Below are positions 1 to 64,000 of a DNA stretch of 64,000 nt, one piece after another. The notes under the pieces were generated by a model. It searched no databases. It had not been told where the DNA came from and saw nothing but the letters and a program-made list of their open reading frames with translations. Where the stretch lies: positions 1-64,000 of the IMG/VR virus record IMGVR_UViG_3300037116_000074. One strand, 5' to 3'. The position numbers were made by a program, and so were the translations under genes. The DNA is from a virus. Each line of letters begins with the position of its first letter. Position 1 is the first letter of the stretch.

Positions 1-996
1 AATAATAACTTTATTGCGGGTTCGTTGTAAGACTGTTGCTGCTGTGAAATCATTCTCTGTGCCAGTTTTAAAGGCTGTATCTAGTGATAAAATACGTGGC
101 GGTATTAAATCCTCATCCTTAATTTTTTCGATATGTAGCCATTCCCGCTGTACTATGTTACCAGTTGCGATATATGGCTTCTGCTGAAAAGTTCCTGCAA
201 ACATTCGCGGCTTGCTTTCTTTAATTCCTTCTAGGATTTCCTTACTCAGTACGGCGGGCCATAGTGCTTCACCCTTTTGTCTGAATTCTTCATCTTCCTC
301 AGCTAGGGCAGGGAAATTAAATATCGTCCAGTCTTCTACTTTATGCTGTTCTTCGGGATCTAATAACCATCCATGTATATCATCATCACGCCACCTAGTG
401 CCAATAATAACCAAACGTCCATGTGGACATTTAGCATCAGACATCAGCCGGTTATAACATTCTTCTTCATACCATGCGCGGGCGTTCTCACGGAAGGCCT
501 CTGAATCAGCCTCTTCACGTCCTGGTATTAAATCATCAATAATAAATAGATTGGCACCACGACCCGTAATTTGACCACCAATACCAGAGAATAATAGTGA
601 GCCGCCTTGTTTGAATGAGAAGTCAGCCTTGGCATGCGATGACACATCTAAATCCATATGTGGAAAGATGAGCTTGTATGCATCACTCTTAATAATATTG
701 CGACACTTATAACCAAATCTAGTGGCTAATTTTTGTGTACCAGATACTACCATAACTTCAGAGCCTGGATTACGTCCGGCGAAATATGCAGGGAATATAA
801 CTGATGATGTTTCCGACTTACCATGCCTTGGGGGGAATGTAATCATAACCCGCGTAAGTTCACCGCGTTCGACTGCATCCAGAATGGACATCAGTTTTTG
901 TAGGTGCCAGGGGAATTGATATTTTGGTTGGACAGCGCGGGCAAACGAAATTAATTTCGAACTGCACTTTTCAACATAGTCAAAATCAGTCGTCAT
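1..996 (-). CDS. terL: Terminase large subunit (partial, C-terminus beyond window)
   Basis: ATPase-nuclease motor that packages DNA into the prohead through the portal. The 332 visible residues start at ATG 996 and run open to base 1. Walker A is seen as PPRHGKSE (residues 55-62), Walker B as FIIDD (about 151-155), and the first RuvC-like nuclease acidic motif as LSLDTAF (about 303-309, D306). The rest of the nuclease domain is cut off by the window edge. The start overlaps the end of the upstream small-terminase-like gene by 11 bases, as expected for a coupled terminase operon read portal, unknown, TerS, TerL. The Walker motifs make the family call firm. Confidence 0.95.
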   Translation of the reverse strand, partial: MTTDFDYVEKCSSKLISFARAVQPKYQFPWHLQKLMSILDAVERGELTRVMITFPPRHGKSETSSVIFPAYFAGRNPGSEVMVVSGTQKLATRFGYKCRNIIKSDAYKLIFPHMDLDVSSHAKADFSFKQGGSLLFSGIGGQITGRGANLFIIDDLIPGREEADSEAFRENARAWYEEECYNRLMSDAKCPHGRLVIIGTRWRDDDIHGWLLDPEEQHKVEDWTIFNFPALAEEDEEFRQKGEALWPAVLSKEILEGIKESKPRMFAGTFQQKPYIATGNIVQREWLHIEKIKDEDLIPPRILSLDTAFKTGTENDFTAATVLQRTRNKVII

Positions 997-1414
997 GAAT
1001 TGCTTCTAAAATTTGAGCATCAATGCTTTCAATGAGTTTTATATTACTCTGCACCTTGATATTCTCCGGCGCTAGCTGCTGCACTGCAATAAACGTATTC
1101 TGTTGCTGCCTATTGCCACTATATAATTCATATAAATATTTACTTGCAGGAAACCGTTGTTTGTTTTCTGGAGTACTATCAGATGCAACATCTTTAATAA
1201 TATTCAGATATTCAATCGATGCCTTAATCTTAGCCATCACATAAGTCCCAGCGGCCTCATTATCGCTATGCATTAAATTACGACAGGTTCTATCGGGAAT
1301 ACCTAACCACAGCGCCGTCTGAAATTCATTCAGATTATTTTCACCTGCTTCGTGTATTTTACGAAGTAGTTCTGATCGGTTTTGTTCTTCTAGGATTACT
1401 GGTAGGTCAGGCAT
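986..1414 (-). CDS. terS: Terminase small subunit-like DNA-binding protein
   Basis: 142 residues. The N-terminal half (about 25-60) reads as a helix-turn-helix: a Leu-rich helix, then ALWLGIPDRTCRNL, as in DNA-recognition domains of small terminases. The C-terminal half is helical and Gln/Asn-rich. It sits directly upstream of, and overlaps, the large terminase, the normal place for the subunit that recognises packaging sites. No motif separates TerS from another HTH protein, so position carries much of the call. Confidence 0.6.
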   Translation of the reverse strand: MPDLPVILEEQNRSELLRKIHEAGENNLNEFQTALWLGIPDRTCRNLMHSDNEAAGTYVMAKIKASIEYLNIIKDVASDSTPENKQRFPASKYLYELYSGNRQQQNTFIAVQQLAPENIKVQSNIKLIESIDAQILEAIHDD

Positions 1415-1415
1415 G

Positions 1416-1823
1416 TTACACCTGCTCTATACGTCGCTGTTGTTTCAATTCTGGCATCCATGTAATTGTGCAACATGGAGATATATTGTTCAGTACACCT
1501 TCGATTGCTAACGTTAACCCATGATACATTCCACCATCGAACATCCACATACCCAGAATGGGAGGATTGGCATTAAATATTAAACGCCCGTTTTGCATTA
1601 ATTCAACTGATTTCGTGTCTTTCGGGAAATAACCATTTTCATCTGGGATACCGTCATAAACAGTGATTGATCCCGTCCCTTGATGTGTATTTGCTAATGC
1701 TCTCCAGGTGCATGTTCCATGTTCTAGAATATAGAACCCAGCACTTTGAGCGCAGAAAATTTTATTACCTATTGGGGGCCTGGGTAAGTCTACGTGATAG
1801 ATGGGTACTTTGTTTAAGATCAC
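1416..1823 (-). CDS. Hypothetical protein between portal and small terminase
   Basis: 135 residues, not recognised as a characterised family. It looks beta-rich, with conserved-looking blocks (GTGSITVYDGIPDENG, ILGMWMFDGGMYHGLTL, CTITWMP). Its ATG overlaps the portal stop (ATGA, 1820-1823), and one base separates its stop from the next start, so it is made together with the packaging proteins. The closing pattern (GL-x-L...NITW-like) resembles the end of the small protein at 9928-10266, hinting at a shared small beta fold. A head or neck accessory role is possible but unproven. Confidence 0.7.
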   Translation of the reverse strand: MILNKVPIYHVDLPRPPIGNKIFCAQSAGFYILEHGTCTWRALANTHQGTGSITVYDGIPDENGYFPKDTKSVELMQNGRLIFNANPPILGMWMFDGGMYHGLTLAIEGVLNNISPCCTITWMPELKQQRRIEQV

Positions 1824-3538
1824 GAATTCCGCCTTGCCAATGGTGTATTCGGCGCAGCTTGTCCTTCGGCTAATAATTCACCAGCATCAGCTCCTGGTGT
1901 AACAGCTCTGTCTTCAATAGGTTGTGCATCGGGTTCTGGTTGTGAATCTGTACTGGTATCAGTATCTGTAATTGTTGGTTTGTCATCGGATTCTTCAACT
2001 AAATCTAGCTGCTTAGCTAAATATTGCGCTGCAAGTACTGGATCTATCAGTGGTGTCACTGGAATCATAGTAGCTGAACCATCAGCACCTTTACCGCCTG
2101 GTTTACTGTCAGCAGTGGCTTCAACAAATGCTGAAACTAAGAACTGTATTTCCTGTGCATCCGGTAGATATAGCGGTGGGAAGTCTAAGGTAAGTCCGTC
2201 GATGATAGCATCTTCAAATGTTTGCATTAATGGATGACCAGCCTCTCTGGCGGCTTTACAGATTTTCTTAACCAAACAGAGATAACCATATTCTCCATAT
2301 TGCAAGCGTAGTTCTTGTAATAAGTCTAAGAAATCTTCGTCTATGAGTTCAATGACTTTACCGGACATTGTACCTTTAATAGATTCAAGGTCTTTACGTG
2401 CAGTACATATTTGTTCAAAAGTTGTGTGTTTAAGACTAGATACGAAATCATCACTGGCTTTAGCAGCCGCTCCGTTAGTTTCTAATAGGAAGGCATCATG
2501 TCCGGTTGTAGAGGACATACCATCCATACCCTTCTCATCGGCAGACAAGCGAAGTAAATAAGCAGGATCGCGTGGAGTTTTTTCGGTATCATCACCTTGG
2601 GCTTCCGACCTAAAGTCTCCCTTCACAACCAATTGTGGTGCGGAGGCGTATTTTAATCCACGACTATTCTGCGATTTAGCATAGTCGATTTCAACGAAAT
2701 TATTCAGGGCATTTTCCCAGGTGCCTAAACCATCAGGAAATTTACCAGCAGTTAAGTTCTGAATCCAGACACCCTGCAAGAAGCCAAGGCCGTGTACCAT
2801 AGGATTTTGTTTATCGTCGAATGGATATACTACTAGCGCCGTACTGGCTGGTTCATATTTACCGCCATCTACAGGATTCCAATCATGTTCTTTGAGGGGG
2901 AAATAAATTGTTTCTGAGTTTGTATCATGAATTTTTGTATACCAATATTTGAGTCTGGCTTCAATTTTCTCACCATCACGATCTCTGGTCATATTGCGTT
3001 GTAACATTTCAGCACCGCTGACTAAATAGTGCTCCATGATGCCGGTGAGTTCTTCAAATTGATTAAAGATTGGTGTGCAGTATTGAGCTTTCTTAACTTC
3101 AACGACACCCTTAACGGTTTTTTGTTCACCGTTCACGACTTCTAAAAATTTAAATAGAACTAAAGTCGATCCTACAGAACCGCGTTTAACAGTTTCTAGC
3201 ATTTTAACAGGCATTTTAAGTTCCTGTACTAAGGCTTGAACTTTCAGTAAGAAATCTGGATTTTTATGCTTCAAGCGGGGTACATGTCTGCCACCAAATA
3301 GTTTACGGGCGCATAAGCCAGCTATAAAGGATGGAAAATTATGCTGTACAGCTGGACGACGGGTATGTAACGGATTGTAAGAGTTTCCCGTTTTTTCCTC
3401 ATTAAAGCTCAGCTTCATGGCATCATAGAAAGTACCATCAAGCCACCTATCCAGGAGCATGAGTCGTTCAAATCGGGTGTCTTTCATCCAGCGCGGGATA
3501 TCACTAGAGTAGTAATTGTCTTGAATATATTTGTACAT
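1820..3538 (-). CDS. Portal protein
   Basis: 572 residues, the usual size for a dodecameric portal that forms the DNA entry vertex and docks terminase. The N-terminus (RWMKDTRFERLMLLDRWLDG, then a conserved RRPAVQHNFP block near residue 60) and long helical stem-type segments fit portal proteins. The last 90 or so residues are acidic, Pro/Thr/Asp-rich and probably disordered. It is the first gene of the minus-strand packaging operon and overlaps the next gene by ATGA. The call rests on length, composition and position next to both terminase subunits. No catalytic motif is expected. Confidence 0.78.
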   Translation of the reverse strand: MYKYIQDNYYSSDIPRWMKDTRFERLMLLDRWLDGTFYDAMKLSFNEEKTGNSYNPLHTRRPAVQHNFPSFIAGLCARKLFGGRHVPRLKHKNPDFLLKVQALVQELKMPVKMLETVKRGSVGSTLVLFKFLEVVNGEQKTVKGVVEVKKAQYCTPIFNQFEELTGIMEHYLVSGAEMLQRNMTRDRDGEKIEARLKYWYTKIHDTNSETIYFPLKEHDWNPVDGGKYEPASTALVVYPFDDKQNPMVHGLGFLQGVWIQNLTAGKFPDGLGTWENALNNFVEIDYAKSQNSRGLKYASAPQLVVKGDFRSEAQGDDTEKTPRDPAYLLRLSADEKGMDGMSSTTGHDAFLLETNGAAAKASDDFVSSLKHTTFEQICTARKDLESIKGTMSGKVIELIDEDFLDLLQELRLQYGEYGYLCLVKKICKAAREAGHPLMQTFEDAIIDGLTLDFPPLYLPDAQEIQFLVSAFVEATADSKPGGKGADGSATMIPVTPLIDPVLAAQYLAKQLDLVEESDDKPTITDTDTSTDSQPEPDAQPIEDRAVTPGADAGELLAEGQAAPNTPLARRNS

Positions 3539-3573
3539 CGTTAAATTATAACCTTATTTGTGCCTAATCTTAG

Positions 3574-3601
3574 TTGTTTCTGGTATCGATTAACATATAA
3601 T
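3574..3601 (+). promoter_or_regulatory. Promoter for the endolysin gene
   Basis: TTGTTT (3574-3579), 16-base spacer, TATAAT (3596-3601), in the 120-base gap between the divergent portal and endolysin genes. Predicted transcription start is near 3608. Confidence 0.6.
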
Positions 3602-3602
3602 A

Positions 3603-3654
3603 AATCTCATAAGAGGTAACTGCTTTGTATTTTACTAATCTCATAAAAGGTTAC
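3603..3654 (+). repeat. Two near-identical 18-bp direct repeats upstream of the endolysin start
   Basis: AATCTCATAAGAGGTAAC at 3603-3620 and AATCTCATAAAAGGTTAC at 3637-3654 differ at two bases. The second copy supplies the ribosome-binding AAAGG just upstream of the GTG start at 3659. The pair lies immediately downstream of the -10 box, so it could be an operator or a duplicated translation-initiation element. Confidence 0.5.
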
Positions 3655-3658
3655 AATC

Positions 3659-4297
3659 GTGCTATCGCTCAACAACATTAAATTTGATGCTTCGCCTAAT
3701 TTTACACCAAGAGTACTGACTAAACCTCAGTTAATTATATTACATTGTCCGGTTGGCACTATGCAATCAGCTATTAATGTGTTTAAGAACAATCAGACTA
3801 AAGTTTCGGCACATTTTGTCGTTGGTCGGGATGGTTCAGTTGTACAGATGGTCAAATTAACCGATGCCGCCTGGCATGCGATGCACGTCCCTAATTATAT
3901 GAGTTTTGGTATCGAAATGGAAGATCGCTACCTAGTTGGTGGTCAATTAACCCGTGGGTGCATGAATGACCCCACATGGTTTACTGCCGTTGAATTAGAA
4001 ACAACTGCCGAATTAGTTGCTCAGTTAATGAAAGAATTTAATATTCCCTTAGACAAGGTTATGGGCCATAATGACCCATATTTACGCCAATTCGGTAATA
4101 ATCATCAAGACCCAGGCCCTTCGTTCCCGTGGGTGCATTTTAGAAGTATGGTGGCGGCTAATATGAAGTTATTAGAATTAGTCAAACAACAAGCTGTTCA
4201 AGCAACGGCTAGCATAGAATTGGCTGCGGCTAGTATTCTACTATCACCCAAAACCCGCAAACCCCGTGGTCGCCCATTAGGCAAGAGGCGCAAATGA
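3659..4297 (+). CDS. Endolysin: N-acetylmuramoyl-L-alanine amidase (Amidase_2/PGRP)
   Basis: Cleaves the bond between muramic acid and L-Ala in peptidoglycan at lysis. Zinc ligands of the T7-lysozyme-like fold are visible: H29 (LIILHC), H137 (MGHNDPY) and D151 (QDPGPSFPW). The start is GTG 3659 with an AAAGG Shine-Dalgarno. There is no signal peptide and no separate wall-binding domain. The last 13 residues (200-212) are strongly basic and contain an AT-hook-like core, PRGRP. This may act as a cationic tail on anionic envelope polymers or as a nucleic-acid hook. The gene is followed by an overlapping one-TM protein, suggesting a small lysis cassette. Confidence 0.9.
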   Translation: MLSLNNIKFDASPNFTPRVLTKPQLIILHCPVGTMQSAINVFKNNQTKVSAHFVVGRDGSVVQMVKLTDAAWHAMHVPNYMSFGIEMEDRYLVGGQLTRGCMNDPTWFTAVELETTAELVAQLMKEFNIPLDKVMGHNDPYLRQFGNNHQDPGPSFPWVHFRSMVAANMKLLELVKQQAVQATASIELAAASILLSPKTRKPRGRPLGKRRK

Positions 4298-4455
4298 AAA
4301 ATCTAGTAACTTCGATTTTTCCTACTACCATTCTTTTCTTAGTAGTTGTCATCCTATCTGAACCTTGTTCTAAATATCTACGCAAGATTTATACCAATCG
4401 CTATATTAAACACCTCAAGAAATGTTTAGATTTACAGGAAAGTTCCAAGATTTAA
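4294..4455 (+). CDS. Small single-TM protein, possible holin or spanin-like lysis partner
   Basis: 53 residues. ATG 4294 overlaps the endolysin stop (ATGA). Residues 4-22 form one hydrophobic segment, followed by a basic tail (KYLRKIYTNRYIKHLKK). Size, topology and coupling to the amidase suggest a lysis accessory, but there is no family-defining motif. It could equally be an unrelated membrane microprotein. Confidence 0.5.
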   Translation: MKNLVTSIFPTTILFLVVVILSEPCSKYLRKIYTNRYIKHLKKCLDLQESSKI

Positions 4456-4509
4456 TGTGCTATCTGCCAGAGTTCTATATAATTTACATACTTTAGTAAG
4501 GGAGTTTCT

Positions 4510-4812
4510 ATGACAGTTTTAAGGCCAAGTAAGATAGCCACTAAGCAAGAGTTTATTCAAGCTCTGCGCTCTGGTCAGTATGAACAGTGTAACGAAGTAA
4601 TGAAAAATGATGCCGGGCAACGATGTGCTTTAGGTGTGTTTCACGCCATTAGCGGAGATCCAGATGTGAATGACTTCCGCGCTTCTGATATCTTCCCAGC
4701 AAAGGTGTTTAGTAAAATCGCCCTACTTAATGATATCGGCAAAACATTTAATGAAATAGCAGATTTGTTAGAAATCGGTCTATCGGAAGATCTTCAAAGC
4801 TTTCACTATTAA
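4510..4812 (+). CDS. Conserved hypothetical phage protein (RCALGVF family)
   Basis: 100 residues. The pattern GQRCALGVF (about 36-44) and LNDIGKTFNEIADLLE (about 77-92) is a recurrent arrangement in phage and bacterial proteins of unknown function. The good Shine-Dalgarno TAAGGGAG precedes the ATG. It is two bases upstream of the next gene, as first cistron of a short operon leading to the primase. Confidence 0.75.
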   Translation: MTVLRPSKIATKQEFIQALRSGQYEQCNEVMKNDAGQRCALGVFHAISGDPDVNDFRASDIFPAKVFSKIALLNDIGKTFNEIADLLEIGLSEDLQSFHY

Positions 4813-4814
4813 AT

Positions 4815-5252
4815 ATGGCCATAGAAGTAGAAACAGTACCGGCCGGTTTTATACCGGAAGATAAGTACAAGGATTTTCGGGATGTCCGTTGTTGGCTAGC
4901 CCAGCTGTATAAGTACGCCCTGCAAGACCGTAAGCATCTGAAAACAAAGAAAGGCTTGGCCGTTGTTGATGCTGAGCATTTCGCAGTTCCTGCCCAGCAA
5001 TACACTCAAGAAGTTCAAAGCGTAACGACTGCTCTAATAGTTCTGGTATTACAGTTTAACGAAATGAAATGGCGTGATATAGACCTATCAACAACGCCCC
5101 CGCCGAAGATACCAGATTATTTATTATTAGGATTAATTAAACATTCATTGTTTTGTAATGAAGATATTGATACTGTTATCAAAGATGGCTTCAAACTTCG
5201 AACCCCGGAGAAAAAAGTTTTAAAGGAATTTGCCCTTAGGATGTGTGAATGA
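4815..5252 (+). CDS. Hypothetical protein
   Basis: 145 residues, not recognised. Mostly helical by inspection, with a Pro-rich break (TTPPPKIPDY) near residue 95. It overlaps the next gene by ATGA (5249-5252) and lies in a tight operon with the AEP primase downstream, so a replication accessory role is conceivable. Confidence 0.7.
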   Translation: MAIEVETVPAGFIPEDKYKDFRDVRCWLAQLYKYALQDRKHLKTKKGLAVVDAEHFAVPAQQYTQEVQSVTTALIVLVLQFNEMKWRDIDLSTTPPPKIPDYLLLGLIKHSLFCNEDIDTVIKDGFKLRTPEKKVLKEFALRMCE

Positions 5253-5683
5253 AACTTCTATTAGATAAACAGAACAAAACTAATACAATCATTCTGGAGA
5301 AATTCAAGTTAACTAGTGAACAGGCCGGTGTGCTCTATAATTTTTGTAATACAGCATTAAATGTACCAGAAGTGATTGGTGGTATTTATTATCGTGATAT
5401 GCAGTCGCAAGACCATCTGATCGAATTAAATAATCAAATGTTATTCACTTTAGTATATACATTAAAATCTATGTCCTTGCGCTTACCTCTTGGGATTGTA
5501 TATGATACTGATTTAGTACCAATTCAGATGCTTGAAGTTATATTAAAGAAGCCAACTTGGGTGATTCAGTTATTACAATTTCTAGGCCTTCTTCCCCGCT
5601 TTCTACAATTCGGACATATGGAATTTAATCATGCTCCCAAGCCCAGCACACCAGTTTCTGACCCGATTCATCAATCGCCCTGA
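5249..5683 (+). CDS. Hypothetical protein upstream of primase
   Basis: 144 residues, not recognised. Contains a hydrophobic stretch near residues 110-125 (WVIQLLQFLGLLPRFLQF) that could be an amphipathic or membrane-associated helix. Its 3' end overlaps the primase start by 53 bases in another frame. Confidence 0.65.
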   Translation: MKLLLDKQNKTNTIILEKFKLTSEQAGVLYNFCNTALNVPEVIGGIYYRDMQSQDHLIELNNQMLFTLVYTLKSMSLRLPLGIVYDTDLVPIQMLEVILKKPTWVIQLLQFLGLLPRFLQFGHMEFNHAPKPSTPVSDPIHQSP

Positions 5684-6503
5684 TGCTCATGCTCAGCAAT
5701 GGGCAGCACCCACTAGGCATGGCTATAAAGCCGTCTACGAACCGATTTCAGACCAGTTATTTGAAGATCACTTATTAGGTATTACAACTTTAGGAGTATA
5801 TACAACCAGCGCTGAAAACACTTGTCGGTGGCTGTGTATAGATGTGGATTCTGAGCAAGAAGAAGGTGTTATTACTGTTAGGACTTGGCTGGATAGTCAT
5901 GGAATTAGTAGTTTACGTGAGTCTAGGCGATTTGGCCGGTCGGGTCATATCTGGGTATTCTTCGATGCTCCAGTCCCAAGTACAATAACGTTTAATCTTG
6001 CCTGTTATCTGAGATATATCTCAGAATTAACAGCTGATATATTCCCTAAACAAGCTTCCCGTCCCGATAGTAGTTCGCCTGGCAATTTAGTAAGACTTCC
6101 ATTAGGGATGAATCAGAAACGTGATGCCCAAAACTGGGGTTTATTCGATGATTGTTCTAGCCAGGCCGTGGACCAGCAGCTCTTTTGGTTCTTAGAACAG
6201 CCTCTAAATTTGTCAGATAATATACTACATATTTCTAACAAAATACCGCCTCCAGTCGAAAAACCTTCAAAGCGGTCGAAAAGCCTTCAGACTATTAATT
6301 TATTAGCAGAATTCCCTATAGATTGGGGCATGCGTTCGTTACCATCGGGTGAAATTACGACCGGCTGCCCATGTTGTATAGAGTATGGTTTTGATAAAAC
6401 ACAGGATAATCTGTCAATTAAAGCCGATGGTAGCGCTCTGTTTTGCCACGGCGGCTGTAGTTTCGTAGATATTATGCAGTCTTTGCGTAAAGTTAAGATA
6501 TAA
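5631..6503 (+). CDS. Archaeo-eukaryotic-type primase (AEP), TOTE-like, with C-terminal zinc finger
   Basis: Probable replicative primase. 290 residues. The AEP core is seen as GYKAVYEPIS (31-40), the catalytic acidic motif CIDVD (69-73), SGHIWVFF with H106, and NLVRLPLG (152-159). The same order occurs in the primase domain of TOTE-type and related mobile-element AEPs. A C-terminal Cys cluster (C246, C248, C249, C272, C276) with a connecting strand resembles the DNA-sensing zinc ribbon of primases. The helicase partner is not fused but is probably the SF3/D5 ATPase at 62032-63483. The ATG overlaps the previous gene; no strong ribosome site is visible, which suggests coupling. Confidence 0.85.
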   Translation: MLPSPAHQFLTRFINRPDAHAQQWAAPTRHGYKAVYEPISDQLFEDHLLGITTLGVYTTSAENTCRWLCIDVDSEQEEGVITVRTWLDSHGISSLRESRRFGRSGHIWVFFDAPVPSTITFNLACYLRYISELTADIFPKQASRPDSSSPGNLVRLPLGMNQKRDAQNWGLFDDCSSQAVDQQLFWFLEQPLNLSDNILHISNKIPPPVEKPSKRSKSLQTINLLAEFPIDWGMRSLPSGEITTGCPCCIEYGFDKTQDNLSIKADGSALFCHGGCSFVDIMQSLRKVKI

Positions 6504-6504
6504 T
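6499..6504 (+). promoter_or_regulatory. -10 box for the exported Ntn-hydrolase gene
   Basis: Perfect TATAAT spanning the primase stop codon, about 20 bases upstream of the next start. No clear -35 was identified. Confidence 0.35.
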
Positions 6505-6521
6505 ATATTCTATTATCAGGT

Positions 6522-7064
6522 TTGGTGTCCCATTTGAAAGGTTTTCTCCTATTATTTAGCTTCATATCGATAGGGAATTTCCTGTTACCTGCATATTGCA
6601 CAACTATTGCATGGAGTGGTACAGAACTAGCCTGCGACAGTCAATCAACTGGTAGCCATACTAAATACCATAGTGCTGTTCCTAAAATTATGTATAGCAA
6701 AACTAGACATGCTACTATCGCAGCTGCTGGTGATGTATCTGTTACAGCTCCAATTAAGAAATTTTTCATGTCTACCGACAAGCCATTATCAGAGTATAAG
6801 ATACCCGCAACTGCTAGAGATGGCTCTTTTGGTATCCTAATTATTTACGATGATGGTACGGCAGAAATATATTTAGCCAATTTGACAGATCCCGCCCCAG
6901 TTGATGCTCCGTTTGCACTTGGTAGTGGCGAAGATTTTGCGATGGCCGCAATGTTATGCGGTAAAACAGCAGCAGAAGCTGTTGAGATTGCTAAGCAGCT
7001 TGATCTTTATACTGGCGGCCATGTGTCTGTGTTACAGGCTCCTAAAGTAGCTGCAAGCCACTAA
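6522..7064 (+). CDS. Proteasome-like Ntn-hydrolase with signal peptide
   Basis: Member of the phage/bacterial proteasome-subunit-like N-terminal-nucleophile hydrolases. In this family the mature N-terminus is Thr-Thr-Ile-Ala followed by a SD/DSQ motif; here TTIAWSGTELACDSQST begins at residue 27. Downstream family marks are KIMYS, IAAAGD (Gly-Asp), ALGSGEDFAMAAML and AVEIAKQLDLYTGGHV. Unusually a hydrophobic leader (GFLLLFSFISIGNFLLPAYC) precedes the Thr with a plausible signal-peptidase site after AYC, so export would itself create the catalytic N-terminus. No start codon lies next to the Thr, so the leader is genuine. Possible starts are TTG 6522, GTG 6525 or TTG 6534. Substrate unknown. 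The 3' end overlaps the convergent HDAC-family gene by 23 bases. Confidence 0.8.
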   Translation: MVSHLKGFLLLFSFISIGNFLLPAYCTTIAWSGTELACDSQSTGSHTKYHSAVPKIMYSKTRHATIAAAGDVSVTAPIKKFFMSTDKPLSEYKIPATARDGSFGILIIYDDGTAEIYLANLTDPAPVDAPFALGSGEDFAMAAMLCGKTAAEAVEIAKQLDLYTGGHVSVLQAPKVAASH

Positions 7065-7902
7065 TAAATTCAGCATACAAGTTTAAGCCACCTGGACCAT
7101 ACCCGCCCCCACATGTTATTGCAAGGGGTATCTTCCGTACGGTTATTTGCCGTATAGTATCCCACCAGACTTCTATAAGCTCTGCTGCTAACATCTTGCC
7201 ATATTGCCCGAATAGAACATCATCTTGATACCAGTCGGTGCCGATGTTGAGGATGATTTTGTCTACGTTAGTGGGTATACACATAGGAAATACCTGTGGT
7301 GTTGATAGCGTTTCGGTGGTGAAATAAGACCTAGATAACCGTCCAGTTATATCACCATGTTTTTGGAGAATACCTTGGGGATGATGAACATCTATGATGT
7401 TAACCGTATCCCAATGATTATATCGATATTCGTCCCAAGTCCCTCCGCCAAAGTGAAAATCTAAATCTATAATCCCAATAGTTTTACCCTGTTCTAACTG
7501 ATAATCCACCGCCCAGATGATGTCGTTGATTAAGCTATAGGCATATCCTGTATTGGGATATTTCCCGGCATGGTGATAGCCGCCACCAAGGTTGATGCAG
7601 ATGGTGTCGGGAGTTGCAGATTGTAATGCACACATTGTATTAGTGACACGATTAGCTATACAGCATAGTAAGTTTTCGATTTCTAGATTATCCGGATCTA
7701 ATTGCCCTAATTCGAATGTTCGCTTTACATCGCCTAGATTAACTTCAAATTTATCGAAATATTCGAAATGGCATATTCCTTTAATATCAGTTAACTGATA
7801 CTTCTTCGCCAGTTCATGCATCGGCGCAAAGGGCATGCGAACATTAAGTGTTGCCCAGTCAATTGGTGTACAATCTCCGAAAATCTTTAAATTCATACTC
7901 AT
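7042..7902 (-). CDS. Histone deacetylase / acetylpolyamine amidohydrolase family protein
   Basis: Zinc-dependent arginase-fold deacylase. 286 residues with every catalytic element present: the His pair in GGGYHHAG (H110, H111), zinc ligands in IDLDFHFGGGTWD (D148, H150), the third ligand in NIGTDWYQDD (D223), and the transition-state Tyr in CGGGYGP (Y268). An active enzyme is therefore expected. Known family substrates are acetyl-lysine, acetylpolyamines and related amides; the phage substrate is unknown. Expressed on the minus strand between two plus-strand enzyme genes; the start is ATG 7902 or 7896. HDAC-family genes are rare in phages, so acquisition from a bacterium is likely. Confidence 0.92.
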   Translation of the reverse strand: MSMNLKIFGDCTPIDWATLNVRMPFAPMHELAKKYQLTDIKGICHFEYFDKFEVNLGDVKRTFELGQLDPDNLEIENLLCCIANRVTNTMCALQSATPDTICINLGGGYHHAGKYPNTGYAYSLINDIIWAVDYQLEQGKTIGIIDLDFHFGGGTWDEYRYNHWDTVNIIDVHHPQGILQKHGDITGRLSRSYFTTETLSTPQVFPMCIPTNVDKIILNIGTDWYQDDVLFGQYGKMLAAELIEVWWDTIRQITVRKIPLAITCGGGYGPGGLNLYAEFISGLQLL

Positions 7903-7933
7903 AATCTTAAACTACATTAACTTAGTTAGTCAA

Positions 7934-7939
7934 TATAAT
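7934..7939 (+). promoter_or_regulatory. -10 box for the sedolisin gene
   Basis: TATAAT in the 76-base gap between the divergent HDAC-family and sedolisin genes, about 40 bases before the GTG start. On the other strand TTGACT (complement of 7928-7933) could serve as -35 for the HDAC-family gene. Confidence 0.45.
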
Positions 7940-7978
7940 TTGCTATCATTAACATATGAAATTTACAGGAGTCCGTTT

Positions 7979-9334
7979 GTGAAATATTCAATCCATTTAA
8001 AAAACAGCCCAGAGTCCGCCGAAGCAGTCATCGAACACCTAAAGATCGTCAAATACCTACGCCGTAAGGACATTAAGGCTGAACTCTGTGTTGGTAGGCC
8101 AATTATTAAATTCGAAGTTAATCAGCCAGGTATTATTACTCATCTTAAGAAACAATTTGATGACCAGATATTATGTGTTTTATCTAATAAACATGGTGAG
8201 GGGCAGTATAGACGTCCTAGTCAGCATGTTACAGCAGGCGCTGCACCAACCGCACTGATACCCTCTCAAGTAGCCAAAGCCTACAACTTTCCGGCCCCAG
8301 GCCCTACTATTAAACAGAAAGTCGTTGCCATCATAGAGCTAGGCGGTGGTTACAATCCATCCGATGTTTTAACTTACTGCAAACAGCAGAACATAGCCAT
8401 GCCTAGATTATGGGGGCATAATATCGACACTGGTTCTAATTCTCCCGATGGCCCAGAAGGTGCCGATGGAGAAGTAAGTTTAGATATAGATGTTGTGACC
8501 GCCATAGCCCCAGGGTGCCAAATCTTGGTTGTGTTTGCTCCTAATACCACTAATGGGATTATCGATGCTATAGCTAATATGAGTAACTATGTATTAAAAC
8601 CTGATGTGGTCAGTAATTCATGGGGTATGCCTGAAGGTGATTGGGACCCAGCTGTTATGCAGGCGATAAATAATGCTATCAAATCTTGTGTAGATAAAGG
8701 TATCAATTTCATAGCTGCCGCTGGCGATGATGGTAGTTCTGATGGCGCAAAAGGTAAAAATGTTGACTTCCCCGCTTCTAGTCCTTATGCTATTTCCTGT
8801 GGTGGTACTAGGTTAATATTAAATCCAGATGGTACTAGACAGAGCGAAGTTGTATGGAATGATTTAAAGAAAGGTGAAGGCGCTACAGGTGGTGGAATAT
8901 CCGCCGAACAAGTAGCAGATCCTATCCAAGGCAATGCACTAGGAGTAGAGCTTAGGCACTCTCCGGATATCTCAGGTAACGCAGATCCAGAATCCGGTTA
9001 TATTGTTGATGTTGATGGTAATATATCTTCCATTGGTGGTACTAGTGCAGTAGCTCCACTTTATGCCGGTTTAGCCGTTCTATTGGCTAGTAATTTAGAC
9101 GAACCATTACCCGATTTACGGAAGGTATTATATGCGAACCCTAATGTATGTTTCGATGTTGTTTCCGGGAATAATGGTGCTTACAGCGCTGGTCCTGGTT
9201 ACGATTGTTGTTCGGGACTTGGTGTTGTTGATGGAATGAAGTTGTTGAATGTTCTGAAACCGACAGCGACACAGAAGGTTATGAAATTTTTAAAACAACC
9301 AATTGGGGATTTGTTACGAAATATTTCACGTTGA
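7979..9334 (+). CDS. Sedolisin/kumamolisin-family serine-carboxyl peptidase (S53)
   Basis: Subtilisin-fold protease with a Ser-Glu-Asp triad. Start GTG 7979 is chosen for the ACAGGAG ribosome site at 7965-7971; 451 residues. Triad motifs are E165 and D169 in GADGEVSLDID and S356 in GGTSAVAP. The oxyanion Asp is in AAAGDDGSS (about 250), and a calcium-site-like YDCCSGLGVVDG lies near the C-terminus. Only about 90 residues precede the catalytic domain, much shorter than the usual prodomain of some 170-190, and there is no signal peptide. It therefore probably acts in the cytoplasm or in the virion, or is activated differently. Roles could include prohead maturation or host-protein cleavage; neither is shown. 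Confidence 0.92.
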   Translation: MKYSIHLKNSPESAEAVIEHLKIVKYLRRKDIKAELCVGRPIIKFEVNQPGIITHLKKQFDDQILCVLSNKHGEGQYRRPSQHVTAGAAPTALIPSQVAKAYNFPAPGPTIKQKVVAIIELGGGYNPSDVLTYCKQQNIAMPRLWGHNIDTGSNSPDGPEGADGEVSLDIDVVTAIAPGCQILVVFAPNTTNGIIDAIANMSNYVLKPDVVSNSWGMPEGDWDPAVMQAINNAIKSCVDKGINFIAAAGDDGSSDGAKGKNVDFPASSPYAISCGGTRLILNPDGTRQSEVVWNDLKKGEGATGGGISAEQVADPIQGNALGVELRHSPDISGNADPESGYIVDVDGNISSIGGTSAVAPLYAGLAVLLASNLDEPLPDLRKVLYANPNVCFDVVSGNNGAYSAGPGYDCCSGLGVVDGMKLLNVLKPTATQKVMKFLKQPIGDLLRNISR

Positions 9335-9401
9335 TTAATTGTTTTGTATATAAGTTTTTGTTCACGGTATAACTGTAGTAGTTAGCCATGAGGAATGAAC
9401 C

Positions 9402-9719
9402 ATGATCACTAAATCAACCAATCTAGATGCCTTAGCATCCAAATATGCAACACTCAAACACCAAATAGATGGACTGAAAGTCCAGTTTGAATCCGTCCGT
9501 GATGAATTGCTATTAGAGATGCATCCAGGAGATAAGATTGAAAATCCAGAATATAACGTTACTTGTTATGCGGGTAAGTCATCAGTCATTTGGACGAAAG
9601 CCGGTGAAGCGCATAAGAAGGAATTTCAAAACACATTAATTTCACAAGGCTTAATGGATATTAAGATTGGAGATCCGTTTGTACAAGTGCGGTTTGTGAA
9701 GCAAGCTGAGGCTGAGTAA
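9402..9719 (+). CDS. Hypothetical protein with N-terminal coiled coil
   Basis: 105 residues. Residues 8-40 (LDALASKYATLKHQIDGLKV...) form a probable coiled coil, followed by a compact domain. Ribosome site GAGGAA. First of a series of short plus-strand genes leading to the spike. Function not recognised. Confidence 0.7.
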   Translation: MITKSTNLDALASKYATLKHQIDGLKVQFESVRDELLLEMHPGDKIENPEYNVTCYAGKSSVIWTKAGEAHKKEFQNTLISQGLMDIKIGDPFVQVRFVKQAEAE

Positions 9720-9724
9720 GCAAT

Positions 9725-9931
9725 ATGGAACTAACTAAATATCGACAGCTGGAGATAATTTTAGCTAAATATAATGAATGTATGATTGAATTATACGGCG
9801 AACTTATAGAACTAGTCCCACCCCAACATAAACCAATATTAATGCAAGGATTGAGATTAAGTTTAATTCAAGTAAGTGAGGCATTTAGAATCGTGTCAGA
9901 TATGATATTTCAAGATAAGATTAAGCCATGA
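9725..9931 (+). CDS. Small helical hypothetical protein
   Basis: 68 residues, all-helical by inspection (MELTKYRQLEIILAKYNEC...). Four-base overlap with the next gene. Function unknown. Confidence 0.6.
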   Translation: MELTKYRQLEIILAKYNECMIELYGELIELVPPQHKPILMQGLRLSLIQVSEAFRIVSDMIFQDKIKP

Positions 9932-10266
9932 AACAACCCTGTGAATATGTAGATATCGCTGAAGCCACTGGTACTATCATATTAGACCGTGGTCGTCATC
10001 GCTTTGAATGGAATGCTACAGCTCCAGGTACATTTAAATTATCCGGTGCTAAACATGTTAAATTCTACGCTATGACTAACTGGAAGAATAATGGACATTT
10101 GTCTATTATGGATGGGGTCGGAAGGGTTATTGCAAAGTGGCCATCATTGTTTACTGGTTCGTTCTGCCTGGAAGGCTACGCCGAAGGCGGCTTATATGTT
10201 CGGGTTGGTGCTGTAGGGTCTATAGCGCCGAAAGTTAATATTACGTGGTATGAAGCTGATGCCTGA
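9928..10266 (+). CDS. Small beta-rich protein, possible virion component
   Basis: 112 residues; alternating hydrophobic pattern of a beta-sandwich (TGTIILDRGRHRFEWNA, GLYVRVGAVGS, VNITWYEA). Overlaps both neighbours. It has a similar ending to the protein at 1416-1823. No family recognised; neighbours suggest a small structural or decoration protein. Confidence 0.65.
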   Translation: MKQPCEYVDIAEATGTIILDRGRHRFEWNATAPGTFKLSGAKHVKFYAMTNWKNNGHLSIMDGVGRVIAKWPSLFTGSFCLEGYAEGGLYVRVGAVGSIAPKVNITWYEADA

Positions 10267-10720
10267 CCTCAACACAGCCGGATATCAAGCCAGGAGATCC
10301 TGGTCTGATGCTCATTTAACACAAGTCAAGCAAGCTCTTGGGCGGAAATTTATTATTGAAGCTAGTTTTAAACTAGATACTGAGTATGGTACTGATTTAG
10401 TAGTGCCAGATTTAAAATTTGCCGTTCGGTTACGCCAATCGAAATATTCGAATTATAGAGACTTTACACTCAGAAGCAGCGGCGGTGGAGAGCGTTCTGA
10501 ATATGCTAAATTATTAGACATTCATAAATCGCCAGATTTCCTATTCTACGGCTACGCCCTAGATAAAAATACTCTCATGGCCGGTTATCTTATTGACTTG
10601 CCAGCATGGCGTGCTAGTCTTATACTGCGTGAGATGAAGCCTGTGTTTAGAAGAAATAGCGATGGTAGTCATTTCGTGGCGTTTCCTTTCTTAGAATCAT
10701 ATAGTGAACAAATCATATGA
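10250..10720 (+). CDS. Conserved hypothetical protein, possible nuclease-like fold
   Basis: 156 residues; start ATG 10250 or 10259. The order FKLDTEYGTDLVVPD, then KFAVRLRQ, FTLRSSGGGERSEYAKLLD and FYGYALDKN resembles a widespread phage/plasmid family of unknown function. Its conserved Asp, Arg and Glu positions could form a restriction-endonuclease-like core. The acidic and basic residues are visible, but no family motif can be named with certainty. It overlaps the neighbours in a compact operon. Confidence 0.6.
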   Translation: MKLMPDLNTAGYQARRSWSDAHLTQVKQALGRKFIIEASFKLDTEYGTDLVVPDLKFAVRLRQSKYSNYRDFTLRSSGGGERSEYAKLLDIHKSPDFLFYGYALDKNTLMAGYLIDLPAWRASLILREMKPVFRRNSDGSHFVAFPFLESYSEQII

Positions 10721-10983
10721 AATACATCGACGGCACCGCAATCTTAAATTACTTACAACCGTTAGTCGAAGCTAAACGCCAAGAGCGAAGAGATTTGTCG
10801 CTGAAAATAAGTGAAACAAAATACGGATTAGAGAGAATGGAGAAAGAATGGCTGAAAATTTATATTGAATGTAAACAATTGGAAGATACTATCGCGCCTA
10901 TACAAGTAGCTCAGAGTATGCAGAATGTTATTGCTCTGCCCGTTGAAGGGATTTATGAGGAACCGGATGATGCTTCCAAATGA
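10717..10983 (+). CDS. Coiled-coil hypothetical protein
   Basis: 88 residues with a long charged helix (residues 18-62) likely to be a coiled coil. Overlaps the preceding gene by four bases and the following spike gene by 17. Function unknown; may be a spike or baseplate assembly helper by position. Confidence 0.6.
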   Translation: MKYIDGTAILNYLQPLVEAKRQERRDLSLKISETKYGLERMEKEWLKIYIECKQLEDTIAPIQVAQSMQNVIALPVEGIYEEPDDASK

Positions 10984-12049
10984 TTACGGGATCGAAGCCC
11001 ATCACCTAAACCTCCACATTAATCAGGAACAATTCAATAATCAGGTCTTTACTGTTATTGGTCATGTTTCTGGTGTCGATCCAACAACTAATAAAATTAA
11101 GTGTGTCATTCCCACTTGGACCAATGACGATATGACCTATATGGAAACCGGCTGGATTCCATTAGGCACTATGAAGGCGGGTAATCAGGAGGGTATACAA
11201 ATACTGCCCTACGGTGGTGCTACTGTAACCGACCTAACTGGTCAAGCTAATAGTACTGGTAATCCCAAGCCACAACCTGAACAAGTTTTAGTTCATATTT
11301 TAGGACAGAAGAAAGCACTCTATGTAGTCGGTGTGCAAACATTCAACCTACAGGACGTTCCACCATCTGGATATCAAGATAAATCCGGCGTAGCTGCGCA
11401 AGCTGGTGAGTGGCTGTTTAAGCATGCTACTGGTGACTATTTGTATTTTAGTAATCAGAATGCTATTACTTTACTTAGTTATACTAACCCTGCTCCGGTT
11501 TTACAACCCCAAGACGCTCCCGCTGAATTAAATCAATCCATTACTCTTGGAGTGAATGCTATTGGTGCAAATTCTAATAGTAATGGTGATAAGCCAGCAA
11601 CCGTAAATTCAACCCTTATATTGCTTAATACGGCCACTAGTGGCCAAACAAATAATGCCAACACTAATGAAAATATTACCTCTGAGACTCAGGGTTTAGC
11701 GTCTAAGAGCCTGAACATTACAGCAGATAATACCCAGGGTACTGGACGCTACACGATTACTATTAATAGTAATGACTCTGATTTAACGATCAATATTGAA
11801 GGCAATAATAATACATACAACTTGAATGTAGCTGATGGTGTTGTTAATGTAGTCAGTGAAACTAGTAATATTCAATCTAATACAGTTAATTTAGGGACCG
11901 GAACGATGCAGCGCATCCTGAATCATGTTTTCACGCAATTCTTCAACAATCATGTGCATTCCGGTGTACAATCAGGTTCGGGCACTACAGGAACGCCAAC
12001 TATAGCTGCTGATTCCGATCAAGAAAGTCAGAATGCATATTCAAGTTAA
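10967..12049 (+). CDS. Baseplate spike protein (gpV/Gp45-like)
   Basis: Central membrane-piercing spike at the tail tip. Start ATG 10967 (or 10970) is preferred because GAGG at 10957-10960 is the only ribosome site. About 360 residues. N-terminal OB-fold region (VFTVIGHVSGVDPTTNKIKC, GWIPLGTMKAGNQEG), followed by a repetitive Asn/Thr/Ser beta-helix. It ends in the diagnostic tip motif FFNNHVHSG...TGTPT, whose His-x-His binds an apical metal ion in P2/phi92-type spikes. It begins the plus-strand baseplate block, separated from the wedge genes by the structured region at 12227-12650. Confidence 0.88.
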   Translation: MMLPNDYGIEAHHLNLHINQEQFNNQVFTVIGHVSGVDPTTNKIKCVIPTWTNDDMTYMETGWIPLGTMKAGNQEGIQILPYGGATVTDLTGQANSTGNPKPQPEQVLVHILGQKKALYVVGVQTFNLQDVPPSGYQDKSGVAAQAGEWLFKHATGDYLYFSNQNAITLLSYTNPAPVLQPQDAPAELNQSITLGVNAIGANSNSNGDKPATVNSTLILLNTATSGQTNNANTNENITSETQGLASKSLNITADNTQGTGRYTITINSNDSDLTINIEGNNNTYNLNVADGVVNVVSETSNIQSNTVNLGTGTMQRILNHVFTQFFNNHVHSGVQSGSGTTGTPTIAADSDQESQNAYSS

Positions 12050-12061
12050 GGAGTATTATAT

Positions 12062-12214
12062 ATGGTAGTTTTTTTAGTAGTTTTAGTTCCGCTTGTCATA
12101 GCAACAGCAACATTCGATTTGGTTGTTGCAGAAACTGAAGTCGGCATGAAAAAAGTAGGACATGCAGTAGCTGCTTGTTGGCATAGACATCATGTGAAGA
12201 AAGCAGCTCAGTAG
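12062..12214 (+). CDS. Small membrane protein
   Basis: 50 residues with one hydrophobic segment (2-18, MVVFLVVLVPLVIATATF) and a His/Lys-rich tail (WHRHHVKK). Strong ribosome site AAGGAG. Lies between the spike and the structured noncoding region. Function unknown; a holin-like role is possible. Confidence 0.55.
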   Translation: MVVFLVVLVPLVIATATFDLVVAETEVGMKKVGHAVAACWHRHHVKKAAQ

Positions 12215-12220
12215 TATAAT
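12215..12220 (+). promoter_or_regulatory. Perfect -10 box upstream of the structured noncoding region
   Basis: TATAAT directly after the TAG stop of the preceding gene. Its predicted start, about seven bases downstream (near 12227), coincides with the 5' edge of the first long-range stem (TACGAT at 12228). No good -35 is seen. Confidence 0.5.
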
Positions 12221-12226
12221 AATTCT

Positions 12227-12650
12227 GTACGATTAGTTTAAGCAAGAACCTGATCATTGTAGGTCGGAGATACTCCTAGTATCGTATAGATTAGATGGTA
12301 TTACAGCCATCATCAGAGTTAATGAAAAAAGGCCCATCTAAATAAGTCCTTTTCTAGTAATAGATAGTTATGGTGAGCCCTGGAGAGATCTGGGGCTTCT
12401 CTGTGACTAATTTAGCGAAAGCGCCTAATTTACTGCACAGTAAATAATAGTAAAACCCCCCGGTCTTCAAACTCCGGCGGGCTAACGATTTACGGCTTAT
12501 CTGGGTTGCAACCCTAAATAGTTCCTATATCCTATCGGCACAGTCTACAGCCGTTACCGCTTTTTCAAATATAAGCATCCACCGTTACGAAATCTACGCT
12601 GCACTACTGTAAGTTCTCAGCGATTAAAATATAATAACATAAACTACCCC
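12227..12650 (+). ncRNA. Candidate structured noncoding RNA (or very long structured leader)
   Basis: The 480 bases between 12215 and 12694 have no convincing ORF but many paired elements. TACGAT 12228-12233 pairs with ATCGTA 12281-12286 and encloses ACCT/AGGT (12248/12261) and GGAG/CTCC (12266/12273). TTAGATGG 12291-12298 pairs with CCATCTAA 12334-12341. GAGCCC 12375-12380 pairs with GGGCTT 12393-12398. ATTTACTG 12428-12435 pairs with CAGTAAAT 12438-12445. A GC hairpin CCC-C-CCGG/CCGG-C-GGG spans 12456-12481. GGGTTGCAACCC lies at 12503-12514, within ACGGCT 12492/AGCCGT 12549. It matches no RNA family I can name. It could be an independent phage RNA or the 5' leader of the wedge operon. Confidence 0.6.
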
Positions 12651-12694
12651 CATAAAGTAAGGTAAAATAGGTTTAATTATTATGGAGTTTTACC

Positions 12695-13111
12695 TTGGCA
12701 CAACAACAGCTCTACTTAGAATGCGGCGGTGATTTCGTTTTAAATGGCAATGGTGGGCTACAGTGGGCTACGAATCCGTGGGATGTTATTCGCCAGAACT
12801 TTGAACGCTTCCTTTTTACCTCCCCAGCTCTTAATTCAGTATCCGGACAGCCTCAACCTGCTGATTGGATTTTCTTTCCTAAGTTTGGTCTGGGTGCTAG
12901 TCGTATGGTTGGACAAGTCTTTAACTCAGCTTATATTAATAAATTACAACAAATAGTCTATCAGGGTGCTCTGGCTGCCTCTACAGGTAACAGTAATGTA
13001 CCCCCTGTAGTAACCGTGACTCAAGGTCCAGTACCTAATCAATTAAACGTTCGGGTGGTCATTACACCAACCAATATGCCAGCACAGACGCTGAATGTGA
13101 CGTTGCCATGA
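12695..13111 (+). CDS. Baseplate wedge protein, gp25-like (tentative)
   Basis: 138 residues, TTG start at 12695 behind a clear TATGGAG ribosome site. The N-terminal part (WATNPWDVIRQNFERFLFT, then FFPKFGLGASRMVGQ) matches the pattern of small wedge proteins that lie directly before gpJ. The C-terminal half is beta-rich. The four-base overlap with gpJ supports a wedge role. Sequence similarity alone is weak. Confidence 0.6.
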   Translation: MAQQQLYLECGGDFVLNGNGGLQWATNPWDVIRQNFERFLFTSPALNSVSGQPQPADWIFFPKFGLGASRMVGQVFNSAYINKLQQIVYQGALAASTGNSNVPPVVTVTQGPVPNQLNVRVVITPTNMPAQTLNVTLP

Positions 13112-14262
13112 GTATTAACACCCAATCGCTCCAGGCATTCATCACTCAATTTATTTCAGCTTTCGCACAACAAACCGGTGTTACTCCAGTTCTGGGCATC
13201 GGCGATCCATTAGAAGGTCTGGCTAACGCCACCGCCGCTAACGCGATGTATCTACAATTCCAAGCGCAGCAAACTGTTTTCTTCGCCCGTTTACAGACAT
13301 GCTTTGGTCCAGATGTAGACAGCTTCTGTATGCAGTTCAACTTTCCGCGTGAAGGAGCACAATACGCTTCTGGACAAGTAACGCTGGCAGTACCACTACC
13401 AGTAGTAACGCAATTAGTTATTCCAATTGGAACTATCATACAAACGACAGGATCAACAGTACAGTATCAATTAGTAGCGGATACAGGTCAGGCAGCCTAT
13501 AACGTTGGCTTACAGGCTTACGTACTGGCATCCGGGGGACCAACAAGTATCACGGCATCTGTACAGGCTTTAGTGCCTGGTTCAGCTAGCAATGTTCAGA
13601 TTGGGCAGCTAGTTAATTATGGGACTTCTTCGTATGGTTTTACTAGTGTCACTAACTTAGCTCCTATTATTAATGGTGCTGATGCTGAAGCTGATGCTGC
13701 CTATAAAGCCCGCTTCGAAGAATACATTCAGTCCCTATCTAAGGCAACATATTTAGCCATTCTAGTCACATGTCAAACAGTCTTCCCGGATTTCACATAT
13801 ACGATTTTAAACAACACGACTCCATTTAATACTATAGTTCCAGGTTGGTTTACAGTCATAGCCAATAATCCTGGTGAGACAGTTACATCACCACAGTTAG
13901 CGGCACTTCTATTAGCTGTTCAAAATGTACGCGCCTTTACAATTGAATGCAGTGTTATAGCTGCTATACCAGTTAGACCTAATATTAATTTGAATGTATC
14001 AGTATTACCCAATACAGTCCTTAGCACTGTTGAAGCAGCAGTACAAACAGCAATTATTGGTTATGTTAATAGCTTACCTACTAATGCGAAATTATATCTA
14101 TCCGACCTAGTGAATGTGGCTTTCAGTGCATCAACTTTAATTACATCGGTGGAATGGTCATCAGTGACAATTAATGGCCAACCGGTAGATTTTCAACCAG
14201 CTATATTTCATGTTGTGCAGGCTAATGTTAATACGGTACTTGTTGGAATTTACGTCGGATGA
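13108..14262 (+). CDS. Baseplate wedge protein gpJ-like
   Basis: 384 residues. Organised like Baseplate_J proteins: helical N-terminus, a beta domain with VIPIGTIIQTTGSTVQYQL and PGSASNVQIGQLV, the characteristic NGADAEADAAYKARF segment (about 190-205), and a C-terminal domain with repeated long strands. gpJ proteins form the wedges around the hub and trigger sheath contraction. ATGA overlaps on both sides show tight coupling with the gp25-like and gpI-like genes. Confidence 0.9.
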   Translation: MSINTQSLQAFITQFISAFAQQTGVTPVLGIGDPLEGLANATAANAMYLQFQAQQTVFFARLQTCFGPDVDSFCMQFNFPREGAQYASGQVTLAVPLPVVTQLVIPIGTIIQTTGSTVQYQLVADTGQAAYNVGLQAYVLASGGPTSITASVQALVPGSASNVQIGQLVNYGTSSYGFTSVTNLAPIINGADAEADAAYKARFEEYIQSLSKATYLAILVTCQTVFPDFTYTILNNTTPFNTIVPGWFTVIANNPGETVTSPQLAALLLAVQNVRAFTIECSVIAAIPVRPNINLNVSVLPNTVLSTVEAAVQTAIIGYVNSLPTNAKLYLSDLVNVAFSASTLITSVEWSSVTINGQPVDFQPAIFHVVQANVNTVLVGIYVG

Positions 14263-16337
14263 CCGTTCTTATACCATCATTAGCCGTCGCGGGAGAAATT
14301 GTAAGCGTTCCTCATAACGCACAATCAATCGATGTTACTCTCCCTAATCTTGTATCGGATTATATTGTCTCAGGTCAACTGTCCACACCAACTACCTGCT
14401 GGCTTTCAGGAACTAATGGCAATATCGCAACATTCAGTTTTGGTTCGCCTGCTGATGCAGATGCAACTTTAACTGTTATCGCACTCCCGGCCGGGTTATC
14501 TGGATTAACGACTTTAGTTTTACCTGCTGGTACGCGCAGTTATTCGGTAACTGTACCTACGGGTCAATCAGTATTGCCGATCTGCCAGTGGAATACACAG
14601 GTATGGTATGTAATCGCCGGTAATACATGGACGTTTTATTTCTCCGCACCATCTAGTATCCCCAGTGTATTTTCATACTTAGTTGTAGGGCCTGGGCAGA
14701 ACACGCAAATCAATCAGCAGCCTGTTGATCCAGCTAGTTACACCTGGACGATTGATGCAGAGATGAGTGCTTTTTATCTTCCAATAGCAGCAGTTAGTTG
14801 GAATACGGCCATTGGTTTCATTCCCGATGAAGAAGCACAACGGGTAACTTTACAGTTTACTAACGGAGCACCGGCCTATGCCAGTACATCAGTACTAGTT
14901 GTTAGTCTCCCTATTAATGTATCTATATTCCCATTACCACAGCCAGCCGTTATTCAACAACCGACTCCCTGGATCGTGAGTGTCATCACTCCTGAAGACT
15001 GGGCACTTCGAATGATCGCATTCTTCCCTTATCCCTGGATTTCTGATTACGCCCGAAGTATAGCCGGGATATCGTACGCAATTTTCTTAGCCACTGGTAC
15101 AGAGTTGAATTACATTTCACAACAGTTATACTATGCATGGCAAGCATGTCGTTTACAAACCGCAGTTAACGGTGCCCTGGATTTATTCGCTCAGGATTAT
15201 TTCGGTAATAATCTGCCAAGACAATCTGGAGAAACAGACAATGCATATCGTATCCGTATTCAGGCACTATTATTCCAACCTCAAGTTACGCGGGAAGCGA
15301 TTGTTAATGCTGTTCAGTTTGCATATCCAGGGACCATTGTTCGCGCTCTTGAGCCTTGGGCTGTATCCGACACAGGTTACTTCGCAGACAACACATCAGA
15401 TTATAGTGGTAGTTATTACGACTATGACAGTCCGACTATCCCAAGTTTATATGGCAATCAGCAAGCGCGTTATCAAGGTTATTTCGAAATTCAATTAGCA
15501 CCGGCTACTGAATTATCTTATAGCCTCTGGGGATTCGATTTCGCCTCAGCTTATGATGCAGTAACAGGCTGGTTCTTCGAACCAGTGACAGCGCTACAGA
15601 CACAGATTGGCTTAATCAATAACTTAATCAATCAAATTACAGCACAGGGAACTCAGATATTTGTTAAGTATATTGCTGGAATTATCAATCCGTTTTCAGT
15701 GGGTGGTAGCTTCCCGATTGCCACCGGGAGATGGAATTTCACAGTCAATGTGCCAAACTCTATTGGATTTTATCTATTCTTCTGTCAACTAAGCCAACCA
15801 ATCAGTATCTGGGAAACATCCGCGCCGGCACTAAGTTTTGGACTGACATCATCGGCTCCAGTACCATCGGGAACGATATTAAACTATTTAGCTATAGAAA
15901 ATGCCACTCAAGGAGTGGGAATAGCAGCGATTAATCGTGGAGACACGGGATATCACTATTCGGGGGATGCTGTTAATAACATCGTATTAATTCAACCAGA
16001 GTGGAATACATCATATTTCTATACAGGGCGTTCAGTTAATGCGATTAACTTCGAATTTGGATCTCCGGCACCTGTTGGTACATTGGCTAATACCTTAAAA
16101 GTTCCTCTCAGTGGACAAGCAGGGTATGCCGCAGTTGCTGCGAATGCTCTAACTAAGACTATAGCCCTAACGGTAGACCAACAGAACATACCTTTATGCG
16201 TACCGAATTGGAATACAATCGTTGGTTGCACACCTGATCCGGTGAATAATCAGATTCACTTAACATTTTCAGTTCCTGCTCCGCCAGATTCATCAGGTGA
16301 AATTATGTTTATTGCTTACAACGTGACGCCAGTTTAA
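14259..16337 (+). CDS. Repeat-containing gpI-like baseplate/tail protein
   Basis: 692 residues. A central helical part (about 245-350; PYPWISDYARSIAGISYAIF, FGNNLPRQSGETDNAYRIRI) resembles tail protein I/wedge proteins that link fibres to the baseplate. It is flanked on both sides by copies of a beta unit of about 70 residues. Each unit carries a W-N-T followed by a short gap and an FxFxxPAP-type strand (CQWNTQVW, VSWNTAIG, PEWNTSYF, PNWNTIVG), roughly three before and three after the core. The repeats probably form a stalk or adhesin-like arms. The ATG overlaps gpJ by four bases. Confidence 0.75.
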   Translation: MTVLIPSLAVAGEIVSVPHNAQSIDVTLPNLVSDYIVSGQLSTPTTCWLSGTNGNIATFSFGSPADADATLTVIALPAGLSGLTTLVLPAGTRSYSVTVPTGQSVLPICQWNTQVWYVIAGNTWTFYFSAPSSIPSVFSYLVVGPGQNTQINQQPVDPASYTWTIDAEMSAFYLPIAAVSWNTAIGFIPDEEAQRVTLQFTNGAPAYASTSVLVVSLPINVSIFPLPQPAVIQQPTPWIVSVITPEDWALRMIAFFPYPWISDYARSIAGISYAIFLATGTELNYISQQLYYAWQACRLQTAVNGALDLFAQDYFGNNLPRQSGETDNAYRIRIQALLFQPQVTREAIVNAVQFAYPGTIVRALEPWAVSDTGYFADNTSDYSGSYYDYDSPTIPSLYGNQQARYQGYFEIQLAPATELSYSLWGFDFASAYDAVTGWFFEPVTALQTQIGLINNLINQITAQGTQIFVKYIAGIINPFSVGGSFPIATGRWNFTVNVPNSIGFYLFFCQLSQPISIWETSAPALSFGLTSSAPVPSGTILNYLAIENATQGVGIAAINRGDTGYHYSGDAVNNIVLIQPEWNTSYFYTGRSVNAINFEFGSPAPVGTLANTLKVPLSGQAGYAAVAANALTKTIALTVDQQNIPLCVPNWNTIVGCTPDPVNNQIHLTFSVPAPPDSSGEIMFIAYNVTPV

Positions 16338-16373
16338 GGTAGAATAGAGACTAACTTCGGGAGAAATTTCTTA

Positions 16374-17996
16374 ATGCAAGCTAGACCTATTGTTTACACC
16401 CTTGAACAGATCCAAAGCGCTGATATCCTTGGTGGATGGGTAGATACTCTTATCGGTGATGGGAACGGCTTACAAGTTGTTCTAGGTGCTACCGGTACAG
16501 TTATTTCCAATTTAGTAGTCACACCTACTATCGGTCCTAGCCTAACATTAAATATATCTAATGGCTTTATCGCTTCTCTGAACACTGTAGACCAATCGGC
16601 TTACGGTTCTTTAACAGCCAACACGACACAAGTTTTACAGCTAGGTGGTAATTTAGTAACATCTGTTTTAATAGATAATGCTGGCTTATCAGCAGGGCAA
16701 GCACAATATATATTGATTCAAGCTGGTTATATAGAACTAGATAGTGATCCTGTCGTTCTTCCTTACGTAAATATTTCGAATCCTTCCTCACCATTTTATG
16801 GACCATCGAATTCAGGTATCGCTCAAGACACTGTTAGAAACGCTGTCTGTGATATCCAAGTGAAATATGGTACTCCAGCAACGGCTGGTAGTGAAGTTCC
16901 TCCTTCACCAGATGCTAATTATGTCACAGTAGCTTATATAGATTTAGCTCATGGACAAGTAGCCATTACGGGTGGAGAAATCCTTAATCCTAATTTAGTC
17001 GCCGGCGGAACTGATTCACCAGTATTGGCGGGGTTATTAAACTCACATCATCACGGGATCGCTGGTGAGGCACCGCAAGTAGATTTAACTAGTGAAGTAC
17101 GTAATCTACTGCCAATGGCAAACTTGTTTGCTAGTAATATTATTGGAGCAGTAACAGCCTTCAGAACTGGTTCAGGTAATCCTAACGGAGTTCTGGCCGG
17201 AAATGCCAACCATAATGGAGTTTGTGATAGTTATTATGATGTAACTAATAATGCATTTTATATGTGTACAACAACCGGTAGTTCTAGCAGTGCTGTGTGG
17301 ACATCAACTAACTTACCTGCATCACATCAGTTTAATTTAAAAGTTTTTACAACATCAGGCAGTTATACACCATCAGTTGGTACCAAGTATATCTCAGTAG
17401 CTGTAACAGGCGCTGGTGGTTCTGGACAAGGAACTGTTCCTGGTTCTGCTGCTGGTTCTGGTGGTGGCGGTGGTGGCACTGCGTTATCTATATTACCAAC
17501 TACTGGATTAACATTCCCCGCAACGATTACAATTGGAACAGGGGCAGCTGGAAATTCTGGGCAAGGCGCTGGTAATAATGGTACTAATTCACAATTTGCC
17601 ACATCTGAAATCGGTACTAACTTAACCGGGTATGCCGGTGAAGGTTCTTATGGATTAACTTACTCACCACAACCTGGAGTAAACGGTGGGGCTGGCGGAG
17701 GTTCATGGCAAAGTGCTCCTGTAATGGGTACTATTACTGTAAATTCTGTAGCTTATCCTTTTATCAATCTCTTTGGTAGTCCAGGCGCTTGTGGCGATGG
17801 AGGTTCGGGTGGTAATGGTGGTGCTTCCATGTTCGGTGGTGGAGGTATTTCTGGTTCAGGACAAAACGGACCGGCTTCGCCTATACCTGGTGGTTTTGGC
17901 GGTGGTGGCGCAGGATACAATAATCTTGATGCAACACATACTGGATCTAATGGACAAAATGGTGTCTGTGTTGTTATTGAATTTGTAGGTAATTAA
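16374..17996 (+). CDS. Tail fibre with glycine-rich receptor-binding tip
   Basis: 540 residues; ribosome site GGGAG. Beta-rich shaft. A His-rich knot (LLNSHHHGIAGEAPQVDL, about 222-239) resembles fibre metal-binding segments. The C-terminal 190 residues are packed with Gly-rich loops (GAGGSGQGTVPGSAAGSGGG, GDGGSGGNGG) ending in VCVVIEF. This is the architecture of T-even Gp38-type and related fibre tips that contact host receptors through polyglycine loops. It is followed immediately by a 143-residue protein that may assist it. Confidence 0.85.
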   Translation: MQARPIVYTLEQIQSADILGGWVDTLIGDGNGLQVVLGATGTVISNLVVTPTIGPSLTLNISNGFIASLNTVDQSAYGSLTANTTQVLQLGGNLVTSVLIDNAGLSAGQAQYILIQAGYIELDSDPVVLPYVNISNPSSPFYGPSNSGIAQDTVRNAVCDIQVKYGTPATAGSEVPPSPDANYVTVAYIDLAHGQVAITGGEILNPNLVAGGTDSPVLAGLLNSHHHGIAGEAPQVDLTSEVRNLLPMANLFASNIIGAVTAFRTGSGNPNGVLAGNANHNGVCDSYYDVTNNAFYMCTTTGSSSSAVWTSTNLPASHQFNLKVFTTSGSYTPSVGTKYISVAVTGAGGSGQGTVPGSAAGSGGGGGGTALSILPTTGLTFPATITIGTGAAGNSGQGAGNNGTNSQFATSEIGTNLTGYAGEGSYGLTYSPQPGVNGGAGGGSWQSAPVMGTITVNSVAYPFINLFGSPGACGDGGSGGNGGASMFGGGGISGSGQNGPASPIPGGFGGGGAGYNNLDATHTGSNGQNGVCVVIEFVGN

Positions 17997-17998
17997 TC

Positions 17999-18430
17999 AT
18001 GGCATTGTATCCTAATCCTCCTTCAGCATTTATGAGTCAGTATCATAGCTATGGACTAATTGGTATAGTTGGGCAAAATCCATCACAACCTAATTTTGAA
18101 TTACAATTTTCTAGTTCTGCTACTGATTCACAAAAAACTTTTGTAGAAACACAGGCTCAAACTTTTGATTGGATTCCTTATGTTCCAGCCCCTGGTCCAA
18201 ATGTATTAGGATTTACTAATACAGTTATGTCTGATGATACAATTCCAGCTCAAGCACAAATGGGTTTAGCGGCATGGTATCCACAGTTACAAATGTTTAT
18301 CAATAATTCATCTGTTATTAAATCCGGTTGGGCTAATTTAGTTTTAACATTTGAAAGCACTTGGTTGACTTCACAAGTACAAACGTCTGTGCTAGCATAT
18401 GCTTTAGAATTTAATATTCCATTAGTTTAA
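17999..18430 (+). CDS. Hypothetical protein behind tail fibre (possible fibre assembly protein)
   Basis: 143 residues, two bases after the fibre stop. Not recognised. Contains Trp/Tyr-rich segments (FDWIPYVPAPGPNVLGF, AAWYPQLQMF). Position suggests a fibre chaperone or attachment partner. Confidence 0.65.
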   Translation: MALYPNPPSAFMSQYHSYGLIGIVGQNPSQPNFELQFSSSATDSQKTFVETQAQTFDWIPYVPAPGPNVLGFTNTVMSDDTIPAQAQMGLAAWYPQLQMFINNSSVIKSGWANLVLTFESTWLTSQVQTSVLAYALEFNIPLV

Positions 18431-18443
18431 TTTAGGAGCAATC

Positions 18444-19118
18444 ATGAAAAGTTTAATACTCACTTTAGCATTTATCGCAGGCACTCCATGCTTTGCACAA
18501 TCTTTATCTCCTGGTGATATTCCAGCGATTAATCTAGAATCAAATAATGCCCGCGGTGGTGTTACTGGTGTGCTTCCATTAGCCAATGGCGGTACTGGTG
18601 GTTCTGCTCCGAATATTAACTTAGCCACTCAAGTAACAGGTATACTATCTAATGCTAATGGTGGTAGTGGAGTGAGTGCGGCGGCAGTAACGAACGGTCA
18701 ATTATTAGTTGGTAAAACTTCAGATCATAGTTTGAATTTAGCAACATTAACAGCCGGTGCCAATGTAACAGTCACTAATGGTGCAGGAACGATTACAGTA
18801 GCTGCTGCCAATACCTATACTCCAACAGTCAGTCAACCAACAGCTTCAACGCTTGCGGCTGCTTTCGATAATGCATATCTTATAGATACAACTGCCAATG
18901 CCTGTGCAGTCACATTGCCAACAGCAGTGGGACATGCTGGACATCAGATAGTTGTTTTCTTACAAGTTAAGGGTGGAAGTAATGCCGTGACAATGGCATC
19001 TACATCATCACAAACTATTAATGCTGCTGCTGCTTCAGGGTTTGGCATATCTACCGCTAATAAATCTTATACATTCATGAGCGATGGTGCTAACTTTGTA
19101 GTTATTGCTTCTGAATAA
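18444..19118 (+). CDS. Fibre-like protein with signal peptide
   Basis: 224 residues. The N-terminus is a textbook Sec signal (MKSLILTLAFIAGTPCFAQS, cleavage after CFA). It is followed by the phage-fibre repeat GVLPLANGGTG (residues about 46-56) and a small beta domain with a DGANFVVIAS ending shared with sibling proteins. Such LPLANGGTG repeats are typical of tail or head fibres, which normally have no export signal. Either it is an exported decoy/adhesin or these proteins join the virion from the periplasm. First of three similar genes in tandem. Confidence 0.8.
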   Translation: MKSLILTLAFIAGTPCFAQSLSPGDIPAINLESNNARGGVTGVLPLANGGTGGSAPNINLATQVTGILSNANGGSGVSAAAVTNGQLLVGKTSDHSLNLATLTAGANVTVTNGAGTITVAAANTYTPTVSQPTASTLAAAFDNAYLIDTTANACAVTLPTAVGHAGHQIVVFLQVKGGSNAVTMASTSSQTINAAAASGFGISTANKSYTFMSDGANFVVIASE

Positions 19119-19127
19119 CAAGGAACT

Positions 19128-21185
19128 ATGAAATACTTATGGACACTATTAATAACTCTGAGTTTGTGTATATCAACAGTATACGCACAGTCGGGGTTAT
19201 TCATAGCTCCTAGTAGCTCAGTCATAACTTCACCCGTTACGGGGCAATCCTGGCTATTTAATAGTACGAATAATACTGTAAGTGTCTGGACCGGTGCATC
19301 CTATCTAACAAAGAGTGCTCCATTTAGTAATTTAGTTGCTACTACTAATCCAACATCTGCTAACGACAACACACAGAATTATGTAGTTGGTAGTTTCTGG
19401 ATTAATCAAACAACACAAACTTTATATATGGCTACAGCGGTTGGTACTAGTGCAGCTGTTTGGGTTGGTATGAATGTAGTTACATCATCTATCCCTCTAG
19501 CGAACATCCAGCAAGGTGGTGCTACAAATGGTCAATCTCTTATATGGAATAATGGCGGTGGGGTTTGGGGTCCGGCTAATCCGGTTATTGCTCTGGCTCA
19601 GTTATCGCAATCTGCTGCAACGTCTGGGCAAGTGCCTGCATGGAATGGTTCCGCGTGGGTAGCTAGTGATGCTGGAGCTGGTACGGTCACTTCGGTGTCG
19701 ACTGGTAATTTAAGTCCTTTATTTACAGCAGCAATAGCTAGTCCAACTTCTACACCGGCTTTAAGTTTTAGTTTAAGTACCTGTGCATCGAAAAGTATTC
19801 TGTCTAATATAACATCCGGTTCGGCTGCACCTGCATATAACGTATTAACGCTCACGGCTGGCACAGGTTTAACTGGCGGTGGGAACCTTGCAGATAGTCC
19901 AACAATTACTTTATCTACTCCTATATCAATTGCTCATGGAGGAACTGGAGCTGCTAGTGCTAGTGCAAATACATGGTTTGGTAATAATACTGGTTCCCCA
20001 GCTACGCCTGGGTTTGAAAGTCTAACAGCGGCAGATTTACCAACAACTACCGTTAACTCAGTTACGAATAGTTCTACATTAGTTACTGGTGCTATTAGTG
20101 GTCAAGCACTTACGCTATCAGATGCCCACGCTGCAATTCCTATTACAAGTGGTGGGACAGGTGCAATCACACGACCTTTAGCAATCCTGAGTCTTATAGC
20201 TGGATCTCCAACTACAGGACAGGCATTAGAATTTGATGGCACGAATTGGGTGCCTGCCACTGTTTCAGGAACCGGTACGGTTACAAGCTTTAGTTCGGGT
20301 AATGCATCACCCTTATTTAGTACATCAGTAGCAACAGCCACTACAACACCAGCACAAACATTTACTGTTAGTAATGCTGCGGCGCATACTATCTTATCGA
20401 ATGCGACTAGTGGTTCAGCAGCACCTGCCTACAATGTATTAAGTGTTATTGCTGGTACTGGTTTAAGTGGGGGTGGTACGTTAGATACTAATCCTACTAT
20501 TAATTTAACCGTCCCTGTTAGTAACAGTAATTTAGGTACAACGGTAGTTACCAGCGCTGGAAATTTAAGTCCGGTTTTTACTACTACAATCACAGCACAA
20601 ACATTAGGGTTTGCTTTAACTGCTGTAGCACCGCATGCATATTTAGGAAATCAAACCGGTAGTTCAGCAGCGCCGGCATATCAAGTAATCGATGCGGCTG
20701 ACTTACCTACAACAACAGTAAATACAACGGGTAATTTAAGTCCGTTGTTTACATCTAGTATTAGTGGACAAGCCTTAAGTTTTAGTCTTACCAATGCAGC
20801 GGGACATAGTATTTTATCTAATACATCAAGTAGTCCTGGAGCACCAGCCTATAATGTATTAAGTGTTACTGCTGGCACTGGTTTAACTGGTGGTGGTACA
20901 TTAGATACTAGTCCAACATTAAATTTAGATACACCAGTATCAGTAGCTCATGGTGGTACGGGTACTGCATTATTCACTTCGGGCCAAGCAACATTTCTAA
21001 CAGCAGGTAGCGTTGCCGTAGCAGATGCTAGTATAACCTCTAGTAGTATAGTAGTAGTATCAGTAGCAGGTAGCACAGCCCTAGCGGAAGAATTATCAGT
21101 AGCAGTATCCGCAGGTGTTGGATTTACAATTTATTCGACGAATGTAGTTTCAACAGCTGTAGTTAATTATATAAGGGTGAAATAA
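19128..21185 (+). CDS. Large repetitive fibre-like protein with signal peptide
   Basis: 685 residues with a cleavable leader (MKYLWTLLITLSLCISTVYA). The body contains four related units of about 90 residues. Each contains GNLSPLFT, then SILSN-SGSAAPAYNVL, TAGTGLTGGGTL and HGGTG motifs. This is the beta-helical fibre repeat style of tail and head fibres. The repeats are also similar at DNA level, so copy number could vary by recombination. It shares the leader and the SxLxAPVTGQxWLFNST opening with the next gene. Confidence 0.8.
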   Translation: MKYLWTLLITLSLCISTVYAQSGLFIAPSSSVITSPVTGQSWLFNSTNNTVSVWTGASYLTKSAPFSNLVATTNPTSANDNTQNYVVGSFWINQTTQTLYMATAVGTSAAVWVGMNVVTSSIPLANIQQGGATNGQSLIWNNGGGVWGPANPVIALAQLSQSAATSGQVPAWNGSAWVASDAGAGTVTSVSTGNLSPLFTAAIASPTSTPALSFSLSTCASKSILSNITSGSAAPAYNVLTLTAGTGLTGGGNLADSPTITLSTPISIAHGGTGAASASANTWFGNNTGSPATPGFESLTAADLPTTTVNSVTNSSTLVTGAISGQALTLSDAHAAIPITSGGTGAITRPLAILSLIAGSPTTGQALEFDGTNWVPATVSGTGTVTSFSSGNASPLFSTSVATATTTPAQTFTVSNAAAHTILSNATSGSAAPAYNVLSVIAGTGLSGGGTLDTNPTINLTVPVSNSNLGTTVVTSAGNLSPVFTTTITAQTLGFALTAVAPHAYLGNQTGSSAAPAYQVIDAADLPTTTVNTTGNLSPLFTSSISGQALSFSLTNAAGHSILSNTSSSPGAPAYNVLSVTAGTGLTGGGTLDTSPTLNLDTPVSVAHGGTGTALFTSGQATFLTAGSVAVADASITSSSIVVVSVAGSTALAEELSVAVSAGVGFTIYSTNVVSTAVVNYIRVK

Positions 21186-21186
21186 T

Positions 21187-22911
21187 ATGCGTCAGTTAAT
21201 TCTTTCTAGTTTATGTTTCTTCCTGTTAATACAACCAGGCTATACGCAAGTTGGCTTATTTGTTCGACCTGATAGCAGTTCACTATCTGCTCCGGTTTCT
21301 GGACAAACTTGGTTATTCAACAGTACCAATAAGACTATGCAGGTCTATAACGGAAGTATATTTCAGGTAGCATCAGCGCCGCTTAATAACTTCGTTGCTT
21401 CAGTAGCACCTACTTCTAGTAATGACAATACACAGGGATATACTCCTGGCTCAGCTTGGTACAACACAGTAACGGGTTTTACTTATCAATTAGTGAATGC
21501 CGCTACTAGTGCCGCTGTTTGGGTTCAAACAAATAATTTAGGTGCTTTATCCATACCTCTAACTTCACTACAGGCTGGTGGCGCTAGCGTTGGTCAATCA
21601 TTATTATTTAATGGAACGCATTGGGCCCCTGGTAGTCCGGCTATTAATTTAAATCAACTAGTTAACTCAGGTGCCCTTGTCAGTCAAGTCCCCGTATGGA
21701 ATGGCACTAACTGGGTGCCTCAAACATTATCCGGAGGCGGCGGTGGTGGTGGATTACCTGTTGGTGGATCTGATAATAAGATATTAAGTTATGCCAGTAG
21801 CACTGCTGGTTGGTTTAATGGGTTGAGTACAGTCAGTTCTTTAACGGTAAATACAGGCGCAACATTAACAGTTAATTCGCCAAGTGTAATCGTTGTAGCA
21901 CCATCTGGTAGTGACCAAGTTCTATATTTACCAGTGGCATCGACCTGTTTGGGACAGATGTTCACCATAGTTCAAAGTTATACTTTTAGTTTATATGAAA
22001 CTACTATTGAAACACAGGGTAGTGATCATATTGAACTCTTTAATGGGTTATCGGGTACTCCGTTTGGAGGACAGTTAGTCATTGGTGGCAATGGTCATGG
22101 TATACCATATTCTGCACCAGTTACTGTTATTAGTGATGGTATTAACTGCTGGCATCAATTAGCACCTTCTCAACAACCATATGCACCGGCTCCATTGGCG
22201 CTGAATGTAGTTGCTCAATCTAGCGACTTCAATGCTCATACGCAGGAAGTAGATCTAGTAACACTAACATCAGCCAACGTAACTGCAACTTTGCCTGATG
22301 CAACTTTATATCCAGGACAACAATTAGTTGTTATTTTAAATCAGGGTAGTTCAAGTTCATATTCATTACTTTTCGCTACGACTGCCGGCCAGCTTATTAA
22401 TGCTAGTAACTTCTGGTATAACCAAGGGTTTAGCGGTGGAACGCAAGCAATTGTGTTTACTTTTATTAGCAATGGAACTAATTGGAATGCTTCTTTTAGT
22501 GGCGATATGTTAGCTGGATTATTTAACGGTCCTAATAACGGATACCAAACTGGACAAATAGCAATGTCTACTAACGGAAATACTATTCAACTGCAATCAA
22601 TTTTATCCGCACATTCTGTCAGTAGCGATACTCTTGCCTATAGTATGAATTCTTATTTTGTAGATACTAGCGGCGGTGACGTTGTTATAACCTTAGCGGA
22701 CGCAGTTGCGGAATCGGGACAGGAGATATCCGTAACCTATGCAGTAGCTGGCAACAATGTTAAATTCGCTTCAACCAGTTCGCAAACTATTAATGGTGGA
22801 GCAGCTACATTCTTCACGTATTTAACTGTCGTTGGATCAAGTGTGAGATTTGTTTCGGATGGTTCTAATTGGTGGTGTGTTGCCAATACATTCGGCGGTG
22901 TTGGACCATAA
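21187..22911 (+). CDS. Fibre-like protein with signal peptide, paralogue of upstream gene
   Basis: 574 residues. Signal peptide MRQLILSSLCFFLLIQPGYT. The start of the mature part (APVSGQTWLFNSTN) matches the previous protein, but the middle is different. The C-terminal region has ITLADAVAESGQEISVTY followed by SSQTINGGAATFF and VSDGSNWWCVAN. These are domain endings also present in 18444-19118, 38801-39223 and the two minus-strand fibres at 43566-45877. A GGGGGG linker lies near residue 183. Exported fibre or adhesin. Confidence 0.8.
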   Translation: MRQLILSSLCFFLLIQPGYTQVGLFVRPDSSSLSAPVSGQTWLFNSTNKTMQVYNGSIFQVASAPLNNFVASVAPTSSNDNTQGYTPGSAWYNTVTGFTYQLVNAATSAAVWVQTNNLGALSIPLTSLQAGGASVGQSLLFNGTHWAPGSPAINLNQLVNSGALVSQVPVWNGTNWVPQTLSGGGGGGGLPVGGSDNKILSYASSTAGWFNGLSTVSSLTVNTGATLTVNSPSVIVVAPSGSDQVLYLPVASTCLGQMFTIVQSYTFSLYETTIETQGSDHIELFNGLSGTPFGGQLVIGGNGHGIPYSAPVTVISDGINCWHQLAPSQQPYAPAPLALNVVAQSSDFNAHTQEVDLVTLTSANVTATLPDATLYPGQQLVVILNQGSSSSYSLLFATTAGQLINASNFWYNQGFSGGTQAIVFTFISNGTNWNASFSGDMLAGLFNGPNNGYQTGQIAMSTNGNTIQLQSILSAHSVSSDTLAYSMNSYFVDTSGGDVVITLADAVAESGQEISVTYAVAGNNVKFASTSSQTINGGAATFFTYLTVVGSSVRFVSDGSNWWCVANTFGGVGP

Positions 22912-22914
22912 TCT

Positions 22915-23061
22915 ATGACATTACTTCAATGGTTAGTAATTGGATTTTTAGTCTTTGTTATTAGTGTGACGTTTACATTAGGATTTTTAAATCTTAGTCA
23001 TCCTATATATCAAGAATCCGAAGATCCATACATACATAAACAATCATATCTGTTAATTTAA
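22915..23061 (+). CDS. Small single-TM protein
   Basis: 48 residues; hydrophobic residues 5-24 then an acidic tail. It closes the plus-strand fibre operon and overlaps by four bases the convergent hub gene. Function unknown. Confidence 0.55.
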   Translation: MTLLQWLVIGFLVFVISVTFTLGFLNLSHPIYQESEDPYIHKQSYLLI

Positions 23062-24155
23062 CTAACACCCTGTGTAATTTGATTGCACGTTAGGTGAGTC
23101 ATAAAGCCATCGCCTTCAGATGAACCATAATCAGGCATACTAAAGCTCTGCATTATCCCTACGATAAATAATTGCCTGTTATCTAATCCTAATAAATCGT
23201 TTGATTCGGCTTCGAATATTTTTACTTGGTCATTAATATTTAAACTAGAATCACCTTCAACGACCATTTTAACAACTAGATTTTTACGTTGAATTTCATC
23301 AGCTACTGCATTCCATAATTGTTCTGCATTCTGGGCATTAATATCTGGACGGTTCATGCTAATAAACTTACCTGTACCATCACCTACTGCATGTTCATAA
23401 ATGATCGTTGCCTTACCGTCTCTATCGTATCCATGTAGTCGTAAAGTGAAATTATTACATCGTCTAGATTGCTGCATGATAGATAATGTTAAAATTGGAA
23501 TTTGTGTGATATCGGCAGAGGATGGAGTCGGACGCCAATAATATTTATGTGAACTTGCACCCAGGCCTGGGGCGGCAAAATGTAATACTTTATGTTGATC
23601 TACGTAGGCAACATAACCTGCTTCGTCGGCTAATTGTGTGATAATCTTCCAGAGCGGCCTAGGTGACGTGCTCAGCGCCCAGTCTTCACCCTGGAATGTA
23701 GACGCCTTGATACCGGCCATGACAGAACTCACTTGAATATTGGCTTGTAAGCCATTGTCATCTGCAATGCTTTGCACTACCTGACTAACAGTTTGATTCA
23801 GATATTTATCCAAAGTTTCAGTCTTATCACGTAACACTGCACTATAATCCCGACCATTGATTTCAATTTCATCCGTTTCCCAGATGCCTTCAATCGTGTC
23901 AACAATACCATCAAAAATAATCTGCGAACTACCTTGAGTGCTATCAAGAAGAATAATTTGACATTCCATCGGATCAGTTTTTTGCTGATCGGCAAATATA
24001 TCATAATTGATTGATTTTAGTTGCTGAATAGAAGTCGTAACTTCAAATGTGCATAAATTACCATAGGAGGTGAGATGGCATTGCCAATGAAGAACTGGTA
24101 TTGTGTGTCCATTTAGAATCACTTGCGTTGTTAACTGTCGTACATTGTTGCTCAT
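23058..24155 (-). CDS. Baseplate hub protein (gpD/gp27-like)
   Basis: 365 residues. Pattern of hub proteins that trimerise above the spike: beta-barrel opening (LTTQVILNGHTIPVLHWQCH), IEINGRDYSAVLRDKTETLD (about 100-119), helices with LADEAGYVAYVDQHKVLHF, and C-terminal LFIVGIMQSFS. Last gene of the minus-strand tail operon; its ATG overlaps the stop of a 48-residue gene (ATGA). The call is by organisation and context. Confidence 0.78.
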   Translation of the reverse strand: MSNNVRQLTTQVILNGHTIPVLHWQCHLTSYGNLCTFEVTTSIQQLKSINYDIFADQQKTDPMECQIILLDSTQGSSQIIFDGIVDTIEGIWETDEIEINGRDYSAVLRDKTETLDKYLNQTVSQVVQSIADDNGLQANIQVSSVMAGIKASTFQGEDWALSTSPRPLWKIITQLADEAGYVAYVDQHKVLHFAAPGLGASSHKYYWRPTPSSADITQIPILTLSIMQQSRRCNNFTLRLHGYDRDGKATIIYEHAVGDGTGKFISMNRPDINAQNAEQLWNAVADEIQRKNLVVKMVVEGDSSLNINDQVKIFEAESNDLLGLDNRQLFIVGIMQSFSMPDYGSSEGDGFMTHLTCNQITQGVS

Positions 24156-24298
24156 GGCCGATTCCGATATACTTGTTTCACTTCATACCAACCATCAAAT
24201 GGAGCAGCAATTATAGTCCTGACTACATAATCAGGATAGTCAACGACCATTAATCGAAGAAATAAAAATAGTCCAAACATAGTGCAATAATGTTTCAT
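24152..24298 (-). CDS. Small protein between hub and LysM gene
   Basis: 48 residues. ATGA overlaps at both ends (24295-24298 and 24152-24155), so it is almost certainly translated. The N-terminal half is hydrophobic (MFGLFLFLRLMVV); the C-terminal half is VRTIIAAPFDGWYEVKQVYR. The latter resembles a baseplate/hub-operon small protein, but no family is certain. Confidence 0.65.
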   Translation of the reverse strand: MKHYCTMFGLFLFLRLMVVDYPDYVVRTIIAAPFDGWYEVKQVYRNRP

Positions 24299-25245
24299 GA
24301 TGTTGGTATTAGCGAAGTTTGAATACTGGTGGGTGGAATAGTTAAGGTAAACAATCCAATAGGAAGCACATCTTGTAAATTATTTTGTTGTGCTATTAAG
24401 GGCCATAACGTACTATCACCATAATATTGTGAAGCTAATTGCATGAGGTTCGGATTCGATACAACAATCGTAGCTATCGGAATAACTTGATTAACCATTA
24501 ATGTTTGGCTTAAAGTAAATAAGCTGGCTGATAGTGTAGCAGCAGCTGTTGCTTGGCCATAATCAGAACCATTAATAACAGGTTGTAATGTTATTTGTAC
24601 TGCTGTGATTTGTGCCTGTAGAGCAGTTTGCTGAGCATTCGTAATACTGGAAACATTACCATTAGCGGATATAACAGCTGCTGTAGCACTCTGAGCTACA
24701 AATGTTGCAGAGGCAATAATAATAGGAGGTAATAATAAGCCTGTTGTTGAAGTGACAGCAGCAGTCACACCAGTCTGTGCATTAAATACAGCAGCAGATG
24801 GAGAGGTAGTAGATGGTGGTTGATTGGATGTTGTTGTATAGTCAAATGTAGGAACTACTTTAATACGATACTGTAATTCCTGAGCCATCTTACCAGTGAT
24901 TTCGAATTCGTGAACTATGACATCATACTGGAAAGGACCCCATATAAGGCGCTGAACTGTACCGGTGACACGCATTGTATTAAGTAAGCTAGCGCGTTGA
25001 ATCGGTACGCTAGTGCCAGATTGAGTATCGCCCTGGAAAAATACTCCATGCCATTCAACACCATCGGCCGGAAACGAACCTAACTCCTGAACAGTTCTAG
25101 TGCCACCAGAAAAATCATGGACTGCTAATTTTTGAACGCCAAAGAGATTAGGTAAATCTTCTGGTACTTCAAATTGATAGAATGTAAAACTACCTAATTG
25201 AAGTGGTTGATAATTTGCGCCTAAACCTTGCAATATACTAGCCAT
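24295..25245 (-). CDS. LysM-containing tail/baseplate protein (gp53/XkdP-like)
   Basis: 316 residues. N-terminal compact domain (VQKLAVHDFSGGTRTVQELG), an Ala/Thr-rich low-complexity middle (150-225), and a C-terminal LysM-like segment (NLMQLASQYYGDSTLWPLIA, NNLQDVLPIGL). This is as in tail proteins that anchor the hub or sit near the tube tip. Overlaps the transglycosylase gene by eight bases and the next small gene by four. Confidence 0.75.
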   Translation of the reverse strand: MASILQGLGANYQPLQLGSFTFYQFEVPEDLPNLFGVQKLAVHDFSGGTRTVQELGSFPADGVEWHGVFFQGDTQSGTSVPIQRASLLNTMRVTGTVQRLIWGPFQYDVIVHEFEITGKMAQELQYRIKVVPTFDYTTTSNQPPSTTSPSAAVFNAQTGVTAAVTSTTGLLLPPIIIASATFVAQSATAAVISANGNVSSITNAQQTALQAQITAVQITLQPVINGSDYGQATAAATLSASLFTLSQTLMVNQVIPIATIVVSNPNLMQLASQYYGDSTLWPLIAQQNNLQDVLPIGLFTLTIPPTSIQTSLIPTS

Positions 25246-25663
25246 GATAAACTCCCAGCTTATTCAATAGTTGTTTTACTAATGGATACATAGCATTCAC
25301 AGTCATCGCATACAGTTCTCTATACTTAGGACGCTGACAATTAGCAGCATTATGACCGGGATCTAGTCCAGGGGTATAATATTTCGCTATGTACTTTAAA
25401 GCAGTTTGTGTATTGATAAGGGGGTCGAAGGCCTCATCAGGCGTTAGCTTACCTAGTTCACCATGTACATTTAATTGAAATAAACCAAATGATTGATAGT
25501 TATCGCCAACAACATACGGATTGAGTCCAGATTCTAAAGTGGCAATGCTAACAATAAAGATAGGGTCCAAGTGCGCTGCTACAGATTCACTTATGAGCAT
25601 CTGAATAATAGCTTTATGCTCTGGAGAAATAGAATTTTGCAATAATGTATCGATGAGTGGCAT
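25238..25663 (-). CDS. Virion lytic transglycosylase (SLT)
   Basis: 141 residues. Catalytic Glu in IATLESGLNP (E about 45), followed by the SLT motif SFGLFQLNVHG. This enzyme opens peptidoglycan locally during injection. Position between tape measure and hub fits a tail-tip lysin. One-base junction with the tape measure gene upstream. Confidence 0.9.
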   Translation of the reverse strand: MPLIDTLLQNSISPEHKAIIQMLISESVAAHLDPIFIVSIATLESGLNPYVVGDNYQSFGLFQLNVHGELGKLTPDEAFDPLINTQTALKYIAKYYTPGLDPGHNAANCQRPKYRELYAMTVNAMYPLVKQLLNKLGVYHG

Positions 25664-27798
25664 TAATGACTTACTCCGTGGCTATAGATTTTCGGTGAAT
25701 AACTACCGCCGGGATTGCTAGCTGCATGATTCATCTTTTGGGCGGATTTGAGTTGCTTGCGTTCTACATGATGGCTAACGTGCTCTCCGATTTTCTTACC
25801 ATCCAGGTGGATATCGTTATGAATTGTAATCGGTTGTGGTGGTGGTGGATTAAGATTTAAGCGTCCAGATGATTTAAAAGATTTAGCTAAATTTGCATCA
25901 ACTAAAGATTCAACATGTGGTGGTGCGATCATATATTGACCTTGACCATGTGTTGCAGGTAAACCAGCTCCAAGTAAGGGTAGAAATGAAGATTTCATGC
26001 CGGGCGGGGGCGGTGGTACGTTTAATTTTCGATAATCAGCAGCCCAGTCTTTGCTACCAGATTTTGTATGTGTCGTTAAACGACCACCCTGACCAGCAAA
26101 ATGTTGGCCAACCTGACCGGCTTCAAATAAACGATCTCCCAGTGCATTACCAATCTGAGTACCAGGACGCATCAGGGCTTTTTCAGGACTGGCGTTTCCG
26201 GTAAGCCATGTGGCAATCGGTCCTACATTATCATTTAAAATTTTAATCAATGCACTTAATGTATCGATACCACTATTCAAAGCTGCAACAACTTGTTTAT
26301 TATCTCCCAGTGCATTACCAAACGCTTCAAACGCTGCCATCATCTTAGCCCAGCGATCTTCAACAGAAGTACTGGTAGCTAAAACCTGATCTAGATTTTT
26401 AGCACCCTTAACTCCAAGCTGTTGTTGTTTGACGGTCTTCTCATATCGTCCAGTCATGATTTCAATCACTTCACCAATGGCTTTTTGTGTAGCACCATAG
26501 AAGAATGTTCCAACCATGCGCTTCTGTTCGACATCTTTTTGTTTTTCGAATTCGCCAGGTTTAAGATGAAAATAACGCTCCATACCAGCTTTCACTGGTC
26601 CTTGTAAGAATCCAATACGATCAGATGCTGCCTGCTCATACCACGGTGGTGGTTTTTGAGCTAAATAATTATGATAAACATCTTTATTATAAGTATCACT
26701 ACCTGCGCCAGTTAGAGTACCACCATTATGCAACACATGCTTACCTGATGGCATATCTATATATGTAGAACGTCCACCGCGGCCTTTATGATGCTGAGCA
26801 AATTCTTCGATACCAGGAAACATACCTGCTTCTTTCCAGATACCAATCATCTGCTTAGACATAATACCTTGTGAGAATATTCTATCCAAGGCCAAGGCAG
26901 ACGAACCAACACCGCCCATTCCACCACCGCCGCCGCCTGCTGTTAATTGTTCACTGATACCGTGAAATAATTCTCCAAATAATGAGAATTTATTAGCTCC
27001 CAACTTAGCACCGCGTGATTGTTGTAATTGCCTAGAGAATTGTGATAATGGAACTTGTCCTCCATAATACCCTTCGTATTGAGCCAACAAATTAGCAGTC
27101 TCTGATTTTTGTTTAATAGTACGGTCGCCCATCTTTTCCCAGATTTGATTCATAAGCATGCCAGTAGCACCCTCTTTTGAATCTTCAACATTAAGCTTAC
27201 GCATACCTAAATCAATTCGATTCATTAATTCCATTGAATCAATTACACCCCTGGTGTCAGGTGAAATCGCTGCACCCTTAATTGCATAATCGACATTCTG
27301 TGCTGCATTCATGGTATATTTCCCGGACGAAGCTAATGACAACGCTTTACGCCTAATCTCAGCCTGTTCATCACCTGAATAGCGACTTAGTTTTAATCGT
27401 TGTGCATTCTTTTCAAAATCAACGGCATTACCACCTACAGCGCCTACGCCTTGGATAAGCTTATAAATTCCTAATAGGGGAGCAACTGTACGCATTAAGC
27501 CGCCCAGGGAAGCGCCTAACATTCCGACTTGTCTAGTAGCGCCTGTAGCGGCTGTACCAACGTTTCTAACGCCAGTATGTATATTCTGCAAGCCACGTTC
27601 TTTCCGGGTCACAGAATCGATGCTTTGACCCATAGCATGGAACTGCTGATTAACTTTCTTCTGCTGAGACTCCATCATAGATAAGGTTTTGTTCATCTTA
27701 GAGAACATACCATCCATTTTTTGGAGCATAGGCAAGATCACCTTTAACTGCTGTTCCAGGTTACTCTTTAATTGAAGCTCTATGCCTACTTTATCCAT
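25663..27798 (-). CDS. Tape measure protein
   Basis: 711 residues, the longest gene of the tail operon and just downstream of the frameshifted chaperone. N-terminal 70 residues are coiled coil (LPMLQKMDGMFSKMNKTLSM...). A hydrophobic glycine-rich segment (about 85-125) follows, then long helical parts and a Gly/Pro/His-rich C-terminus. It sets tail length; at about 1.5 angstrom per residue (rule for other tails) it would measure roughly 105 nm. Confidence 0.9.
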   Translation of the reverse strand: MDKVGIELQLKSNLEQQLKVILPMLQKMDGMFSKMNKTLSMMESQQKKVNQQFHAMGQSIDSVTRKERGLQNIHTGVRNVGTAATGATRQVGMLGASLGGLMRTVAPLLGIYKLIQGVGAVGGNAVDFEKNAQRLKLSRYSGDEQAEIRRKALSLASSGKYTMNAAQNVDYAIKGAAISPDTRGVIDSMELMNRIDLGMRKLNVEDSKEGATGMLMNQIWEKMGDRTIKQKSETANLLAQYEGYYGGQVPLSQFSRQLQQSRGAKLGANKFSLFGELFHGISEQLTAGGGGGGMGGVGSSALALDRIFSQGIMSKQMIGIWKEAGMFPGIEEFAQHHKGRGGRSTYIDMPSGKHVLHNGGTLTGAGSDTYNKDVYHNYLAQKPPPWYEQAASDRIGFLQGPVKAGMERYFHLKPGEFEKQKDVEQKRMVGTFFYGATQKAIGEVIEIMTGRYEKTVKQQQLGVKGAKNLDQVLATSTSVEDRWAKMMAAFEAFGNALGDNKQVVAALNSGIDTLSALIKILNDNVGPIATWLTGNASPEKALMRPGTQIGNALGDRLFEAGQVGQHFAGQGGRLTTHTKSGSKDWAADYRKLNVPPPPPGMKSSFLPLLGAGLPATHGQGQYMIAPPHVESLVDANLAKSFKSSGRLNLNPPPPQPITIHNDIHLDGKKIGEHVSHHVERKQLKSAQKMNHAASNPGGSYSPKIYSHGVSH

Positions 27799-27812
27799 AT
27801 ATTAATTATAGG

Positions 27813-28399
27813 TTATTCATGGGTGATTTCACCCGTTTTCCAGTTGACATGCGCTCCCTTCTGTTGCTGGAAAATATAAACAAACGAAAGCCGCAAGAGT
27901 GGGTCTAGCTCTAGCGCATCATTTAATGAAAAACCATTCTGTATCAGAAACGCCACTTCATTCAGAAAGGCGCTATCTACTACTTTTTTATGATCTCAAG
28001 CTGGCTGGAGCTTAAGGGGGCGAAGTGATTAAAATAAACATCTAGAGCCAAGTCGCAGCCGTCTTCACCTAGTTGCTGCATGATAAGACCAACTTCAGCG
28101 GCGGAGCTTGGTAGGACCATAGGTTTGCCATCTATAGAGCGCACGAATAGGCACATCCGACTATTGAACTCATTACGGGCTGGATCGGATTTTTTGTCTG
28201 GATCGGTCATACTGGCGATGATACTAGGTAACAACATGGCACTTGGCACCGCTGGTTTACCCATGCGAATTACTCTCCCGTCTGGGAGTTTGAATTCTAC
28301 ATCTGGTCGAAGTTGTGAGGATTTCGGTGCTTCCTCTGGCTTGACTTCAGCTACCACTTCATCCTTTTTATCATTATCTTCATATTTAACTTCTGCCAT
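27813..28399 (-). CDS. Tail assembly chaperone, -1 frameshift product (G-T fusion)
   Basis: Joins the 139-residue chaperone to an overlapping 56-residue extension through a -1 slip at A AAA AAG (27989-27983). In the -1 frame translation continues from GTA-GTA-GAT without a stop until TAA at 27815-27813, 14 bases before the tape measure start. Extension residues include AFLNEVAFLIQNGFSLNDAL and FVYIFQQQKGAHVNW. This is the conserved G/GT arrangement that helps the tape measure recruit tube subunits. Confidence 0.85.
27980..28399 (-). CDS. Tail assembly chaperone (unshifted product, G-like)
   Basis: 139 residues. Charged N-terminus; VEFKLPDGRVIRMGKPAVPSAM (35-56, split by Gly); helical C-terminal domain ending at IIKK and TAG right after the slippery heptamer. 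Located between the tail-completion and tape measure genes, the standard position of chaperone G. Confidence 0.85.
   Translation of the reverse strand: MAEVKYEDNDKKDEVVAEVKPEEAPKSSQLRPDVEFKLPDGRVIRMGKPAVPSAMLLPSIIASMTDPDKKSDPARNEFNSRMCLFVRSIDGKPMVLPSSAAEVGLIMQQLGEDGCDLALDVYFNHFAPLSSSQLEIIKK
27983..27989 (-). other. Programmed -1 ribosomal frameshift site A AAA AAG
   Basis: Heptanucleotide A-AAA-AAG in the correct phase (ATA AAA AAG) immediately before the 0-frame TAG. The overlapping frame stays open for 56 codons. Confidence 0.85.
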
Positions 28400-28479
28400 A
28401 GTAAACTCCTAATTTGTTATAACGAATTAAGTATAAGTAATTCTCATCCTTAATACATTACAAGCAATTCATATAAGTC

Positions 28480-28917
28480 TTATCTGAGCGATTTTAAATA
28501 AAAATTAGCTAATGTACCCTTATTAACCCATGAGCGTAAAACTATCTTCGCAGCCGGTTTGAACACTGGCCTGGGCGGCATTTTTGATGTCCCTCTCTCC
28601 GTGTACTGTGCGCTCTCAGCTTCACTAAAAATCTGTACCCTATTTCGGCCTACTAATCGATATTCAATACTTCGTTCAAAATCACCTTTCGCATACAATG
28701 GACTAGAAGCATCTCCACCCTTGCCCCATTTCTTGCGTTGCTTGGTTTCAACTGTACTACGTGCTAAATCTTTCCAGAATAGCTGATGCGTTCCAATCAT
28801 GCTCTGCACTTTCAACTGCACTTCAAAACCTAGCACAGTTAACGCAGCAGCATTCTGAACGGGTACTTGTTTAAGTTCGTACTGAATATCTGAGATTAAA
28901 TCAGATAGCTTTCGCAT
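28480..28917 (-). CDS. Tail completion / HK97 gp10-like protein
   Basis: 145 residues with YTERGTSKMPPRPVFKPA near residue 105, the hallmark of HK97 gp10/virion-morphogenesis proteins that cap the tail or join it to the head. Shares a one-base junction with the tube gene. The location between tube and chaperone is unusual but within the tail operon. Confidence 0.75.
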   Translation of the reverse strand: MRKLSDLISDIQYELKQVPVQNAAALTVLGFEVQLKVQSMIGTHQLFWKDLARSTVETKQRKKWGKGGDASSPLYAKGDFERSIEYRLVGRNRVQIFSEAESAQYTERGTSKMPPRPVFKPAAKIVLRSWVNKGTLANFYLKSLR

Positions 28918-29456
28918 TAGGGGTTGCCGTTAGAACCTGGAAGATTTCCTAAACTTGGAAGAGACGTAGGCATTTGACCGTTGATCAACATATTTTGACC
29001 TTCAAAGTGAATGCGTTGTTCAACACGGGCAATTTCTGCGAAACGTCCCATATCTACTTGAGATAGAACGCAATTTAAGAATGTATATGTATCGGTTGTT
29101 TGGGAAACGACATTATAGACAACAGCTTCAATATTGAAATAACTTTCATTACCCAGGTTATTGAATATACTCATAATAGATGCCATTAAGAGTGATGCAT
29201 TGCCATTGTAACGAACGAATTCTAAATCACCATTCCAACCTTGATAGATGTTACGTACTATACGGATACCACCATTATCAATTGGAGTTGCATTAACTTC
29301 TTGAATAACTGGATTAGCATTCATACCAACCAATCTACCTAAAGCATCAGATGTAAATCCACCACCAGCAGCCACACCAGCTAAGCCAACAGGAGTGAAT
29401 AGAACAAGACGTAAATCTTGACCGATTGTCATTCCAGTAATATTTGCAAAAGCCAT
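28917..29456 (-). CDS. Tail tube protein
   Basis: 179 residues, directly after the sheath gene as in most myoviruses. Tube-like beta pattern: VNATPIDNGGIRIVRNIYQG, WNGDLEFVRYNG, then YTFLNCVLSQVDMGRFAEIA and RIHFEGQNM. Forms the hexameric inner tube through which DNA passes. Pro/Gly/Asn-rich C-terminal tail. Confidence 0.82.
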   Translation of the reverse strand: MAFANITGMTIGQDLRLVLFTPVGLAGVAAGGGFTSDALGRLVGMNANPVIQEVNATPIDNGGIRIVRNIYQGWNGDLEFVRYNGNASLLMASIMSIFNNLGNESYFNIEAVVYNVVSQTTDTYTFLNCVLSQVDMGRFAEIARVEQRIHFEGQNMLINGQMPTSLPSLGNLPGSNGNP

Positions 29457-29468
29457 TTTGATTTACTC

Positions 29469-31391
29469 CTATGAAGCCGGTTGAGACGATACTACATTTT
29501 GGACACTCACTGTAGTTCCGCCTTGTAGAGTGAATATTAAATACCAGATAGAAGACAAATATGTTGCGGCAACGAATACGCTACAAATATGTTTTGCAAT
29601 AGTTGTAGGAGTGTTGTAACCAGGACTGTTATTAGTTTGGCTAAATTCACACAGAGTTACATATGCATCCAACTGAGTGTTAGAGACTAGTTGCGCTAAG
29701 AATGAATTCAAATTAGATTTGATTGCAGATCTCACTGGATCTACAACTTGTTGTGACTGTAACTTACCAATGAACTGGCCTAAATTAGCACCAACTGATT
29801 GAATTAAGAAATTAGTCATGCGTGAGTATTCTATTGGTGCAGTACCAATATTATTTAAGGATGTATTCACAGCGGTAACAAACCCAAACTGAGGACCAGC
29901 TGGAATAGGATTGCTCACCAATGCGATACCGTTTGTATTAGCTAAACCAATATCGGCATCATCGTAAGGGCCAATATTAGCCAATCTAGATGTAGTGACA
30001 ACTGCCTGTAGCGATTTGTTTAATGGAGATTGTTCTGGGCTTAAAGCAGCAATTAAACCGCCCAAAGGACCAGTCGGAGGAACGTAGCGTAACAACCCAT
30101 TAACTGGATCAAACATTTGAGGCCAGTCTATGAAGCACATCACTTGATAATTATCAATACCGTAACTATTTAAATCAGCTACAGCTGCTGAAACAGTAGT
30201 ATCTATTGGTTCACAAATAGCCATCAGTATGCCATTTTGAGATCCAATCGCTTGAATTGTTGGAGCAACAGTCATATCAGCTAAGCCAACACACCATGCT
30301 TGCTGTACAGATGGAATACATTTTAAGAGAGCGTATAAACCCGATCCTTGAGCACTAGCGCCGCCAGTTGGAGAACCAACTAACATAGCTGAAGTAACTC
30401 CACTACGACCATCAAGGCCGCCGGTTAGTGGTGTTGCAACTTGTAACTGTGGAGCATGAGTTGAACTAGCAGCGACAAAGCGGGCTAATTGCGATGCTGG
30501 GCGGGTTGGACCAGCTCCACCACTTAAAACTGATGTTAAAGCTGCCCAGAAAGCAGAAGTATTTGGCAGTGCTTGATAAAATTCTTGAGACTTGCCGGCC
30601 CATGCGGTTAATAGAACATTCACTAAAGTCGAACTAGTGCCTGGAAGAATCGACATGCGAATTGCATTACCAAGGACGCCCGTATAAAGAGCTGTTAAAG
30701 TACCGCCAATAACGGCTGAAGGAGATGTAATGGTGATAGTTTCAGTATTACTCCCTATGGCATAGGTGATAACAGGAATGATATCTAAATCTGTAGAAGC
30801 TGTAACAGTAATTGTCAAAGATGTTGATGTGGCTTTAATACCAGCAGCGGTTAGTGCGGTATTTGCATTAATAGCATTTTTAAGAGCTACTGTAATCGTT
30901 GATAATGTATCGCCGGATAAAACAGTATAAGGTACAGTAACTGGACTACCAGTTATGGCGCTGTTTGTAAATACTAAATTTATAACATCGGCAGTAGTTT
31001 TACTTCCACCGACTAAAAGAGTTTGTGTATCTGCGGTATTGTCATTCACTACCAGACTGGCAGCATCATCTGTACCATCAGATACACGCACTTCTTGAAT
31101 AGATAAGCCTAGTTGACTAGCTTGTTGTAACGATGTCCATACGTCTGTAGCAGCATCATGAATATCAGTTAATGAAGCGGCACTCACTGGACCAAAGAGA
31201 ACATTTTGTGACGCCATATCACCAATCAGAGTTGCCTTATTTAAAGGACCCCAAGAGGCCGTACCAATCATACCTACCACAGAAGCCGGAGCGCCCGTAA
31301 TGGAGGCTTGCGGAGGCTGAACTACTAAATAAACCGCTGGAACCGTTAAGGCTGATGGGTTAATTTGATCGGGGTTGATAATTATCGGCAA
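29469..31391 (-). CDS. Contractile tail sheath protein
   Basis: The TTG at 31391 is preferred as start because GGGAG lies nine bases upstream and the resulting N-terminus (MPIIINPDQINPSALTVPAV) is sheath-like. An upstream ATG at 31418 has no ribosome site. About 640 residues. Sheath features: VVGMIGTASWGPLN (about 40), GLDGRSGVTSAML, NSYGIDNYQVMCFIDWP, and a C-terminal FLAQL-type handshake region. An inserted beta domain (roughly 120-225, with YTVLSGDTLSTITVALKNAI) is shared with three other structural proteins here. Confidence 0.9.
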   Translation of the reverse strand: MPIIINPDQINPSALTVPAVYLVVQPPQASITGAPASVVGMIGTASWGPLNKATLIGDMASQNVLFGPVSAASLTDIHDAATDVWTSLQQASQLGLSIQEVRVSDGTDDAASLVVNDNTADTQTLLVGGSKTTADVINLVFTNSAITGSPVTVPYTVLSGDTLSTITVALKNAINANTALTAAGIKATSTSLTITVTASTDLDIIPVITYAIGSNTETITITSPSAVIGGTLTALYTGVLGNAIRMSILPGTSSTLVNVLLTAWAGKSQEFYQALPNTSAFWAALTSVLSGGAGPTRPASQLARFVAASSTHAPQLQVATPLTGGLDGRSGVTSAMLVGSPTGGASAQGSGLYALLKCIPSVQQAWCVGLADMTVAPTIQAIGSQNGILMAICEPIDTTVSAAVADLNSYGIDNYQVMCFIDWPQMFDPVNGLLRYVPPTGPLGGLIAALSPEQSPLNKSLQAVVTTSRLANIGPYDDADIGLANTNGIALVSNPIPAGPQFGFVTAVNTSLNNIGTAPIEYSRMTNFLIQSVGANLGQFIGKLQSQQVVDPVRSAIKSNLNSFLAQLVSNTQLDAYVTLCEFSQTNNSPGYNTPTTIAKHICSVFVAATYLSSIWYLIFTLQGGTTVSVQNVVSSQPAS

Positions 31392-31453
31392 GGTAGTACA
31401 CTCCCAGAATGTTAGCAATTGTAACTCTGAGAATATTTTAACCTACTTTAGGG

Positions 31454-31987
31454 TTAATTACACGCTTTTAATATAAATCGGGCCGCAAACTCTCCATCAG
31501 TCATATCTGCCTTGGCTTTATTGTATGTTCTAGATGTCCACTGAAGATTTTCTAAACGAAAGATTAATTCTGGGGCGCGAATTTTCGGTATTTTATGATC
31601 TAAATCGACATTTTCTCCGGGAATCAATCGTTCGTTAGTATATGGACATCTAGGGGTGATGATTAATTGATTATATAAACCTTCTACTAAATATTCAATT
31701 TCATCGGCGGTAATCGGAGTATGATAGCGTTTTTTAGTAGCCCGAACCATCGCCTTCACAATATAATCAACCCAGCACTCAATACAGTAATCTTTTTTTC
31801 CAGCTTGAATCGTCGCTTGCTTTGGACAATAACGACATTTATTGATTAATTTCCATTTTGCATATAAGTTTTGCTTATATTTTTTTTGACATTGCTTACA
31901 TTGATGATCGCGCCCATCTGCTCTTGTTGATAAAGAAAAAAACATCGTAAAAGGCAAGTATTTATAACATGTATTGCATTGCTTCAT
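31454..31987 (-). CDS. Zinc-ribbon HNH endonuclease (homing type), copy 1
   Basis: About 177 residues from ATG 31987. N-terminal Cys pairs (CNTCYKYLPF, CKQCQKKY, CRYC) form zinc ribbons. C-terminal HNH core: CPYT, LDHKIPKI, LENLQWTSRTYNKAKADMT. Related copies lie at 34602, 36937 and 37512. Probably a free-standing homing endonuclease in the gap next to the sheath gene; the only copy in the minus orientation. TATAAT lies seven bases upstream of this ATG, predicting a leaderless mRNA. Confidence 0.85.
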   Translation of the reverse strand: MKQCNTCYKYLPFTMFFSLSTRADGRDHQCKQCQKKYKQNLYAKWKLINKCRYCPKQATIQAGKKDYCIECWVDYIVKAMVRATKKRYHTPITADEIEYLVEGLYNQLIITPRCPYTNERLIPGENVDLDHKIPKIRAPELIFRLENLQWTSRTYNKAKADMTDGEFAARFILKACN

Positions 31988-31994
31988 GTTAAGC

Positions 31995-32000
31995 ATTATA
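31995..32000 (-). promoter_or_regulatory. -10 box for HNH copy 1
   Basis: TATAAT on the minus strand (32000 to 31995), seven bases from ATG 31987, with no ribosome site between. Confidence 0.45.
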
Positions 32001-32054
32001 TCAGGATCGGAAAGTGTTGACCCTTAGATGTCTTTAACCGAAATATTTTTCATG

Positions 32055-32060
32055 TATAAT
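32055..32060 (+). promoter_or_regulatory. -10 box for plus-strand cassette 32096-32634
   Basis: TGTATAAT (TATAAT 32055-32060) about 35 bases before the GGAGGG ribosome site. The -35 is poor. It lies back-to-back with the minus-strand HNH promoter. Confidence 0.5.
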
Positions 32061-32095
32061 ACAAAATAATCGAATTAGATACCGTGGAGGGTATA

Positions 32096-32323
32096 ATGGC
32101 AGACGAATTAGAACCAAAACTAAATGTTGTGAATTTATCGGGAGAACTTGGTAAGTTAATGGCTTTGGTAGAAAAATTTAGCGATCCAGCAACCCTGGCT
32201 CAGCTTGAATCTGAAGGCAAATTAGCCTTAGATGATGCACAAAAGCTCATGGCAGATGCTCAACAAGCGTCCATAGACCTTAATGCCGCTTTGGCAGCAC
32301 TACGATTAGTAGCAGGTATATAA
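32096..32323 (+). CDS. Small helical hypothetical protein
   Basis: 75 residues from ATG 32096 (behind GGAGGGTATA). Acidic helices rich in Ala/Leu (FSDPATLAQLESEGKL, DAQQASIDLNAALAAL). First gene of a plus-strand cassette with two membrane proteins, set between minus-strand structural genes. Could belong to a lysis cassette; no family recognised. Confidence 0.65.
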   Translation: MADELEPKLNVVNLSGELGKLMALVEKFSDPATLAQLESEGKLALDDAQKLMADAQQASIDLNAALAALRLVAGI

Positions 32324-32324
32324 G

Positions 32325-32411
32325 ATGCAAATGCTTTTACTGGACGCACTAGTAGCTGTATGTATGTTTAGCATGGGATTTCTTTTAACCCACATGGCTA
32401 TGCATAAATAA
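32325..32411 (+). CDS. Tiny membrane peptide
   Basis: 28 residues (MQMLLLDALVAVCMFSMGFL, then LTHMAMHK), almost entirely one TM helix, starting one base after the previous stop and ending one base before the next start. Tight packing supports translation. Confidence 0.45.
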   Translation: MQMLLLDALVAVCMFSMGFLLTHMAMHK

Positions 32412-32412
32412 T

Positions 32413-32634
32413 ATGGTTGCCAACTTCATAGCCATTATTGCAATATTGACACTAGCGATATTAATCTTAAGTGTCACTATATTGCCATATTTTGCTGCGA
32501 TGCATCAAGTCACTTATATAGTAAATGACACACTGTTAACCGGTTGTATTGCATCACTAACAGGTATTATCAGCGCTATGGCCGTCAAGAAGATAACGCA
32601 ATGCCCCACTGAACCACCGAAAGATAATCATTAA
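32413..32634 (+). CDS. Two-TM protein, putative holin
   Basis: 73 residues with hydrophobic segments at about 3-28 and 43-58, a short loop between them, and a charged C-terminus. Size and topology match class II holins. There is no endolysin next to it, although one is at 3659. Overlaps the convergent PDZ-like gene by four bases. Confidence 0.5.
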   Translation: MVANFIAIIAILTLAILILSVTILPYFAAMHQVTYIVNDTLLTGCIASLTGIISAMAVKKITQCPTEPPKDNH

Positions 32635-33077
32635 GGGTGCCAGTCGGGACCAAAAGAAGCAATCGGGTGACGAAAACATATAAATGTTTGCTGCCCGAAT
32701 TGGGTGAAAAATGTACACTTAACAGGCGTATGAACATTGCCAATATTGTGATGAATATGCATCGCATAATTAGGTTCTAGACCATCCATAGCCACAAAGC
32801 AATCGCCTAACTGAATACGCCCATTAAGATCACAATTAGGGTCTATATAGTACACAATTCCATTATTTAAGTGATAGCAAAAGCCTAAAGCAGATTTAAT
32901 ACGTTGAACTGAAGGCAATCGTAATTGTACCTTGGTAGGTTCTTCGGTTGGGATTTGCACTCTCATGTCCTGCCGAATGACCGGTTGTGCTACATCCTGA
33001 GATACTTGTCCCGTATAGGTTTGCGTGTTTACTTGCAGCGCAAAAAGTCCACCAAAAAGTCCACTGATGAATCTCAT
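32631..33077 (-). CDS. Exported PDZ-like protein
   Basis: 148 residues from ATG 33077 (GGAGG five bases upstream; ATGA overlap with the upstream gene). Leader MRFISGLFGGLFALQVNTQ is a likely signal peptide. The C-terminal 80 residues follow the PDZ pattern also seen at 48813 and 54895: GFCYHLNNGIVYYIDPN (carboxylate loop and strand), IQLGDCFVAMDGLEP (the GD turn), then a helix and a closing strand. No protease domain is attached. It may bind C-termini of periplasmic proteins or proteases. Confidence 0.6.
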   Translation of the reverse strand: MRFISGLFGGLFALQVNTQTYTGQVSQDVAQPVIRQDMRVQIPTEEPTKVQLRLPSVQRIKSALGFCYHLNNGIVYYIDPNCDLNGRIQLGDCFVAMDGLEPNYAMHIHHNIGNVHTPVKCTFFTQFGQQTFICFRHPIASFGPDWHP

Positions 33078-33493
33078 ATTGGCCTCCATACGTTTAATCG
33101 CTTCTGATAACAGGCAGGGCATTCAGAGTTTGGGGTACAAACTAGGCATTCCGGTCGATACTCCTGAGATCTAGGCTCAACCAAATCGCAATTATCGAAA
33201 CTAGCTAAGAAGCAAGCCTCTAGGTGTATATGACAACATTTTTTTACTGTTTCTATGTCTAGATTGGGATAGTCAATCTGACGACCACTACGTTCGAATA
33301 ACCATTTTAAACAAGCCCATTCCCGCCACTTGTTTCGGGCTTTCGTCAGCCAATAATGACGTATGCCTACTTCGGGAGTTGCATGAATCTTCAATGAACG
33401 TAACTCTTCAATTACATGTAAGCGTTCACTTTGATAGTGCTCTTCGATTACTGATTCATCAATATAGTCTACGAATTCAAATTCTTCATTCAT
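33074..33493 (-). CDS. Hypothetical zinc-finger protein
   Basis: 139 residues; acidic N-terminus, helical middle. Cys clusters CCHIHLEAC and CLVCTPNSECPACYQKR near the C-terminus could bind zinc. An inverted repeat CTGTC/GACAG (33497-33514) encloses part of the leader just ahead of the AGAGG ribosome site, so initiation may be structure-controlled. Not recognised. Confidence 0.65.
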   Translation of the reverse strand: MNEEFEFVDYIDESVIEEHYQSERLHVIEELRSLKIHATPEVGIRHYWLTKARNKWREWACLKWLFERSGRQIDYPNLDIETVKKCCHIHLEACFLASFDNCDLVEPRSQEYRPECLVCTPNSECPACYQKRLNVWRPI

Positions 33494-33670
33494 TGTCTGT
33501 ACCTCTGTCTCAGTTATGACAGAAGGATAATATTACGTCGATGTTATTACGTAACAATGTAATATAACTTAATAATAAAGGGCTCTGGGCCGTGATTAAG
33601 CGTAAAGCGGGTTCAACGACATACCTGAACAAATCCTTACCAGGGCTTCGGATTATAGGTGAATTATATA

Positions 33671-34570
33671 CTAATCTGTAGGTACTGGTGAAGCAAACCC
33701 TTGAGGGATCGTTTCTATTAAGAATCCTGGGATTGTATTTAAAACTGGATAAGATATTTGTAACATGAAGTCGTACCTATATATATCCTGTAACTGAGAA
33801 TCCTTCCAAATATGAAAATCGGTCATCGTCACCCGGCAAGCGGAATTGTCAGCCGCCAAGAACCCATAGTTCACTTCCATTTGCGCAAATAATTGCTCCA
33901 ATATATTGCCGTATTTCGAACGATCTGCTGGAGTTCTAGACCAAACCGTTACTTGGATATCTCTATCCCAACGGAAGCCTTCTTGAGTGAAGCTACCGAC
34001 ATTAACTACTTCGGACCAAACATCATAGCTAGCTGGGTTGCTATTAGTTACTGTAATGACATTACCAGTTCTACTGGCTACTATACCAGTCAGTAAGTTA
34101 ATTTGAGTTACCATACCGTCTAATGCATTAACCAATGTGTCTGTAACTAAGGCTGTATAGTTGGCAAAAAGTTGAAACTGATCGTCAGTACCAGCGGCTA
34201 ATGTTAAACAGAAAGCATCATTCACTAATGGCACTCCGCTTCCAGTTAAAGTGATAGTTTCACCGGCTGGTAAAAATGGTGTATTGAGTGTAAGAATAGC
34301 TCCTGGAGTTCCCAAGGTAGGTGGGAGTGCATAGAAGATAGGAATGGCGGTGGTGTTATTGCGTTCACCACCCTTATCAAATATTGAGATAATTGTTGGT
34401 ATCGCTCCTGAAGCTACCCCTGCTAAACTTTGTACGGGCGGCCAATCAGTTGCAAGTAATGGGAGTGGAAAAATGGCCGTTACTTGATTCGGTAATAATA
34501 AATTAGTTCCCTGAAATGCAGTTAAGATTTGTTGCTGTAATGCAGCCCATATCATATCAGTCGTTGCCAA
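33671..34570 (-). CDS. Neck/tail terminator-type structural protein
   Basis: 299 residues. The outer parts (WAALQQQILTAFQGTN; DIQVTVWSRTPADRSKYGNI; YRYDFMLQISYP) have the pattern of small head-tail neck or tail-terminator proteins. A beta domain of about 90 residues (85-175; ETITLTGSGVPLVNDAFCLT...INLLTGIVASRTGNVITVTN) is inserted and is related to domains in the sheath and neighbours. It lies between sheath and capsid genes. Confidence 0.65.
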   Translation of the reverse strand: MATTDMIWAALQQQILTAFQGTNLLLPNQVTAIFPLPLLATDWPPVQSLAGVASGAIPTIISIFDKGGERNNTTAIPIFYALPPTLGTPGAILTLNTPFLPAGETITLTGSGVPLVNDAFCLTLAAGTDDQFQLFANYTALVTDTLVNALDGMVTQINLLTGIVASRTGNVITVTNSNPASYDVWSEVVNVGSFTQEGFRWDRDIQVTVWSRTPADRSKYGNILEQLFAQMEVNYGFLAADNSACRVTMTDFHIWKDSQLQDIYRYDFMLQISYPVLNTIPGFLIETIPQGFASPVPTD

Positions 34571-34588
34571 AATTTACTCCTTATGTGT

Positions 34589-34594
34589 TATACT
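34589..34594 (+). promoter_or_regulatory. -10 box for HNH copy 2
   Basis: TATACT seven bases before ATG 34602, with possible -35 TTGCCA at 34564-34569. No ribosome site between; leaderless transcript predicted. Confidence 0.4.
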
Positions 34595-34601
34595 TTTTAA
34601 G

Positions 34602-35216
34602 ATGCTATCAAAAATCAAACAATGCTCCATATGTAAAATAGAAAAATCATTAGATTGTTTTCATAGTGTACCACGGGGTAAATATGGAAAATCTAGTAGA
34701 TGTAAAGTTTGCTGTAGTCAAACACAAGCGCAGGCTAGGTTGCAAAATCCTAAAAGATATCAGCAACAACTAGCAGCGTTAAACATAATACGGGATAAAT
34801 ATAAGGAAAAGAATTTATGTCGTTCATGCGGCGCTCCGACATTGCCAAATAAATCAAAATGTTTTTTCCATTGCGTAGGACAACGACTACGTTTTGCGGG
34901 ACGACATCTGAAATTACATAAAGAAATCTATATAAAAAATCTTACACAACCGGTATGTGATATGTTGACTAATAATCCTATTTGTCCGTACACTAAGCAA
35001 CCGCTGATTATAGGCGTTAATGCTCAGTTGGACCATAAACAACCAGTCAAGCACTATCCTGAGAAGGCCTTAGATCTAGATAATCTCCAGTGGGTATCCG
35101 AAGAATATAATGAACATAAGCTAGATATGACTGATGAACAATATTTGGAACACTGTAAAACTATCATTAAATCTTACGGATATATAATTACTGGCCCGAA
35201 CCCGTCAGATGTTTAG
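34602..35216 (+). CDS. Zinc-ribbon HNH endonuclease (homing type), copy 2
   Basis: 204 residues. Cys pairs CSICKIEKSLDCF, CKVC, CRSCGAP; HNH core NPICPYTKQPL, LDHKQPVKHYPEKALDLDNL, QWVSEEYNEHKLDMTDEQYL. Inserted on the plus strand between minus-strand structural genes, its last 29 bases overlap the 3' end of the gene at 35188. This placement is typical of a mobile, intergenic homing endonuclease that leaves neighbours intact. Confidence 0.88.
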   Translation: MLSKIKQCSICKIEKSLDCFHSVPRGKYGKSSRCKVCCSQTQAQARLQNPKRYQQQLAALNIIRDKYKEKNLCRSCGAPTLPNKSKCFFHCVGQRLRFAGRHLKLHKEIYIKNLTQPVCDMLTNNPICPYTKQPLIIGVNAQLDHKQPVKHYPEKALDLDNLQWVSEEYNEHKLDMTDEQYLEHCKTIIKSYGYIITGPNPSDV

Positions 35217-35991
35217 AGCATACGAATACATTCCCACTTGCACCCGAAGTCTGATGATAATTACTATCAATTCTATAACGGGACCCATCGCTAAAAACTA
35301 GCATATCGGCTGCTTTCGCTTGATAGCCATTTAATGGAGGTAGGTACACAAGCCGTTTTTCCACTGGTGGCATATTTGCTGTCGGCTGATTATAAATTTC
35401 GCCGCCATAAGATCGACGTGACATTACTCCAATAGGAATTAAAGCCGCTTCCTGCCCTGCATTTAATGGAATAAAATTTCCGTTCTGTAAAATAATAGGC
35501 ATCATATTAGGTAAAGTAGAGTCGTACAAATTTTGCTGCGGTATCAATCCTGATTGAGTTGTGGGATAAATATTCGGTGTATATAGTTGGGCTGTTGTAT
35601 TGATTCGTCCAAAAATTGGCTGCATCGTTGGCATATTCTCAGCTAAGCACATACCTACAAATTCAGTCGTTGGATATGGCGCTGTTACATCGCCGCGGTT
35701 GAATACTTTATCGTTGCTAACAAAAATATCGCCCACTTGAAATGGCAAACAATTACCTATAATTTCATACCAGAAACTCTGGAGTGCTTTATCGCCTTCG
35801 AATCCAGGATTAGAGCCTTTCATTGGGCGGCGGTCCATTAGAACATTGGTGCGGATTAGGTTTTGTGGTTGGATTACGTCACCACTTGAATTAGGTTGGA
35901 CTCTGTAGACCAACCAGGGAATACCCGTAACTTGTGCTAAAACATTATAGGCGTTCTGAAGAATACGATTTATGCTAATGTAATTAGCCAT
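35188..35991 (-). CDS. Hypothetical structural (head-tail connector region) protein
   Basis: 267 residues, not recognised by motif. N-terminus NRILQNAYNVLAQVTGIPWL; middle with FWYEIIGNCLPFQVGDIFVS and a Pro/Asn/Gln-rich segment; C-terminus SDGSRYRIDSNYHQTSGASG. Coupled by a one-base junction to the gene upstream; location between capsid and sheath points to a neck or head-completion protein. Confidence 0.65.
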   Translation of the reverse strand: MANYISINRILQNAYNVLAQVTGIPWLVYRVQPNSSGDVIQPQNLIRTNVLMDRRPMKGSNPGFEGDKALQSFWYEIIGNCLPFQVGDIFVSNDKVFNRGDVTAPYPTTEFVGMCLAENMPTMQPIFGRINTTAQLYTPNIYPTTQSGLIPQQNLYDSTLPNMMPIILQNGNFIPLNAGQEAALIPIGVMSRRSYGGEIYNQPTANMPPVEKRLVYLPPLNGYQAKAADMLVFSDGSRYRIDSNYHQTSGASGNVFVCSKHLTGSGQ

Positions 35992-36860
35992 TAAACTATA
36001 CTCCAGTTACCTATAGTCATTGAGTTGGTAATAGCCCCATTATCAGGGTTCTTCATAATGCCTAAATAGACAGCCATACGATTGCAATACATCTTGAACA
36101 ATTTTTGCCTATCTTTCATTTCGGATACCCGCAATGTAGCATTGTTGCCTTTATAGACTGCTAAATTATCAGAAACCGATCCAACCATTTGGTCCTCTAG
36201 ATAATTGCATATAGGTAAATAGCCCCACACTACTGTAGGCGGATACGTAAGATTGCTAGTTAAAGATGGGTTTAGCGGAATACCTTGTTGAACAATCTGG
36301 GGAATGGTTTGACCAGAGCCAGTAACTGTAATTGTAAAAGCTTGTCCTGGAAATGGTGCCATAAAAGAAACAATTGGAAACGTAACTAATTGAGATGCAT
36401 TATTAGGTTGACCATTTGGACCGCTTCCAAAATCGTTAACAGCAATCATACCGGCACTACTGAATACACCATTCTGTGCAAATTGATTAGCAACTTTGCC
36501 GCAGATAGTTAAAAAGGTATCGCCATCCACTACAGTATAAGTTTCCGTCACAGGACTGGCTGACAAGATAGCCGATGCGATTGAAACTGTAAAAGTTGAG
36601 CCTGGGAAAACAGGAATTAAAGACATTACTGGGTTACCTTGAGAGAAGCCAATGGCTCCATAAGGCTTACCTGTTAAACGTGCTTCTTCATTGGGTTGAA
36701 GATTATTCATCTTGTATTCCAACTGCCCATAAGCATTAAAAAATCTAAATCCAGTATTGACGGGTGCTAGGGAACCGCCGACGGGGGACTGACGCCAAAG
36801 TCCGATCACAGAGTAATCTAGGAAGCGTCGTACATCGGATTTCTCTTGCTCTAATAGCAT
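35991..36860 (-). CDS. Head-tail connector region structural protein with inserted beta domain
   Basis: 289 residues. The ends (VRRFLDYSVIGLWRQSP; DRQKLFKMYCNRMAVYLGI) look like a compact helical connector. The middle (about 85-190) is a beta insertion with ETYTVVDGDTFLTICGKVAN and QAFTITVTGSGQTIPQ, related to insertions in the sheath, 33671 and 37974 proteins. Function inferred from position only. Confidence 0.65.
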   Translation of the reverse strand: MLLEQEKSDVRRFLDYSVIGLWRQSPVGGSLAPVNTGFRFFNAYGQLEYKMNNLQPNEEARLTGKPYGAIGFSQGNPVMSLIPVFPGSTFTVSIASAILSASPVTETYTVVDGDTFLTICGKVANQFAQNGVFSSAGMIAVNDFGSGPNGQPNNASQLVTFPIVSFMAPFPGQAFTITVTGSGQTIPQIVQQGIPLNPSLTSNLTYPPTVVWGYLPICNYLEDQMVGSVSDNLAVYKGNNATLRVSEMKDRQKLFKMYCNRMAVYLGIMKNPDNGAITNSMTIGNWSIV

Positions 36861-36924
36861 TAATTAATACTCCACACTTGTTGTATGAATATATTTTAAG
36901 CTATATACCAGTATTCCACTATGG

Positions 36925-36930
36925 TAATAT
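36925..36930 (+). promoter_or_regulatory. -10-like box for HNH copies 3 and 4
   Basis: TAATAT six bases before ATG 36937; no ribosome site. Weak by itself, but the arrangement matches the other HNH genes. Confidence 0.3.
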
Positions 36931-36936
36931 GGACAT

Positions 36937-37515
36937 ATGATAAAAAAATACTGTATCAAATGCCAAGAAATGAGTGTAATTGAAAATTTCAGTAAAGACG
37001 TCCGTATGCAAGATGGCTTCTGTACTTATTGTCGAACTTGTAGACAAAAAGATCGCAAACAAGCCAGTTGGCGATACGCTGCAATGAATTTAAGACGTAA
37101 GCGGCAAAAGCAGGGCTTATGCCAACTTTGCTGTCAACCTACTGTTTCAGGTATAGTCATGTGTATTTATCATGCAATTTATAGAATTTTATACAAACAA
37201 GCTAAAACAAGGAAGCAGGTCAATTGGATGGACATGCCAATCCAAGATCGAAAATGTATGCTTGAACAATTAACACAAATGGCACAAGATACCTCCGTCT
37301 GTCCCTATACACAGCAACCTTTAATTTTCGGACAAAATATGCACTTGGACCATAAAACACCAGTGAGCCGCGATATAACTCAAATCTATACTTTAGATAA
37401 TCTGCAATGGGTTTCAGCTGAATACAACAGGCACAAACATGACAAAACAGACGCCGAATTCTTAGAATTCTGTAAGTTGATCGTCACCAATGCTGGCTAT
37501 ACAATTACTGGATGA
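36937..37515 (+). CDS. Zinc-ribbon HNH endonuclease (homing type), copy 3
   Basis: 192 residues. CIKCQEMSVIENF and CRTCRQKDRK ribbons, CQLCCQP, then VCPYTQQPLIFGQNMHLDHK, LDNLQWVSAEYNRHKHDKTD. The C-terminus (GYTITG) matches copy 2 (GYIITG). Overlaps copy 4 by ATGA, so two family members form one transcript. Plus-strand insertion among minus-strand structural genes. Confidence 0.88.
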   Translation: MIKKYCIKCQEMSVIENFSKDVRMQDGFCTYCRTCRQKDRKQASWRYAAMNLRRKRQKQGLCQLCCQPTVSGIVMCIYHAIYRILYKQAKTRKQVNWMDMPIQDRKCMLEQLTQMAQDTSVCPYTQQPLIFGQNMHLDHKTPVSRDITQIYTLDNLQWVSAEYNRHKHDKTDAEFLEFCKLIVTNAGYTITG

Positions 37516-38003
37516 AACGCTGCTGCCGCTGTATGGACAGTAAACCATCGATTAAATTTAATAAAGATCGCCATGCAAAGGATGGATTAGATCACTATTG
37601 CCGACAATGTAATAGTGAACGACTTCAAGAGTATAGAAGTAAGACACAGAACTATGCAGATGAACCGATCGCCATGCAGTCTTACATCAGGGAAATACTA
37701 AGAACATGGATACAGGACCATAAAATCTTTATTCCAATAAAGAAACGAATTCGGCTATCGAAACAACTGTATAAGAAGCTCATAGAGAACCCTAGATGCC
37801 CTTATACACTAGAAAAATTGATTCCACGGGTGAATCTAAGTCTTGACCATATAAAGCCCATTAGCAGAGGCGGTAAGCATAGTATAAACAACTTGGAATG
37901 GATCTCCAGGCGGGCGAATCAAACTAAATGCGATATGACGCCAGATGAATTTTATAAGTTCTGCGAACTGGTCTTACATAACCGCACAGCCGGAAGCGAC
38001 TAA
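37512..38003 (+). CDS. Zinc-ribbon HNH endonuclease (homing type), copy 4
   Basis: 163 residues. CCRCMDSKPSIKFNKDRHAK and CRQCNSERL ribbons, then CPYTLEKLIPRVNLSLDHIK, GGKHSINNLEWISRRANQTK. Lacks the middle ribbon of copies 1-3. The last 30 bases overlap the 3' end of the convergent structural gene at 37974. Confidence 0.87.
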   Translation: MKRCCRCMDSKPSIKFNKDRHAKDGLDHYCRQCNSERLQEYRSKTQNYADEPIAMQSYIREILRTWIQDHKIFIPIKKRIRLSKQLYKKLIENPRCPYTLEKLIPRVNLSLDHIKPISRGGKHSINNLEWISRRANQTKCDMTPDEFYKFCELVLHNRTAGSD

Positions 38004-38579
38004 ATTCGCTACCGTAGTACTATCAAGTAATACTGGTTGGCCTTGGCGTAAATTAAGGATATTCAAGCCTACGGAGGCTGAGAAATTAGATAATGGAATC
38101 ATCATTCCGCTACCACCGGTTAAATCACCAGAGGATGGAGTGAATACTTCACTGCCTGGAGAAACTGAAGTCGTAACGGAAGCAGAGTTACCAACTTCTC
38201 CTGGGACATTAAGAGTTAAAACACCATCTAAAGATGTTGCATAAATACCATAAGCTTGAGCAACTAGATTACTATTGACTAATGCGGCTAAGTTTTCGGC
38301 TAATGTAGCAAGTGTATCAGCACCATTGGTTGTGTAGGAAAAGGTTAATGACCCATCTGGCAAATTGTTGTTAGATAGAACTACATTCAAAACATCATCA
38401 TCTGCAACTGAGCTAGATAGAGTTAACGCCAAGCTAGCAGCAACGCGAACGTTAGCAGCTAAAAGTTGGCTGGGCGACAAGGATGTCACTACGGGACCTA
38501 GAACGCTAGGTTGATTGAAATTAGGTAATAGTGTTGGATTTTGGGCTGGATTAACCAATCCGTTAAAAGCTTCGCTCAT
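37974..38579 (-). CDS. Structural protein with sheath-type beta domain
   Basis: 201 residues, Ala/Ser/Leu-rich. The central part (FSYTTNGADTLATLAENLAA, VLTLNVPGEVGNSASVTT) is the same kind of domain as in the sheath insert. N-terminus NGLVNPAQNPTLLPNFNQP. One-base junction with the upstream small gene. Likely a head or neck surface component. Confidence 0.6.
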   Translation of the reverse strand: MSEAFNGLVNPAQNPTLLPNFNQPSVLGPVVTSLSPSQLLAANVRVAASLALTLSSSVADDDVLNVVLSNNNLPDGSLTFSYTTNGADTLATLAENLAALVNSNLVAQAYGIYATSLDGVLTLNVPGEVGNSASVTTSVSPGSEVFTPSSGDLTGGSGMMIPLSNFSASVGLNILNLRQGQPVLLDSTTVANLVASGCAVM

Positions 38580-38791
38580 TATTCACTTACCTTTGTTAAT
38601 ATACCGGGACCTGGATTAAGTTCGAATGCAACGCTGTCTTGTAAACGTCGCGCATATCGCGTTGGAAAATCGCCTTTAAATGGAGATTCACCGAAAGCTT
38701 GTTCAATAGTAGAGCTACCCATAACCGTTTCGGGCATATTGGTTTTCAACTTACCTTGAACATGTATTACTTTTCCTGGTTTAGCTGACAT
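38579..38791 (-). CDS. Small hypothetical protein in head operon
   Basis: 70 residues, no hydrophobic segment, basic and Pro-rich (KPGKVIHVQGKLKTNMPETV). Lies between two head-operon genes. Function unknown. Confidence 0.6.
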   Translation of the reverse strand: MSAKPGKVIHVQGKLKTNMPETVMGSSTIEQAFGESPFKGDFPTRYARRLQDSVAFELNPGPGILTKVSE

Positions 38792-38800
38792 AGCAACCTC

Positions 38801-39223
38801 CTAGAGAGAGCCAGCCGAAGCTACCCAGTTGGAACCATTACTAACTAATGAAAGACTAGTCGCAGGAGCAGTAAGCTTATATGAAGAATTGAACGAACTA
38901 GCAGAAAGAGTATTGATTGTTTGAGCAGTAGCGCTACCAAATGGAGCTACAGTTGCTAATGATACAGTATGGCTAGAACCCGTTTTAACCATCATAACTT
39001 TGAGTCCTTTACCGGCTGCTACTTGAGTAGCATCAGGAAGAGTCACAGTTATACTGGCAGCAGTTGCATCACAAACTAAGGTAGTTAATGGTGCAGCTAA
39101 AACAGCAGTAGCAGATACATTAACTAAAACGGAACCAGGCACATCACTAGGAGCCAAAGATTGAGCAAAGGCAGGTATGGATAAAGTTAAACTAGCTAAT
39201 AGAGAAAGTATTAACCGATTCAT
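38801..39223 (-). CDS. Small fibre-like protein with signal peptide
   Basis: 140 residues from ATG 39223, chosen because CAGGAG is nine bases upstream. Signal MNRLILSLLASLTLSIPAFA followed by QSLAPSDVPGSVL, nearly the same start as the mature protein at 18444 (QSLSPGDIPAINL). The domain is the SITVTLPDATQ...SNGSNWVAS fibre-tip module found in several other proteins here. Exported head/tail fibre-like protein inside the capsid operon. Confidence 0.78.
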   Translation of the reverse strand: MNRLILSLLASLTLSIPAFAQSLAPSDVPGSVLVNVSATAVLAAPLTTLVCDATAASITVTLPDATQVAAGKGLKVMMVKTGSSHTVSLATVAPFGSATAQTINTLSASSFNSSYKLTAPATSLSLVSNGSNWVASAGSL

Positions 39224-39224
39224 A

Positions 39225-39464
39225 TTATTCATCTCCTGAAACATGATCTAGACCGCCATTATCGACAGAATTGCCGAAAATAGAATCCATTTCTTTAGCA
39301 CATGGACGGAACGAACCTTCTTTCACTTCGCCTACGGCTGGTTGGATTTTGCCTTCACCAGGCAATCTCATATCAGCTGGAGACATTGGACGTTGGCGTC
39401 CAACACTATGGCCTTTCTTGGACATGTTTTGTGTATTTACGATTTGAGCTTTAGCGTCAGACAT
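39225..39464 (-). CDS. Small hypothetical protein downstream of capsid gene
   Basis: 79 residues, basic Gly/Pro-rich N-terminal half (MSKKGHSVGRQRPMSPADMR), acidic end. Immediately follows the major capsid gene, so a minor head protein is possible. Not recognised. Confidence 0.65.
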   Translation of the reverse strand: MSDAKAQIVNTQNMSKKGHSVGRQRPMSPADMRLPGEGKIQPAVGEVKEGSFRPCAKEMDSIFGNSVDNGGLDHVSGDE

Positions 39465-39480
39465 ATTTCCCTCCCAGGGT

Positions 39481-40890
39481 TTAGCAGTGTTCTATAACAA
39501 CAGCGCGTTTGTATGCAGCATTGCTAGCAGTAGGTATAATCGAAGGATTGGCAGTTAAGTCTGTTGGACATACCACACCGAATACGGATAAGTAAGTCAT
39601 TTGAACTTGACGACCCATATTGTCGATAGGAGCACGTACTATGTGAGCTATGTGATCAACCATATAGATATTACTGACTGAACCAACTGCTTCACCGCGT
39701 TGAGCGAAACTTTCTAATCCAGAGAAGTGTCCTTGGTACAAACCACCCATACCGGTAATCAATACACGGTGGATACTTGTTCCAGGAAGCAAGGCTTGCA
39801 TACCAGCAGCTGCGACAGATGCTTGTAAGTAAACTTCAGTTGTAGGTATGAAGGTCATGCCTAACAAAGTAAATACTTGGTTGTTTTGATACTCAGGGTT
39901 ATTACCACGACTTGCGTACATGATTTGGAACTGAGAATCTATAAGCAATTCAGTCATTGAATGATAATCAAGGTAGCAATGATATGTACCATCACGATGA
40001 CGGGGAATAGCATTTTGAGACAAACTTGCTTGAGCTGTTTGAAGCAAACTTATGCTTAACAAATCTTGCGAAGTAAGTTGGTTTGTACCTTGCTTGTTGT
40101 TTGGACGATAAACAGGAGATCCTAATGAGGATTGAAGGGCATCACCACCGACTGGTAATGTACCGGCAACTGGATTAATAGTTAAATAACCGGATATACC
40201 ATCTGATGCACTACCAACTACGGATGCTGGATATACAGAATTTGTCGGTACATCAGCTACAGCAGCTACAACATTGAATGTTTGAGTTACGCCACCATTA
40301 AATGCAACTTCTTGCACTGGAAGTGGATTATCAACAGCAACTGGAGTTGGAACACCATTGACCCAATTGACTTGGAATCCGCGAATGTCATCAACATAAA
40401 TCTTAGCTGTGGTTGGATCGGTTTCACCCATTGCAGCATTACGAATCCAGGTGTTGCCTGTATTGTATGCAGCGAACCATGTTTGTTTAAGAACACGTTC
40501 TATGGTTTGAGCAGCTTCAACACCATTAGTATGGGCTAAAGCCATTAATTGATCGGCAATACCTTCTTGTTCTTCTAACAAATCTAATTGCTTGTTACCA
40601 GCATATTGATTCACGTTATAAGTGTATTGTTCTAAACTTGGGGTTGTGGCAGTTAAACCATTATCTAAACCAGTAACATTGACTGGATTTAATGGTGTTG
40701 GTTGCGGTGGGGTACGACCTATTTTAGTCTTAGTGATACTATTACCTGCGCGTATAGGTATCATTTCGACAACAACATCATGAGAAAAAGCTGACTCTGA
40801 ATCAAGACCTTCTTCAAACGAACGGGCTAAAAAGCCTTGTTGGAATGCTATATTAAATGCGCTTCCTGGAGGAACTAAACCACCGGCCAT
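39481..40890 (-). CDS. Major capsid protein
   Basis: 469 residues. Features of P22-coat/N4-gp56-like HK97-fold capsid proteins: N-terminal arm, SITKTKIGRTPP, a helical spine with QYAGNKQLDLLEEQEGIADQ, an inserted beta region (about 180-270), and AIPRHRDGTYHCYLDYHSMT and GMTFIPTTEVYLQ near the A-domain. A scaffold gene precedes it and its own ribosome site is AAAGAGG. Confidence 0.88.
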   Translation of the reverse strand: MAGGLVPPGSAFNIAFQQGFLARSFEEGLDSESAFSHDVVVEMIPIRAGNSITKTKIGRTPPQPTPLNPVNVTGLDNGLTATTPSLEQYTYNVNQYAGNKQLDLLEEQEGIADQLMALAHTNGVEAAQTIERVLKQTWFAAYNTGNTWIRNAAMGETDPTTAKIYVDDIRGFQVNWVNGVPTPVAVDNPLPVQEVAFNGGVTQTFNVVAAVADVPTNSVYPASVVGSASDGISGYLTINPVAGTLPVGGDALQSSLGSPVYRPNNKQGTNQLTSQDLLSISLLQTAQASLSQNAIPRHRDGTYHCYLDYHSMTELLIDSQFQIMYASRGNNPEYQNNQVFTLLGMTFIPTTEVYLQASVAAAGMQALLPGTSIHRVLITGMGGLYQGHFSGLESFAQRGEAVGSVSNIYMVDHIAHIVRAPIDNMGRQVQMTYLSVFGVVCPTDLTANPSIIPTASNAAYKRAVVIEHC

Positions 40891-41039
40891 AATAAATACC
40901 TCTTTAACTCCTGACGTTTATAAAACTTAATCTTGGAGTTTAAAAAGGCTTCTAGCCGAACAACGTTATCTAACGTAAAAACTCTTATGAATGTACATAG
41001 TTTAACATAATTTTTCGTTAATGTATAAATGTTTACTCA

Positions 41040-41076
41040 TAAAAGAACCCAGGAAGATAATAAATACGATCCTGGG
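41040..41076 (-). terminator. Rho-independent terminator after scaffold gene
   Basis: Minus-strand CCCAGGA (41076-41070) and TCCTGGG (41054-41048) form a 7-bp stem followed by TTCTTTTAT. It lies 30 bases after the scaffold stop and before the capsid leader, so scaffold-to-capsid read-through would be limited. Confidence 0.75.
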
Positions 41077-41105
41077 CACACTTCCCCGCTACGATTTTTA
41101 TTACA

Positions 41106-41807
41106 TTAAAACGTAGAGTTTTTGGTTGCTTGTCTAAATTCAGCTTCAACTTGTGACAATGGAACCTTGCGATCTAACGCATTAAAATGCGTCGGTTGTA
41201 CGCCTGGTTGCGGTGCAATACCAGGTTGACCGGTTGGTCTAACGCTTGGAGCCACAACTGGCGCTACGGGAGCTGGAGTAGGTGCTTCATCTGCTTTAAA
41301 CAATAATGGTTTGTCTTGTTTGAGACGCGCCACTAATTCAGCAGCCTTAGATGGATCTGCCTTAAGTTCGTCACCATATTTAGCTTGTAATGCTGTAGAC
41401 AGTAAATCCGTTTCTAAAGCTCCAGCAGCAAGCATTTCGCGCTCAAGGCTGGATTGAACCGCCTGTCTGGAGAATTTTTCTTCCAGTTCACGAACTTTAG
41501 CTTCGGCTTTATGAGCTAATTCTTTATATTCACCTTGTTCAGTTAAGCGTTTTGTTTCGGCTTCCTGTTCTTTATTAAGCATTTCAGTGAGTTTAGTTTC
41601 AGCTTTGCGGGCTTTTTCATCGGCTACACGATAATTTCTTTCATAATTTTGCTTATCACCCAGCGCCTTTTCGAATAGCTCACGCAATTCTGGTTCCAGA
41701 CTAGCTAAACGTGCTTCTAAATGATGTGGTTTGCCTTTAAGGGCTGCATCATCTAATGGAGGTGGACCGTTAGGGTCAGCACCTGGTTGATTTCTATCAC
41801 CGCTCAT
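41106..41807 (-). CDS. Scaffolding protein
   Basis: 233 residues, highly charged. Residues 25-140 are almost continuous coiled coil (LEPELRELFEKALGDKQNYE...), followed by a Pro/Ala-rich linker and a small C-terminal domain (VPLSQVEAEFRQATKN) that would bind the coat. Located just upstream of the major capsid gene, as expected for a prohead scaffold. Confidence 0.85.
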   Translation of the reverse strand: MSGDRNQPGADPNGPPPLDDAALKGKPHHLEARLASLEPELRELFEKALGDKQNYERNYRVADEKARKAETKLTEMLNKEQEAETKRLTEQGEYKELAHKAEAKVRELEEKFSRQAVQSSLEREMLAAGALETDLLSTALQAKYGDELKADPSKAAELVARLKQDKPLLFKADEAPTPAPVAPVVAPSVRPTGQPGIAPQPGVQPTHFNALDRKVPLSQVEAEFRQATKNSTF

Positions 41808-41876
41808 ATTGTCTCCTTGAGGGCTATGCCCTAATAAATGCCATCAGGCATAAGTTGTTATGTACAGATTAAAATT

Positions 41877-42272
41877 TTAAGGGGCTACCGCCGAAATATT
41901 AACGTTTAAATTACCACCGGTTGGATCGCCAGTTTGTACTGCCTTAATCCATCTAACACCGGGCCAAGATACGAATGTAATACCTAAAGCTGTTATCGCT
42001 GAACCAAGTACAAAGCCAGTAGCTCCGCTTACGGATGGATTATCATCGCTTAATGAACCCCAGAACTGAACTGAAATAATAGCAGTAGCACCGCCAGAAA
42101 GTTCAATCGCTGCACGACTAAACGCCCGAAAGTCTACCCAGTTAGAGGTATCAGCTACAACAGTATCATTAATTAAATCATAAGCAATAGACGAAGAAAC
42201 AGCCAAAGCATTGACTGGATTGGGTGGATGGACGTCATAAGGTATTTGTCCATCGGATGCGTTAGTTGCCAT
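41877..42272 (-). CDS. Hypothetical virion protein
   Basis: 131 residues, beta-rich (RAAIELSGGATAIISVQFWG, GITFVSWPGVRWIKAVQTGD). Sits between fibre-like and scaffold genes; decoration or fibre-base role possible. Not recognised. Confidence 0.65.
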   Translation of the reverse strand: MATNASDGQIPYDVHPPNPVNALAVSSSIAYDLINDTVVADTSNWVDFRAFSRAAIELSGGATAIISVQFWGSLSDDNPSVSGATGFVLGSAITALGITFVSWPGVRWIKAVQTGDPTGGNLNVNISAVAP

Positions 42273-42308
42273 AAAAATCTCCTGAAGGGTATTGATAGTT
42301 TAACATGG

Positions 42309-43517
42309 TTATAGAATTTGCGCTAGGGTCGCTGATCCTGCTCCACCTGCACCGCCAGTACCACCTTGAGTATTAGCTTTAACACCACCAGTACCACCAT
42401 TAGCTTGCACAGTTCCAGTATTAGATAGTGTACCTTGATAAAATATCCAAACTGCGCCACCACCTGCGCCGCCGCCGCCTGATGAACCGCCTATACCATC
42501 ACCACCAGTACCACCATTTCCTCCATTTCCTCCATTTGAAGATATAACTCCGCTACTTCCTATAGTAAGATTTCCACCAACAATTAGAACAAGATAGCCA
42601 CCACCTCCGCCGCCGCCTGTACTGCCAGATGTACCAGCTGAACCAGTTCCACCTGACCCACCAGGATTACCAGCACCACCACCTGCTCCAGGGCCATTAG
42701 CACAATTAGCTCCAGCACCGCCAGTACCACCATTAGTAGATGCATTACCACCAGTTACACCATTATAAGATCCGCCACCCCCGCCAGATCCACCACAAAA
42801 AGATGTACCAGCAGTACCATTACCACCAGCTGCATTAAATCCACTACCGCCACCACCACCACCACCGGGTGCATTAGTTGACGTTCCACCAGCTGAACCA
42901 GTTGTAGCTGGAATAGCACTAGCACCAGCACCACCAGATCCACCTGTAGCCGGTGTATTGTATGTAGTAGTTGTTACTGGCCCAACACCTGTAGTTATAC
43001 CATCTGTTGCAGATGAATATTCAATAATATTGGTAGATGAACCAGAAGCATTAGCCCCTAAACCATTCATACTTATTGTGCCATTGACTGTACAGTTTCC
43101 AGTGACGTAAATAATTAAACCTTTACATCTATTCGATACACTTAATATCTGCCCACTATTAACGGTTAACGAACTGTAATTTTGAATAATAGCCGGGCCA
43201 TCAGTTATAGAAGTTAAATTTGTACTACTACTAATAGTAACTGCACCATCGGCACCCGTACCAAAATAATTACTTGCAGCGGCTGCTGGCACCCAGTTAG
43301 TGCCGTTATATACTACTATGTTCCCAACACTGGGACTGCCAGTAATTAAATTATTAATAGCCGCGGTCCCCGTAGTAGCAGCTGTACCACCGCAATTAAC
43401 AGGTAAAGTACCAATCGTTGGAGACGAAGCGGTGGGATGGTAATCAGCCCCAGGAATCCCGGCGAAGCACTGAGTGCTAAATATTAAACATATTAATAGA
43501 CTGATTAGTTTTTTCAT
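42309..43517 (-). CDS. Glycine-rich fibre-like protein with signal peptide
   Basis: About 402 residues from ATG 43517. Signal MKKLISLLICLIFSTQCFA. Fibre-type opening (SPSVGNIVVYNGTNWVPAAA), a beta segment, then some 220 residues of Gly/Ser/Asn-rich repeats (GGSGGAGA, GGGGGGGSG, GGNGGNGGTG) resembling the polyglycine tip of the plus-strand fibre. The GGN/GGT-like DNA repeats make it prone to length variation. Exported or fibre-tip adhesin. Confidence 0.75.
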   Translation of the reverse strand: MKKLISLLICLIFSTQCFAGIPGADYHPTASSPTIGTLPVNCGGTAATTGTAAINNLITGSPSVGNIVVYNGTNWVPAAAASNYFGTGADGAVTISSSTNLTSITDGPAIIQNYSSLTVNSGQILSVSNRCKGLIIYVTGNCTVNGTISMNGLGANASGSSTNIIEYSSATDGITTGVGPVTTTTYNTPATGGSGGAGASAIPATTGSAGGTSTNAPGGGGGGGSGFNAAGGNGTAGTSFCGGSGGGGGSYNGVTGGNASTNGGTGGAGANCANGPGAGGGAGNPGGSGGTGSAGTSGSTGGGGGGGYLVLIVGGNLTIGSSGVISSNGGNGGNGGTGGDGIGGSSGGGGAGGGAVWIFYQGTLSNTGTVQANGGTGGVKANTQGGTGGAGGAGSATLAQIL

Positions 43518-43565
43518 ATACCGTATTATATCCATATTCGATACTGTCGAACAGTAAGATTATTT

Positions 43566-44777
43566 TTAGGCTATTGTAGTCACGTTGCCAATTATTACTT
43601 GTAGTTCGGTTGTAGTCACAGCAATTCCTAAACTTTGAACCAAATCGCCGCTAGATGAAGGAGCTGTAGCTGTTACTGCTCCAGCGGTTCCAAGGAAATA
43701 ACGTGTTCCAACTGTTAAACTAGATTGTTGCGTATTAGGAGCACTACCAATTACAATTGTAATCGCTCCAGAAGCAGCACCTGTAAGAGCAAAACCATCA
43801 GCTTGTTTTGTAACATCTGTATTATCGGCATTACGAACTTTTAAGCCAGAAGAAGCCCATAAATTAATCATTGCTCCAGCTGCTATTGTTTCAGTAACAG
43901 TAACAGACATTGTTTGATAACCATTAGCTAATGGAAGAAATCCCGATACAGCACCCGAAGCACCTAAAGCAACTGCTCCAAAAGCAGGATCGGCCGAAGA
44001 ACCGGCTGAAACTAAAGCTAATCCAGCAGTAGCACTAGGCGCTACCTGATCGATTGGACCAGTACCTTCACCAATTAATACGGCATATTGAGTAAGTGAA
44101 GTGCGTCCAGTACCACCACCGGCTACGACGGCGGTAGAAAATGAAGGAGTAGACGAAGAACCTTGGCTAACTAATGGGATACCAGTAGTTGATGTTGGGG
44201 CGGCTAGGGCAACATTGCCAGTACCATTACCTACCACGACATTACCAGCGGTAATTGTAGCTAATCCTGTACCACCATGAGGTACACGTAACGTATTCGT
44301 AACATTAGCCACTAAATCAATGACTGGTTGAATAGTCCACCAATTAGCGCCATCGGACACGAAGAAATAGGTTTGATCTACAATAGATAACGTAGGTAAG
44401 GAAGCAGCGGAGGCAGCATTAATGGTTTGCGAACTCACGGTTGCGAAGGCAACATGATTTGTCCCATCAGCCGTAGATACTTGTACTAATAATGTTTGAC
44501 CAGAAAATGCTGTTGCATCAGGTAAGGTAGCAGTAACAGTAGCAGCAGCCGTTACGATATCAACAGATTCAAAATGAGCAATTAAAGCAGAAAAGCTAGC
44601 AGTATCAGTTCTAGGAGTAAAACTTGATGCTATAGCAGGTAGCATCGAACTATCAATTAAACCGGAGGAATTTAACGAAACAATCTTATTTGCATCTCCA
44701 GCGCCTGCTGAAGAGTTATTGGATGCTAAGAGTTCATCAGTTCCGGATGATAAAGTGAGATATTTATTACCAGCGAT
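43566..44777 (-). CDS. Fibre-like protein, paralogue of 44834-45877; apparent ATC start
   Basis: 403 residues if initiated at ATC 44777-44775. An internal ATG at 44645 would remove 44 residues that align with the N-terminus of the next paralogue (NKYLTLSSG versus NTKFVNLNASG; DSSMLPAIA versus DSSLLPALA). AAGGAAGG lies six bases before the ATC, and no ATG/GTG/TTG occurs in frame near it. Body: SFTPRTDTASFSALIAHFES, SDGANWWTI, GGTG repeats. Either a rare AUC start or a start-codon mutation (ATG to ATC). Confidence 0.7.
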   Translation of the reverse strand: MAGNKYLTLSSGTDELLASNNSSAGAGDANKIVSLNSSGLIDSSMLPAIASSFTPRTDTASFSALIAHFESVDIVTAAATVTATLPDATAFSGQTLLVQVSTADGTNHVAFATVSSQTINAASAASLPTLSIVDQTYFFVSDGANWWTIQPVIDLVANVTNTLRVPHGGTGLATITAGNVVVGNGTGNVALAAPTSTTGIPLVSQGSSSTPSFSTAVVAGGGTGRTSLTQYAVLIGEGTGPIDQVAPSATAGLALVSAGSSADPAFGAVALGASGAVSGFLPLANGYQTMSVTVTETIAAGAMINLWASSGLKVRNADNTDVTKQADGFALTGAASGAITIVIGSAPNTQQSSLTVGTRYFLGTAGAVTATAPSSSGDLVQSLGIAVTTTELQVIIGNVTTIA

Positions 44778-44833
44778 ATTATTCCTTCCTTATTAATGTA
44801 GGTAAGAATATTATAATACGCACCAGGCGGATT

Positions 44834-45877
44834 TTAACCTAAGACTACTGGAGGTTGCAATATTACTTGTAATTCAGTGGTAGATATGGCTACACCGACT
44901 TTTTGGACTATATATCCAGTCGTTGAGGGGAGGGTAGAGGTAACTGTTCCGGCCGTACTGAGATAATAGTCAGAACCGACTGTCAAACTAGATAGACCAG
45001 CGTTTGGACCATTACCCATTACAACTTGTCCTACAACAGTAGCTGATATAGCTAATGGAGCAAAACCTGTGGTTTTTTTAGGGGTAGAGTTGTCGGCTAA
45101 TTGAATCAGACCAGAAGAATCTATATATATCATTGCATTGGCGGGAATACTAGTAGAGCCTGCGGTTGCAGTCATCACTCCAGGTCCATTCAGGACTGGA
45201 AGAACACCAGTTACAGCAACGGATACATCTAAAGCTTGGAATGAAGGATCGGACGATGCGCCGTTAGAAACAAGGGCAAAATGTGTAGCGGAAGGGGCAA
45301 CTAATGTAACTGCACTTGTACCATTACCTAAAATTACATTATGAACTGTAAGCGATGTTTGTCCTGTACCACCATTAGCGACAGACAGATCGCCGGTAAC
45401 ATTATGGGCTAAATCAGTGACTGGGCTTACGGTCCACCAATTAGAACCATCTGAAATAAAGAAATATGTTTGATCGACATTAACCAGTACCGGCAATGAA
45501 GCAGGCGCAGAACCATTAACTGTCTGTGATGATACTGTTGCAAAAACTACATGATGAGAAGCGCTTACCGTAGAAACTTGAACAATTAATGTTTCTCCTG
45601 AATAAGCTGTAGCATCAGGCAAAGTTGCGGTTACGTTGGCAGCGGCCGTAGCTAAATCTACTGATTCAAAATAATTGATTAGAGCGGAAAAACTAGATGT
45701 ATCGGTTCTAGGGGTATAGCTGGCAGCAAGTGCTGGCAATAAAGAGCTGTCGATTTTTGCTGAGCCATTAAGGGCAACGATATCACCACTGACGGCACCT
45801 GAGCTTGTAGTTTGGCCTTCATATTGTTGGAGATCGCCACTGGCGTTTAAATTTACAAACTTAGTATTACTAGCCAT
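44834..45877 (-). CDS. Fibre-like protein
   Basis: 347 residues with normal ATG. Segment order matches the 43566 protein: SYTPRTDTSSFSALINYFES, LPDATAYSGETLIVQV, SDGSNWWTVSPV, LSVANGGTGQTSL, LPVLNGPG, then an end domain (SLTVGSDYYLSTAGTVTS, GVAISTTELQVIL). LPxxNGG and DGSNWW modules are common in tail/head fibres. No signal peptide. Confidence 0.78.
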   Translation of the reverse strand: MASNTKFVNLNASGDLQQYEGQTTSSGAVSGDIVALNGSAKIDSSLLPALAASYTPRTDTSSFSALINYFESVDLATAAANVTATLPDATAYSGETLIVQVSTVSASHHVVFATVSSQTVNGSAPASLPVLVNVDQTYFFISDGSNWWTVSPVTDLAHNVTGDLSVANGGTGQTSLTVHNVILGNGTSAVTLVAPSATHFALVSNGASSDPSFQALDVSVAVTGVLPVLNGPGVMTATAGSTSIPANAMIYIDSSGLIQLADNSTPKKTTGFAPLAISATVVGQVVMGNGPNAGLSSLTVGSDYYLSTAGTVTSTLPSTTGYIVQKVGVAISTTELQVILQPPVVLG

Positions 45878-45917
45878 CTGAACTCCTTACAATAAATCTA
45901 AGAATATTTTAACATGA

Positions 45918-46391
45918 TTAACCTAAAACAATACTGATTGAGCTAACTAAAATCAAACTAGTTGAACTTTGAGCAGTTCCAATATAACGCATCCAAGTAG
46001 AACCTACCGCCAAGGGTGTTGTCGATAAAACACCTAGTAAACCGACAAAATAACGACTACCAACCGTTAAGCCGGTCGTATTTAGTTGCCCCAACTGATT
46101 AACTGTTATAAGATGTCCGGTTAACCCTGCTTCGGTTGAAATACCAACGTATAATCCGGCTAATGTAACGTTCGTAGGATCGGCTGGATATAAAAGACCA
46201 CCGACTAAAACGCAAGCAATACCAGCAGCTATGTTAACGCCGCATTGGGCCGTAACAGCACTGCCACTGCCTGGAGGGCCGGCTGGGCCTTGAGCACCTA
46301 TAGATACGACCTGAATAGGTCCAGGAATTACTGTGACGGTTGAATCGCCCAGTAGAGAACTAATAGTAACTGTTCCTTCGACTAGGCTCAT
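45918..46391 (-). CDS. Fibre-like protein with collagen-type motif
   Basis: 157 residues. GAQGPAGPPGSGS (33-45) is a short collagen-like Gly-X-Y stretch, followed by a domain (GLTVGSRYFVGLLGVLS, YIGTAQSSTSLIL) related to the C-terminal domain of the two fibres downstream. ATGA overlap with the upstream gene. Confidence 0.75.
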   Translation of the reverse strand: MSLVEGTVTISSLLGDSTVTVIPGPIQVVSIGAQGPAGPPGSGSAVTAQCGVNIAAGIACVLVGGLLYPADPTNVTLAGLYVGISTEAGLTGHLITVNQLGQLNTTGLTVGSRYFVGLLGVLSTTPLAVGSTWMRYIGTAQSSTSLILVSSISIVLG

Positions 46392-46786
46392 GGACTTGTT
46401 ACGCCACTGAGCGCAGCTGCTGACCCTTGCAGGAATCCATCAACGGCAGGACCTCCACCTGGATATAACAACAGATCATAATCCATGAATAATTGACCAC
46501 CAACCATATACGGACCAAAAGCAGCTTCGATATCAGCTTGGGTAACATTTAAAAATATTTGCCCAGCCGTTGGATTAAATGTAATCGCTGGACTCATTCC
46601 GGTACTGGAAAGTGTTAAATAGATAGTAACCGGCGGAATAGAGCTTCCAAACGACATTTTGGCATTGTAGCCAGTTAAATTAACCGGATTGCCAGTGGTA
46701 GAATCAGTATAAGTTAATGTGTAATTAAAGTCCGAATTGAGCTTAATTGCAAACTGTCCAGAAAAACTAAAGACTCCAGCTGCCAT
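46388..46786 (-). CDS. Beta-sandwich structural protein in fibre operon
   Basis: 132 residues (FAIKLNSDFNYTLTYTDSTT, NLTGYNAKMSFGSS, FLNVTQADIEAAFGPY). Resembles baseplate/upper-fibre accessory domains; not certain. It starts two bases after the biotin-acceptor stop, so the two are probably translated together. Confidence 0.65.
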   Translation of the reverse strand: MAAGVFSFSGQFAIKLNSDFNYTLTYTDSTTGNPVNLTGYNAKMSFGSSIPPVTIYLTLSSTGMSPAITFNPTAGQIFLNVTQADIEAAFGPYMVGGQLFMDYDLLLYPGGGPAVDGFLQGSAAALSGVTSP

Positions 46787-46788
46787 CC

Positions 46789-47010
46789 TTAAACCTCAAT
46801 AACAGTCCCTAACTCTTGTCCTTCTTGTACGAATTCACCCTCATGAACAAGCAGCTCTAGTTTACCATTCAATTCATTAGTAACTTCATAAAATAGCTTC
46901 ATAACTTCAATGTTGAGAATTAACTCATCTACCTTGACTATAGAGCCCGAAGGCATTAGTATTTGAGATACAATTCCTGAAACTGGTGAAAATAAGGTTT
47001 CTTTACGCAT
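46789..47010 (-). CDS. Free-standing biotinyl acceptor domain (BCCP-like)
   Basis: 73 residues from ATG 47010, exactly one biotinyl/lipoyl domain. Seen: FSPVSGIVSQILMPSGSIVK (first half-hairpin), the acceptor turn IEVMKLF with K38, then NGKLELLVHEGEFVQEGQEL. The MK pair at the turn is characteristic of biotin acceptors (EAMKM in carboxylases), not of lipoyl domains (DKA). No carboxylase gene is nearby. It is the first gene of the minus-strand operon of fibre, scaffold and capsid genes. A BirA-like ligase is encoded at 51309. A biotinylated virion or assembly protein is the obvious inference, not demonstrated. Confidence 0.88.
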   Translation of the reverse strand: MRKETLFSPVSGIVSQILMPSGSIVKVDELILNIEVMKLFYEVTNELNGKLELLVHEGEFVQEGQELGTVIEV

Positions 47011-47532
47011 ATGCATCCCGATTTAATAGCTGAACAATTATACAACGCTATGCAGCAACCGCCCGATAGAAAAACGTGGAGACGGTTTTTGCGTAAATTT
47101 AGTCTACCTGATGAAAATGCATGCTGGGAATGGAAAGCATACCTGAATCCTGCATATTATGGACAATTTAGATTGCGTAATTATAAACATGGGTTAGATT
47201 TGGCGACTAGGGTTATTATGACATGGCTATATGGACCTATCCAAGCAACATTGGTCGTTGATCATATGATGTGTAATAATCCTCCCTGTATTAATCCACA
47301 ACATCTGCATATCACTAGTCAAAGGGAAAATTTATTACGCTCTGATCAGACCTTAGCTGGGAAATGTATACGTAAAACTCATTGCCCACAAGGACATGCA
47401 TATTCTTTCATGAATACCCGGATAAGTTATAAGCGGGGATGTCCAGGCCGTACATGTCGTAAGTGTGATGCAATCAAGCAGGCTCTAAAACGACAGCACA
47501 TCAAGAGGGGTGACTTGTTATTACAATTATAG
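47011..47532 (+). CDS. HNH endonuclease (HNH_3-type)
   Basis: 173 residues, a different family from the zinc-ribbon copies: CWEWKAYLNPAYYGQFRL, ATRVIMTWLYG, VVDHMMCNNPPCINPQHL (catalytic DH and zinc Cys), SQRENLLRSD, and a C-terminal CPQGHAY...CRKC ribbon. It starts one base from the divergent biotin-acceptor ATG, so its promoter must lie inside that gene. Homing endonuclease likely. Confidence 0.9.
   Translation: MHPDLIAEQLYNAMQQPPDRKTWRRFLRKFSLPDENACWEWKAYLNPAYYGQFRLRNYKHGLDLATRVIMTWLYGPIQATLVVDHMMCNNPPCINPQHLHITSQRENLLRSDQTLAGKCIRKTHCPQGHAYSFMNTRISYKRGCPGRTCRKCDAIKQALKRQHIKRGDLLLQL
47037..47042 (-). promoter_or_regulatory. -10 box for the biotin-acceptor/fibre operon
   Basis: Minus-strand TATAAT (47042 to 47037), inside the HNH coding sequence, about 27 bases ahead of ATG 47010. 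A ribosome site (CGGGA) lies five bases before the start. No clear -35. Confidence 0.4.
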
Positions 47533-48071
47533 TCAGTGATCTAAAATCTCTAGCCGCTGATACACTGTTTACCGCTAGTGATGTGAAGGTTTACAATCGC
47601 TCCAAGATTAAAATCATCCGACAACATGCAATCGCAAGTTGTGGAGATGAAACTGATGGAGTTCGCTTTGAACGATGGTTTTTTGAACAAGGCGGAGAAA
47701 GTTTTTTGTGTGAGGGAGAATTTTCAGTCATTGTTATGACGAAGGAAAGATTCTTAATTGGTGAAACACTAGATGACTTAAAAGAACTTCGCAAGATGTG
47801 GCAACCGGGACGGAAGTTGGGATTAGGAATGGCTAATGCCGTTGCTGCTGCTGAGATTCTAATGAAAGAAGCAAATTATAATGCTCATAAAGCTGCTTAC
47901 GCAGCAGCGGGGTATAATACACACTGCGGTATGCCAATATACTCCATTACGAAAACTCAATTACGAAATATTAGTCCAGATTTTGCCGGATGGTGGATAG
48001 GTGATTATCAAACACCAATTAATAAAATGAATAACTTTCTTATCTCTCACAAGCAATGGTTAAAAACATGA
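47520..48071 (+). CDS. Proteasome-like Ntn-hydrolase, apparent ATT start
   Basis: A GTG at 47583 would cut off the conserved N-terminus. Reading upstream in frame gives ATT-ACA-ATT-ATA-GTC-AGT, i.e. (M)TIIVSDLKSLAADTLF, which restores the family's Thr nucleophile at position 2 and the AADTL motif. GAGGGG lies nine bases before the ATT, and the reading frame is closed just upstream (TGA 47511). 183 residues, ending in GLGMANAVAAAEILM and IYSITKTQ, matching the 6522 paralogue's ALGSGEDFAMAAML. Overlaps the HNH gene by 13 bases. Cytoplasmic, unlike the exported paralogue. Confidence 0.7.
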   Translation: MTIIVSDLKSLAADTLFTASDVKVYNRSKIKIIRQHAIASCGDETDGVRFERWFFEQGGESFLCEGEFSVIVMTKERFLIGETLDDLKELRKMWQPGRKLGLGMANAVAAAEILMKEANYNAHKAAYAAAGYNTHCGMPIYSITKTQLRNISPDFAGWWIGDYQTPINKMNNFLISHKQWLKT

Positions 48072-48613
48072 CCCCAGGGCCTTACATAACTGCCGTTATC
48101 GGCGCACGTAAGAGTGGGAAAACTACTGCTTGCGAAATTTTAAACAGCATGCATCCGGATTCGGAACGCATATCCATGATGGGTTATGGTATTCGGGCCT
48201 TTGCCGATCTGCATGACATTCGACTGGAAGCATTCTGGCAAGAACGCACCAGGGAAGAGAATCGATCCTTATATAATGTATTCAGTGAACATCAACGTAA
48301 GCAAAATCCACGGATTTTCTTGGATCCAATCTTGGCATTTATTAAATCTAAAACGCATGTCATTATTGATGATATTTTTTATTACAATGAGTTACAAGCC
48401 CTTGTAGAATGCCGGGCACATATTCTATTATTAGAGGTTCCAGATGATACCAGACTCACTAGGGGCTGGACTAAGAGTATGAATCAACAACCGATGGAAC
48501 AGGAAGTAGCCGCTATTAAAGGCGATACTATTAAACATTGGCGAAACGTGGAAATAATACAAAATACAATGGCTATTAATGAATTTCGTTTTATTTTGAG
48601 TAATTGCAAATGA
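48056..48613 (+). CDS. P-loop kinase, probable deoxynucleoside monophosphate kinase
   Basis: 185 residues; start ATG 48056 or 48068. P-loop GARKSGKTT (near 16-24), followed by SERISMMGYGIRAFADLH and VIIDDIFYYNE (Walker B-like), the layout of phage dNMP kinases (T4 gp1-like). Would supply dNDPs for phage DNA. Other P-loop NTPases of this size cannot be excluded. Confidence 0.7.
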   Translation: MVKNMTPGPYITAVIGARKSGKTTACEILNSMHPDSERISMMGYGIRAFADLHDIRLEAFWQERTREENRSLYNVFSEHQRKQNPRIFLDPILAFIKSKTHVIIDDIFYYNELQALVECRAHILLLEVPDDTRLTRGWTKSMNQQPMEQEVAAIKGDTIKHWRNVEIIQNTMAINEFRFILSNCK

Positions 48614-48816
48614 GTATAAGAATTAAAATTCTAACAGATCATGGGCAGGCACTTTACTTTGGTGACTATGCTACTGTGAGTAGTGCTATTCAAGCAATCA
48701 GTATTGTGGAAAATTTTCATACTTTTCGGGATCGTATGTTTGTAGAGCATAAATTAAGTACATTGGAACAAACGGTTACGCCTGAAGCGGAACGAATACA
48801 ACTTTATCCATTATGA
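48610..48816 (+). CDS. Small hypothetical protein
   Basis: 68 residues from ATG 48610 (ATGA overlap with the kinase). Beta-alpha mix (IRIKILTDHGQALYFGDYAT). Overlaps the following PDZ gene by four bases. Unknown. Confidence 0.6.
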   Translation: MSIRIKILTDHGQALYFGDYATVSSAIQAISIVENFHTFRDRMFVEHKLSTLEQTVTPEAERIQLYPL

Positions 48817-49172
48817 AATTGCTCTTATTAACTAGCTGCATAATATTAGCAACATATTATGGAGGTGTTTCTGTGGGGCATGGTAAGCCGGGGCGCATTG
48901 GTATTAAGTATGATCCAGTGCGCCATCAAATAGTGCATGTGTATAGACATACGCCAGCTGCTGAAGCAGATTTAAAGCCGGGAGATATCATACTGCATGT
49001 GAATGCGGCCGATATTACTGGAGAAGCATTTACTTTTGTTAACTTGACGATTAAACGTAAGAATGTAATATTTAATGTCGAAATAGAACGTATACCGAAT
49101 GAGTGGGTTCATGAGCAACAAGAAGCCCCTGACACAGAAATCGACCCAAGAATCACGCCCAAAACAGCGTAA
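48813..49172 (+). CDS. Exported PDZ-domain protein
   Basis: 119 residues. Leader MKLLLLTSCIILATYYGG, then one PDZ domain: GRIGIKYDPVRHQIVHVY (peptide-binding loop and strand), TPAAEADLKPGDIILHVNAA (the classic xGLKxGDxIxxVNG pattern), a helix and VIFNVEIERIP. The PDZ is the whole mature protein; no protease. Could bait or modulate periplasmic proteases such as DegP/Tsp types. The same fold recurs at 32631 and 54895. Confidence 0.8.
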   Translation: MKLLLLTSCIILATYYGGVSVGHGKPGRIGIKYDPVRHQIVHVYRHTPAAEADLKPGDIILHVNAADITGEAFTFVNLTIKRKNVIFNVEIERIPNEWVHEQQEAPDTEIDPRITPKTA

Positions 49173-49539
49173 GACTATTTATTTAGCCGGGCAAATGTCC
49201 GGTGTGAAAAATCATAACTATCCTAAATTCTTCAGAGGGCAGGCTAGGCTGGAGAAAGCTGGCTATGAAGTAATTAATCCAGCCAGATTAAACACCGTAG
49301 GTGATGCCTGGAGCGATTGTTTGCGGAATGACATTCTACATATTGTAAAATATTGTGACGGAATTGCCCTCCTGGATGACTGGATGTTATCACGGGGTGC
49401 TAGATTAGAGTTAGCAATTGCATTAAGATTAGAAATGTTTGTAATTTCAGCGCACACGCTAAAACCAATGCATATTACATTAGATAAATTGTTCTTACAT
49501 CGCAAGAGGGGTGGATATGTCGCAAGATACAAAGGATAA
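49111..49539 (+). CDS. DUF4406 nucleoside deoxyribosyltransferase-like protein
   Basis: 142 residues from ATG 49111. IYLAGQMSGVKNHNYPKFFR (about 23-42), GYEVINPARL, WSDCLRNDILHIVKYCDGIA and DDWMLSRGARLELAIA are the conserved blocks of the DUF4406/deoxyribosyltransferase-like family common in phages. May process nucleotides or nucleosides. Overlaps the PDZ gene by 62 bases in another frame. Confidence 0.85.
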   Translation: MSNKKPLTQKSTQESRPKQRKTIYLAGQMSGVKNHNYPKFFRGQARLEKAGYEVINPARLNTVGDAWSDCLRNDILHIVKYCDGIALLDDWMLSRGARLELAIALRLEMFVISAHTLKPMHITLDKLFLHRKRGGYVARYKG

Positions 49540-50023
49540 GAAGCGTACAATACGACCACTGAATCAACGGTTGAAAGATGCAGCTAATCTACTAGCTGCG
49601 CCTAAATTATTTAGACCAATATTAGATAAGAATATATATGGTAATAATTCATTTGAAGATTTAGATGTACCAAAAGTTCATATCACTATCACTCCCGATC
49701 CGAACTATGATACCGGTGCAAAGAAAAACGATTCCGGTAAACTCCCTATTGATCTCATACCAGTACGCCCCTTATTGGATTTAGCAGCTGTTTTACAACA
49801 CGGGCAAATTAAATATGATGCCAACAACTGGCGTAATGGGTTTTTGTTTAGCCGTACCTATGCAGCAGCACAACGACATCTCCTAGCTTGGCATAGTGGT
49901 GAGGATAACGATTCTGATTCGGGGCTTAGTCATTTAATGCATGCAGCTTGTAATTTATTTTTTCTTTCAGAATTTATGACAACACATAAGGAATTAGATG
50001 ACAGGGTAAAACAAAATGACTAA
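49517..50023 (+). CDS. dATP/dGTP diphosphohydrolase-like protein (DUF5664 family)
   Basis: 168 residues from ATG 49517 (GAGGGG upstream). After a variable N-terminus, the block KKNDSGKLPIDLIPVRPLLD, GQIKYDANNWRNG, AAQRHLLAWHSGED and GLSHLMHAACNLFFLSEF is the conserved phage domain named after dATP/dGTP diphosphohydrolases. The Asp/Glu/His set suggests a MazG-like metal site. Together with the kinase and DUF4406 gene it forms a nucleotide-pool cassette. Confidence 0.8.
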   Translation: MSQDTKDKKRTIRPLNQRLKDAANLLAAPKLFRPILDKNIYGNNSFEDLDVPKVHITITPDPNYDTGAKKNDSGKLPIDLIPVRPLLDLAAVLQHGQIKYDANNWRNGFLFSRTYAAAQRHLLAWHSGEDNDSDSGLSHLMHAACNLFFLSEFMTTHKELDDRVKQND

Positions 50024-50204
50024 AAATGAATTGAAATTAATCAAGAAAACTACATTAGTAGCGGCAATTGAATTGGTATGCCTTCACTTTCATGGACAAG
50101 GTGCTACTGAAGCTGAGCAGGCTGATTATTGGATTCGAAAAGCAATTATAGGTAAGAAAGGAATAGAAATTAATGCCGAAGAAACACAACCAGTATCTGA
50201 ATAA
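50016..50204 (+). CDS. Small hypothetical protein
   Basis: 62 residues, helical, overlapping both neighbours. Unknown. Confidence 0.5.
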   Translation: MTKNELKLIKKTTLVAAIELVCLHFHGQGATEAEQADYWIRKAIIGKKGIEINAEETQPVSE

Positions 50205-50691
50205 ACTCCTATTACTGATAACTCTGTTCGTAATTTGCGTACCATCATACGCAGAGTGCGTAACTATCCAGCGCGTCATAGATGGCGATACTGTTGTCAC
50301 CGAAGCTGGCGAACATGTACGCTTAGCGGAGATAGACGCTCCAGAGCATAATCAACGATTCGGGTATGAGTCCACACAATATCTTATTCATCTATTGGCA
50401 GTAACGGATAATGTTGTAGAACTAGATCGTGGCGATCACGATCGCTATGGACGAACTATTGGATTTTTGAATAGTAAGACTATAGGTTGCTTAAATTCTT
50501 TAATGGTTATGGATGGATACGCCTGGGTATATGTGAAATATGCTCACGATGCCGGTGTTTGGTATAGAGCAGAGAATCAGGCTAAATTTAATCATCTGGG
50601 GTTATGGATCGATAGAAATCCAGTGCCACCTTGGACGTTTAGGTTAATGGAGAAGCAACACTCTCCCATGCTGTATAGGATAAGACAATGA
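50173..50691 (+). CDS. Secreted thermonuclease-like protein (SNase)
   Basis: 172 residues with leader YLNKLLLLITLFVICVPSYA. SNase fold: VIDGDTVV (about 36-43), RLAEIDAPEHNQRFG (catalytic Arg and Glu/Asp), DHDRYGRTIGFL (second catalytic Arg), GLWIDRNPVPPWTFR at the end. A calcium-dependent nuclease exported to the periplasm; could degrade entering competitor DNA or host nucleic acid during lysis. Confidence 0.88.
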   Translation: MPKKHNQYLNKLLLLITLFVICVPSYAECVTIQRVIDGDTVVTEAGEHVRLAEIDAPEHNQRFGYESTQYLIHLLAVTDNVVELDRGDHDRYGRTIGFLNSKTIGCLNSLMVMDGYAWVYVKYAHDAGVWYRAENQAKFNHLGLWIDRNPVPPWTFRLMEKQHSPMLYRIRQ

Positions 50692-50870
50692 ATAGGCTTG
50701 AAAAACAAGAACGATTATTCGCTATTACACAGCTAGCTAAAGCTATCTTCATAGAGAAAGCAAAACAAATTAGCTTTACGCAAGATGTGGATGTAAGCTT
50801 AATGGTAGCAGAATGTTTTATAGCGGCGGAGCAATTTCTAGATGGGCAAGAGGCTTATGCTAAAAAATAA
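50688..50870 (+). CDS. Small helical hypothetical protein
   Basis: 60 residues, helical, between two SNase-like genes and overlapping both. Could be a partner of either; unknown. Confidence 0.5.
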   Translation: MNRLEKQERLFAITQLAKAIFIEKAKQISFTQDVDVSLMVAECFIAAEQFLDGQEAYAKK

Positions 50871-51306
50871 TAAATTATTAGTTCTTTTATTCCTAGTAAC
50901 TTTTATGTTACCAGCGACTGCCAGGCCGGCTATGCAAATATTCTATGGTGCCAAGGTGATGCATATCTGTAATGCCAATACCATTATTGTGAATGATTTA
51001 TACACGCATGAATTAGAGACAGTAATTATAGCCGGTACAATAGCACCGACTAATTTTAATCAGGATGATAATGGGAAGCGATACCTTACTACTATGATAC
51101 TGGGGCAAGAAGTAGATGTCTTGTCGTATGGGCACGACAAGTATGGTCGTGTTGTCGCAGATTTGAAAGATCATCGAAATTTATGGATATCATACGATTT
51201 GATTGCAGGTGGGTTCGTATATTGGAATAGAAGTCTAGGGTATGACTATACAGCAGAGCACTGTGAGAACTTTGCTAGGAAGCATCATAGTGGGGTGTGG
51301 AGGTAG
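50857..51306 (+). CDS. Secreted degenerate SNase-like protein
   Basis: 149 residues from ATG 50857. Leader LLVLLFLVTFMLPATARP. The fold is recognisable (VMHICNANTIIVNDLY; HDKYGRVVADL; FARKHHSGVWR). However, the RLAEIDAPE motif of its neighbour is replaced by VIIAGTIAPT, so the first Arg and the acidic residues are lost while the second Arg remains. Probably not a standard nuclease; perhaps a pseudoenzyme partner or inhibitor. Likely a diverged duplication of the 50173 gene. Confidence 0.7.
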   Translation: MLKNNKLLVLLFLVTFMLPATARPAMQIFYGAKVMHICNANTIIVNDLYTHELETVIIAGTIAPTNFNQDDNGKRYLTTMILGQEVDVLSYGHDKYGRVVADLKDHRNLWISYDLIAGGFVYWNRSLGYDYTAEHCENFARKHHSGVWR

Positions 51307-51308
51307 AT

Positions 51309-51824
51309 ATGCGTAATATCAATACATGCACATCCACAAATAATATCGCCAGAGCTGCTATTGATGATGGAAGAACGATAGATCTCATTGTAGCTCAGAA
51401 GCAAACGCATGCTTATGGTCGTAATCAGGATACTAAGTGGTATTCACCAGCAGGTGCTGGTATCTATATGTCAATCATAGTGCGGGAACCTAAGGGATAC
51501 TTAGTTACGGAAGACTGGTTTATCACAGAACGTATCGGGCATGCGCTGAAATGGAGTTTACGGACATTAACGCGATTGAATATCGAACAACGCGGAGTGA
51601 ATGATCTATTTGTAGATAATCGTAAAGTCGGTGGGGTACTATGTGAGATACATAAGGGATATCTAATTATAGGAATTGGTATTAATTTGTTCAGACCGAA
51701 GCGTGTTCCAGCGCCATATAACAAAACGGCTATCTGGTTGGATGAATTATTGCGGGCTGATGCAATCAGTGTGAAATATTACATAGATTCAATATTAAAT
51801 GAAGTCGTGAGGCTGGTAGTATAA
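51309..51824 (+). CDS. Biotin protein ligase homologue (BirA/LplA-LipB superfamily)
   Basis: 171 residues from ATG 51309 (GTGGAGG upstream). Catalytic-domain elements in order: TSTNNIARA (8-16), QKQTHAYGRN (30-39, the Q-T and GR of the biotinyl-AMP loop), W44 with YSPAGAGIYMSI (45-56), VNDLF (97-101; ND of KWPND), RKVGGVLCEI (105-114; K106 matches the BirA catalytic Lys), YLIIGIGINLF (118-128). There is no N-terminal HTH repressor domain. The GRGRRG loop and KW of KWPND are altered, so activity needs testing. With the biotin acceptor at 46789 it forms a candidate phage biotinylation pair. Confidence 0.82.
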   Translation: MRNINTCTSTNNIARAAIDDGRTIDLIVAQKQTHAYGRNQDTKWYSPAGAGIYMSIIVREPKGYLVTEDWFITERIGHALKWSLRTLTRLNIEQRGVNDLFVDNRKVGGVLCEIHKGYLIIGIGINLFRPKRVPAPYNKTAIWLDELLRADAISVKYYIDSILNEVVRLVV

Positions 51825-51825
51825 G

Positions 51826-52080
51826 ATGCCGTACATCGAAAAACTAATGCGCAATGCAATTTTGCATCACACACTAGATGAGCTATGTGATGAAACGTGG
51901 ACGGATGGAGAAATCAATTATATGATTTCTATTTTACTGAAACGACAATTTTTTAATAACAAATGCTATGCAACTGCTAACAAATTAATTGGAGCAGTGG
52001 AATGTGCTAAACAAGAGTTTATTCGGCGATACTTGAATGCAATGGAGGATGAAAAGATAATCCAGAATGGCGACATCTAA
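51826..52080 (+). CDS. Hypothetical protein
   Basis: 84 residues, helical, acidic; follows the ligase by one base, so co-translated. Unknown. Confidence 0.65.
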   Translation: MPYIEKLMRNAILHHTLDELCDETWTDGEINYMISILLKRQFFNNKCYATANKLIGAVECAKQEFIRRYLNAMEDEKIIQNGDI

Positions 52081-52153
52081 TTGCTTATATTGTCAACTTT
52101 GTAAGAATTGTCATTTTGAAGAATATGATTTTAATCGTAGGAGGGATATCTAA
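52067..52153 (+). CDS. Cys-rich microprotein (possible zinc knuckle)
   Basis: 28 residues with four Cys at two-residue spacing (CLYCQLCKNC) and FEEYDFNRRRD, reminiscent of the first ribbon of the HNH family. Overlaps the previous gene by 14 bases. May be a remnant or a real peptide. Confidence 0.35.
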   Translation: MATSNCLYCQLCKNCHFEEYDFNRRRDI

Positions 52154-52155
52154 TC

Positions 52156-52314
52156 ATGGAAAATTGTACAAAATTTGCTGTTTGCTGGAATGATTATAGT
52201 AAAGTAGATCCTAATCAACGCGAATACTTCGAAACTATTGAAGATGCTATAGAATTTATAGCCAATGCTCCGGAAGATCTCCAGAAGTTCATGGTTATTA
52301 GGGAGTGCTATTAA
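52156..52314 (+). CDS. Small hypothetical protein
   Basis: 52 residues, ribosome site TAGGAGGG; TAATG overlap with the next gene. Acidic (YFETIEDAIEFIANAPEDLQ). Unknown. Confidence 0.6.
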   Translation: MENCTKFAVCWNDYSKVDPNQREYFETIEDAIEFIANAPEDLQKFMVIRECY

Positions 52315-52898
52315 TGCGTGGTCGGCCGCTAAAAGTAATTGAATATCCCTTGAAGGAGTGTTTGGACTGTCATTACCGCAAGCCTTTGGATGATTTTGTT
52401 TGCTCCAGGTATAAATACGAAACGGTTTGTCGAATATACTACAGTTCGTTTTGTAGACATTGTGGCCGCTTGCGCCATGCAGAGACAATTCGAACACCTG
52501 AATCCATCACTAGGTTTCGAAAAAACTACAGAGCCAAGCAGAAGGCTAGAAATGGATGTTATACATGTGGAGTTAAGTTAGCCCAAACCCCGCCCAATCT
52601 ATGTGTTGGGTGTTATGTATCTGCGTGGATGTATAAGAATAAGCATTATATGAGGGTGCAGTATAAGGCAGTTCAGACGGTTCAAGCTAGTTTGACAGAC
52701 CTGTTGTCATTACCTGGATCTCATAAGTACCCGGAATACAGGTTGATGCTGAAAATCCCGCCTTCTGTTAAGTTGAATTTAATATTAACAGCTAATGATT
52801 TCTTCTGGACAGATAAGCGTCCAAAGCATAGAATACTTAATTATGATAAAGCCACATGGGCACAGCGGTTTAAGAAAAAGGAATTGGTGTTATGTTAG
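52314..52898 (+). CDS. Zinc-ribbon protein related to the HNH family, HNH core not evident
   Basis: 194 residues from ATG 52314 (GGGAG eight bases upstream). N-terminal ribbons CLDCHYRKPLDDFVCSR, CRHCGRLRH, CYTCGVKL match the HNH copies at 34602-38003. The C-terminal half lacks the DHK and NLQW blocks (instead KIPPSVKLNLILTANDFFW). Probably a family member that lost or diverged its nuclease core, or a DNA-binding regulator. Opens with RGRP, an AT-hook-like start. Confidence 0.65.
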   Translation: MRGRPLKVIEYPLKECLDCHYRKPLDDFVCSRYKYETVCRIYYSSFCRHCGRLRHAETIRTPESITRFRKNYRAKQKARNGCYTCGVKLAQTPPNLCVGCYVSAWMYKNKHYMRVQYKAVQTVQASLTDLLSLPGSHKYPEYRLMLKIPPSVKLNLILTANDFFWTDKRPKHRILNYDKATWAQRFKKKELVLC

Positions 52899-53095
52899 AA
52901 GAAGATCCGTATACAGTTGTGTGGACAAAGAAAGAGCTTATCGATAACTTGAATAAGATTGCCAAGCAGTATGGGTTCGATGATTACGTAGGTTTGCAAG
53001 GCTATATTCATAATCTGAAGTCATTAGATTGTTTAAAAGCGCCACTATTATTAACGGCTGAAAGTTGTTTTCACTTATTAGGTGAACAATGCTAA
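52892..53095 (+). CDS. Small hypothetical protein
   Basis: 67 residues, helical, overlaps both neighbours by seven bases. Unknown. Confidence 0.6.
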   Translation: MLEEDPYTVVWTKKELIDNLNKIAKQYGFDDYVGLQGYIHNLKSLDCLKAPLLLTAESCFHLLGEQC

Positions 53096-53328
53096 GAGTC
53101 ACAGTAGAACTATTTCCCCACGGACAAGTTAAGCGCGGCATAATACTCAGTCAGGTGTTTATTACAAATGATGGTAGTGGTACACCGAAGCTGGGTAATT
53201 ATCATGTGACGGATAGTGTTCATAGTATTGGAGTGGCGGGACATGCTAGGGCGAAGAATGTCTTATCATTGGTGGGTAAGGCTTTGATGAAGTTAGCAAG
53301 AACAAAGGTGGCTGTATATGAATCATAG
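53089..53328 (+). CDS. Small hypothetical protein
   Basis: 79 residues, beta-rich then helical (VELFPHGQVKRGIILSQVFI). Overlaps the next gene by 11 bases. Unknown. Confidence 0.6.
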   Translation: MLRVTVELFPHGQVKRGIILSQVFITNDGSGTPKLGNYHVTDSVHSIGVAGHARAKNVLSLVGKALMKLARTKVAVYES

Positions 53329-53608
53329 TCCGGAGCCGTGGTCTATCGGTGGGGAGTGTTGGGTTATGCCTGATGGGGTTGATCTGAATAATAATATTTC
53401 AGGTGATGATGGATTATCGGTTTGTAGGGATATATTGCAACCCAATGCTGAGCGTATCGTGGCTTGTGTAAATGCCTGTCGGGGCATACCAACAAAGCAT
53501 TTGGAGGAAGTAATTTGGACTGGCAAAAGACAATATGCGGATGAGTATCAACGTGCGGTTCGATTTGGGCTTAAGTATGACCCCTTTCCTGAAGAGCAGG
53601 GAGAATGA
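53318..53608 (+). CDS. Conserved hypothetical phage protein (EPW...VACVNAC type)
   Basis: 96 residues. HSPEPWSIGGE at the N-terminus and NAERIVACVNACRGIP in the middle form a signature of a widespread phage protein of unknown function. Last gene before the long noncoding region. Confidence 0.75.
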   Translation: MNHSPEPWSIGGECWVMPDGVDLNNNISGDDGLSVCRDILQPNAERIVACVNACRGIPTKHLEEVIWTGKRQYADEYQRAVRFGLKYDPFPEEQGE

Positions 53609-53832
53609 ACTGGTGACATTTTGTAACCAACTGGCTTGTCGGGGAAAGTGTCGGGATTAGATGGGACCCGAAACGTAATCAGGAGTTCGGTTTCGAAGTT
53701 TTTTGAAAATTTTACTATGACCACCCTAAACGGATTTCGATTTTCCAAATAAAAGTTTTTTCAAAAATAAGGGACCCGAACGTTGTTCTGGGACCCCCTC
53801 CCACCTGTGAGAAGCTGCATATAAGTGACCTA

Positions 53833-53859
53833 CCCCCCCCCTCCCCGTACCCCTAACCC
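53833..53859 (-). other. G-quadruplex-forming motif
   Basis: The minus strand reads GGG-TTA-GGGG-TAC-GGGG-A-G9: four G-runs of three or more with short loops. Confidence 0.55.
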
Positions 53860-54112
53860 GCACTGCGCCAGGCTATCAGCTCACCATACACCACATATGG
53901 TGGCATACATACGCATACCATACAGCACACATATGTATACATAGCTATATATAACTGTGTTAAGACACAGCACACAGCGTTACCTATACAGTAACGTTAC
54001 ATGCTGTCACTTAACTACTACTATGTGTACATATGTGACGTACAATGCTTAATAACTGTTGGCTATGCAGTGGTGCATGAGATGATAATCATATACACAC
54101 GGGGACAATACA

Positions 54113-54223
54113 ATGATTAACTTACTACTATCTATATTAAGCAGGCTATTATACAAGCCCGCATGCAAGCAAGGGGTATGCTCTACCACATGGCGACCTA
54201 TTGAACCCACGCTTAAACGCTAA
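54113..54223 (+). CDS. Possible small amphipathic peptide
   Basis: 36 codons, ATG 54113 with GGGGA ten bases upstream (MINLLLSILSRLLYKPACK...). It is the only plausible ORF in the origin region and overlaps a tandem repeat; may be spurious. Confidence 0.25.
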   Translation: MINLLLSILSRLLYKPACKQGVCSTTWRPIEPTLKR

Positions 54224-54242
54224 TCACCCACGCTTAAACGCT
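54206..54242 (+). repeat. Tandem 16-bp repeat, 21-bp period
   Basis: CCCACGCTTAAACGCT occurs exactly at 54206-54221 and 54227-54242. A partial copy (GGGCTTAAACGT) lies at 54842-54853. Two-turn spacing suits protein binding on one DNA face. Confidence 0.7.
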
Positions 54243-54325
54243 GATTACCAAGTGGTCATGCTGGCAGGGATGCTAGAGTGCGGGGCAGTACCGCAAGCAG
54301 CGAACATATAAAATGTAACGTTATT

Positions 54326-54351
54326 GCCGGATATCTATCAAGATATCTGGC
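54326..54351. repeat. Inverted repeat, possible operator or hairpin
   Basis: GCCGGATATCT, four-base loop, AGATATCTGGC: 11-bp arms with one G-T mismatch. Confidence 0.6.
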
Positions 54352-54441
54352 ATATGCGTTACATAAGAGGGCACTTGTACATATTGGTTGTCAAGTGCTG
54401 TACAAAGTGGGTAGGTTTGTATCAATTAAGGTAAACTATGC

Positions 54442-54472
54442 CACTTGACAAGTGTGCGTATTGTCGACAATA
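54442..54472. promoter_or_regulatory. Two adjacent palindromes, putative operators
   Basis: CACTTGACAAGTG (54442-54454) and TATTGTCGACAATA (54459-54472) are perfect palindromes four bases apart. A third CACTTG/CAAGTG pair lies at 54371-54398. Typical size for dimeric repressor sites. Confidence 0.5.
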
Positions 54473-54486
54473 TGAATGAAATATGC

Positions 54487-54515
54487 CTTATTGAGAATAG
54501 GTCTTATTGAGAATA
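54487..54515 (+). repeat. Tandem 13-bp direct repeat
   Basis: CTTATTGAGAATA at 54487-54499 and 54503-54515, period 16. Confidence 0.65.
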
Positions 54516-54548
54516 ACTTATGCGAAAAAGGGGCAAAAAGGGGCTGCA

Positions 54549-54839
54549 CAAAGATCCGCACAAATAATGCGCACAGTAGTATATAAGTGACATATTAAAG
54601 CGCGAAAGCGCCACGGGCTGGCAAAGTAGAAAGAATTAGGGTAAATGTAGAGTAGTGGAATAAGTGAGAATGTGCGGATCTTTGGGTATATTAGTGTTTA
54701 TATTACATTAAGTCTCTTTTTTCTTTACATAGTACTATAGTAATAATGCGCACAATGCGCACATTAATGCTGGCAACAGTACATATATGGGCAATACAAG
54801 AATGTGCGCATTATTTAAAGTACTGCACAATAGCGCACA
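54549..54839. repeat. Iteron cluster (AATAATGCGCACA) with 14-bp inverted repeat
   Basis: AATAATGCGCACA occurs exactly at 54563-54575 and 54742-54754. A shorter overlapping copy is at 54754-54763, an inverted copy at 54803-54815, and a variant (AATAGCGCACA) at 54829-54839. CAAAGATCCGCACA at 54549-54562 is perfectly inverted at 54671-54684. Iterons of this kind bind replication initiators or repressors. Confidence 0.7.
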
Positions 54840-54860
54840 AAGGGCTTAAACGTAATTAAA

Positions 54861-54888
54861 TTGATTAAATTCATTTATTAAGTATAAT
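54861..54888 (+). promoter_or_regulatory. Promoter for the 54895 gene (leaderless)
   Basis: TTGATT (54861-54866), 16 bases, TATAAT (54883-54888). The predicted start coincides with the ATG at 54895, and no ribosome site exists. Confidence 0.6.
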
Positions 54889-54894
54889 TTTCAT

Positions 54895-55350
54895 ATGAAT
54901 ACTTCAATTCAGTTAAAACTATTACCCATAGCTTATCTATTAACCCTAATATCATTACCTATAAGTTATGCTGCTCCGATATCTGGCTATGTATCTAATG
55001 ATCCCGCGCTGTGTAAACAAATAGCAGTACCAGATAAGCGATGTCCTATTAAGACAGGTAAGTTATCAGTCACTCAGATAAGGGGCTTCATTGGCATACG
55101 TTACGAATATGCGACAGGTAGAATAACTTACGAATATCCCGAAACAGATCTACGTCACTTTGATATTCATGTTGGTGACTATATTGTTAAAATTGAAAAG
55201 GAATTATATCAGCCATGTCGCATGACAAATATCGTTCTCTATCCTGCCGGTTTTATACTTTCATTAACAATTCGAACTAAAGAAGGGAAAATCAGAACTA
55301 TTCCCGTGAAATTAATACCTATGAGTAATTTTAAGCAGGATGACTCATGA
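54895..55350 (+). CDS. Exported PDZ-like protein
   Basis: 151 residues. Leader LLPIAYLLTLISLPISYAAP. The mature C-terminal part shows the same PDZ-like order as 48813: GFIGIRYEYATGRITYEYPE, then FDIHVGDYIVKIEKE, then a helix and FILSLTIRTKEGKIRTIPVK. An N-terminal Cys pair (ALCKQIAVPDKRC) may form a disulfide, fitting a periplasmic location. First gene of the right-hand early block and predicted to be leaderless. Confidence 0.65.
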   Translation: MNTSIQLKLLPIAYLLTLISLPISYAAPISGYVSNDPALCKQIAVPDKRCPIKTGKLSVTQIRGFIGIRYEYATGRITYEYPETDLRHFDIHVGDYIVKIEKELYQPCRMTNIVLYPAGFILSLTIRTKEGKIRTIPVKLIPMSNFKQDDS

Positions 55351-55460
55351 ATAACATAATAGAACATCTTCCCAGCCCTTGTATTCAATTTAAACAGTAT
55401 TAGGTAGACCTCTATCAAGCAGTCAATCATATCGTGCCTTTAACGGGCAGTTAGCTCACC

Positions 55461-55500
55461 TATGCGTAATTACGCATAACCCATTAATACTTACGCATAA
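55461..55500. promoter_or_regulatory. 18-bp perfect palindrome plus extra half-site (operator)
   Basis: TATGCGTAATTACGCATA (55461-55478) followed by TTACGCATAA (55491-55500), upstream of the 55593 gene. Likely repressor site. Confidence 0.55.
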
Positions 55501-55592
55501 TCATTAAGTTATAAGCTATCAATCATTAATATTGCTTGCAATGTAGACTTGGATACTACATAGTGGATATACGTCACTAAGGAGTAGACAAC

Positions 55593-55784
55593 ATGAAAAC
55601 AAAAGCAATCGCCGTATTAGGCAGACCTACTAATGTCAGCGTAATAGCTAGACAAGAAATGTATGAACATAAGCAGCACATAAAGGGCTTGGAAAATAGA
55701 ATTGAAGTTCTAACAATGCACATGAGAGATAACGATAAGCTAATAACACTAGCCGATAACTATAGATCTAGAACCATTGGATAA
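55593..55784 (+). CDS. Small hypothetical early protein
   Basis: 63 residues with a helical, possibly coiled-coil C-terminal half (HIKGLENRIEVLTMHMRDND). Ribosome site AAGGAG. Unknown. Confidence 0.6.
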   Translation: MKTKAIAVLGRPTNVSVIARQEMYEHKQHIKGLENRIEVLTMHMRDNDKLITLADNYRSRTIG

Positions 55785-55880
55785 TCAATTGATGACAACT
55801 AATAATGCCTAGGGCAGTGATGTAATGTTACTGCCCTTATTATTACGATATGTAAACAGATTATTAACTAATCACCATGT

Positions 55881-55910
55881 AAGCATAGCCGCTTGATATA
55901 ACAGAAGTAT
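55881..55910 (+). promoter_or_regulatory. Phage early promoter motif, copy 1
   Basis: AAGCA-N2-GC-N3-TTGATATAACAG-N-A-N-TAT. The same spaced motif recurs at 57486-57515. TATAAC is the -10; the conserved AAGCA replaces a normal -35. Followed by the 55934 gene. Confidence 0.55.
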
Positions 55911-55933
55911 CGAAGCAATGAGGTGCAACAAAC

Positions 55934-56020
55934 ATGAAAGACTTAAGCTTACAAGCAATTTTAGACCGATACTTACTACAAATAGAATCAAACTGGTTAA
56001 TCAGTAAAGCAGGCATATAA
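55934..56020 (+). CDS. Short peptide gene
   Basis: 28 residues, amphipathic helix (MKDLSLQAILDRYLLQIESN...). First after the early promoter motif, TAATG-coupled to the next gene. Ribosome site GAGGTG. Confidence 0.45.
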   Translation: MKDLSLQAILDRYLLQIESNWLISKAGI

Positions 56021-56304
56021 TGCTATCAACAGGACTACAACAAAGCGGCAAGCAAGGTTATATTAACCTAGTTGAACAATTAGAGACTGCAAAATTAGCA
56101 TTAGATAATGCCGCTAGTATTGTCTACACATCTGATTCTCAATTTATATTCGATAAATACCATACTGTATTACATAATTTAGCTTGCGACGTCGCTAGTA
56201 TTAGCGGCGCAATGGATAGATTAGGCTATCGGTCTGATACCGATATTACTCATATAGCCATTGGCGGTATGGATCGTAGTACATGGGAACACCTACGCAA
56301 ATAA
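56020..56304 (+). CDS. Hypothetical early protein
   Basis: 94 residues, mainly helical (YINLVEQLETAKLALDNAAS). Not recognised. Confidence 0.65.
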   Translation: MLSTGLQQSGKQGYINLVEQLETAKLALDNAASIVYTSDSQFIFDKYHTVLHNLACDVASISGAMDRLGYRSDTDITHIAIGGMDRSTWEHLRK

Positions 56305-56316
56305 GAGGTTATTAAC

Positions 56317-56508
56317 ATGCTCACACATGAATACATTAAACAAGAGTTCGAACAAGTTCAAAGCCTAGGCTGTAATCCAGAACGCGAATTATATTTAGAT
56401 TTTTTTAAAGCAGTCAGCACTAAGCAGGATGACTTAGCCAATACATTAGGCGCTCTATTGAAAGTGCAACAATTACTATGCTTAGATGAATATGTTATAA
56501 GGAGTTAA
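56317..56508 (+). CDS. Hypothetical early protein
   Basis: 63 residues, helical, acidic; ribosome site AAGAGG. Not recognised. Confidence 0.6.
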   Translation: MLTHEYIKQEFEQVQSLGCNPERELYLDFFKAVSTKQDDLANTLGALLKVQQLLCLDEYVIRS

Positions 56509-56512
56509 GAAT

Positions 56513-56683
56513 ATGAAAACAATTTGCCTACTCAAAGCAAACAACCATTGGATTACTATAAAAGAATTATTAGGTACATATCTAATATTCTTGAATGATC
56601 AACAGTTTGATATGCCCTTCATAGACCGTATGGATGCTTTTATAAGTGCCACTAGATTACAGAAAATACTATTAAGAAAATAA
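56513..56683 (+). CDS. Hypothetical early protein
   Basis: 56 residues (MKTICLLKANNHWITIKELL...); ribosome site AAGGAG. Not recognised. Confidence 0.55.
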   Translation: MKTICLLKANNHWITIKELLGTYLIFLNDQQFDMPFIDRMDAFISATRLQKILLRK

Positions 56684-56692
56684 GAGGATATT

Positions 56693-57088
56693 ATGTTGGT
56701 TAGAATTATTGCTCTATTGATTATCTTCAGTTTAGTTCATCTACCAGCGCTAGCGGATTTTATTACTACCGCTAATCCAAAATGGATTGGTGTTAGTGTA
56801 AGAATATCATCAGATGCATGTAATGGTCATAATGATACCATAGCGGTCAAAACGATAGATTCGTTCACTGAGATTCTTATGGCTAGTCAATGCCATGATG
56901 ATAATCATGTAAAACAATTATTTGCGCAAGGTCACGCTATGCTATTAGCCCCTAATACACTAGGTATTGTGGAAGGCGTACAGGGTAGTTGCTATTATGT
57001 TTATATTGGTACTGGACAATGGGCACATCAATATGTATGGATTCTGGATAATGGTCATCCCCTGCACACATTTAAAATATATCAATAA
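56693..57088 (+). CDS. Exported hypothetical protein
   Basis: 131 residues with a clear signal peptide (MLVRIIALLIIFSLVHLPAL, cut near ALA-D). Mature part with three Cys (DACNG, SQCHDD, GSCYYVYIG) and aromatic residues. No PDZ motif or known enzyme signature. Adds to the exported protein set of the phage. Confidence 0.65.
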   Translation: MLVRIIALLIIFSLVHLPALADFITTANPKWIGVSVRISSDACNGHNDTIAVKTIDSFTEILMASQCHDDNHVKQLFAQGHAMLLAPNTLGIVEGVQGSCYYVYIGTGQWAHQYVWILDNGHPLHTFKIYQ

Positions 57089-57097
57089 GGAGTACTC

Positions 57098-57454
57098 ATG
57101 CTAGCCGATAGTTACTTACATCCAGATCAACGACGACGCGACAGAGAAGCCGCTAGTCAACAACCAGTTAATCGCGCCGTTTATCTAGGCAATGATCAAA
57201 CGGGTATGTCAGCGCATTACAATAATGTTGCCGTCAATACATTCGATGAATTGAAGCCTGTTATCCACCGCAATACTACCTGGCACACATTACCAGCATT
57301 GCAAGCGTTAAGACCTAATGGCCCTAGAATGAGCGATCTTGTACGTAGTGATAAACGCGCCAACTTTTGGGAAGCATATAAAGACTTACGCTATGCGGGC
57401 TTATCGCGCAGAAAAACGTTATTGTATATCTTAGAACATGGGACTAGTGAATAA
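57098..57454 (+). CDS. Hypothetical early protein
   Basis: 118 residues, Arg-rich; C-terminal NFWEAYKDLRYAGLSRRKTL could be a helix-turn-helix-like basic segment. Not recognised. Confidence 0.6.
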   Translation: MLADSYLHPDQRRRDREAASQQPVNRAVYLGNDQTGMSAHYNNVAVNTFDELKPVIHRNTTWHTLPALQALRPNGPRMSDLVRSDKRANFWEAYKDLRYAGLSRRKTLLYILEHGTSE

Positions 57455-57485
57455 TGATTTACAAAACTATATTAATACACACATA

Positions 57486-57515
57486 AAGCAATGCACTTTG
57501 ATATAACAGTAATAT
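57486..57515 (+). promoter_or_regulatory. Phage early promoter motif, copy 2
   Basis: AAGCA (57486-57490) and TTGATATAACAG (57498-57509), with the same 12-base offset as copy 1; precedes the 57535 gene. Confidence 0.55.
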
Positions 57516-57534
57516 AGACAAAAGGGATACGATA

Positions 57535-57741
57535 ATGAAAACTAAAATATATTCTATCCAATCGGTATGGACTGGATCATATGAAAAGGAATTATGTCAA
57601 GCACATAAAGCACCATATAAAGCCGATCAATTTCTATTGGCTGAATGTGATCTATTAGAACCAAAAGGAATGTGTGAAGATTGTGAATTAGAAATTGTCG
57701 AAACAAACTATATCAAACGCATATGTGGGACATTAGATTAA
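57535..57741 (+). CDS. Small Cys-containing early protein
   Basis: 68 residues with paired Cys (CDLLEPKGMCEDCELE) that may bind zinc. Ribosome site AAGGG. Unknown. Confidence 0.6.
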   Translation: MKTKIYSIQSVWTGSYEKELCQAHKAPYKADQFLLAECDLLEPKGMCEDCELEIVETNYIKRICGTLD

Positions 57742-57755
57742 AGGGGATTATAGAA

Positions 57756-58091
57756 ATGATTACTAATAAAATTACTCAAGAAATAGATACCATAGCGCTA
57801 GATGATTTACGTTTATTCATTGATAATGAAGCAACTTTACATCATAATCGCGTGGTGCCAATGATAAAAAACGTAGCACGTAAGCTCAAAAATGGTACTT
57901 ATGATGCTAACTTAGCTCCAAAATTATGGATATATTTAGTTGACGCTGGCATTGAACTATATATTAAAGACTTTGGTGGCAATAAGAAAATGTTCCCCAA
58001 ACCCTTGCGCTACGAATTAGCTAAACAATATGCCGAATATTATTTAGAAGAAATTAAATTAGGTAATTACAGTATGTTATTAGGTGAATAA
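57756..58091 (+). CDS. Hypothetical early protein
   Basis: 111 residues from ATG 57756 (AGGGG upstream). All-helical, with LAKQYAEYYLEEIKLG at the end. Resembles small phage proteins of unknown function. Confidence 0.65.
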   Translation: MITNKITQEIDTIALDDLRLFIDNEATLHHNRVVPMIKNVARKLKNGTYDANLAPKLWIYLVDAGIELYIKDFGGNKKMFPKPLRYELAKQYAEYYLEEIKLGNYSMLLGE

Positions 58092-58093
58092 TC

Positions 58094-58408
58094 ATGAGCA
58101 GAAAATTAGAAATATTTATTGATTTACTACCGCACAATTACAAATTAACATCTATCGATAACGGTAAAATTAAGTGGGTTAAAAAACCTAAGCAACAAAT
58201 ATACATCGGAGTAATGCCTGATTCTTATCAAATATTTAGATCTGATCTAACACCAACACTTGAAAGCCACGGGCATTTATATAACGCTGTAATCGGCGCT
58301 TTCAAAACACTGCGCGGCGCAAAATTCATGCGTCAATATGGCAAAGGTAATCCACATTGCACTACCGTTGATGAAGCGGAAAGGTTAGGTAAAATATATG
58401 CTAAGTAA
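58094..58408 (+). CDS. Hypothetical early protein
   Basis: 104 residues, basic, ends with VDEAERLGKIYAK. Overlaps the next gene by 11 bases. Not recognised. Confidence 0.6.
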   Translation: MSRKLEIFIDLLPHNYKLTSIDNGKIKWVKKPKQQIYIGVMPDSYQIFRSDLTPTLESHGHLYNAVIGAFKTLRGAKFMRQYGKGNPHCTTVDEAERLGKIYAK

Positions 58409-58706
58409 AATAGATAAATTACTATATTGGAACGGTAATTATGTTATTAACTTCGAAATGACACTAGATCAAGCCGAACAAGTATCACATTCAGGCGATT
58501 GTTTAGACGACGTTGAAGCACTCTTGAGAGTACCTGAAATTATCAAACAATTTGATGCTATTGATCCTGATAAGATTCGCCTAGAGATTAAAGAGACCGG
58601 CGCTTGGGATGAAACAGAATTACAAGATACACATATGAATAAAGTTCGTTTTTTATGGATAGTTGGTAATGACCTGGCAGAGCAAGAGGTTAGCGATCAT
58701 GACTAA
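58398..58706 (+). CDS. Hypothetical early protein
   Basis: 102 residues, acidic (DQAEQVSHSGDCLDDVEALL, IDPDKIRLEIKETGAWDETE). The charge could suggest a DNA mimic or protein-binding role; speculation only. Confidence 0.6.
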   Translation: MLSKIDKLLYWNGNYVINFEMTLDQAEQVSHSGDCLDDVEALLRVPEIIKQFDAIDPDKIRLEIKETGAWDETELQDTHMNKVRFLWIVGNDLAEQEVSDHD

Positions 58707-58941
58707 AGATAAATTCAAAAACAAAAATGGTTCACTAACTATATATAGTTTTGCATGTGGCTATATTGAGCGCTTCATTCATAACAATATACAAGTAGAT
58801 TTATATCTAGACGGTTGTTGGCATGTCAGAGCGCATGACTTCAACAAACATCAGCGCCTAACATGGGAGTCAGTACCTACATTAACACAGGCTAGACGGT
58901 ATTTTAGTTCTATTAAGCAAGAGGTTAAACAATTAGTATGA
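58699..58941 (+). CDS. Hypothetical early protein
   Basis: 80 residues from ATG 58699, overlapping the previous stop by eight bases. Beta-rich N-terminal half. Unknown. Confidence 0.6.
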   Translation: MTKDKFKNKNGSLTIYSFACGYIERFIHNNIQVDLYLDGCWHVRAHDFNKHQRLTWESVPTLTQARRYFSSIKQEVKQLV

Positions 58942-59141
58942 CTAACGAAACTGCCTGGGCAGAGTTCGAAGCAAGCAAAACAGAGCCACCACCCGAATAT
59001 GTATGCGATGAATATTACTGCCAGGTATGCCACAAAACATGGGAATTAGATCCTAGCGATGAGTCCCCGCTAGCAGATATAAACTTTACTAATAAAAATG
59101 GGATTATGGTCGGTTGGTGTAATGATTGTGGGGACTATTAA
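58938..59141 (+). CDS. Zinc-ribbon microprotein
   Basis: 67 residues. CDEYYCQVC and WCNDC pairs define a probable zinc ribbon; acidic linker. ATGA overlap upstream. Candidate small regulator. Confidence 0.65.
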   Translation: MTNETAWAEFEASKTEPPPEYVCDEYYCQVCHKTWELDPSDESPLADINFTNKNGIMVGWCNDCGDY

Positions 59142-59372
59142 ATGCACACAGTAATAATAAGAGATACACAATTTAACGTAAGCACTGTTGAATTAGAGCG
59201 CTTACTACAAACAAGTTACTACAATAGATTTAAAACTCATAGTAACGGTTCACAAAGGCAAATAGATATTAAGGGTATCGATACATTCAGTATCGTTACG
59301 CCACATTGCCTAGATACGGCAATGGAATTAGTCAAACAATATTGTCACCCATTTTTAAAGGCAGGTCATTAA
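59142..59372 (+). CDS. Hypothetical early protein
   Basis: 76 residues, directly follows the previous stop with no gap. Alpha/beta by inspection. Unknown. Confidence 0.55.
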   Translation: MHTVIIRDTQFNVSTVELERLLQTSYYNRFKTHSNGSQRQIDIKGIDTFSIVTPHCLDTAMELVKQYCHPFLKAGH

Positions 59373-59373
59373 C

Positions 59374-59625
59374 ATGTGTATAACAACAGATGAACTCACA
59401 TTCAGAATTGAAAGCTTTGAATTTTGGTCTATGGTGCCCACTAGTACAGATCGTGATGGCTTACCATGTTTTGAAGCCTATTTTAGTAAAATCCCATGCG
59501 ATATTTGTAATAGTATATTGTATGGTGACAGGTATGATTATACTTGTAAAAATAGATTCGAAGATACTACTAGCATACATACTTTCAGTATTTGTGTAGA
59601 TTGTATGCAATTGATTGAGAGGTAA
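59374..59625 (+). CDS. Cys-rich early protein
   Basis: 83 residues with CDICN and CVDC pairs in the C-terminal half, plus a middle Cys; possible zinc ribbon. Unknown. Confidence 0.6.
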   Translation: MCITTDELTFRIESFEFWSMVPTSTDRDGLPCFEAYFSKIPCDICNSILYGDRYDYTCKNRFEDTTSIHTFSICVDCMQLIER

Positions 59626-59659
59626 ATAACATCGATGCTATTTATAAGGAGTAATTAAA

Positions 59660-59965
59660 ATGAAAACACAAACAATAAACAGTATCACATTACTATTAGA
59701 TGATTGTCGCGGTATCTATATACCAAGAGACTTTGCCAATTTCGATTTAACAGACTGGGACGGCATAGATCCCGATGATATCGAAATATGTAAGCAACCA
59801 GATCATGAGTATTACTGGGATGCTTGGCAAAACATATTAGATCATGCCAAACATAAAAAACATGGTCATAGTTTATATCAAGATGGATCTCTATGGGCAG
59901 TGAACTACGATACTATAACAGACGATGAATATAAGGAATTTTTTGGAGAGGATAGAATATCATGA
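59660..59965 (+). CDS. Hypothetical acidic early protein
   Basis: 101 residues, strongly acidic (LTDWDGIDPDDIEICKQPDH). Strong ribosome site AAGGAG. Overlaps next gene by four bases. Confidence 0.6.
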   Translation: MKTQTINSITLLLDDCRGIYIPRDFANFDLTDWDGIDPDDIEICKQPDHEYYWDAWQNILDHAKHKKHGHSLYQDGSLWAVNYDTITDDEYKEFFGEDRIS

Positions 59966-60186
59966 TTAAACAAAGAGCACAATTAGGCATAGACGGTAAC
60001 TGTGGATTCGCATTATTAGGCGAAAACCTCCAAGAGGGTGAAGCCGAATTTGTAGAAATAGAAGAGCCACGCACATCAGACAATGAGCGACAAGCAGCGG
60101 GCATAGCATTTCGGAAATTACAAGTACGCTTAAATAGACCTGACTTATCATACTATTTTGGTATATCCCACCCTTTTGGAGATTAA
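59962..60186 (+). CDS. Hypothetical early protein
   Basis: 74 residues (CGFALLGENLQEGEAEFVEI). The pattern resembles short conserved phage ORFs of unknown function. Confidence 0.6.
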   Translation: MIKQRAQLGIDGNCGFALLGENLQEGEAEFVEIEEPRTSDNERQAAGIAFRKLQVRLNRPDLSYYFGISHPFGD

Positions 60187-60191
60187 CAATC

Positions 60192-60398
60192 ATGCTCAAA
60201 CTAAGTAAAATAACCCTAGATCCCGGTGAAGTGGTATTATGCGACCATTGCAAGCAACCATTAACCGATGAGGTCGCGGAAATAGGTACGCCAGGATATT
60301 ATCATCAATCATGCGCTTTTGATTTGACAGATATCAATTTAGATTACATGGCATTTATGGATGATGCTCAAGAATACGCCAAGAGCAAGGGTGAGTGA
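60192..60398 (+). CDS. LIM-like zinc microprotein
   Basis: 68 residues. CDHCKQPL followed 18 residues on by YYHQSC gives C-x2-C...H-x2-C, a LIM-type half zinc finger. Four-base overlap with the next gene. Confidence 0.6.
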   Translation: MLKLSKITLDPGEVVLCDHCKQPLTDEVAEIGTPGYYHQSCAFDLTDINLDYMAFMDDAQEYAKSKGE

Positions 60399-60583
60399 TG
60401 AAAGCCAAACATGAACATACTATTTTGCATGAGGCATGCCTTGATTGCTGGACATCTGCGACTAGTGACATGAGCCACTGTATAATATGTCATCGCTATT
60501 TTACCGGCGGCAAAGTCAATTTATGTATTAGTTGTCTAGAGTCGGAATATTTACGTTTAAAGGGGCTGGCTAATGAAGACTGA
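60395..60583 (+). CDS. Cys-rich zinc microprotein
   Basis: 62 residues with CLDC, CIIC and CISC pairs, enough for a zinc finger. Overlaps the next gene by 11 bases. Confidence 0.6.
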   Translation: MMKAKHEHTILHEACLDCWTSATSDMSHCIICHRYFTGGKVNLCISCLESEYLRLKGLANED

Positions 60584-60767
60584 TCCCTATATGGATGAAT
60601 TAGCTAACGATATTCAAAAGCTTGCGCAGTTAATAGCTAAATATGAAAACATACCCTTTGCTGATCATAGATATAGCTATCTAGTAGATCATAAGCGGGA
60701 ATTAATTGGCTTTAAGGTGGATATTAGTAGTGCATTAGAATATTTAATTAGGACTATAGAATCATGA
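60573..60767 (+). CDS. Small helical protein
   Basis: 64 residues, helical. ATGA-coupled to the next peptide gene. Unknown. Confidence 0.55.
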   Translation: MKTDPYMDELANDIQKLAQLIAKYENIPFADHRYSYLVDHKRELIGFKVDISSALEYLIRTIES

Positions 60768-60841
60768 AACCAGAAATATGGCTCCTTTACATTTCATTCT
60801 ATTTAAGCGCTATAATAATGCGACTACATGGTTACCTATGA
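60764..60841 (+). CDS. Tiny hydrophobic peptide
   Basis: 25 residues (MKPEIWLLYISFYLSAIIMR...), one TM-like helix, with ATGA overlaps at both ends. Coupling suggests it is translated, perhaps only to deliver ribosomes to the HNH gene. Confidence 0.4.
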   Translation: MKPEIWLLYISFYLSAIIMRLHGYL

Positions 60842-61302
60842 TTACACAGGAAATAGTCAAAGAATTATTGGATTACAATCCCCTAACCGGGATTGTAACT
60901 TGGCGTACCAGCGGTCATAAACGAACCAAAGGTGCTATAGCTGGCTCACTCAATCAGCCCTTAAATCGATACTATATCAGTATTCATTACAAACAATATG
61001 CTTTAGCTAGAGTTATCTGGTTATATTATTATGGAATTTGGGCAAAGATAGACATTGATCACATCAATCAAAACCCATTAGATAATAGGATAGAAAATTT
61101 ACGCACGGCTAGCAGAAGCCTAAATTGTCATAATTCTAAGATTAGTACGCGCAATACATCGGGACACAAAGGGGTAAGCTATTGCCCGCGCGGACAATAT
61201 TGGATATCAGATGTTACAATAGAACATTGTCGTATTCAGAAATATTTTAAAACAAAACAAGAAGCCATTAAACATCGTCAATCAATCCAGGTGCCAACAT
61301 GA
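60838..61302 (+). CDS. HNH endonuclease with AP2-like DNA-binding domain
   Basis: 154 residues from ATG 60838. N-terminal LLDYNPLTGIVTWRTSG, HNH core ARVIWLYYYG, DIDHINQNPLDNRIENLRTA (DH and N), then an AP2-type domain NTSGHKGVSYCPRGQYWISD...KYFKTKQEAIKH. A classical phage homing endonuclease. Overlaps the metallophosphoesterase gene by four bases. Confidence 0.9.
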   Translation: MITQEIVKELLDYNPLTGIVTWRTSGHKRTKGAIAGSLNQPLNRYYISIHYKQYALARVIWLYYYGIWAKIDIDHINQNPLDNRIENLRTASRSLNCHNSKISTRNTSGHKGVSYCPRGQYWISDVTIEHCRIQKYFKTKQEAIKHRQSIQVPT

Positions 61303-61973
61303 ATACCTGGTTTACAAGCGATCAACATTTTTTTCATACAAATATTATTAGGCTTGCCAATAGACCTTTCAATAGCATTGAAGAAATGCATGAAATGTTA
61401 ATCACTAATTGGCAACAAGTAGTGCAAGAAGATGACCTAGTTTATGTATGTGGAGATTTTTCGTGGCGGTATGATCAGATACCCCAATTATTAAAACGTT
61501 TACCAGGCAGAAAAGTTCTTATAGCGGGGAATCATGAGAAATGTTTTAAAGAACTGCATGGCATATCAACATATCGAAAATATACAGACTTCTATCTTAA
61601 AGCAGGCTTTGAAGCTATCTACACAAATTTAGTCATCGAAATAGCCGGGCAACCAGTCAATCTATCCCACTTTCCCTATCGTTCAGAACAACCGAATCCA
61701 GAATATGATGACCGCTATCGGGAAATGCGGTTAGTTAATGATGGCAGGTTTTTGGTGCACGGTCACATCCACCAACGGGGGCTGTATAGGAATAAAATGA
61801 TCAACGTTAGTGTTGAAATGCATAACTACAGTCCAGTTTCAATCGACACGATAGCAAAACATATTCAAGATAACCCTAATGGAATTGAAAACGATAACCA
61901 TTCCCTTAACATATCGTCACAAAACTTAACATCTCTTAACAATGAGCCGGAAGAGAGCGATCCGACCCTGTGA
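61299..61973 (+). CDS. Metallophosphoesterase
   Basis: 224 residues. Calcineurin-like motifs in order: TSDQHFFHTN (6-15), VCGDFSW, AGNHEK, LSHFPYR, VHGHIHQR. The usual GD/GNH/GHxH metal ligands are intact. May hydrolyse nucleotides or cyclic nucleotides; in phages these can act in DNA repair, nucleotide turnover or anti-signalling defence. The last 35 residues are Asn/Ser-rich and likely disordered. Confidence 0.9.
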   Translation: MNTWFTSDQHFFHTNIIRLANRPFNSIEEMHEMLITNWQQVVQEDDLVYVCGDFSWRYDQIPQLLKRLPGRKVLIAGNHEKCFKELHGISTYRKYTDFYLKAGFEAIYTNLVIEIAGQPVNLSHFPYRSEQPNPEYDDRYREMRLVNDGRFLVHGHIHQRGLYRNKMINVSVEMHNYSPVSIDTIAKHIQDNPNGIENDNHSLNISSQNLTSLNNEPEESDPTL

Positions 61974-62031
61974 ATCTAATAGATTTTACCGGGAGAAAAA
62001 AAATTTTTGGAAAAAATAGGAGGGTGCCCGG

Positions 62032-63483
62032 TTAATTATAGACAGCATGGGCCTGTGTTAATATTTTCTTACGATATACTTCTGTTAATTTAATCCCAAC
62101 CCGAACGCGTGTTCCACCACCTAATTGGCTAGATTTAAGATTTCCATTATTAAGCATACGACCGAATGCATTCTTGGATGGAGCATCGTGATTATTTTCA
62201 TTACACCAAATCATAAATGCATCATATAATGCTTTCATTGGTTCGCTGTCATATACTTCGCTAGTGCAAGCATCAGCAATAAATTGCGCCAACAAATCAT
62301 TTTCATTCATATAGCTACTACCGGCACTATCTACGATTGCAACTTTAATTAGAGATTTCTTAGATAATACCTGCTGAGCAAAGTACATCATTCTATTTAA
62401 TATATAAGGTGCTTCGGCACGTAGAACAGACTTATCGAAATCTTTAATGCGATTAGCTTCACTAATCTGGTGGGCAAATGGTAATATTTTTAAGCGTCTA
62501 GCAAACCCTGCATCAGCACCGTCTACTGGAGGTTTATTATTACTGGTGAATAATAGTTTGCATACCGGCATAAAATTAATGGTTTTACCATGCATCTCAC
62601 GGGCAGTTATCGGATTACCGCTGGTAATAGCTTTAATTTTTGCTTCATTAAATTTTCCCTTCAGCTCATCAATGAATACGAATCGTTTACCAATTAAACG
62701 CATATCTTGTTCTGGATGTGGCGTGTTGTATGTATCGGCAAATTGCGCTTGTGGTGCTAAGTACCCATATTCATTTAAAATATATAACCAGACGCCAGCC
62801 AATGATGATTTACCAGTACTTGCTAGACCGTGAAACCAGTAAAACTCCTGCTGAAATGTTTCGCCAGTTAATATATATCCGGATAACTCTTCCAGATATT
62901 GTTCCATTTCGGGGTCACCGTGGGCCATGAATTTTATATGATTAATATAATTCGGACACAGAGAGCCATCTTGATCATCGTTTGGTGCAACCGTAGTAAT
63001 TTGCCTACAGAAATTAGATGCTGCCTGCTCTAACAATGTATTTGTTAATAAATTATATAGTCCTTCGGGGGTATTCAGTAGTAATGAGTTAGTGTCAAAT
63101 TCCTGTGGGAGAATTTGCATTCTGAGATCTCTTTGTAAGATATTTATTACATTGTCTGTAAATGTAGGTCCATGAGCCTTAGACAATCCAGTCATAAACT
63201 GTGGCATGCCCTTCTTGGCTTGCAAATCACGCTTCATTTCGGCGATAACATCGCGTAATACCATATACAAGCTATTATTTTGCTGCCAATGCGTTCCTGT
63301 GAATGAATACCATGCATTTGAGCATGGTTCATATCGGAACATAGGGCTTAATAGTGGTATTAATATATCCGCCACCAAATTAGCCGAAAAAACATGGTGG
63401 CCGTTTTCGTTTTGGTGGGTTTCACGGCCCTCTATATTGACATAATTTTCGTACCACTTATGTCCCGATGGAAGTAGTTTCAT
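62032..63483 (-). CDS. SF3/D5-type replicative helicase (P4-family primase-helicase C-terminal part)
   Basis: 483 residues. D5_N-like region (about 30-190), then an AAA+ SF3 motor: Walker A HGLASTGKSS (218-227), Walker B FVFIDE (268-273), motif C LLFTSNNKPP (310-319), Arg-finger region GFARRLKILPF (326-336). The C-terminal winged-helix-like part contains GRMLNNGNLKSSQLGGGTR. No primase catalytic centre is fused, so the partner is probably the AEP primase at 5631. Overlaps the VRR-NUC gene by 26 bases. Confidence 0.9.
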   Translation of the reverse strand: MKLLPSGHKWYENYVNIEGRETHQNENGHHVFSANLVADILIPLLSPMFRYEPCSNAWYSFTGTHWQQNNSLYMVLRDVIAEMKRDLQAKKGMPQFMTGLSKAHGPTFTDNVINILQRDLRMQILPQEFDTNSLLLNTPEGLYNLLTNTLLEQAASNFCRQITTVAPNDDQDGSLCPNYINHIKFMAHGDPEMEQYLEELSGYILTGETFQQEFYWFHGLASTGKSSLAGVWLYILNEYGYLAPQAQFADTYNTPHPEQDMRLIGKRFVFIDELKGKFNEAKIKAITSGNPITAREMHGKTINFMPVCKLLFTSNNKPPVDGADAGFARRLKILPFAHQISEANRIKDFDKSVLRAEAPYILNRMMYFAQQVLSKKSLIKVAIVDSAGSSYMNENDLLAQFIADACTSEVYDSEPMKALYDAFMIWCNENNHDAPSKNAFGRMLNNGNLKSSQLGGGTRVRVGIKLTEVYRKKILTQAHAVYN

Positions 63484-63886
63484 CCGGTTCCCCTAATAGT
63501 TGCTGTGCTTGGTCTATACTACTGATTATATGGGCAAAACCGCCTTGAGCATTAATTAAATCTCTCATATCGATTTGTTCTGGTGTAGTACGCCCCTGGC
63601 CGTCGAATCGTTTTAATTCCATAGCGCAGAATTGGGCGATAGTTTGACCGACCATATCTGGTGTAATTGTTAATTGTCTCCACCCTATGTAGTCAGGCAT
63701 CCCATCGGGGCCACATCCAGCCTTTAAGCGCCTGGCGAAACCTAATACGACTGAAGAGCCATTATGTTTAATAAGTTTGCCTGCGTAGAAGTTTCCGCGC
63801 AGATTGGAGAATAGCTTAACCCGTGGTAGTTTAGTAATAAGGCGTTCGAAGGCGACTTTAGATTCGTTCTCAGGAGTTTTTTGCAT
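63458..63886 (-). CDS. VRR-NUC domain nuclease
   Basis: 142 residues. The PD-(D/E)xK-type VRR-NUC core is visible: N-terminal E (ESKVAFERLI), GCGPDGMPDYIGWR (catalytic PD), AMELKRFDGQGRTTPEQ (ExK...G.xxxxQ), LINAQGGFAHIISS. Structure-specific nuclease, often beside phage helicases. Clustered with the SF3 helicase. Confidence 0.88.
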   Translation of the reverse strand: MQKTPENESKVAFERLITKLPRVKLFSNLRGNFYAGKLIKHNGSSVVLGFARRLKAGCGPDGMPDYIGWRQLTITPDMVGQTIAQFCAMELKRFDGQGRTTPEQIDMRDLINAQGGFAHIISSIDQAQQLLGEPDETTSIGT

Positions 63887-64000
63887 CTACCCTCCTAACG
63901 AATCGTTAGCCAGTAAGTCAGTGATTTCCTGACTTGCTGGTGAGTATTTTGGCTCTAATTCTGTTTTAGCTTCTTGATAGAATTTATATACAATTTCATC
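63887..64000 (-). CDS. Partial gene (C-terminus only)
   Basis: 37 codons up to TAG 63889-63887, open to the window edge (KFYQEAKTELEPKYSPASQE). Charged and helical. Immediately precedes the VRR-NUC gene, whose ribosome site GGAGGG lies in its last codons. Identity not determinable. Confidence 0.6.
   Translation of the reverse strand, partial: DEIVYKFYQEAKTELEPKYSPASQEITDLLANDSLGG

Follow-up and report, generated by a model that had tools for sequence, protein, structure and literature searches.

The window analysed here is a stretch of 64,000 nt from a bacterial virus (IMG/VR record IMGVR_UViG_3300037116_000074), whose whole record of 72,375 bp (72.4 kb) is probably incomplete. It contains a gene for a small, stand-alone biotinyl-domain protein (the acceptor) and, at a distance of 4.3 kb in an oppositely oriented gene cluster, a gene for a short enzyme resembling biotin protein ligases (Table 1). 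Both genes are confirmed as real, and each lies inside a phage gene cluster. The acceptor gene is the first of a series of minus-strand genes that runs through fibres, scaffold and capsid, with a gap of exactly two bases (46787-46788) between its stop codon and the next ATG (46786); these positions agree with those in an earlier note on this DNA, which had placed the acceptor at the head of a minus-strand operon. The major capsid protein, whose gene closes this cluster, is 33-35% identical to the coat protein of Komagataeibacter phage phiKX1. The ligase gene is flanked at comparably short distances, and a Shine-Dalgarno sequence, GGAGGT, stands four bases 5' of its ATG at 51309; the GTG start at 51297 chosen by the ORF tool appears less likely. 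The two genes are not adjacent and are probably not co-transcribed. A promoter scan at the divergent start gave nothing above chance, a neighbour-gene scan returned nothing, and no anti-phage defence model was matched.

Table 1 Coordinates of the acceptor, the ligase and their neighbouring genes in the window.
Feature	Position	Strand	Description and basis
Stand-alone biotinyl-domain protein (acceptor)	46789..47010	-	73 aa, sequence MRKETLFSPVSGIVSQILMPSGSIVKVDELILNIEVMKLFYEVTNELNGKLELLVHEGEFVQEGQELGTVIEV; PF00364, biotin-type motif
Codon of K38, predicted biotin attachment site (E35-V36-M37-K38-L39)	46897..46899	-	read from ATG 47010 on the minus strand; aligned with biotin carrier domains
Next gene of the acceptor cluster	46388..46786	-	132 aa, PHROG 1084 (unknown function); weak match to tail-fibre assembly family
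Major capsid protein, far end of the acceptor's minus-strand cluster	39481..40890	-	phrog_1357, E 3.2e-15
Short biotin-protein-ligase-like enzyme	51309..51824	+	171 aa, catalytic domain only; PF03099, AlphaFold2 model, VIA-align
Alternative GTG start (51297), same frame as the ligase	51297..51308	+	region also holds Shine-Dalgarno GGAGGT (51299-51304) for ATG 51309
Staphylococcal-nuclease-like protein	50842..51306	+	immediately before the ligase gene, gap of 2 bases; PF00565, E 5e-5
DUF6899 protein	51826..52080	+	immediately after the ligase gene, gap of 1 base; PF21840, E 5e-19

The acceptor matches PF00364 as a full-length domain with 42.7 bits (cut-off 22.1; E 5.2e-11), and the solved structures most related to it are biotin carrier domains. 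It aligns over its full length with the 1.3S subunit of transcarboxylase and with stand-alone carrier subunits of Comamonadaceae. When turn motifs were compared across 28 cellular loci together with loci L006, L007 and L096, the biotin domains of the cellular set carried [AS]MK and the lipoyl domains [TN]DK, so that the EVMKL of the acceptor has the biotin form; its MK core recurs in all 21 biotin domains examined, and the valine before it in none of the 21. The modified lysine of biotin domains usually lies 35 residues from the C-terminus, and this is also the distance from K38 to the end of the acceptor. Judged by its sequence, the protein is a biotin-type carrier domain with K38 as the predicted attachment residue, and the earlier description of exactly one biotinyl domain with an EVMKL turn is confirmed by the PF00364 score and the translation. 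A structure model built on an alignment of only two sequences reached a pLDDT of 41.5, too low to be of use, and the fold of the acceptor is taken from the Pfam match. An alternative start at 47016 is also open and would give 75 aa.

The ligase scores 33.8 bits against PF03099 (cut-off 21.0; E 3.7e-8) and 72.1 bits against TIGR00121, which is under the cut-off of 83.1 for a profile of 235 positions that the protein ends too early to fill. Its AlphaFold2 model (pLDDT 92.0, pTM 0.88) has the catalytic-domain fold of biotin protein ligases (BPLs), and it matches the BPL of S. aureus with a VIA-align Z-score of 22.7 and that of A. aeolicus with 22.3; among the structure matches listed, 50 of 50 were biotin protein ligases (Z 17.8-22.7). 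For the ligase half of the pair, the prospect of an unrelated fold that the earlier note had raised is thus answered by the model. Identity as a lipoate ligase was rejected on the motifs and on the matches to PF03099, TIGR00121 and solved structures.

All the motifs attributed to the ligase in that note, namely TSTN, GR-W-SP-G, ND, RKVGGVLCE with the catalytic lysine, and GIGIN, are found in the sequence. K106 corresponds to the catalytic K183 of the E. coli enzyme and R38 to R118 of the adenylate loop, and further residues kept (E. coli numbering) are S89, T90, N91, Q112, G117, S125, N175, D176, G186, L188, E190, G204, G206 and N208. The degree of conservation that the note implied was nevertheless too high. 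Four near-invariant positions are altered (G115A, R116Y, K172R and W173G); the adenylate loop reads AYGRNQDTKW against GRGRxGR, with one extra residue and with the equivalents of G120 and R121 changed too; and QRGVND stands where KWxND (KWPND) is expected, although W173 is invariant in all 88 relatives listed. The protein also ends where the C-terminal domain should start, and its cellular relatives, except L158, run about 65 residues longer. Displacement of this domain into the downstream gene was considered and rejected, since that gene encodes the DUF6899 protein. Because of the partial loss of motifs, we file the enzyme as BPL-like and not as a standard member of the family; since it is more divergent than the note implied, enzymatic activity appears likely but not certain. 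In a tree of 90 ligases the phage protein occupies the longest branch, and its sister (L132) has a support of just 0.33, so that the tree points to no particular origin.

No cognate biotin carboxylase or carboxyltransferase (PF02786, PF01039) of which the acceptor could be a subunit was found in the 72,375-bp record, itself possibly incomplete, in a search whose positive controls matched, and no BioY gene was found in it. The claim that this phage carries a biotin acceptor and a BirA-like ligase with no carboxylase is therefore borne out for this record. Independently of each other, both proteins score above a curated family threshold, and the record holds one match per family (PF00364, n = 1; PF03099, n = 1), which places the pair beyond chance.

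No other genuine phage with either family was found among 50,697 phage records, nor among 2.9 million viral contigs in a pattern-based scan with short exact peptide patterns, and the viral contigs held no close relatives of either protein. One alignment-based scan of viral contigs for the acceptor gave no match, and another gave L096 only, which was rejected as the edge of a provirus, with a carrier gene of the host adjoining an integrase. The corresponding ligase candidates (L012-L015) were all full-length BirA proteins, that of L012 adjoining a host guanine-synthesis gene and that of L015 lying with murB inside a tail module. Four matches from the phage collection (L010, L011, L181 and L182) proved to be bacterial contigs filed as phage; with the remainder judged by record titles and feature names, the matches to both families in this collection appear to be host DNA. 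The earlier note had known of no characterised phage biotinylation system, and none comparable to this pair, which is known from one genome, turned up in sequence collections or the open-access literature. That two families otherwise undetected in the genuine phages searched occur together in one genome suggests a link between them. The pair looks like a real biotinylation system, as far as motifs and matches can tell, with nothing alike in the other phages searched.

The likeliest outcome is that K38 is biotinylated, whether by the phage ligase or by host BirA. We think the balance leans towards the two phage proteins forming a biotinylation module of their own, a judgement that applies to the biotinylation step and not to its role. 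In such a module, the short ligase would make biotinyl-5'-AMP from host biotin and ATP in the infected cell and pass the biotin to K38 of the 73-residue acceptor, which might work much as BLAP, the free-standing biotin attachment protein of Bacillus, does. This reading infers an active ligase with this acceptor as its substrate, and assumes that host BirA is not responsible for the bulk of the biotinylation. As for the role, we tentatively favour a soluble, cell-side protein, which would either be a carrier for biotin-dependent enzymes of the host or compete for biotinyl-AMP as a sink; a part in the virion or its assembly, which the earlier note had suggested and to which gene position may point, seems doubtful.

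BirA enzymes accept small foreign biotinyl domains, and host BirA could accordingly biotinylate the acceptor while the phage ligase, having drifted, does little or something else, such as making or holding biotinyl-AMP, the pair being a coincidence of separate acquisitions. The opposite orientation of the two clusters, the active-site changes and the missing C-terminal domain are all consistent with this, but independent presence of two families undetected in other genuine phages searched would be an unusual coincidence, and the ligase, with an uninterrupted reading frame, a strong ribosome site and its catalytic residues preserved, gives the impression of maintained function. We regard this explanation as unlikely, if still to be taken seriously. 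An abundant acceptor might instead act as a sink or decoy, consuming biotinyl-AMP and so derepressing host biotin synthesis or starving acetyl-CoA carboxylase. In B. subtilis the biotin operon is derepressed by additional acceptor (AccB-86), as it is in E. coli (PMC4016012), and the lack of a phage carboxylase in the record fits as well. A ligase of its own would be needless for such a phage where the host has BirA, and early expression would be expected, yet the acceptor lies in a structural cluster; we give this possibility rather less credence.

That same placement, first in a cluster through fibres, scaffold and capsid and two bases from a fibre-assembly-like gene, could mean that the biotinylated acceptor sits in the tail fibre or capsid or helps to build it, for example by gripping a biotin-binding or biotin-transporting surface protein. 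Its codon use is structural-gene-like, with the same GC3 (0.27) as the capsid and sheath genes, but it is a bare domain without a fibre, capsid or secretion segment. Neither PF00364 nor PF03099 was found in 39 capsid-related records, many of which are fragments, and the one contig of a close relative (L002, 8.7 kb) stops short of the acceptor locus. We consider this improbable. It seems similarly improbable that this is a natural, virus-encoded system in which a ligase reduced to its catalytic domain, with its adenylate loop loosened, attaches biotin to a virion or assembly protein or, as the engineered microID enzymes do, releases biotinyl-AMP that labels nearby host proteins; in either case biotin would serve a purpose other than carboxylation. 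Host contamination or an assembly chimera, which accounts for many database 'phage' matches to both families, is very improbable here given the tight operon placement, strong ligase ribosome site and phage-like codon use that also support the pair, with both genes in long phage-gene runs with gaps of 1-2 bases, of phage-like composition and with no host gene adjoining.

Biotinylation is known as a modification of a few metabolic enzymes. If the proposed module is real, a phage with a dedicated acceptor and ligase and no carboxylase would be using biotin in infection as a tag, as a handle, or in steering host biotin. In a search with the predicted ligase structure, the only viral proteins with E <0.001 were lipoate-protein ligase A-like proteins of Siphoviridae ctVCm11 and ctg6c78 and of Bodo saltans virus, which share the broad fold superfamily; however, two of these carry the name lipoate ligase and identity is 12-15%, whereas the phage enzyme has biotin-ligase motifs. 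By description rather than aligned sequence, the proposed acceptor resembles BLAP (YngHB) of B. subtilis, a small, free-standing protein not fused to a carboxylase, although BLAP is encoded on a bacterial chromosome and biotinylated by the host's BirA (PMC4016012). The closest relatives found, stand-alone carrier subunits of 70-73 aa from Comamonadaceae (Variovorax, Diaphorobacter; NF005457-like), have the same domain and length at 36.6-41% identity, but they adjoin a biotin carboxylase gene, read ESMKM where the phage protein has EVMKL, and have no ligase alongside within the short stretch covered. The phage ligase keeps R118, K183, N175, D176 and N208 of E. coli BirA but has neither its DNA-binding N-terminal domain nor its C-terminal domain, and is about 27% identical over the core; E. 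coli-derived ligases deprived of the C-terminal domain lose all or nearly all activity (PMC9253107; PMC9293651). Its top sequence match among solved structures is the Aquifex aeolicus biotin protein ligase, whose fragment [2-171], without a C-terminal domain, biotinylates; the truncations tested had an R40G or L41P substitution, and the readout was promiscuous labelling (PMC9253107; PMC9293651). This active, engineered fragment (microID/ultraID; PMC9253107) matches the phage ligase in extent, but it is man-made and has one of those two substitutions, whereas the phage ligase keeps the arginine and differs elsewhere in the loop and at the W of KWPND. If active as proposed, the phage ligase would be a natural enzyme without a C-terminal domain, comparable to these labelling enzymes.

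Both genes singled out in the earlier note as a phage biotinylation pair, encoding a 73-residue acceptor with predicted biotin site K38 and a 171-residue ligase-like protein, were found where it had placed them. Judging by its sheath, tape measure and baseplate genes, the 72,375-bp virus record, of which bases 1-64000 form the window, belongs to a contractile-tailed phage, whose capsid protein is 33-35% identical to those of Komagataeibacter phages phiKX1 and phiKX2 and 90% identical to that of L002, an 8.7-kb contig that does not reach the acceptor locus.

Features of the window and of related contigs
Sequence	Coordinates	Strand	Feature
Window	6522-7064	+	HslV/proteasome-type peptidase-like; no Pfam match
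Window	7042-7902	-	Histone-deacetylase fold (PF00850, E 3.6e-11)
Window	7835-9334	+	Subtilase-family protease (PF00082, E 6.8e-13)
Window	18444-19118, 19128-21185, 21187-22911	+	Fibre-like/structural-cluster, Sec-signal-like N-termini
Window	25663-27798		Tape measure
Window	29469-31418		Sheath
Window	38801-39244, 42309-43535	-	Fibre-like/structural-cluster, Sec-signal-like N-termini
Window	39481-40890		Major capsid protein
Window	46789-47010	-	Acceptor
Window	50173-50691, 50842-51306	+	Staphylococcal-nuclease-like (second match weak)
Window	51309-51824	+	Ligase
Window	62032-63483		Primase-helicase
L002	4074-4481		Sec-signal-like N-terminus
L013; L014	1030-1809; 679-1380		Full-length BirA
L015	8715-10711		murB-birA
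L158	5965-6498		Ligase without C-terminal domain

The acceptor exceeds the curated cut-off of PF00364, and the solved structures it matches are biotin carrier domains, the 1.3S subunit of transcarboxylase among them; too few homologues were found for a usable AlphaFold model. Among PF00364 members gathered from 18 bacterial genomes, the turn reads [AS]MK[MILV] in biotin-type domains and [TN]DK in those of lipoyl type. The acceptor has EVMKLF, close to the EAMKLF of a Margulisiibacteriota carrier, its valine before MK being unusual among the turns compared. Variovorax and Diaphorobacter supply the nearest sequences found (37-41% identity), all of them stand-alone carrier subunits.

The ligase, which starts at an ATG four bases downstream of GGAGGT, scores above the cut-off of PF03099 and below that of TIGR00121 (72 of 83 bits). 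Its AlphaFold model (pLDDT 92.0, pTM 0.88, 40 aligned sequences) matches biotin protein ligases with Z up to 22.7 across 167 residues, the match stopping where the Aquifex enzyme reaches residue 166 and E. coli BirA residue 251; the C-terminal domain is absent. In an alignment comprising 88 relatives as well as E. coli BirA (whose numbering is used), the ligase retains S89, T90, N91, Q112, G117, R118, S125, P126, N175, D176, K183, G186, L188, E190, G204, G206 and N208. Altered are G115 (to A; 99% conserved), R116 (to Y) and the G120-R121 stretch of the same loop, as well as K172 (to R; 99%) and W173 (to G; 100%). In a tree of 90 ligases it forms the longest branch, in an unsupported position. 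A Margulisiibacteriota ligase (L158; 166 aa between match start and stop) likewise lacks the C-terminal domain and has an altered GRGK loop.

An Aquifex fragment [2-171] is active (PMC9253107; see also PMC9293651), but removal of the C-terminal domain leaves BioID with almost no activity and inactivates miniTurbo (PMC9253107, PMC9293651); activity of the phage ligase is therefore likely, not assured. The simplest reading, which we hold slightly more probable than its denial, is a two-part module in which the ligase would form biotinyl-AMP from biotin and ATP and then transfer the biotin to K38. The main rival, that host BirA modifies the acceptor while the phage ligase is degenerate or otherwise employed, seems to us unlikely.

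As to a possible role, the bare domain would suit action inside the cell, as a soluble carrier or as a sink; according to PMC4016012, surplus acceptor relieves repression of the biotin operon both in B. subtilis and in E. coli. Participation in the virion or its assembly would agree with gene position only: the acceptor, whose codon use resembles that of structural genes, stands first in a minus-strand series of genes for fibres, scaffold and capsid, with a fibre-assembly-like gene two bases away. Confidences in these rivals overlap because some address role and others chemistry. The minus- and plus-strand runs diverge at 47010/47011, and an HNH gene begins at the next base. The ligase gene, flanked by a nuclease-like gene and a DUF6899 gene, belongs to a plus-strand series of small genes and is close to genes for a dATP/dGTP diphosphohydrolase and a nucleotide kinase; the tandem nuclease-like proteins encoded immediately upstream appear secreted. 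Searches of the record for biotin carboxylase, carboxyltransferase and BioY detected the positive controls only, which bears out, for this record, the earlier claim that carboxylase is missing.

Elsewhere in the window, the deacetylase-like protein displays the usual HH, DxDFHxGxGT and GGGY motifs, and both protease-like genes lie close by. Several fibre-like or structural-cluster proteins start with apparent Sec signal peptides, odd for phage virion proteins.

No close relative of acceptor or ligase was found among the viral contigs searched, and more sensitive viral scans returned just provirus-edge host genes or full-length BirA. Consensus queries against 50,697 phage records matched 21 and 41; all matches examined in detail were bacterial DNA, as the remainder seem to be from titles and feature names. 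OQ572412, MT835471, MT835577 and MT836109 are filed as phage and were bacterial where examined; one of them, 'Pseudomonas phage Y11', carries accB-accC. Neither family occurred in 39 capsid-related records, most of them fragments, and a predicted-structure library of viral proteins gave lipoate-ligase-like proteins only. Both families appear rare in phages, though with pattern-based scans and fragmentary records absence is not proved. The murB-birA pair of L015 sits between a tail assembly and a tail-tip gene in the lambda-like prophage of a 109.8-kb contig. Two podovirus-like contigs (L013, L014) share a BirA gene near the contig end, followed directly by cell-wall hydrolase and capsid genes; this BirA gene may represent flanking host DNA or else cargo of the phage.

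Acceptor and ligase are both divergent relatives of known protein families. The open-access literature yielded engineered phage biotinylation (PMC3256129) and no natural acceptor-ligase pair, in keeping with the earlier note, whose author knew of no characterised phage system. The acceptor is proposed to work as BLAP or a carrier subunit does, but without a partner carboxylase, whereas each Variovorax or Diaphorobacter subunit adjoins a biotin carboxylase gene; the phage ligase resembles engineered microID, as if its natural counterpart.
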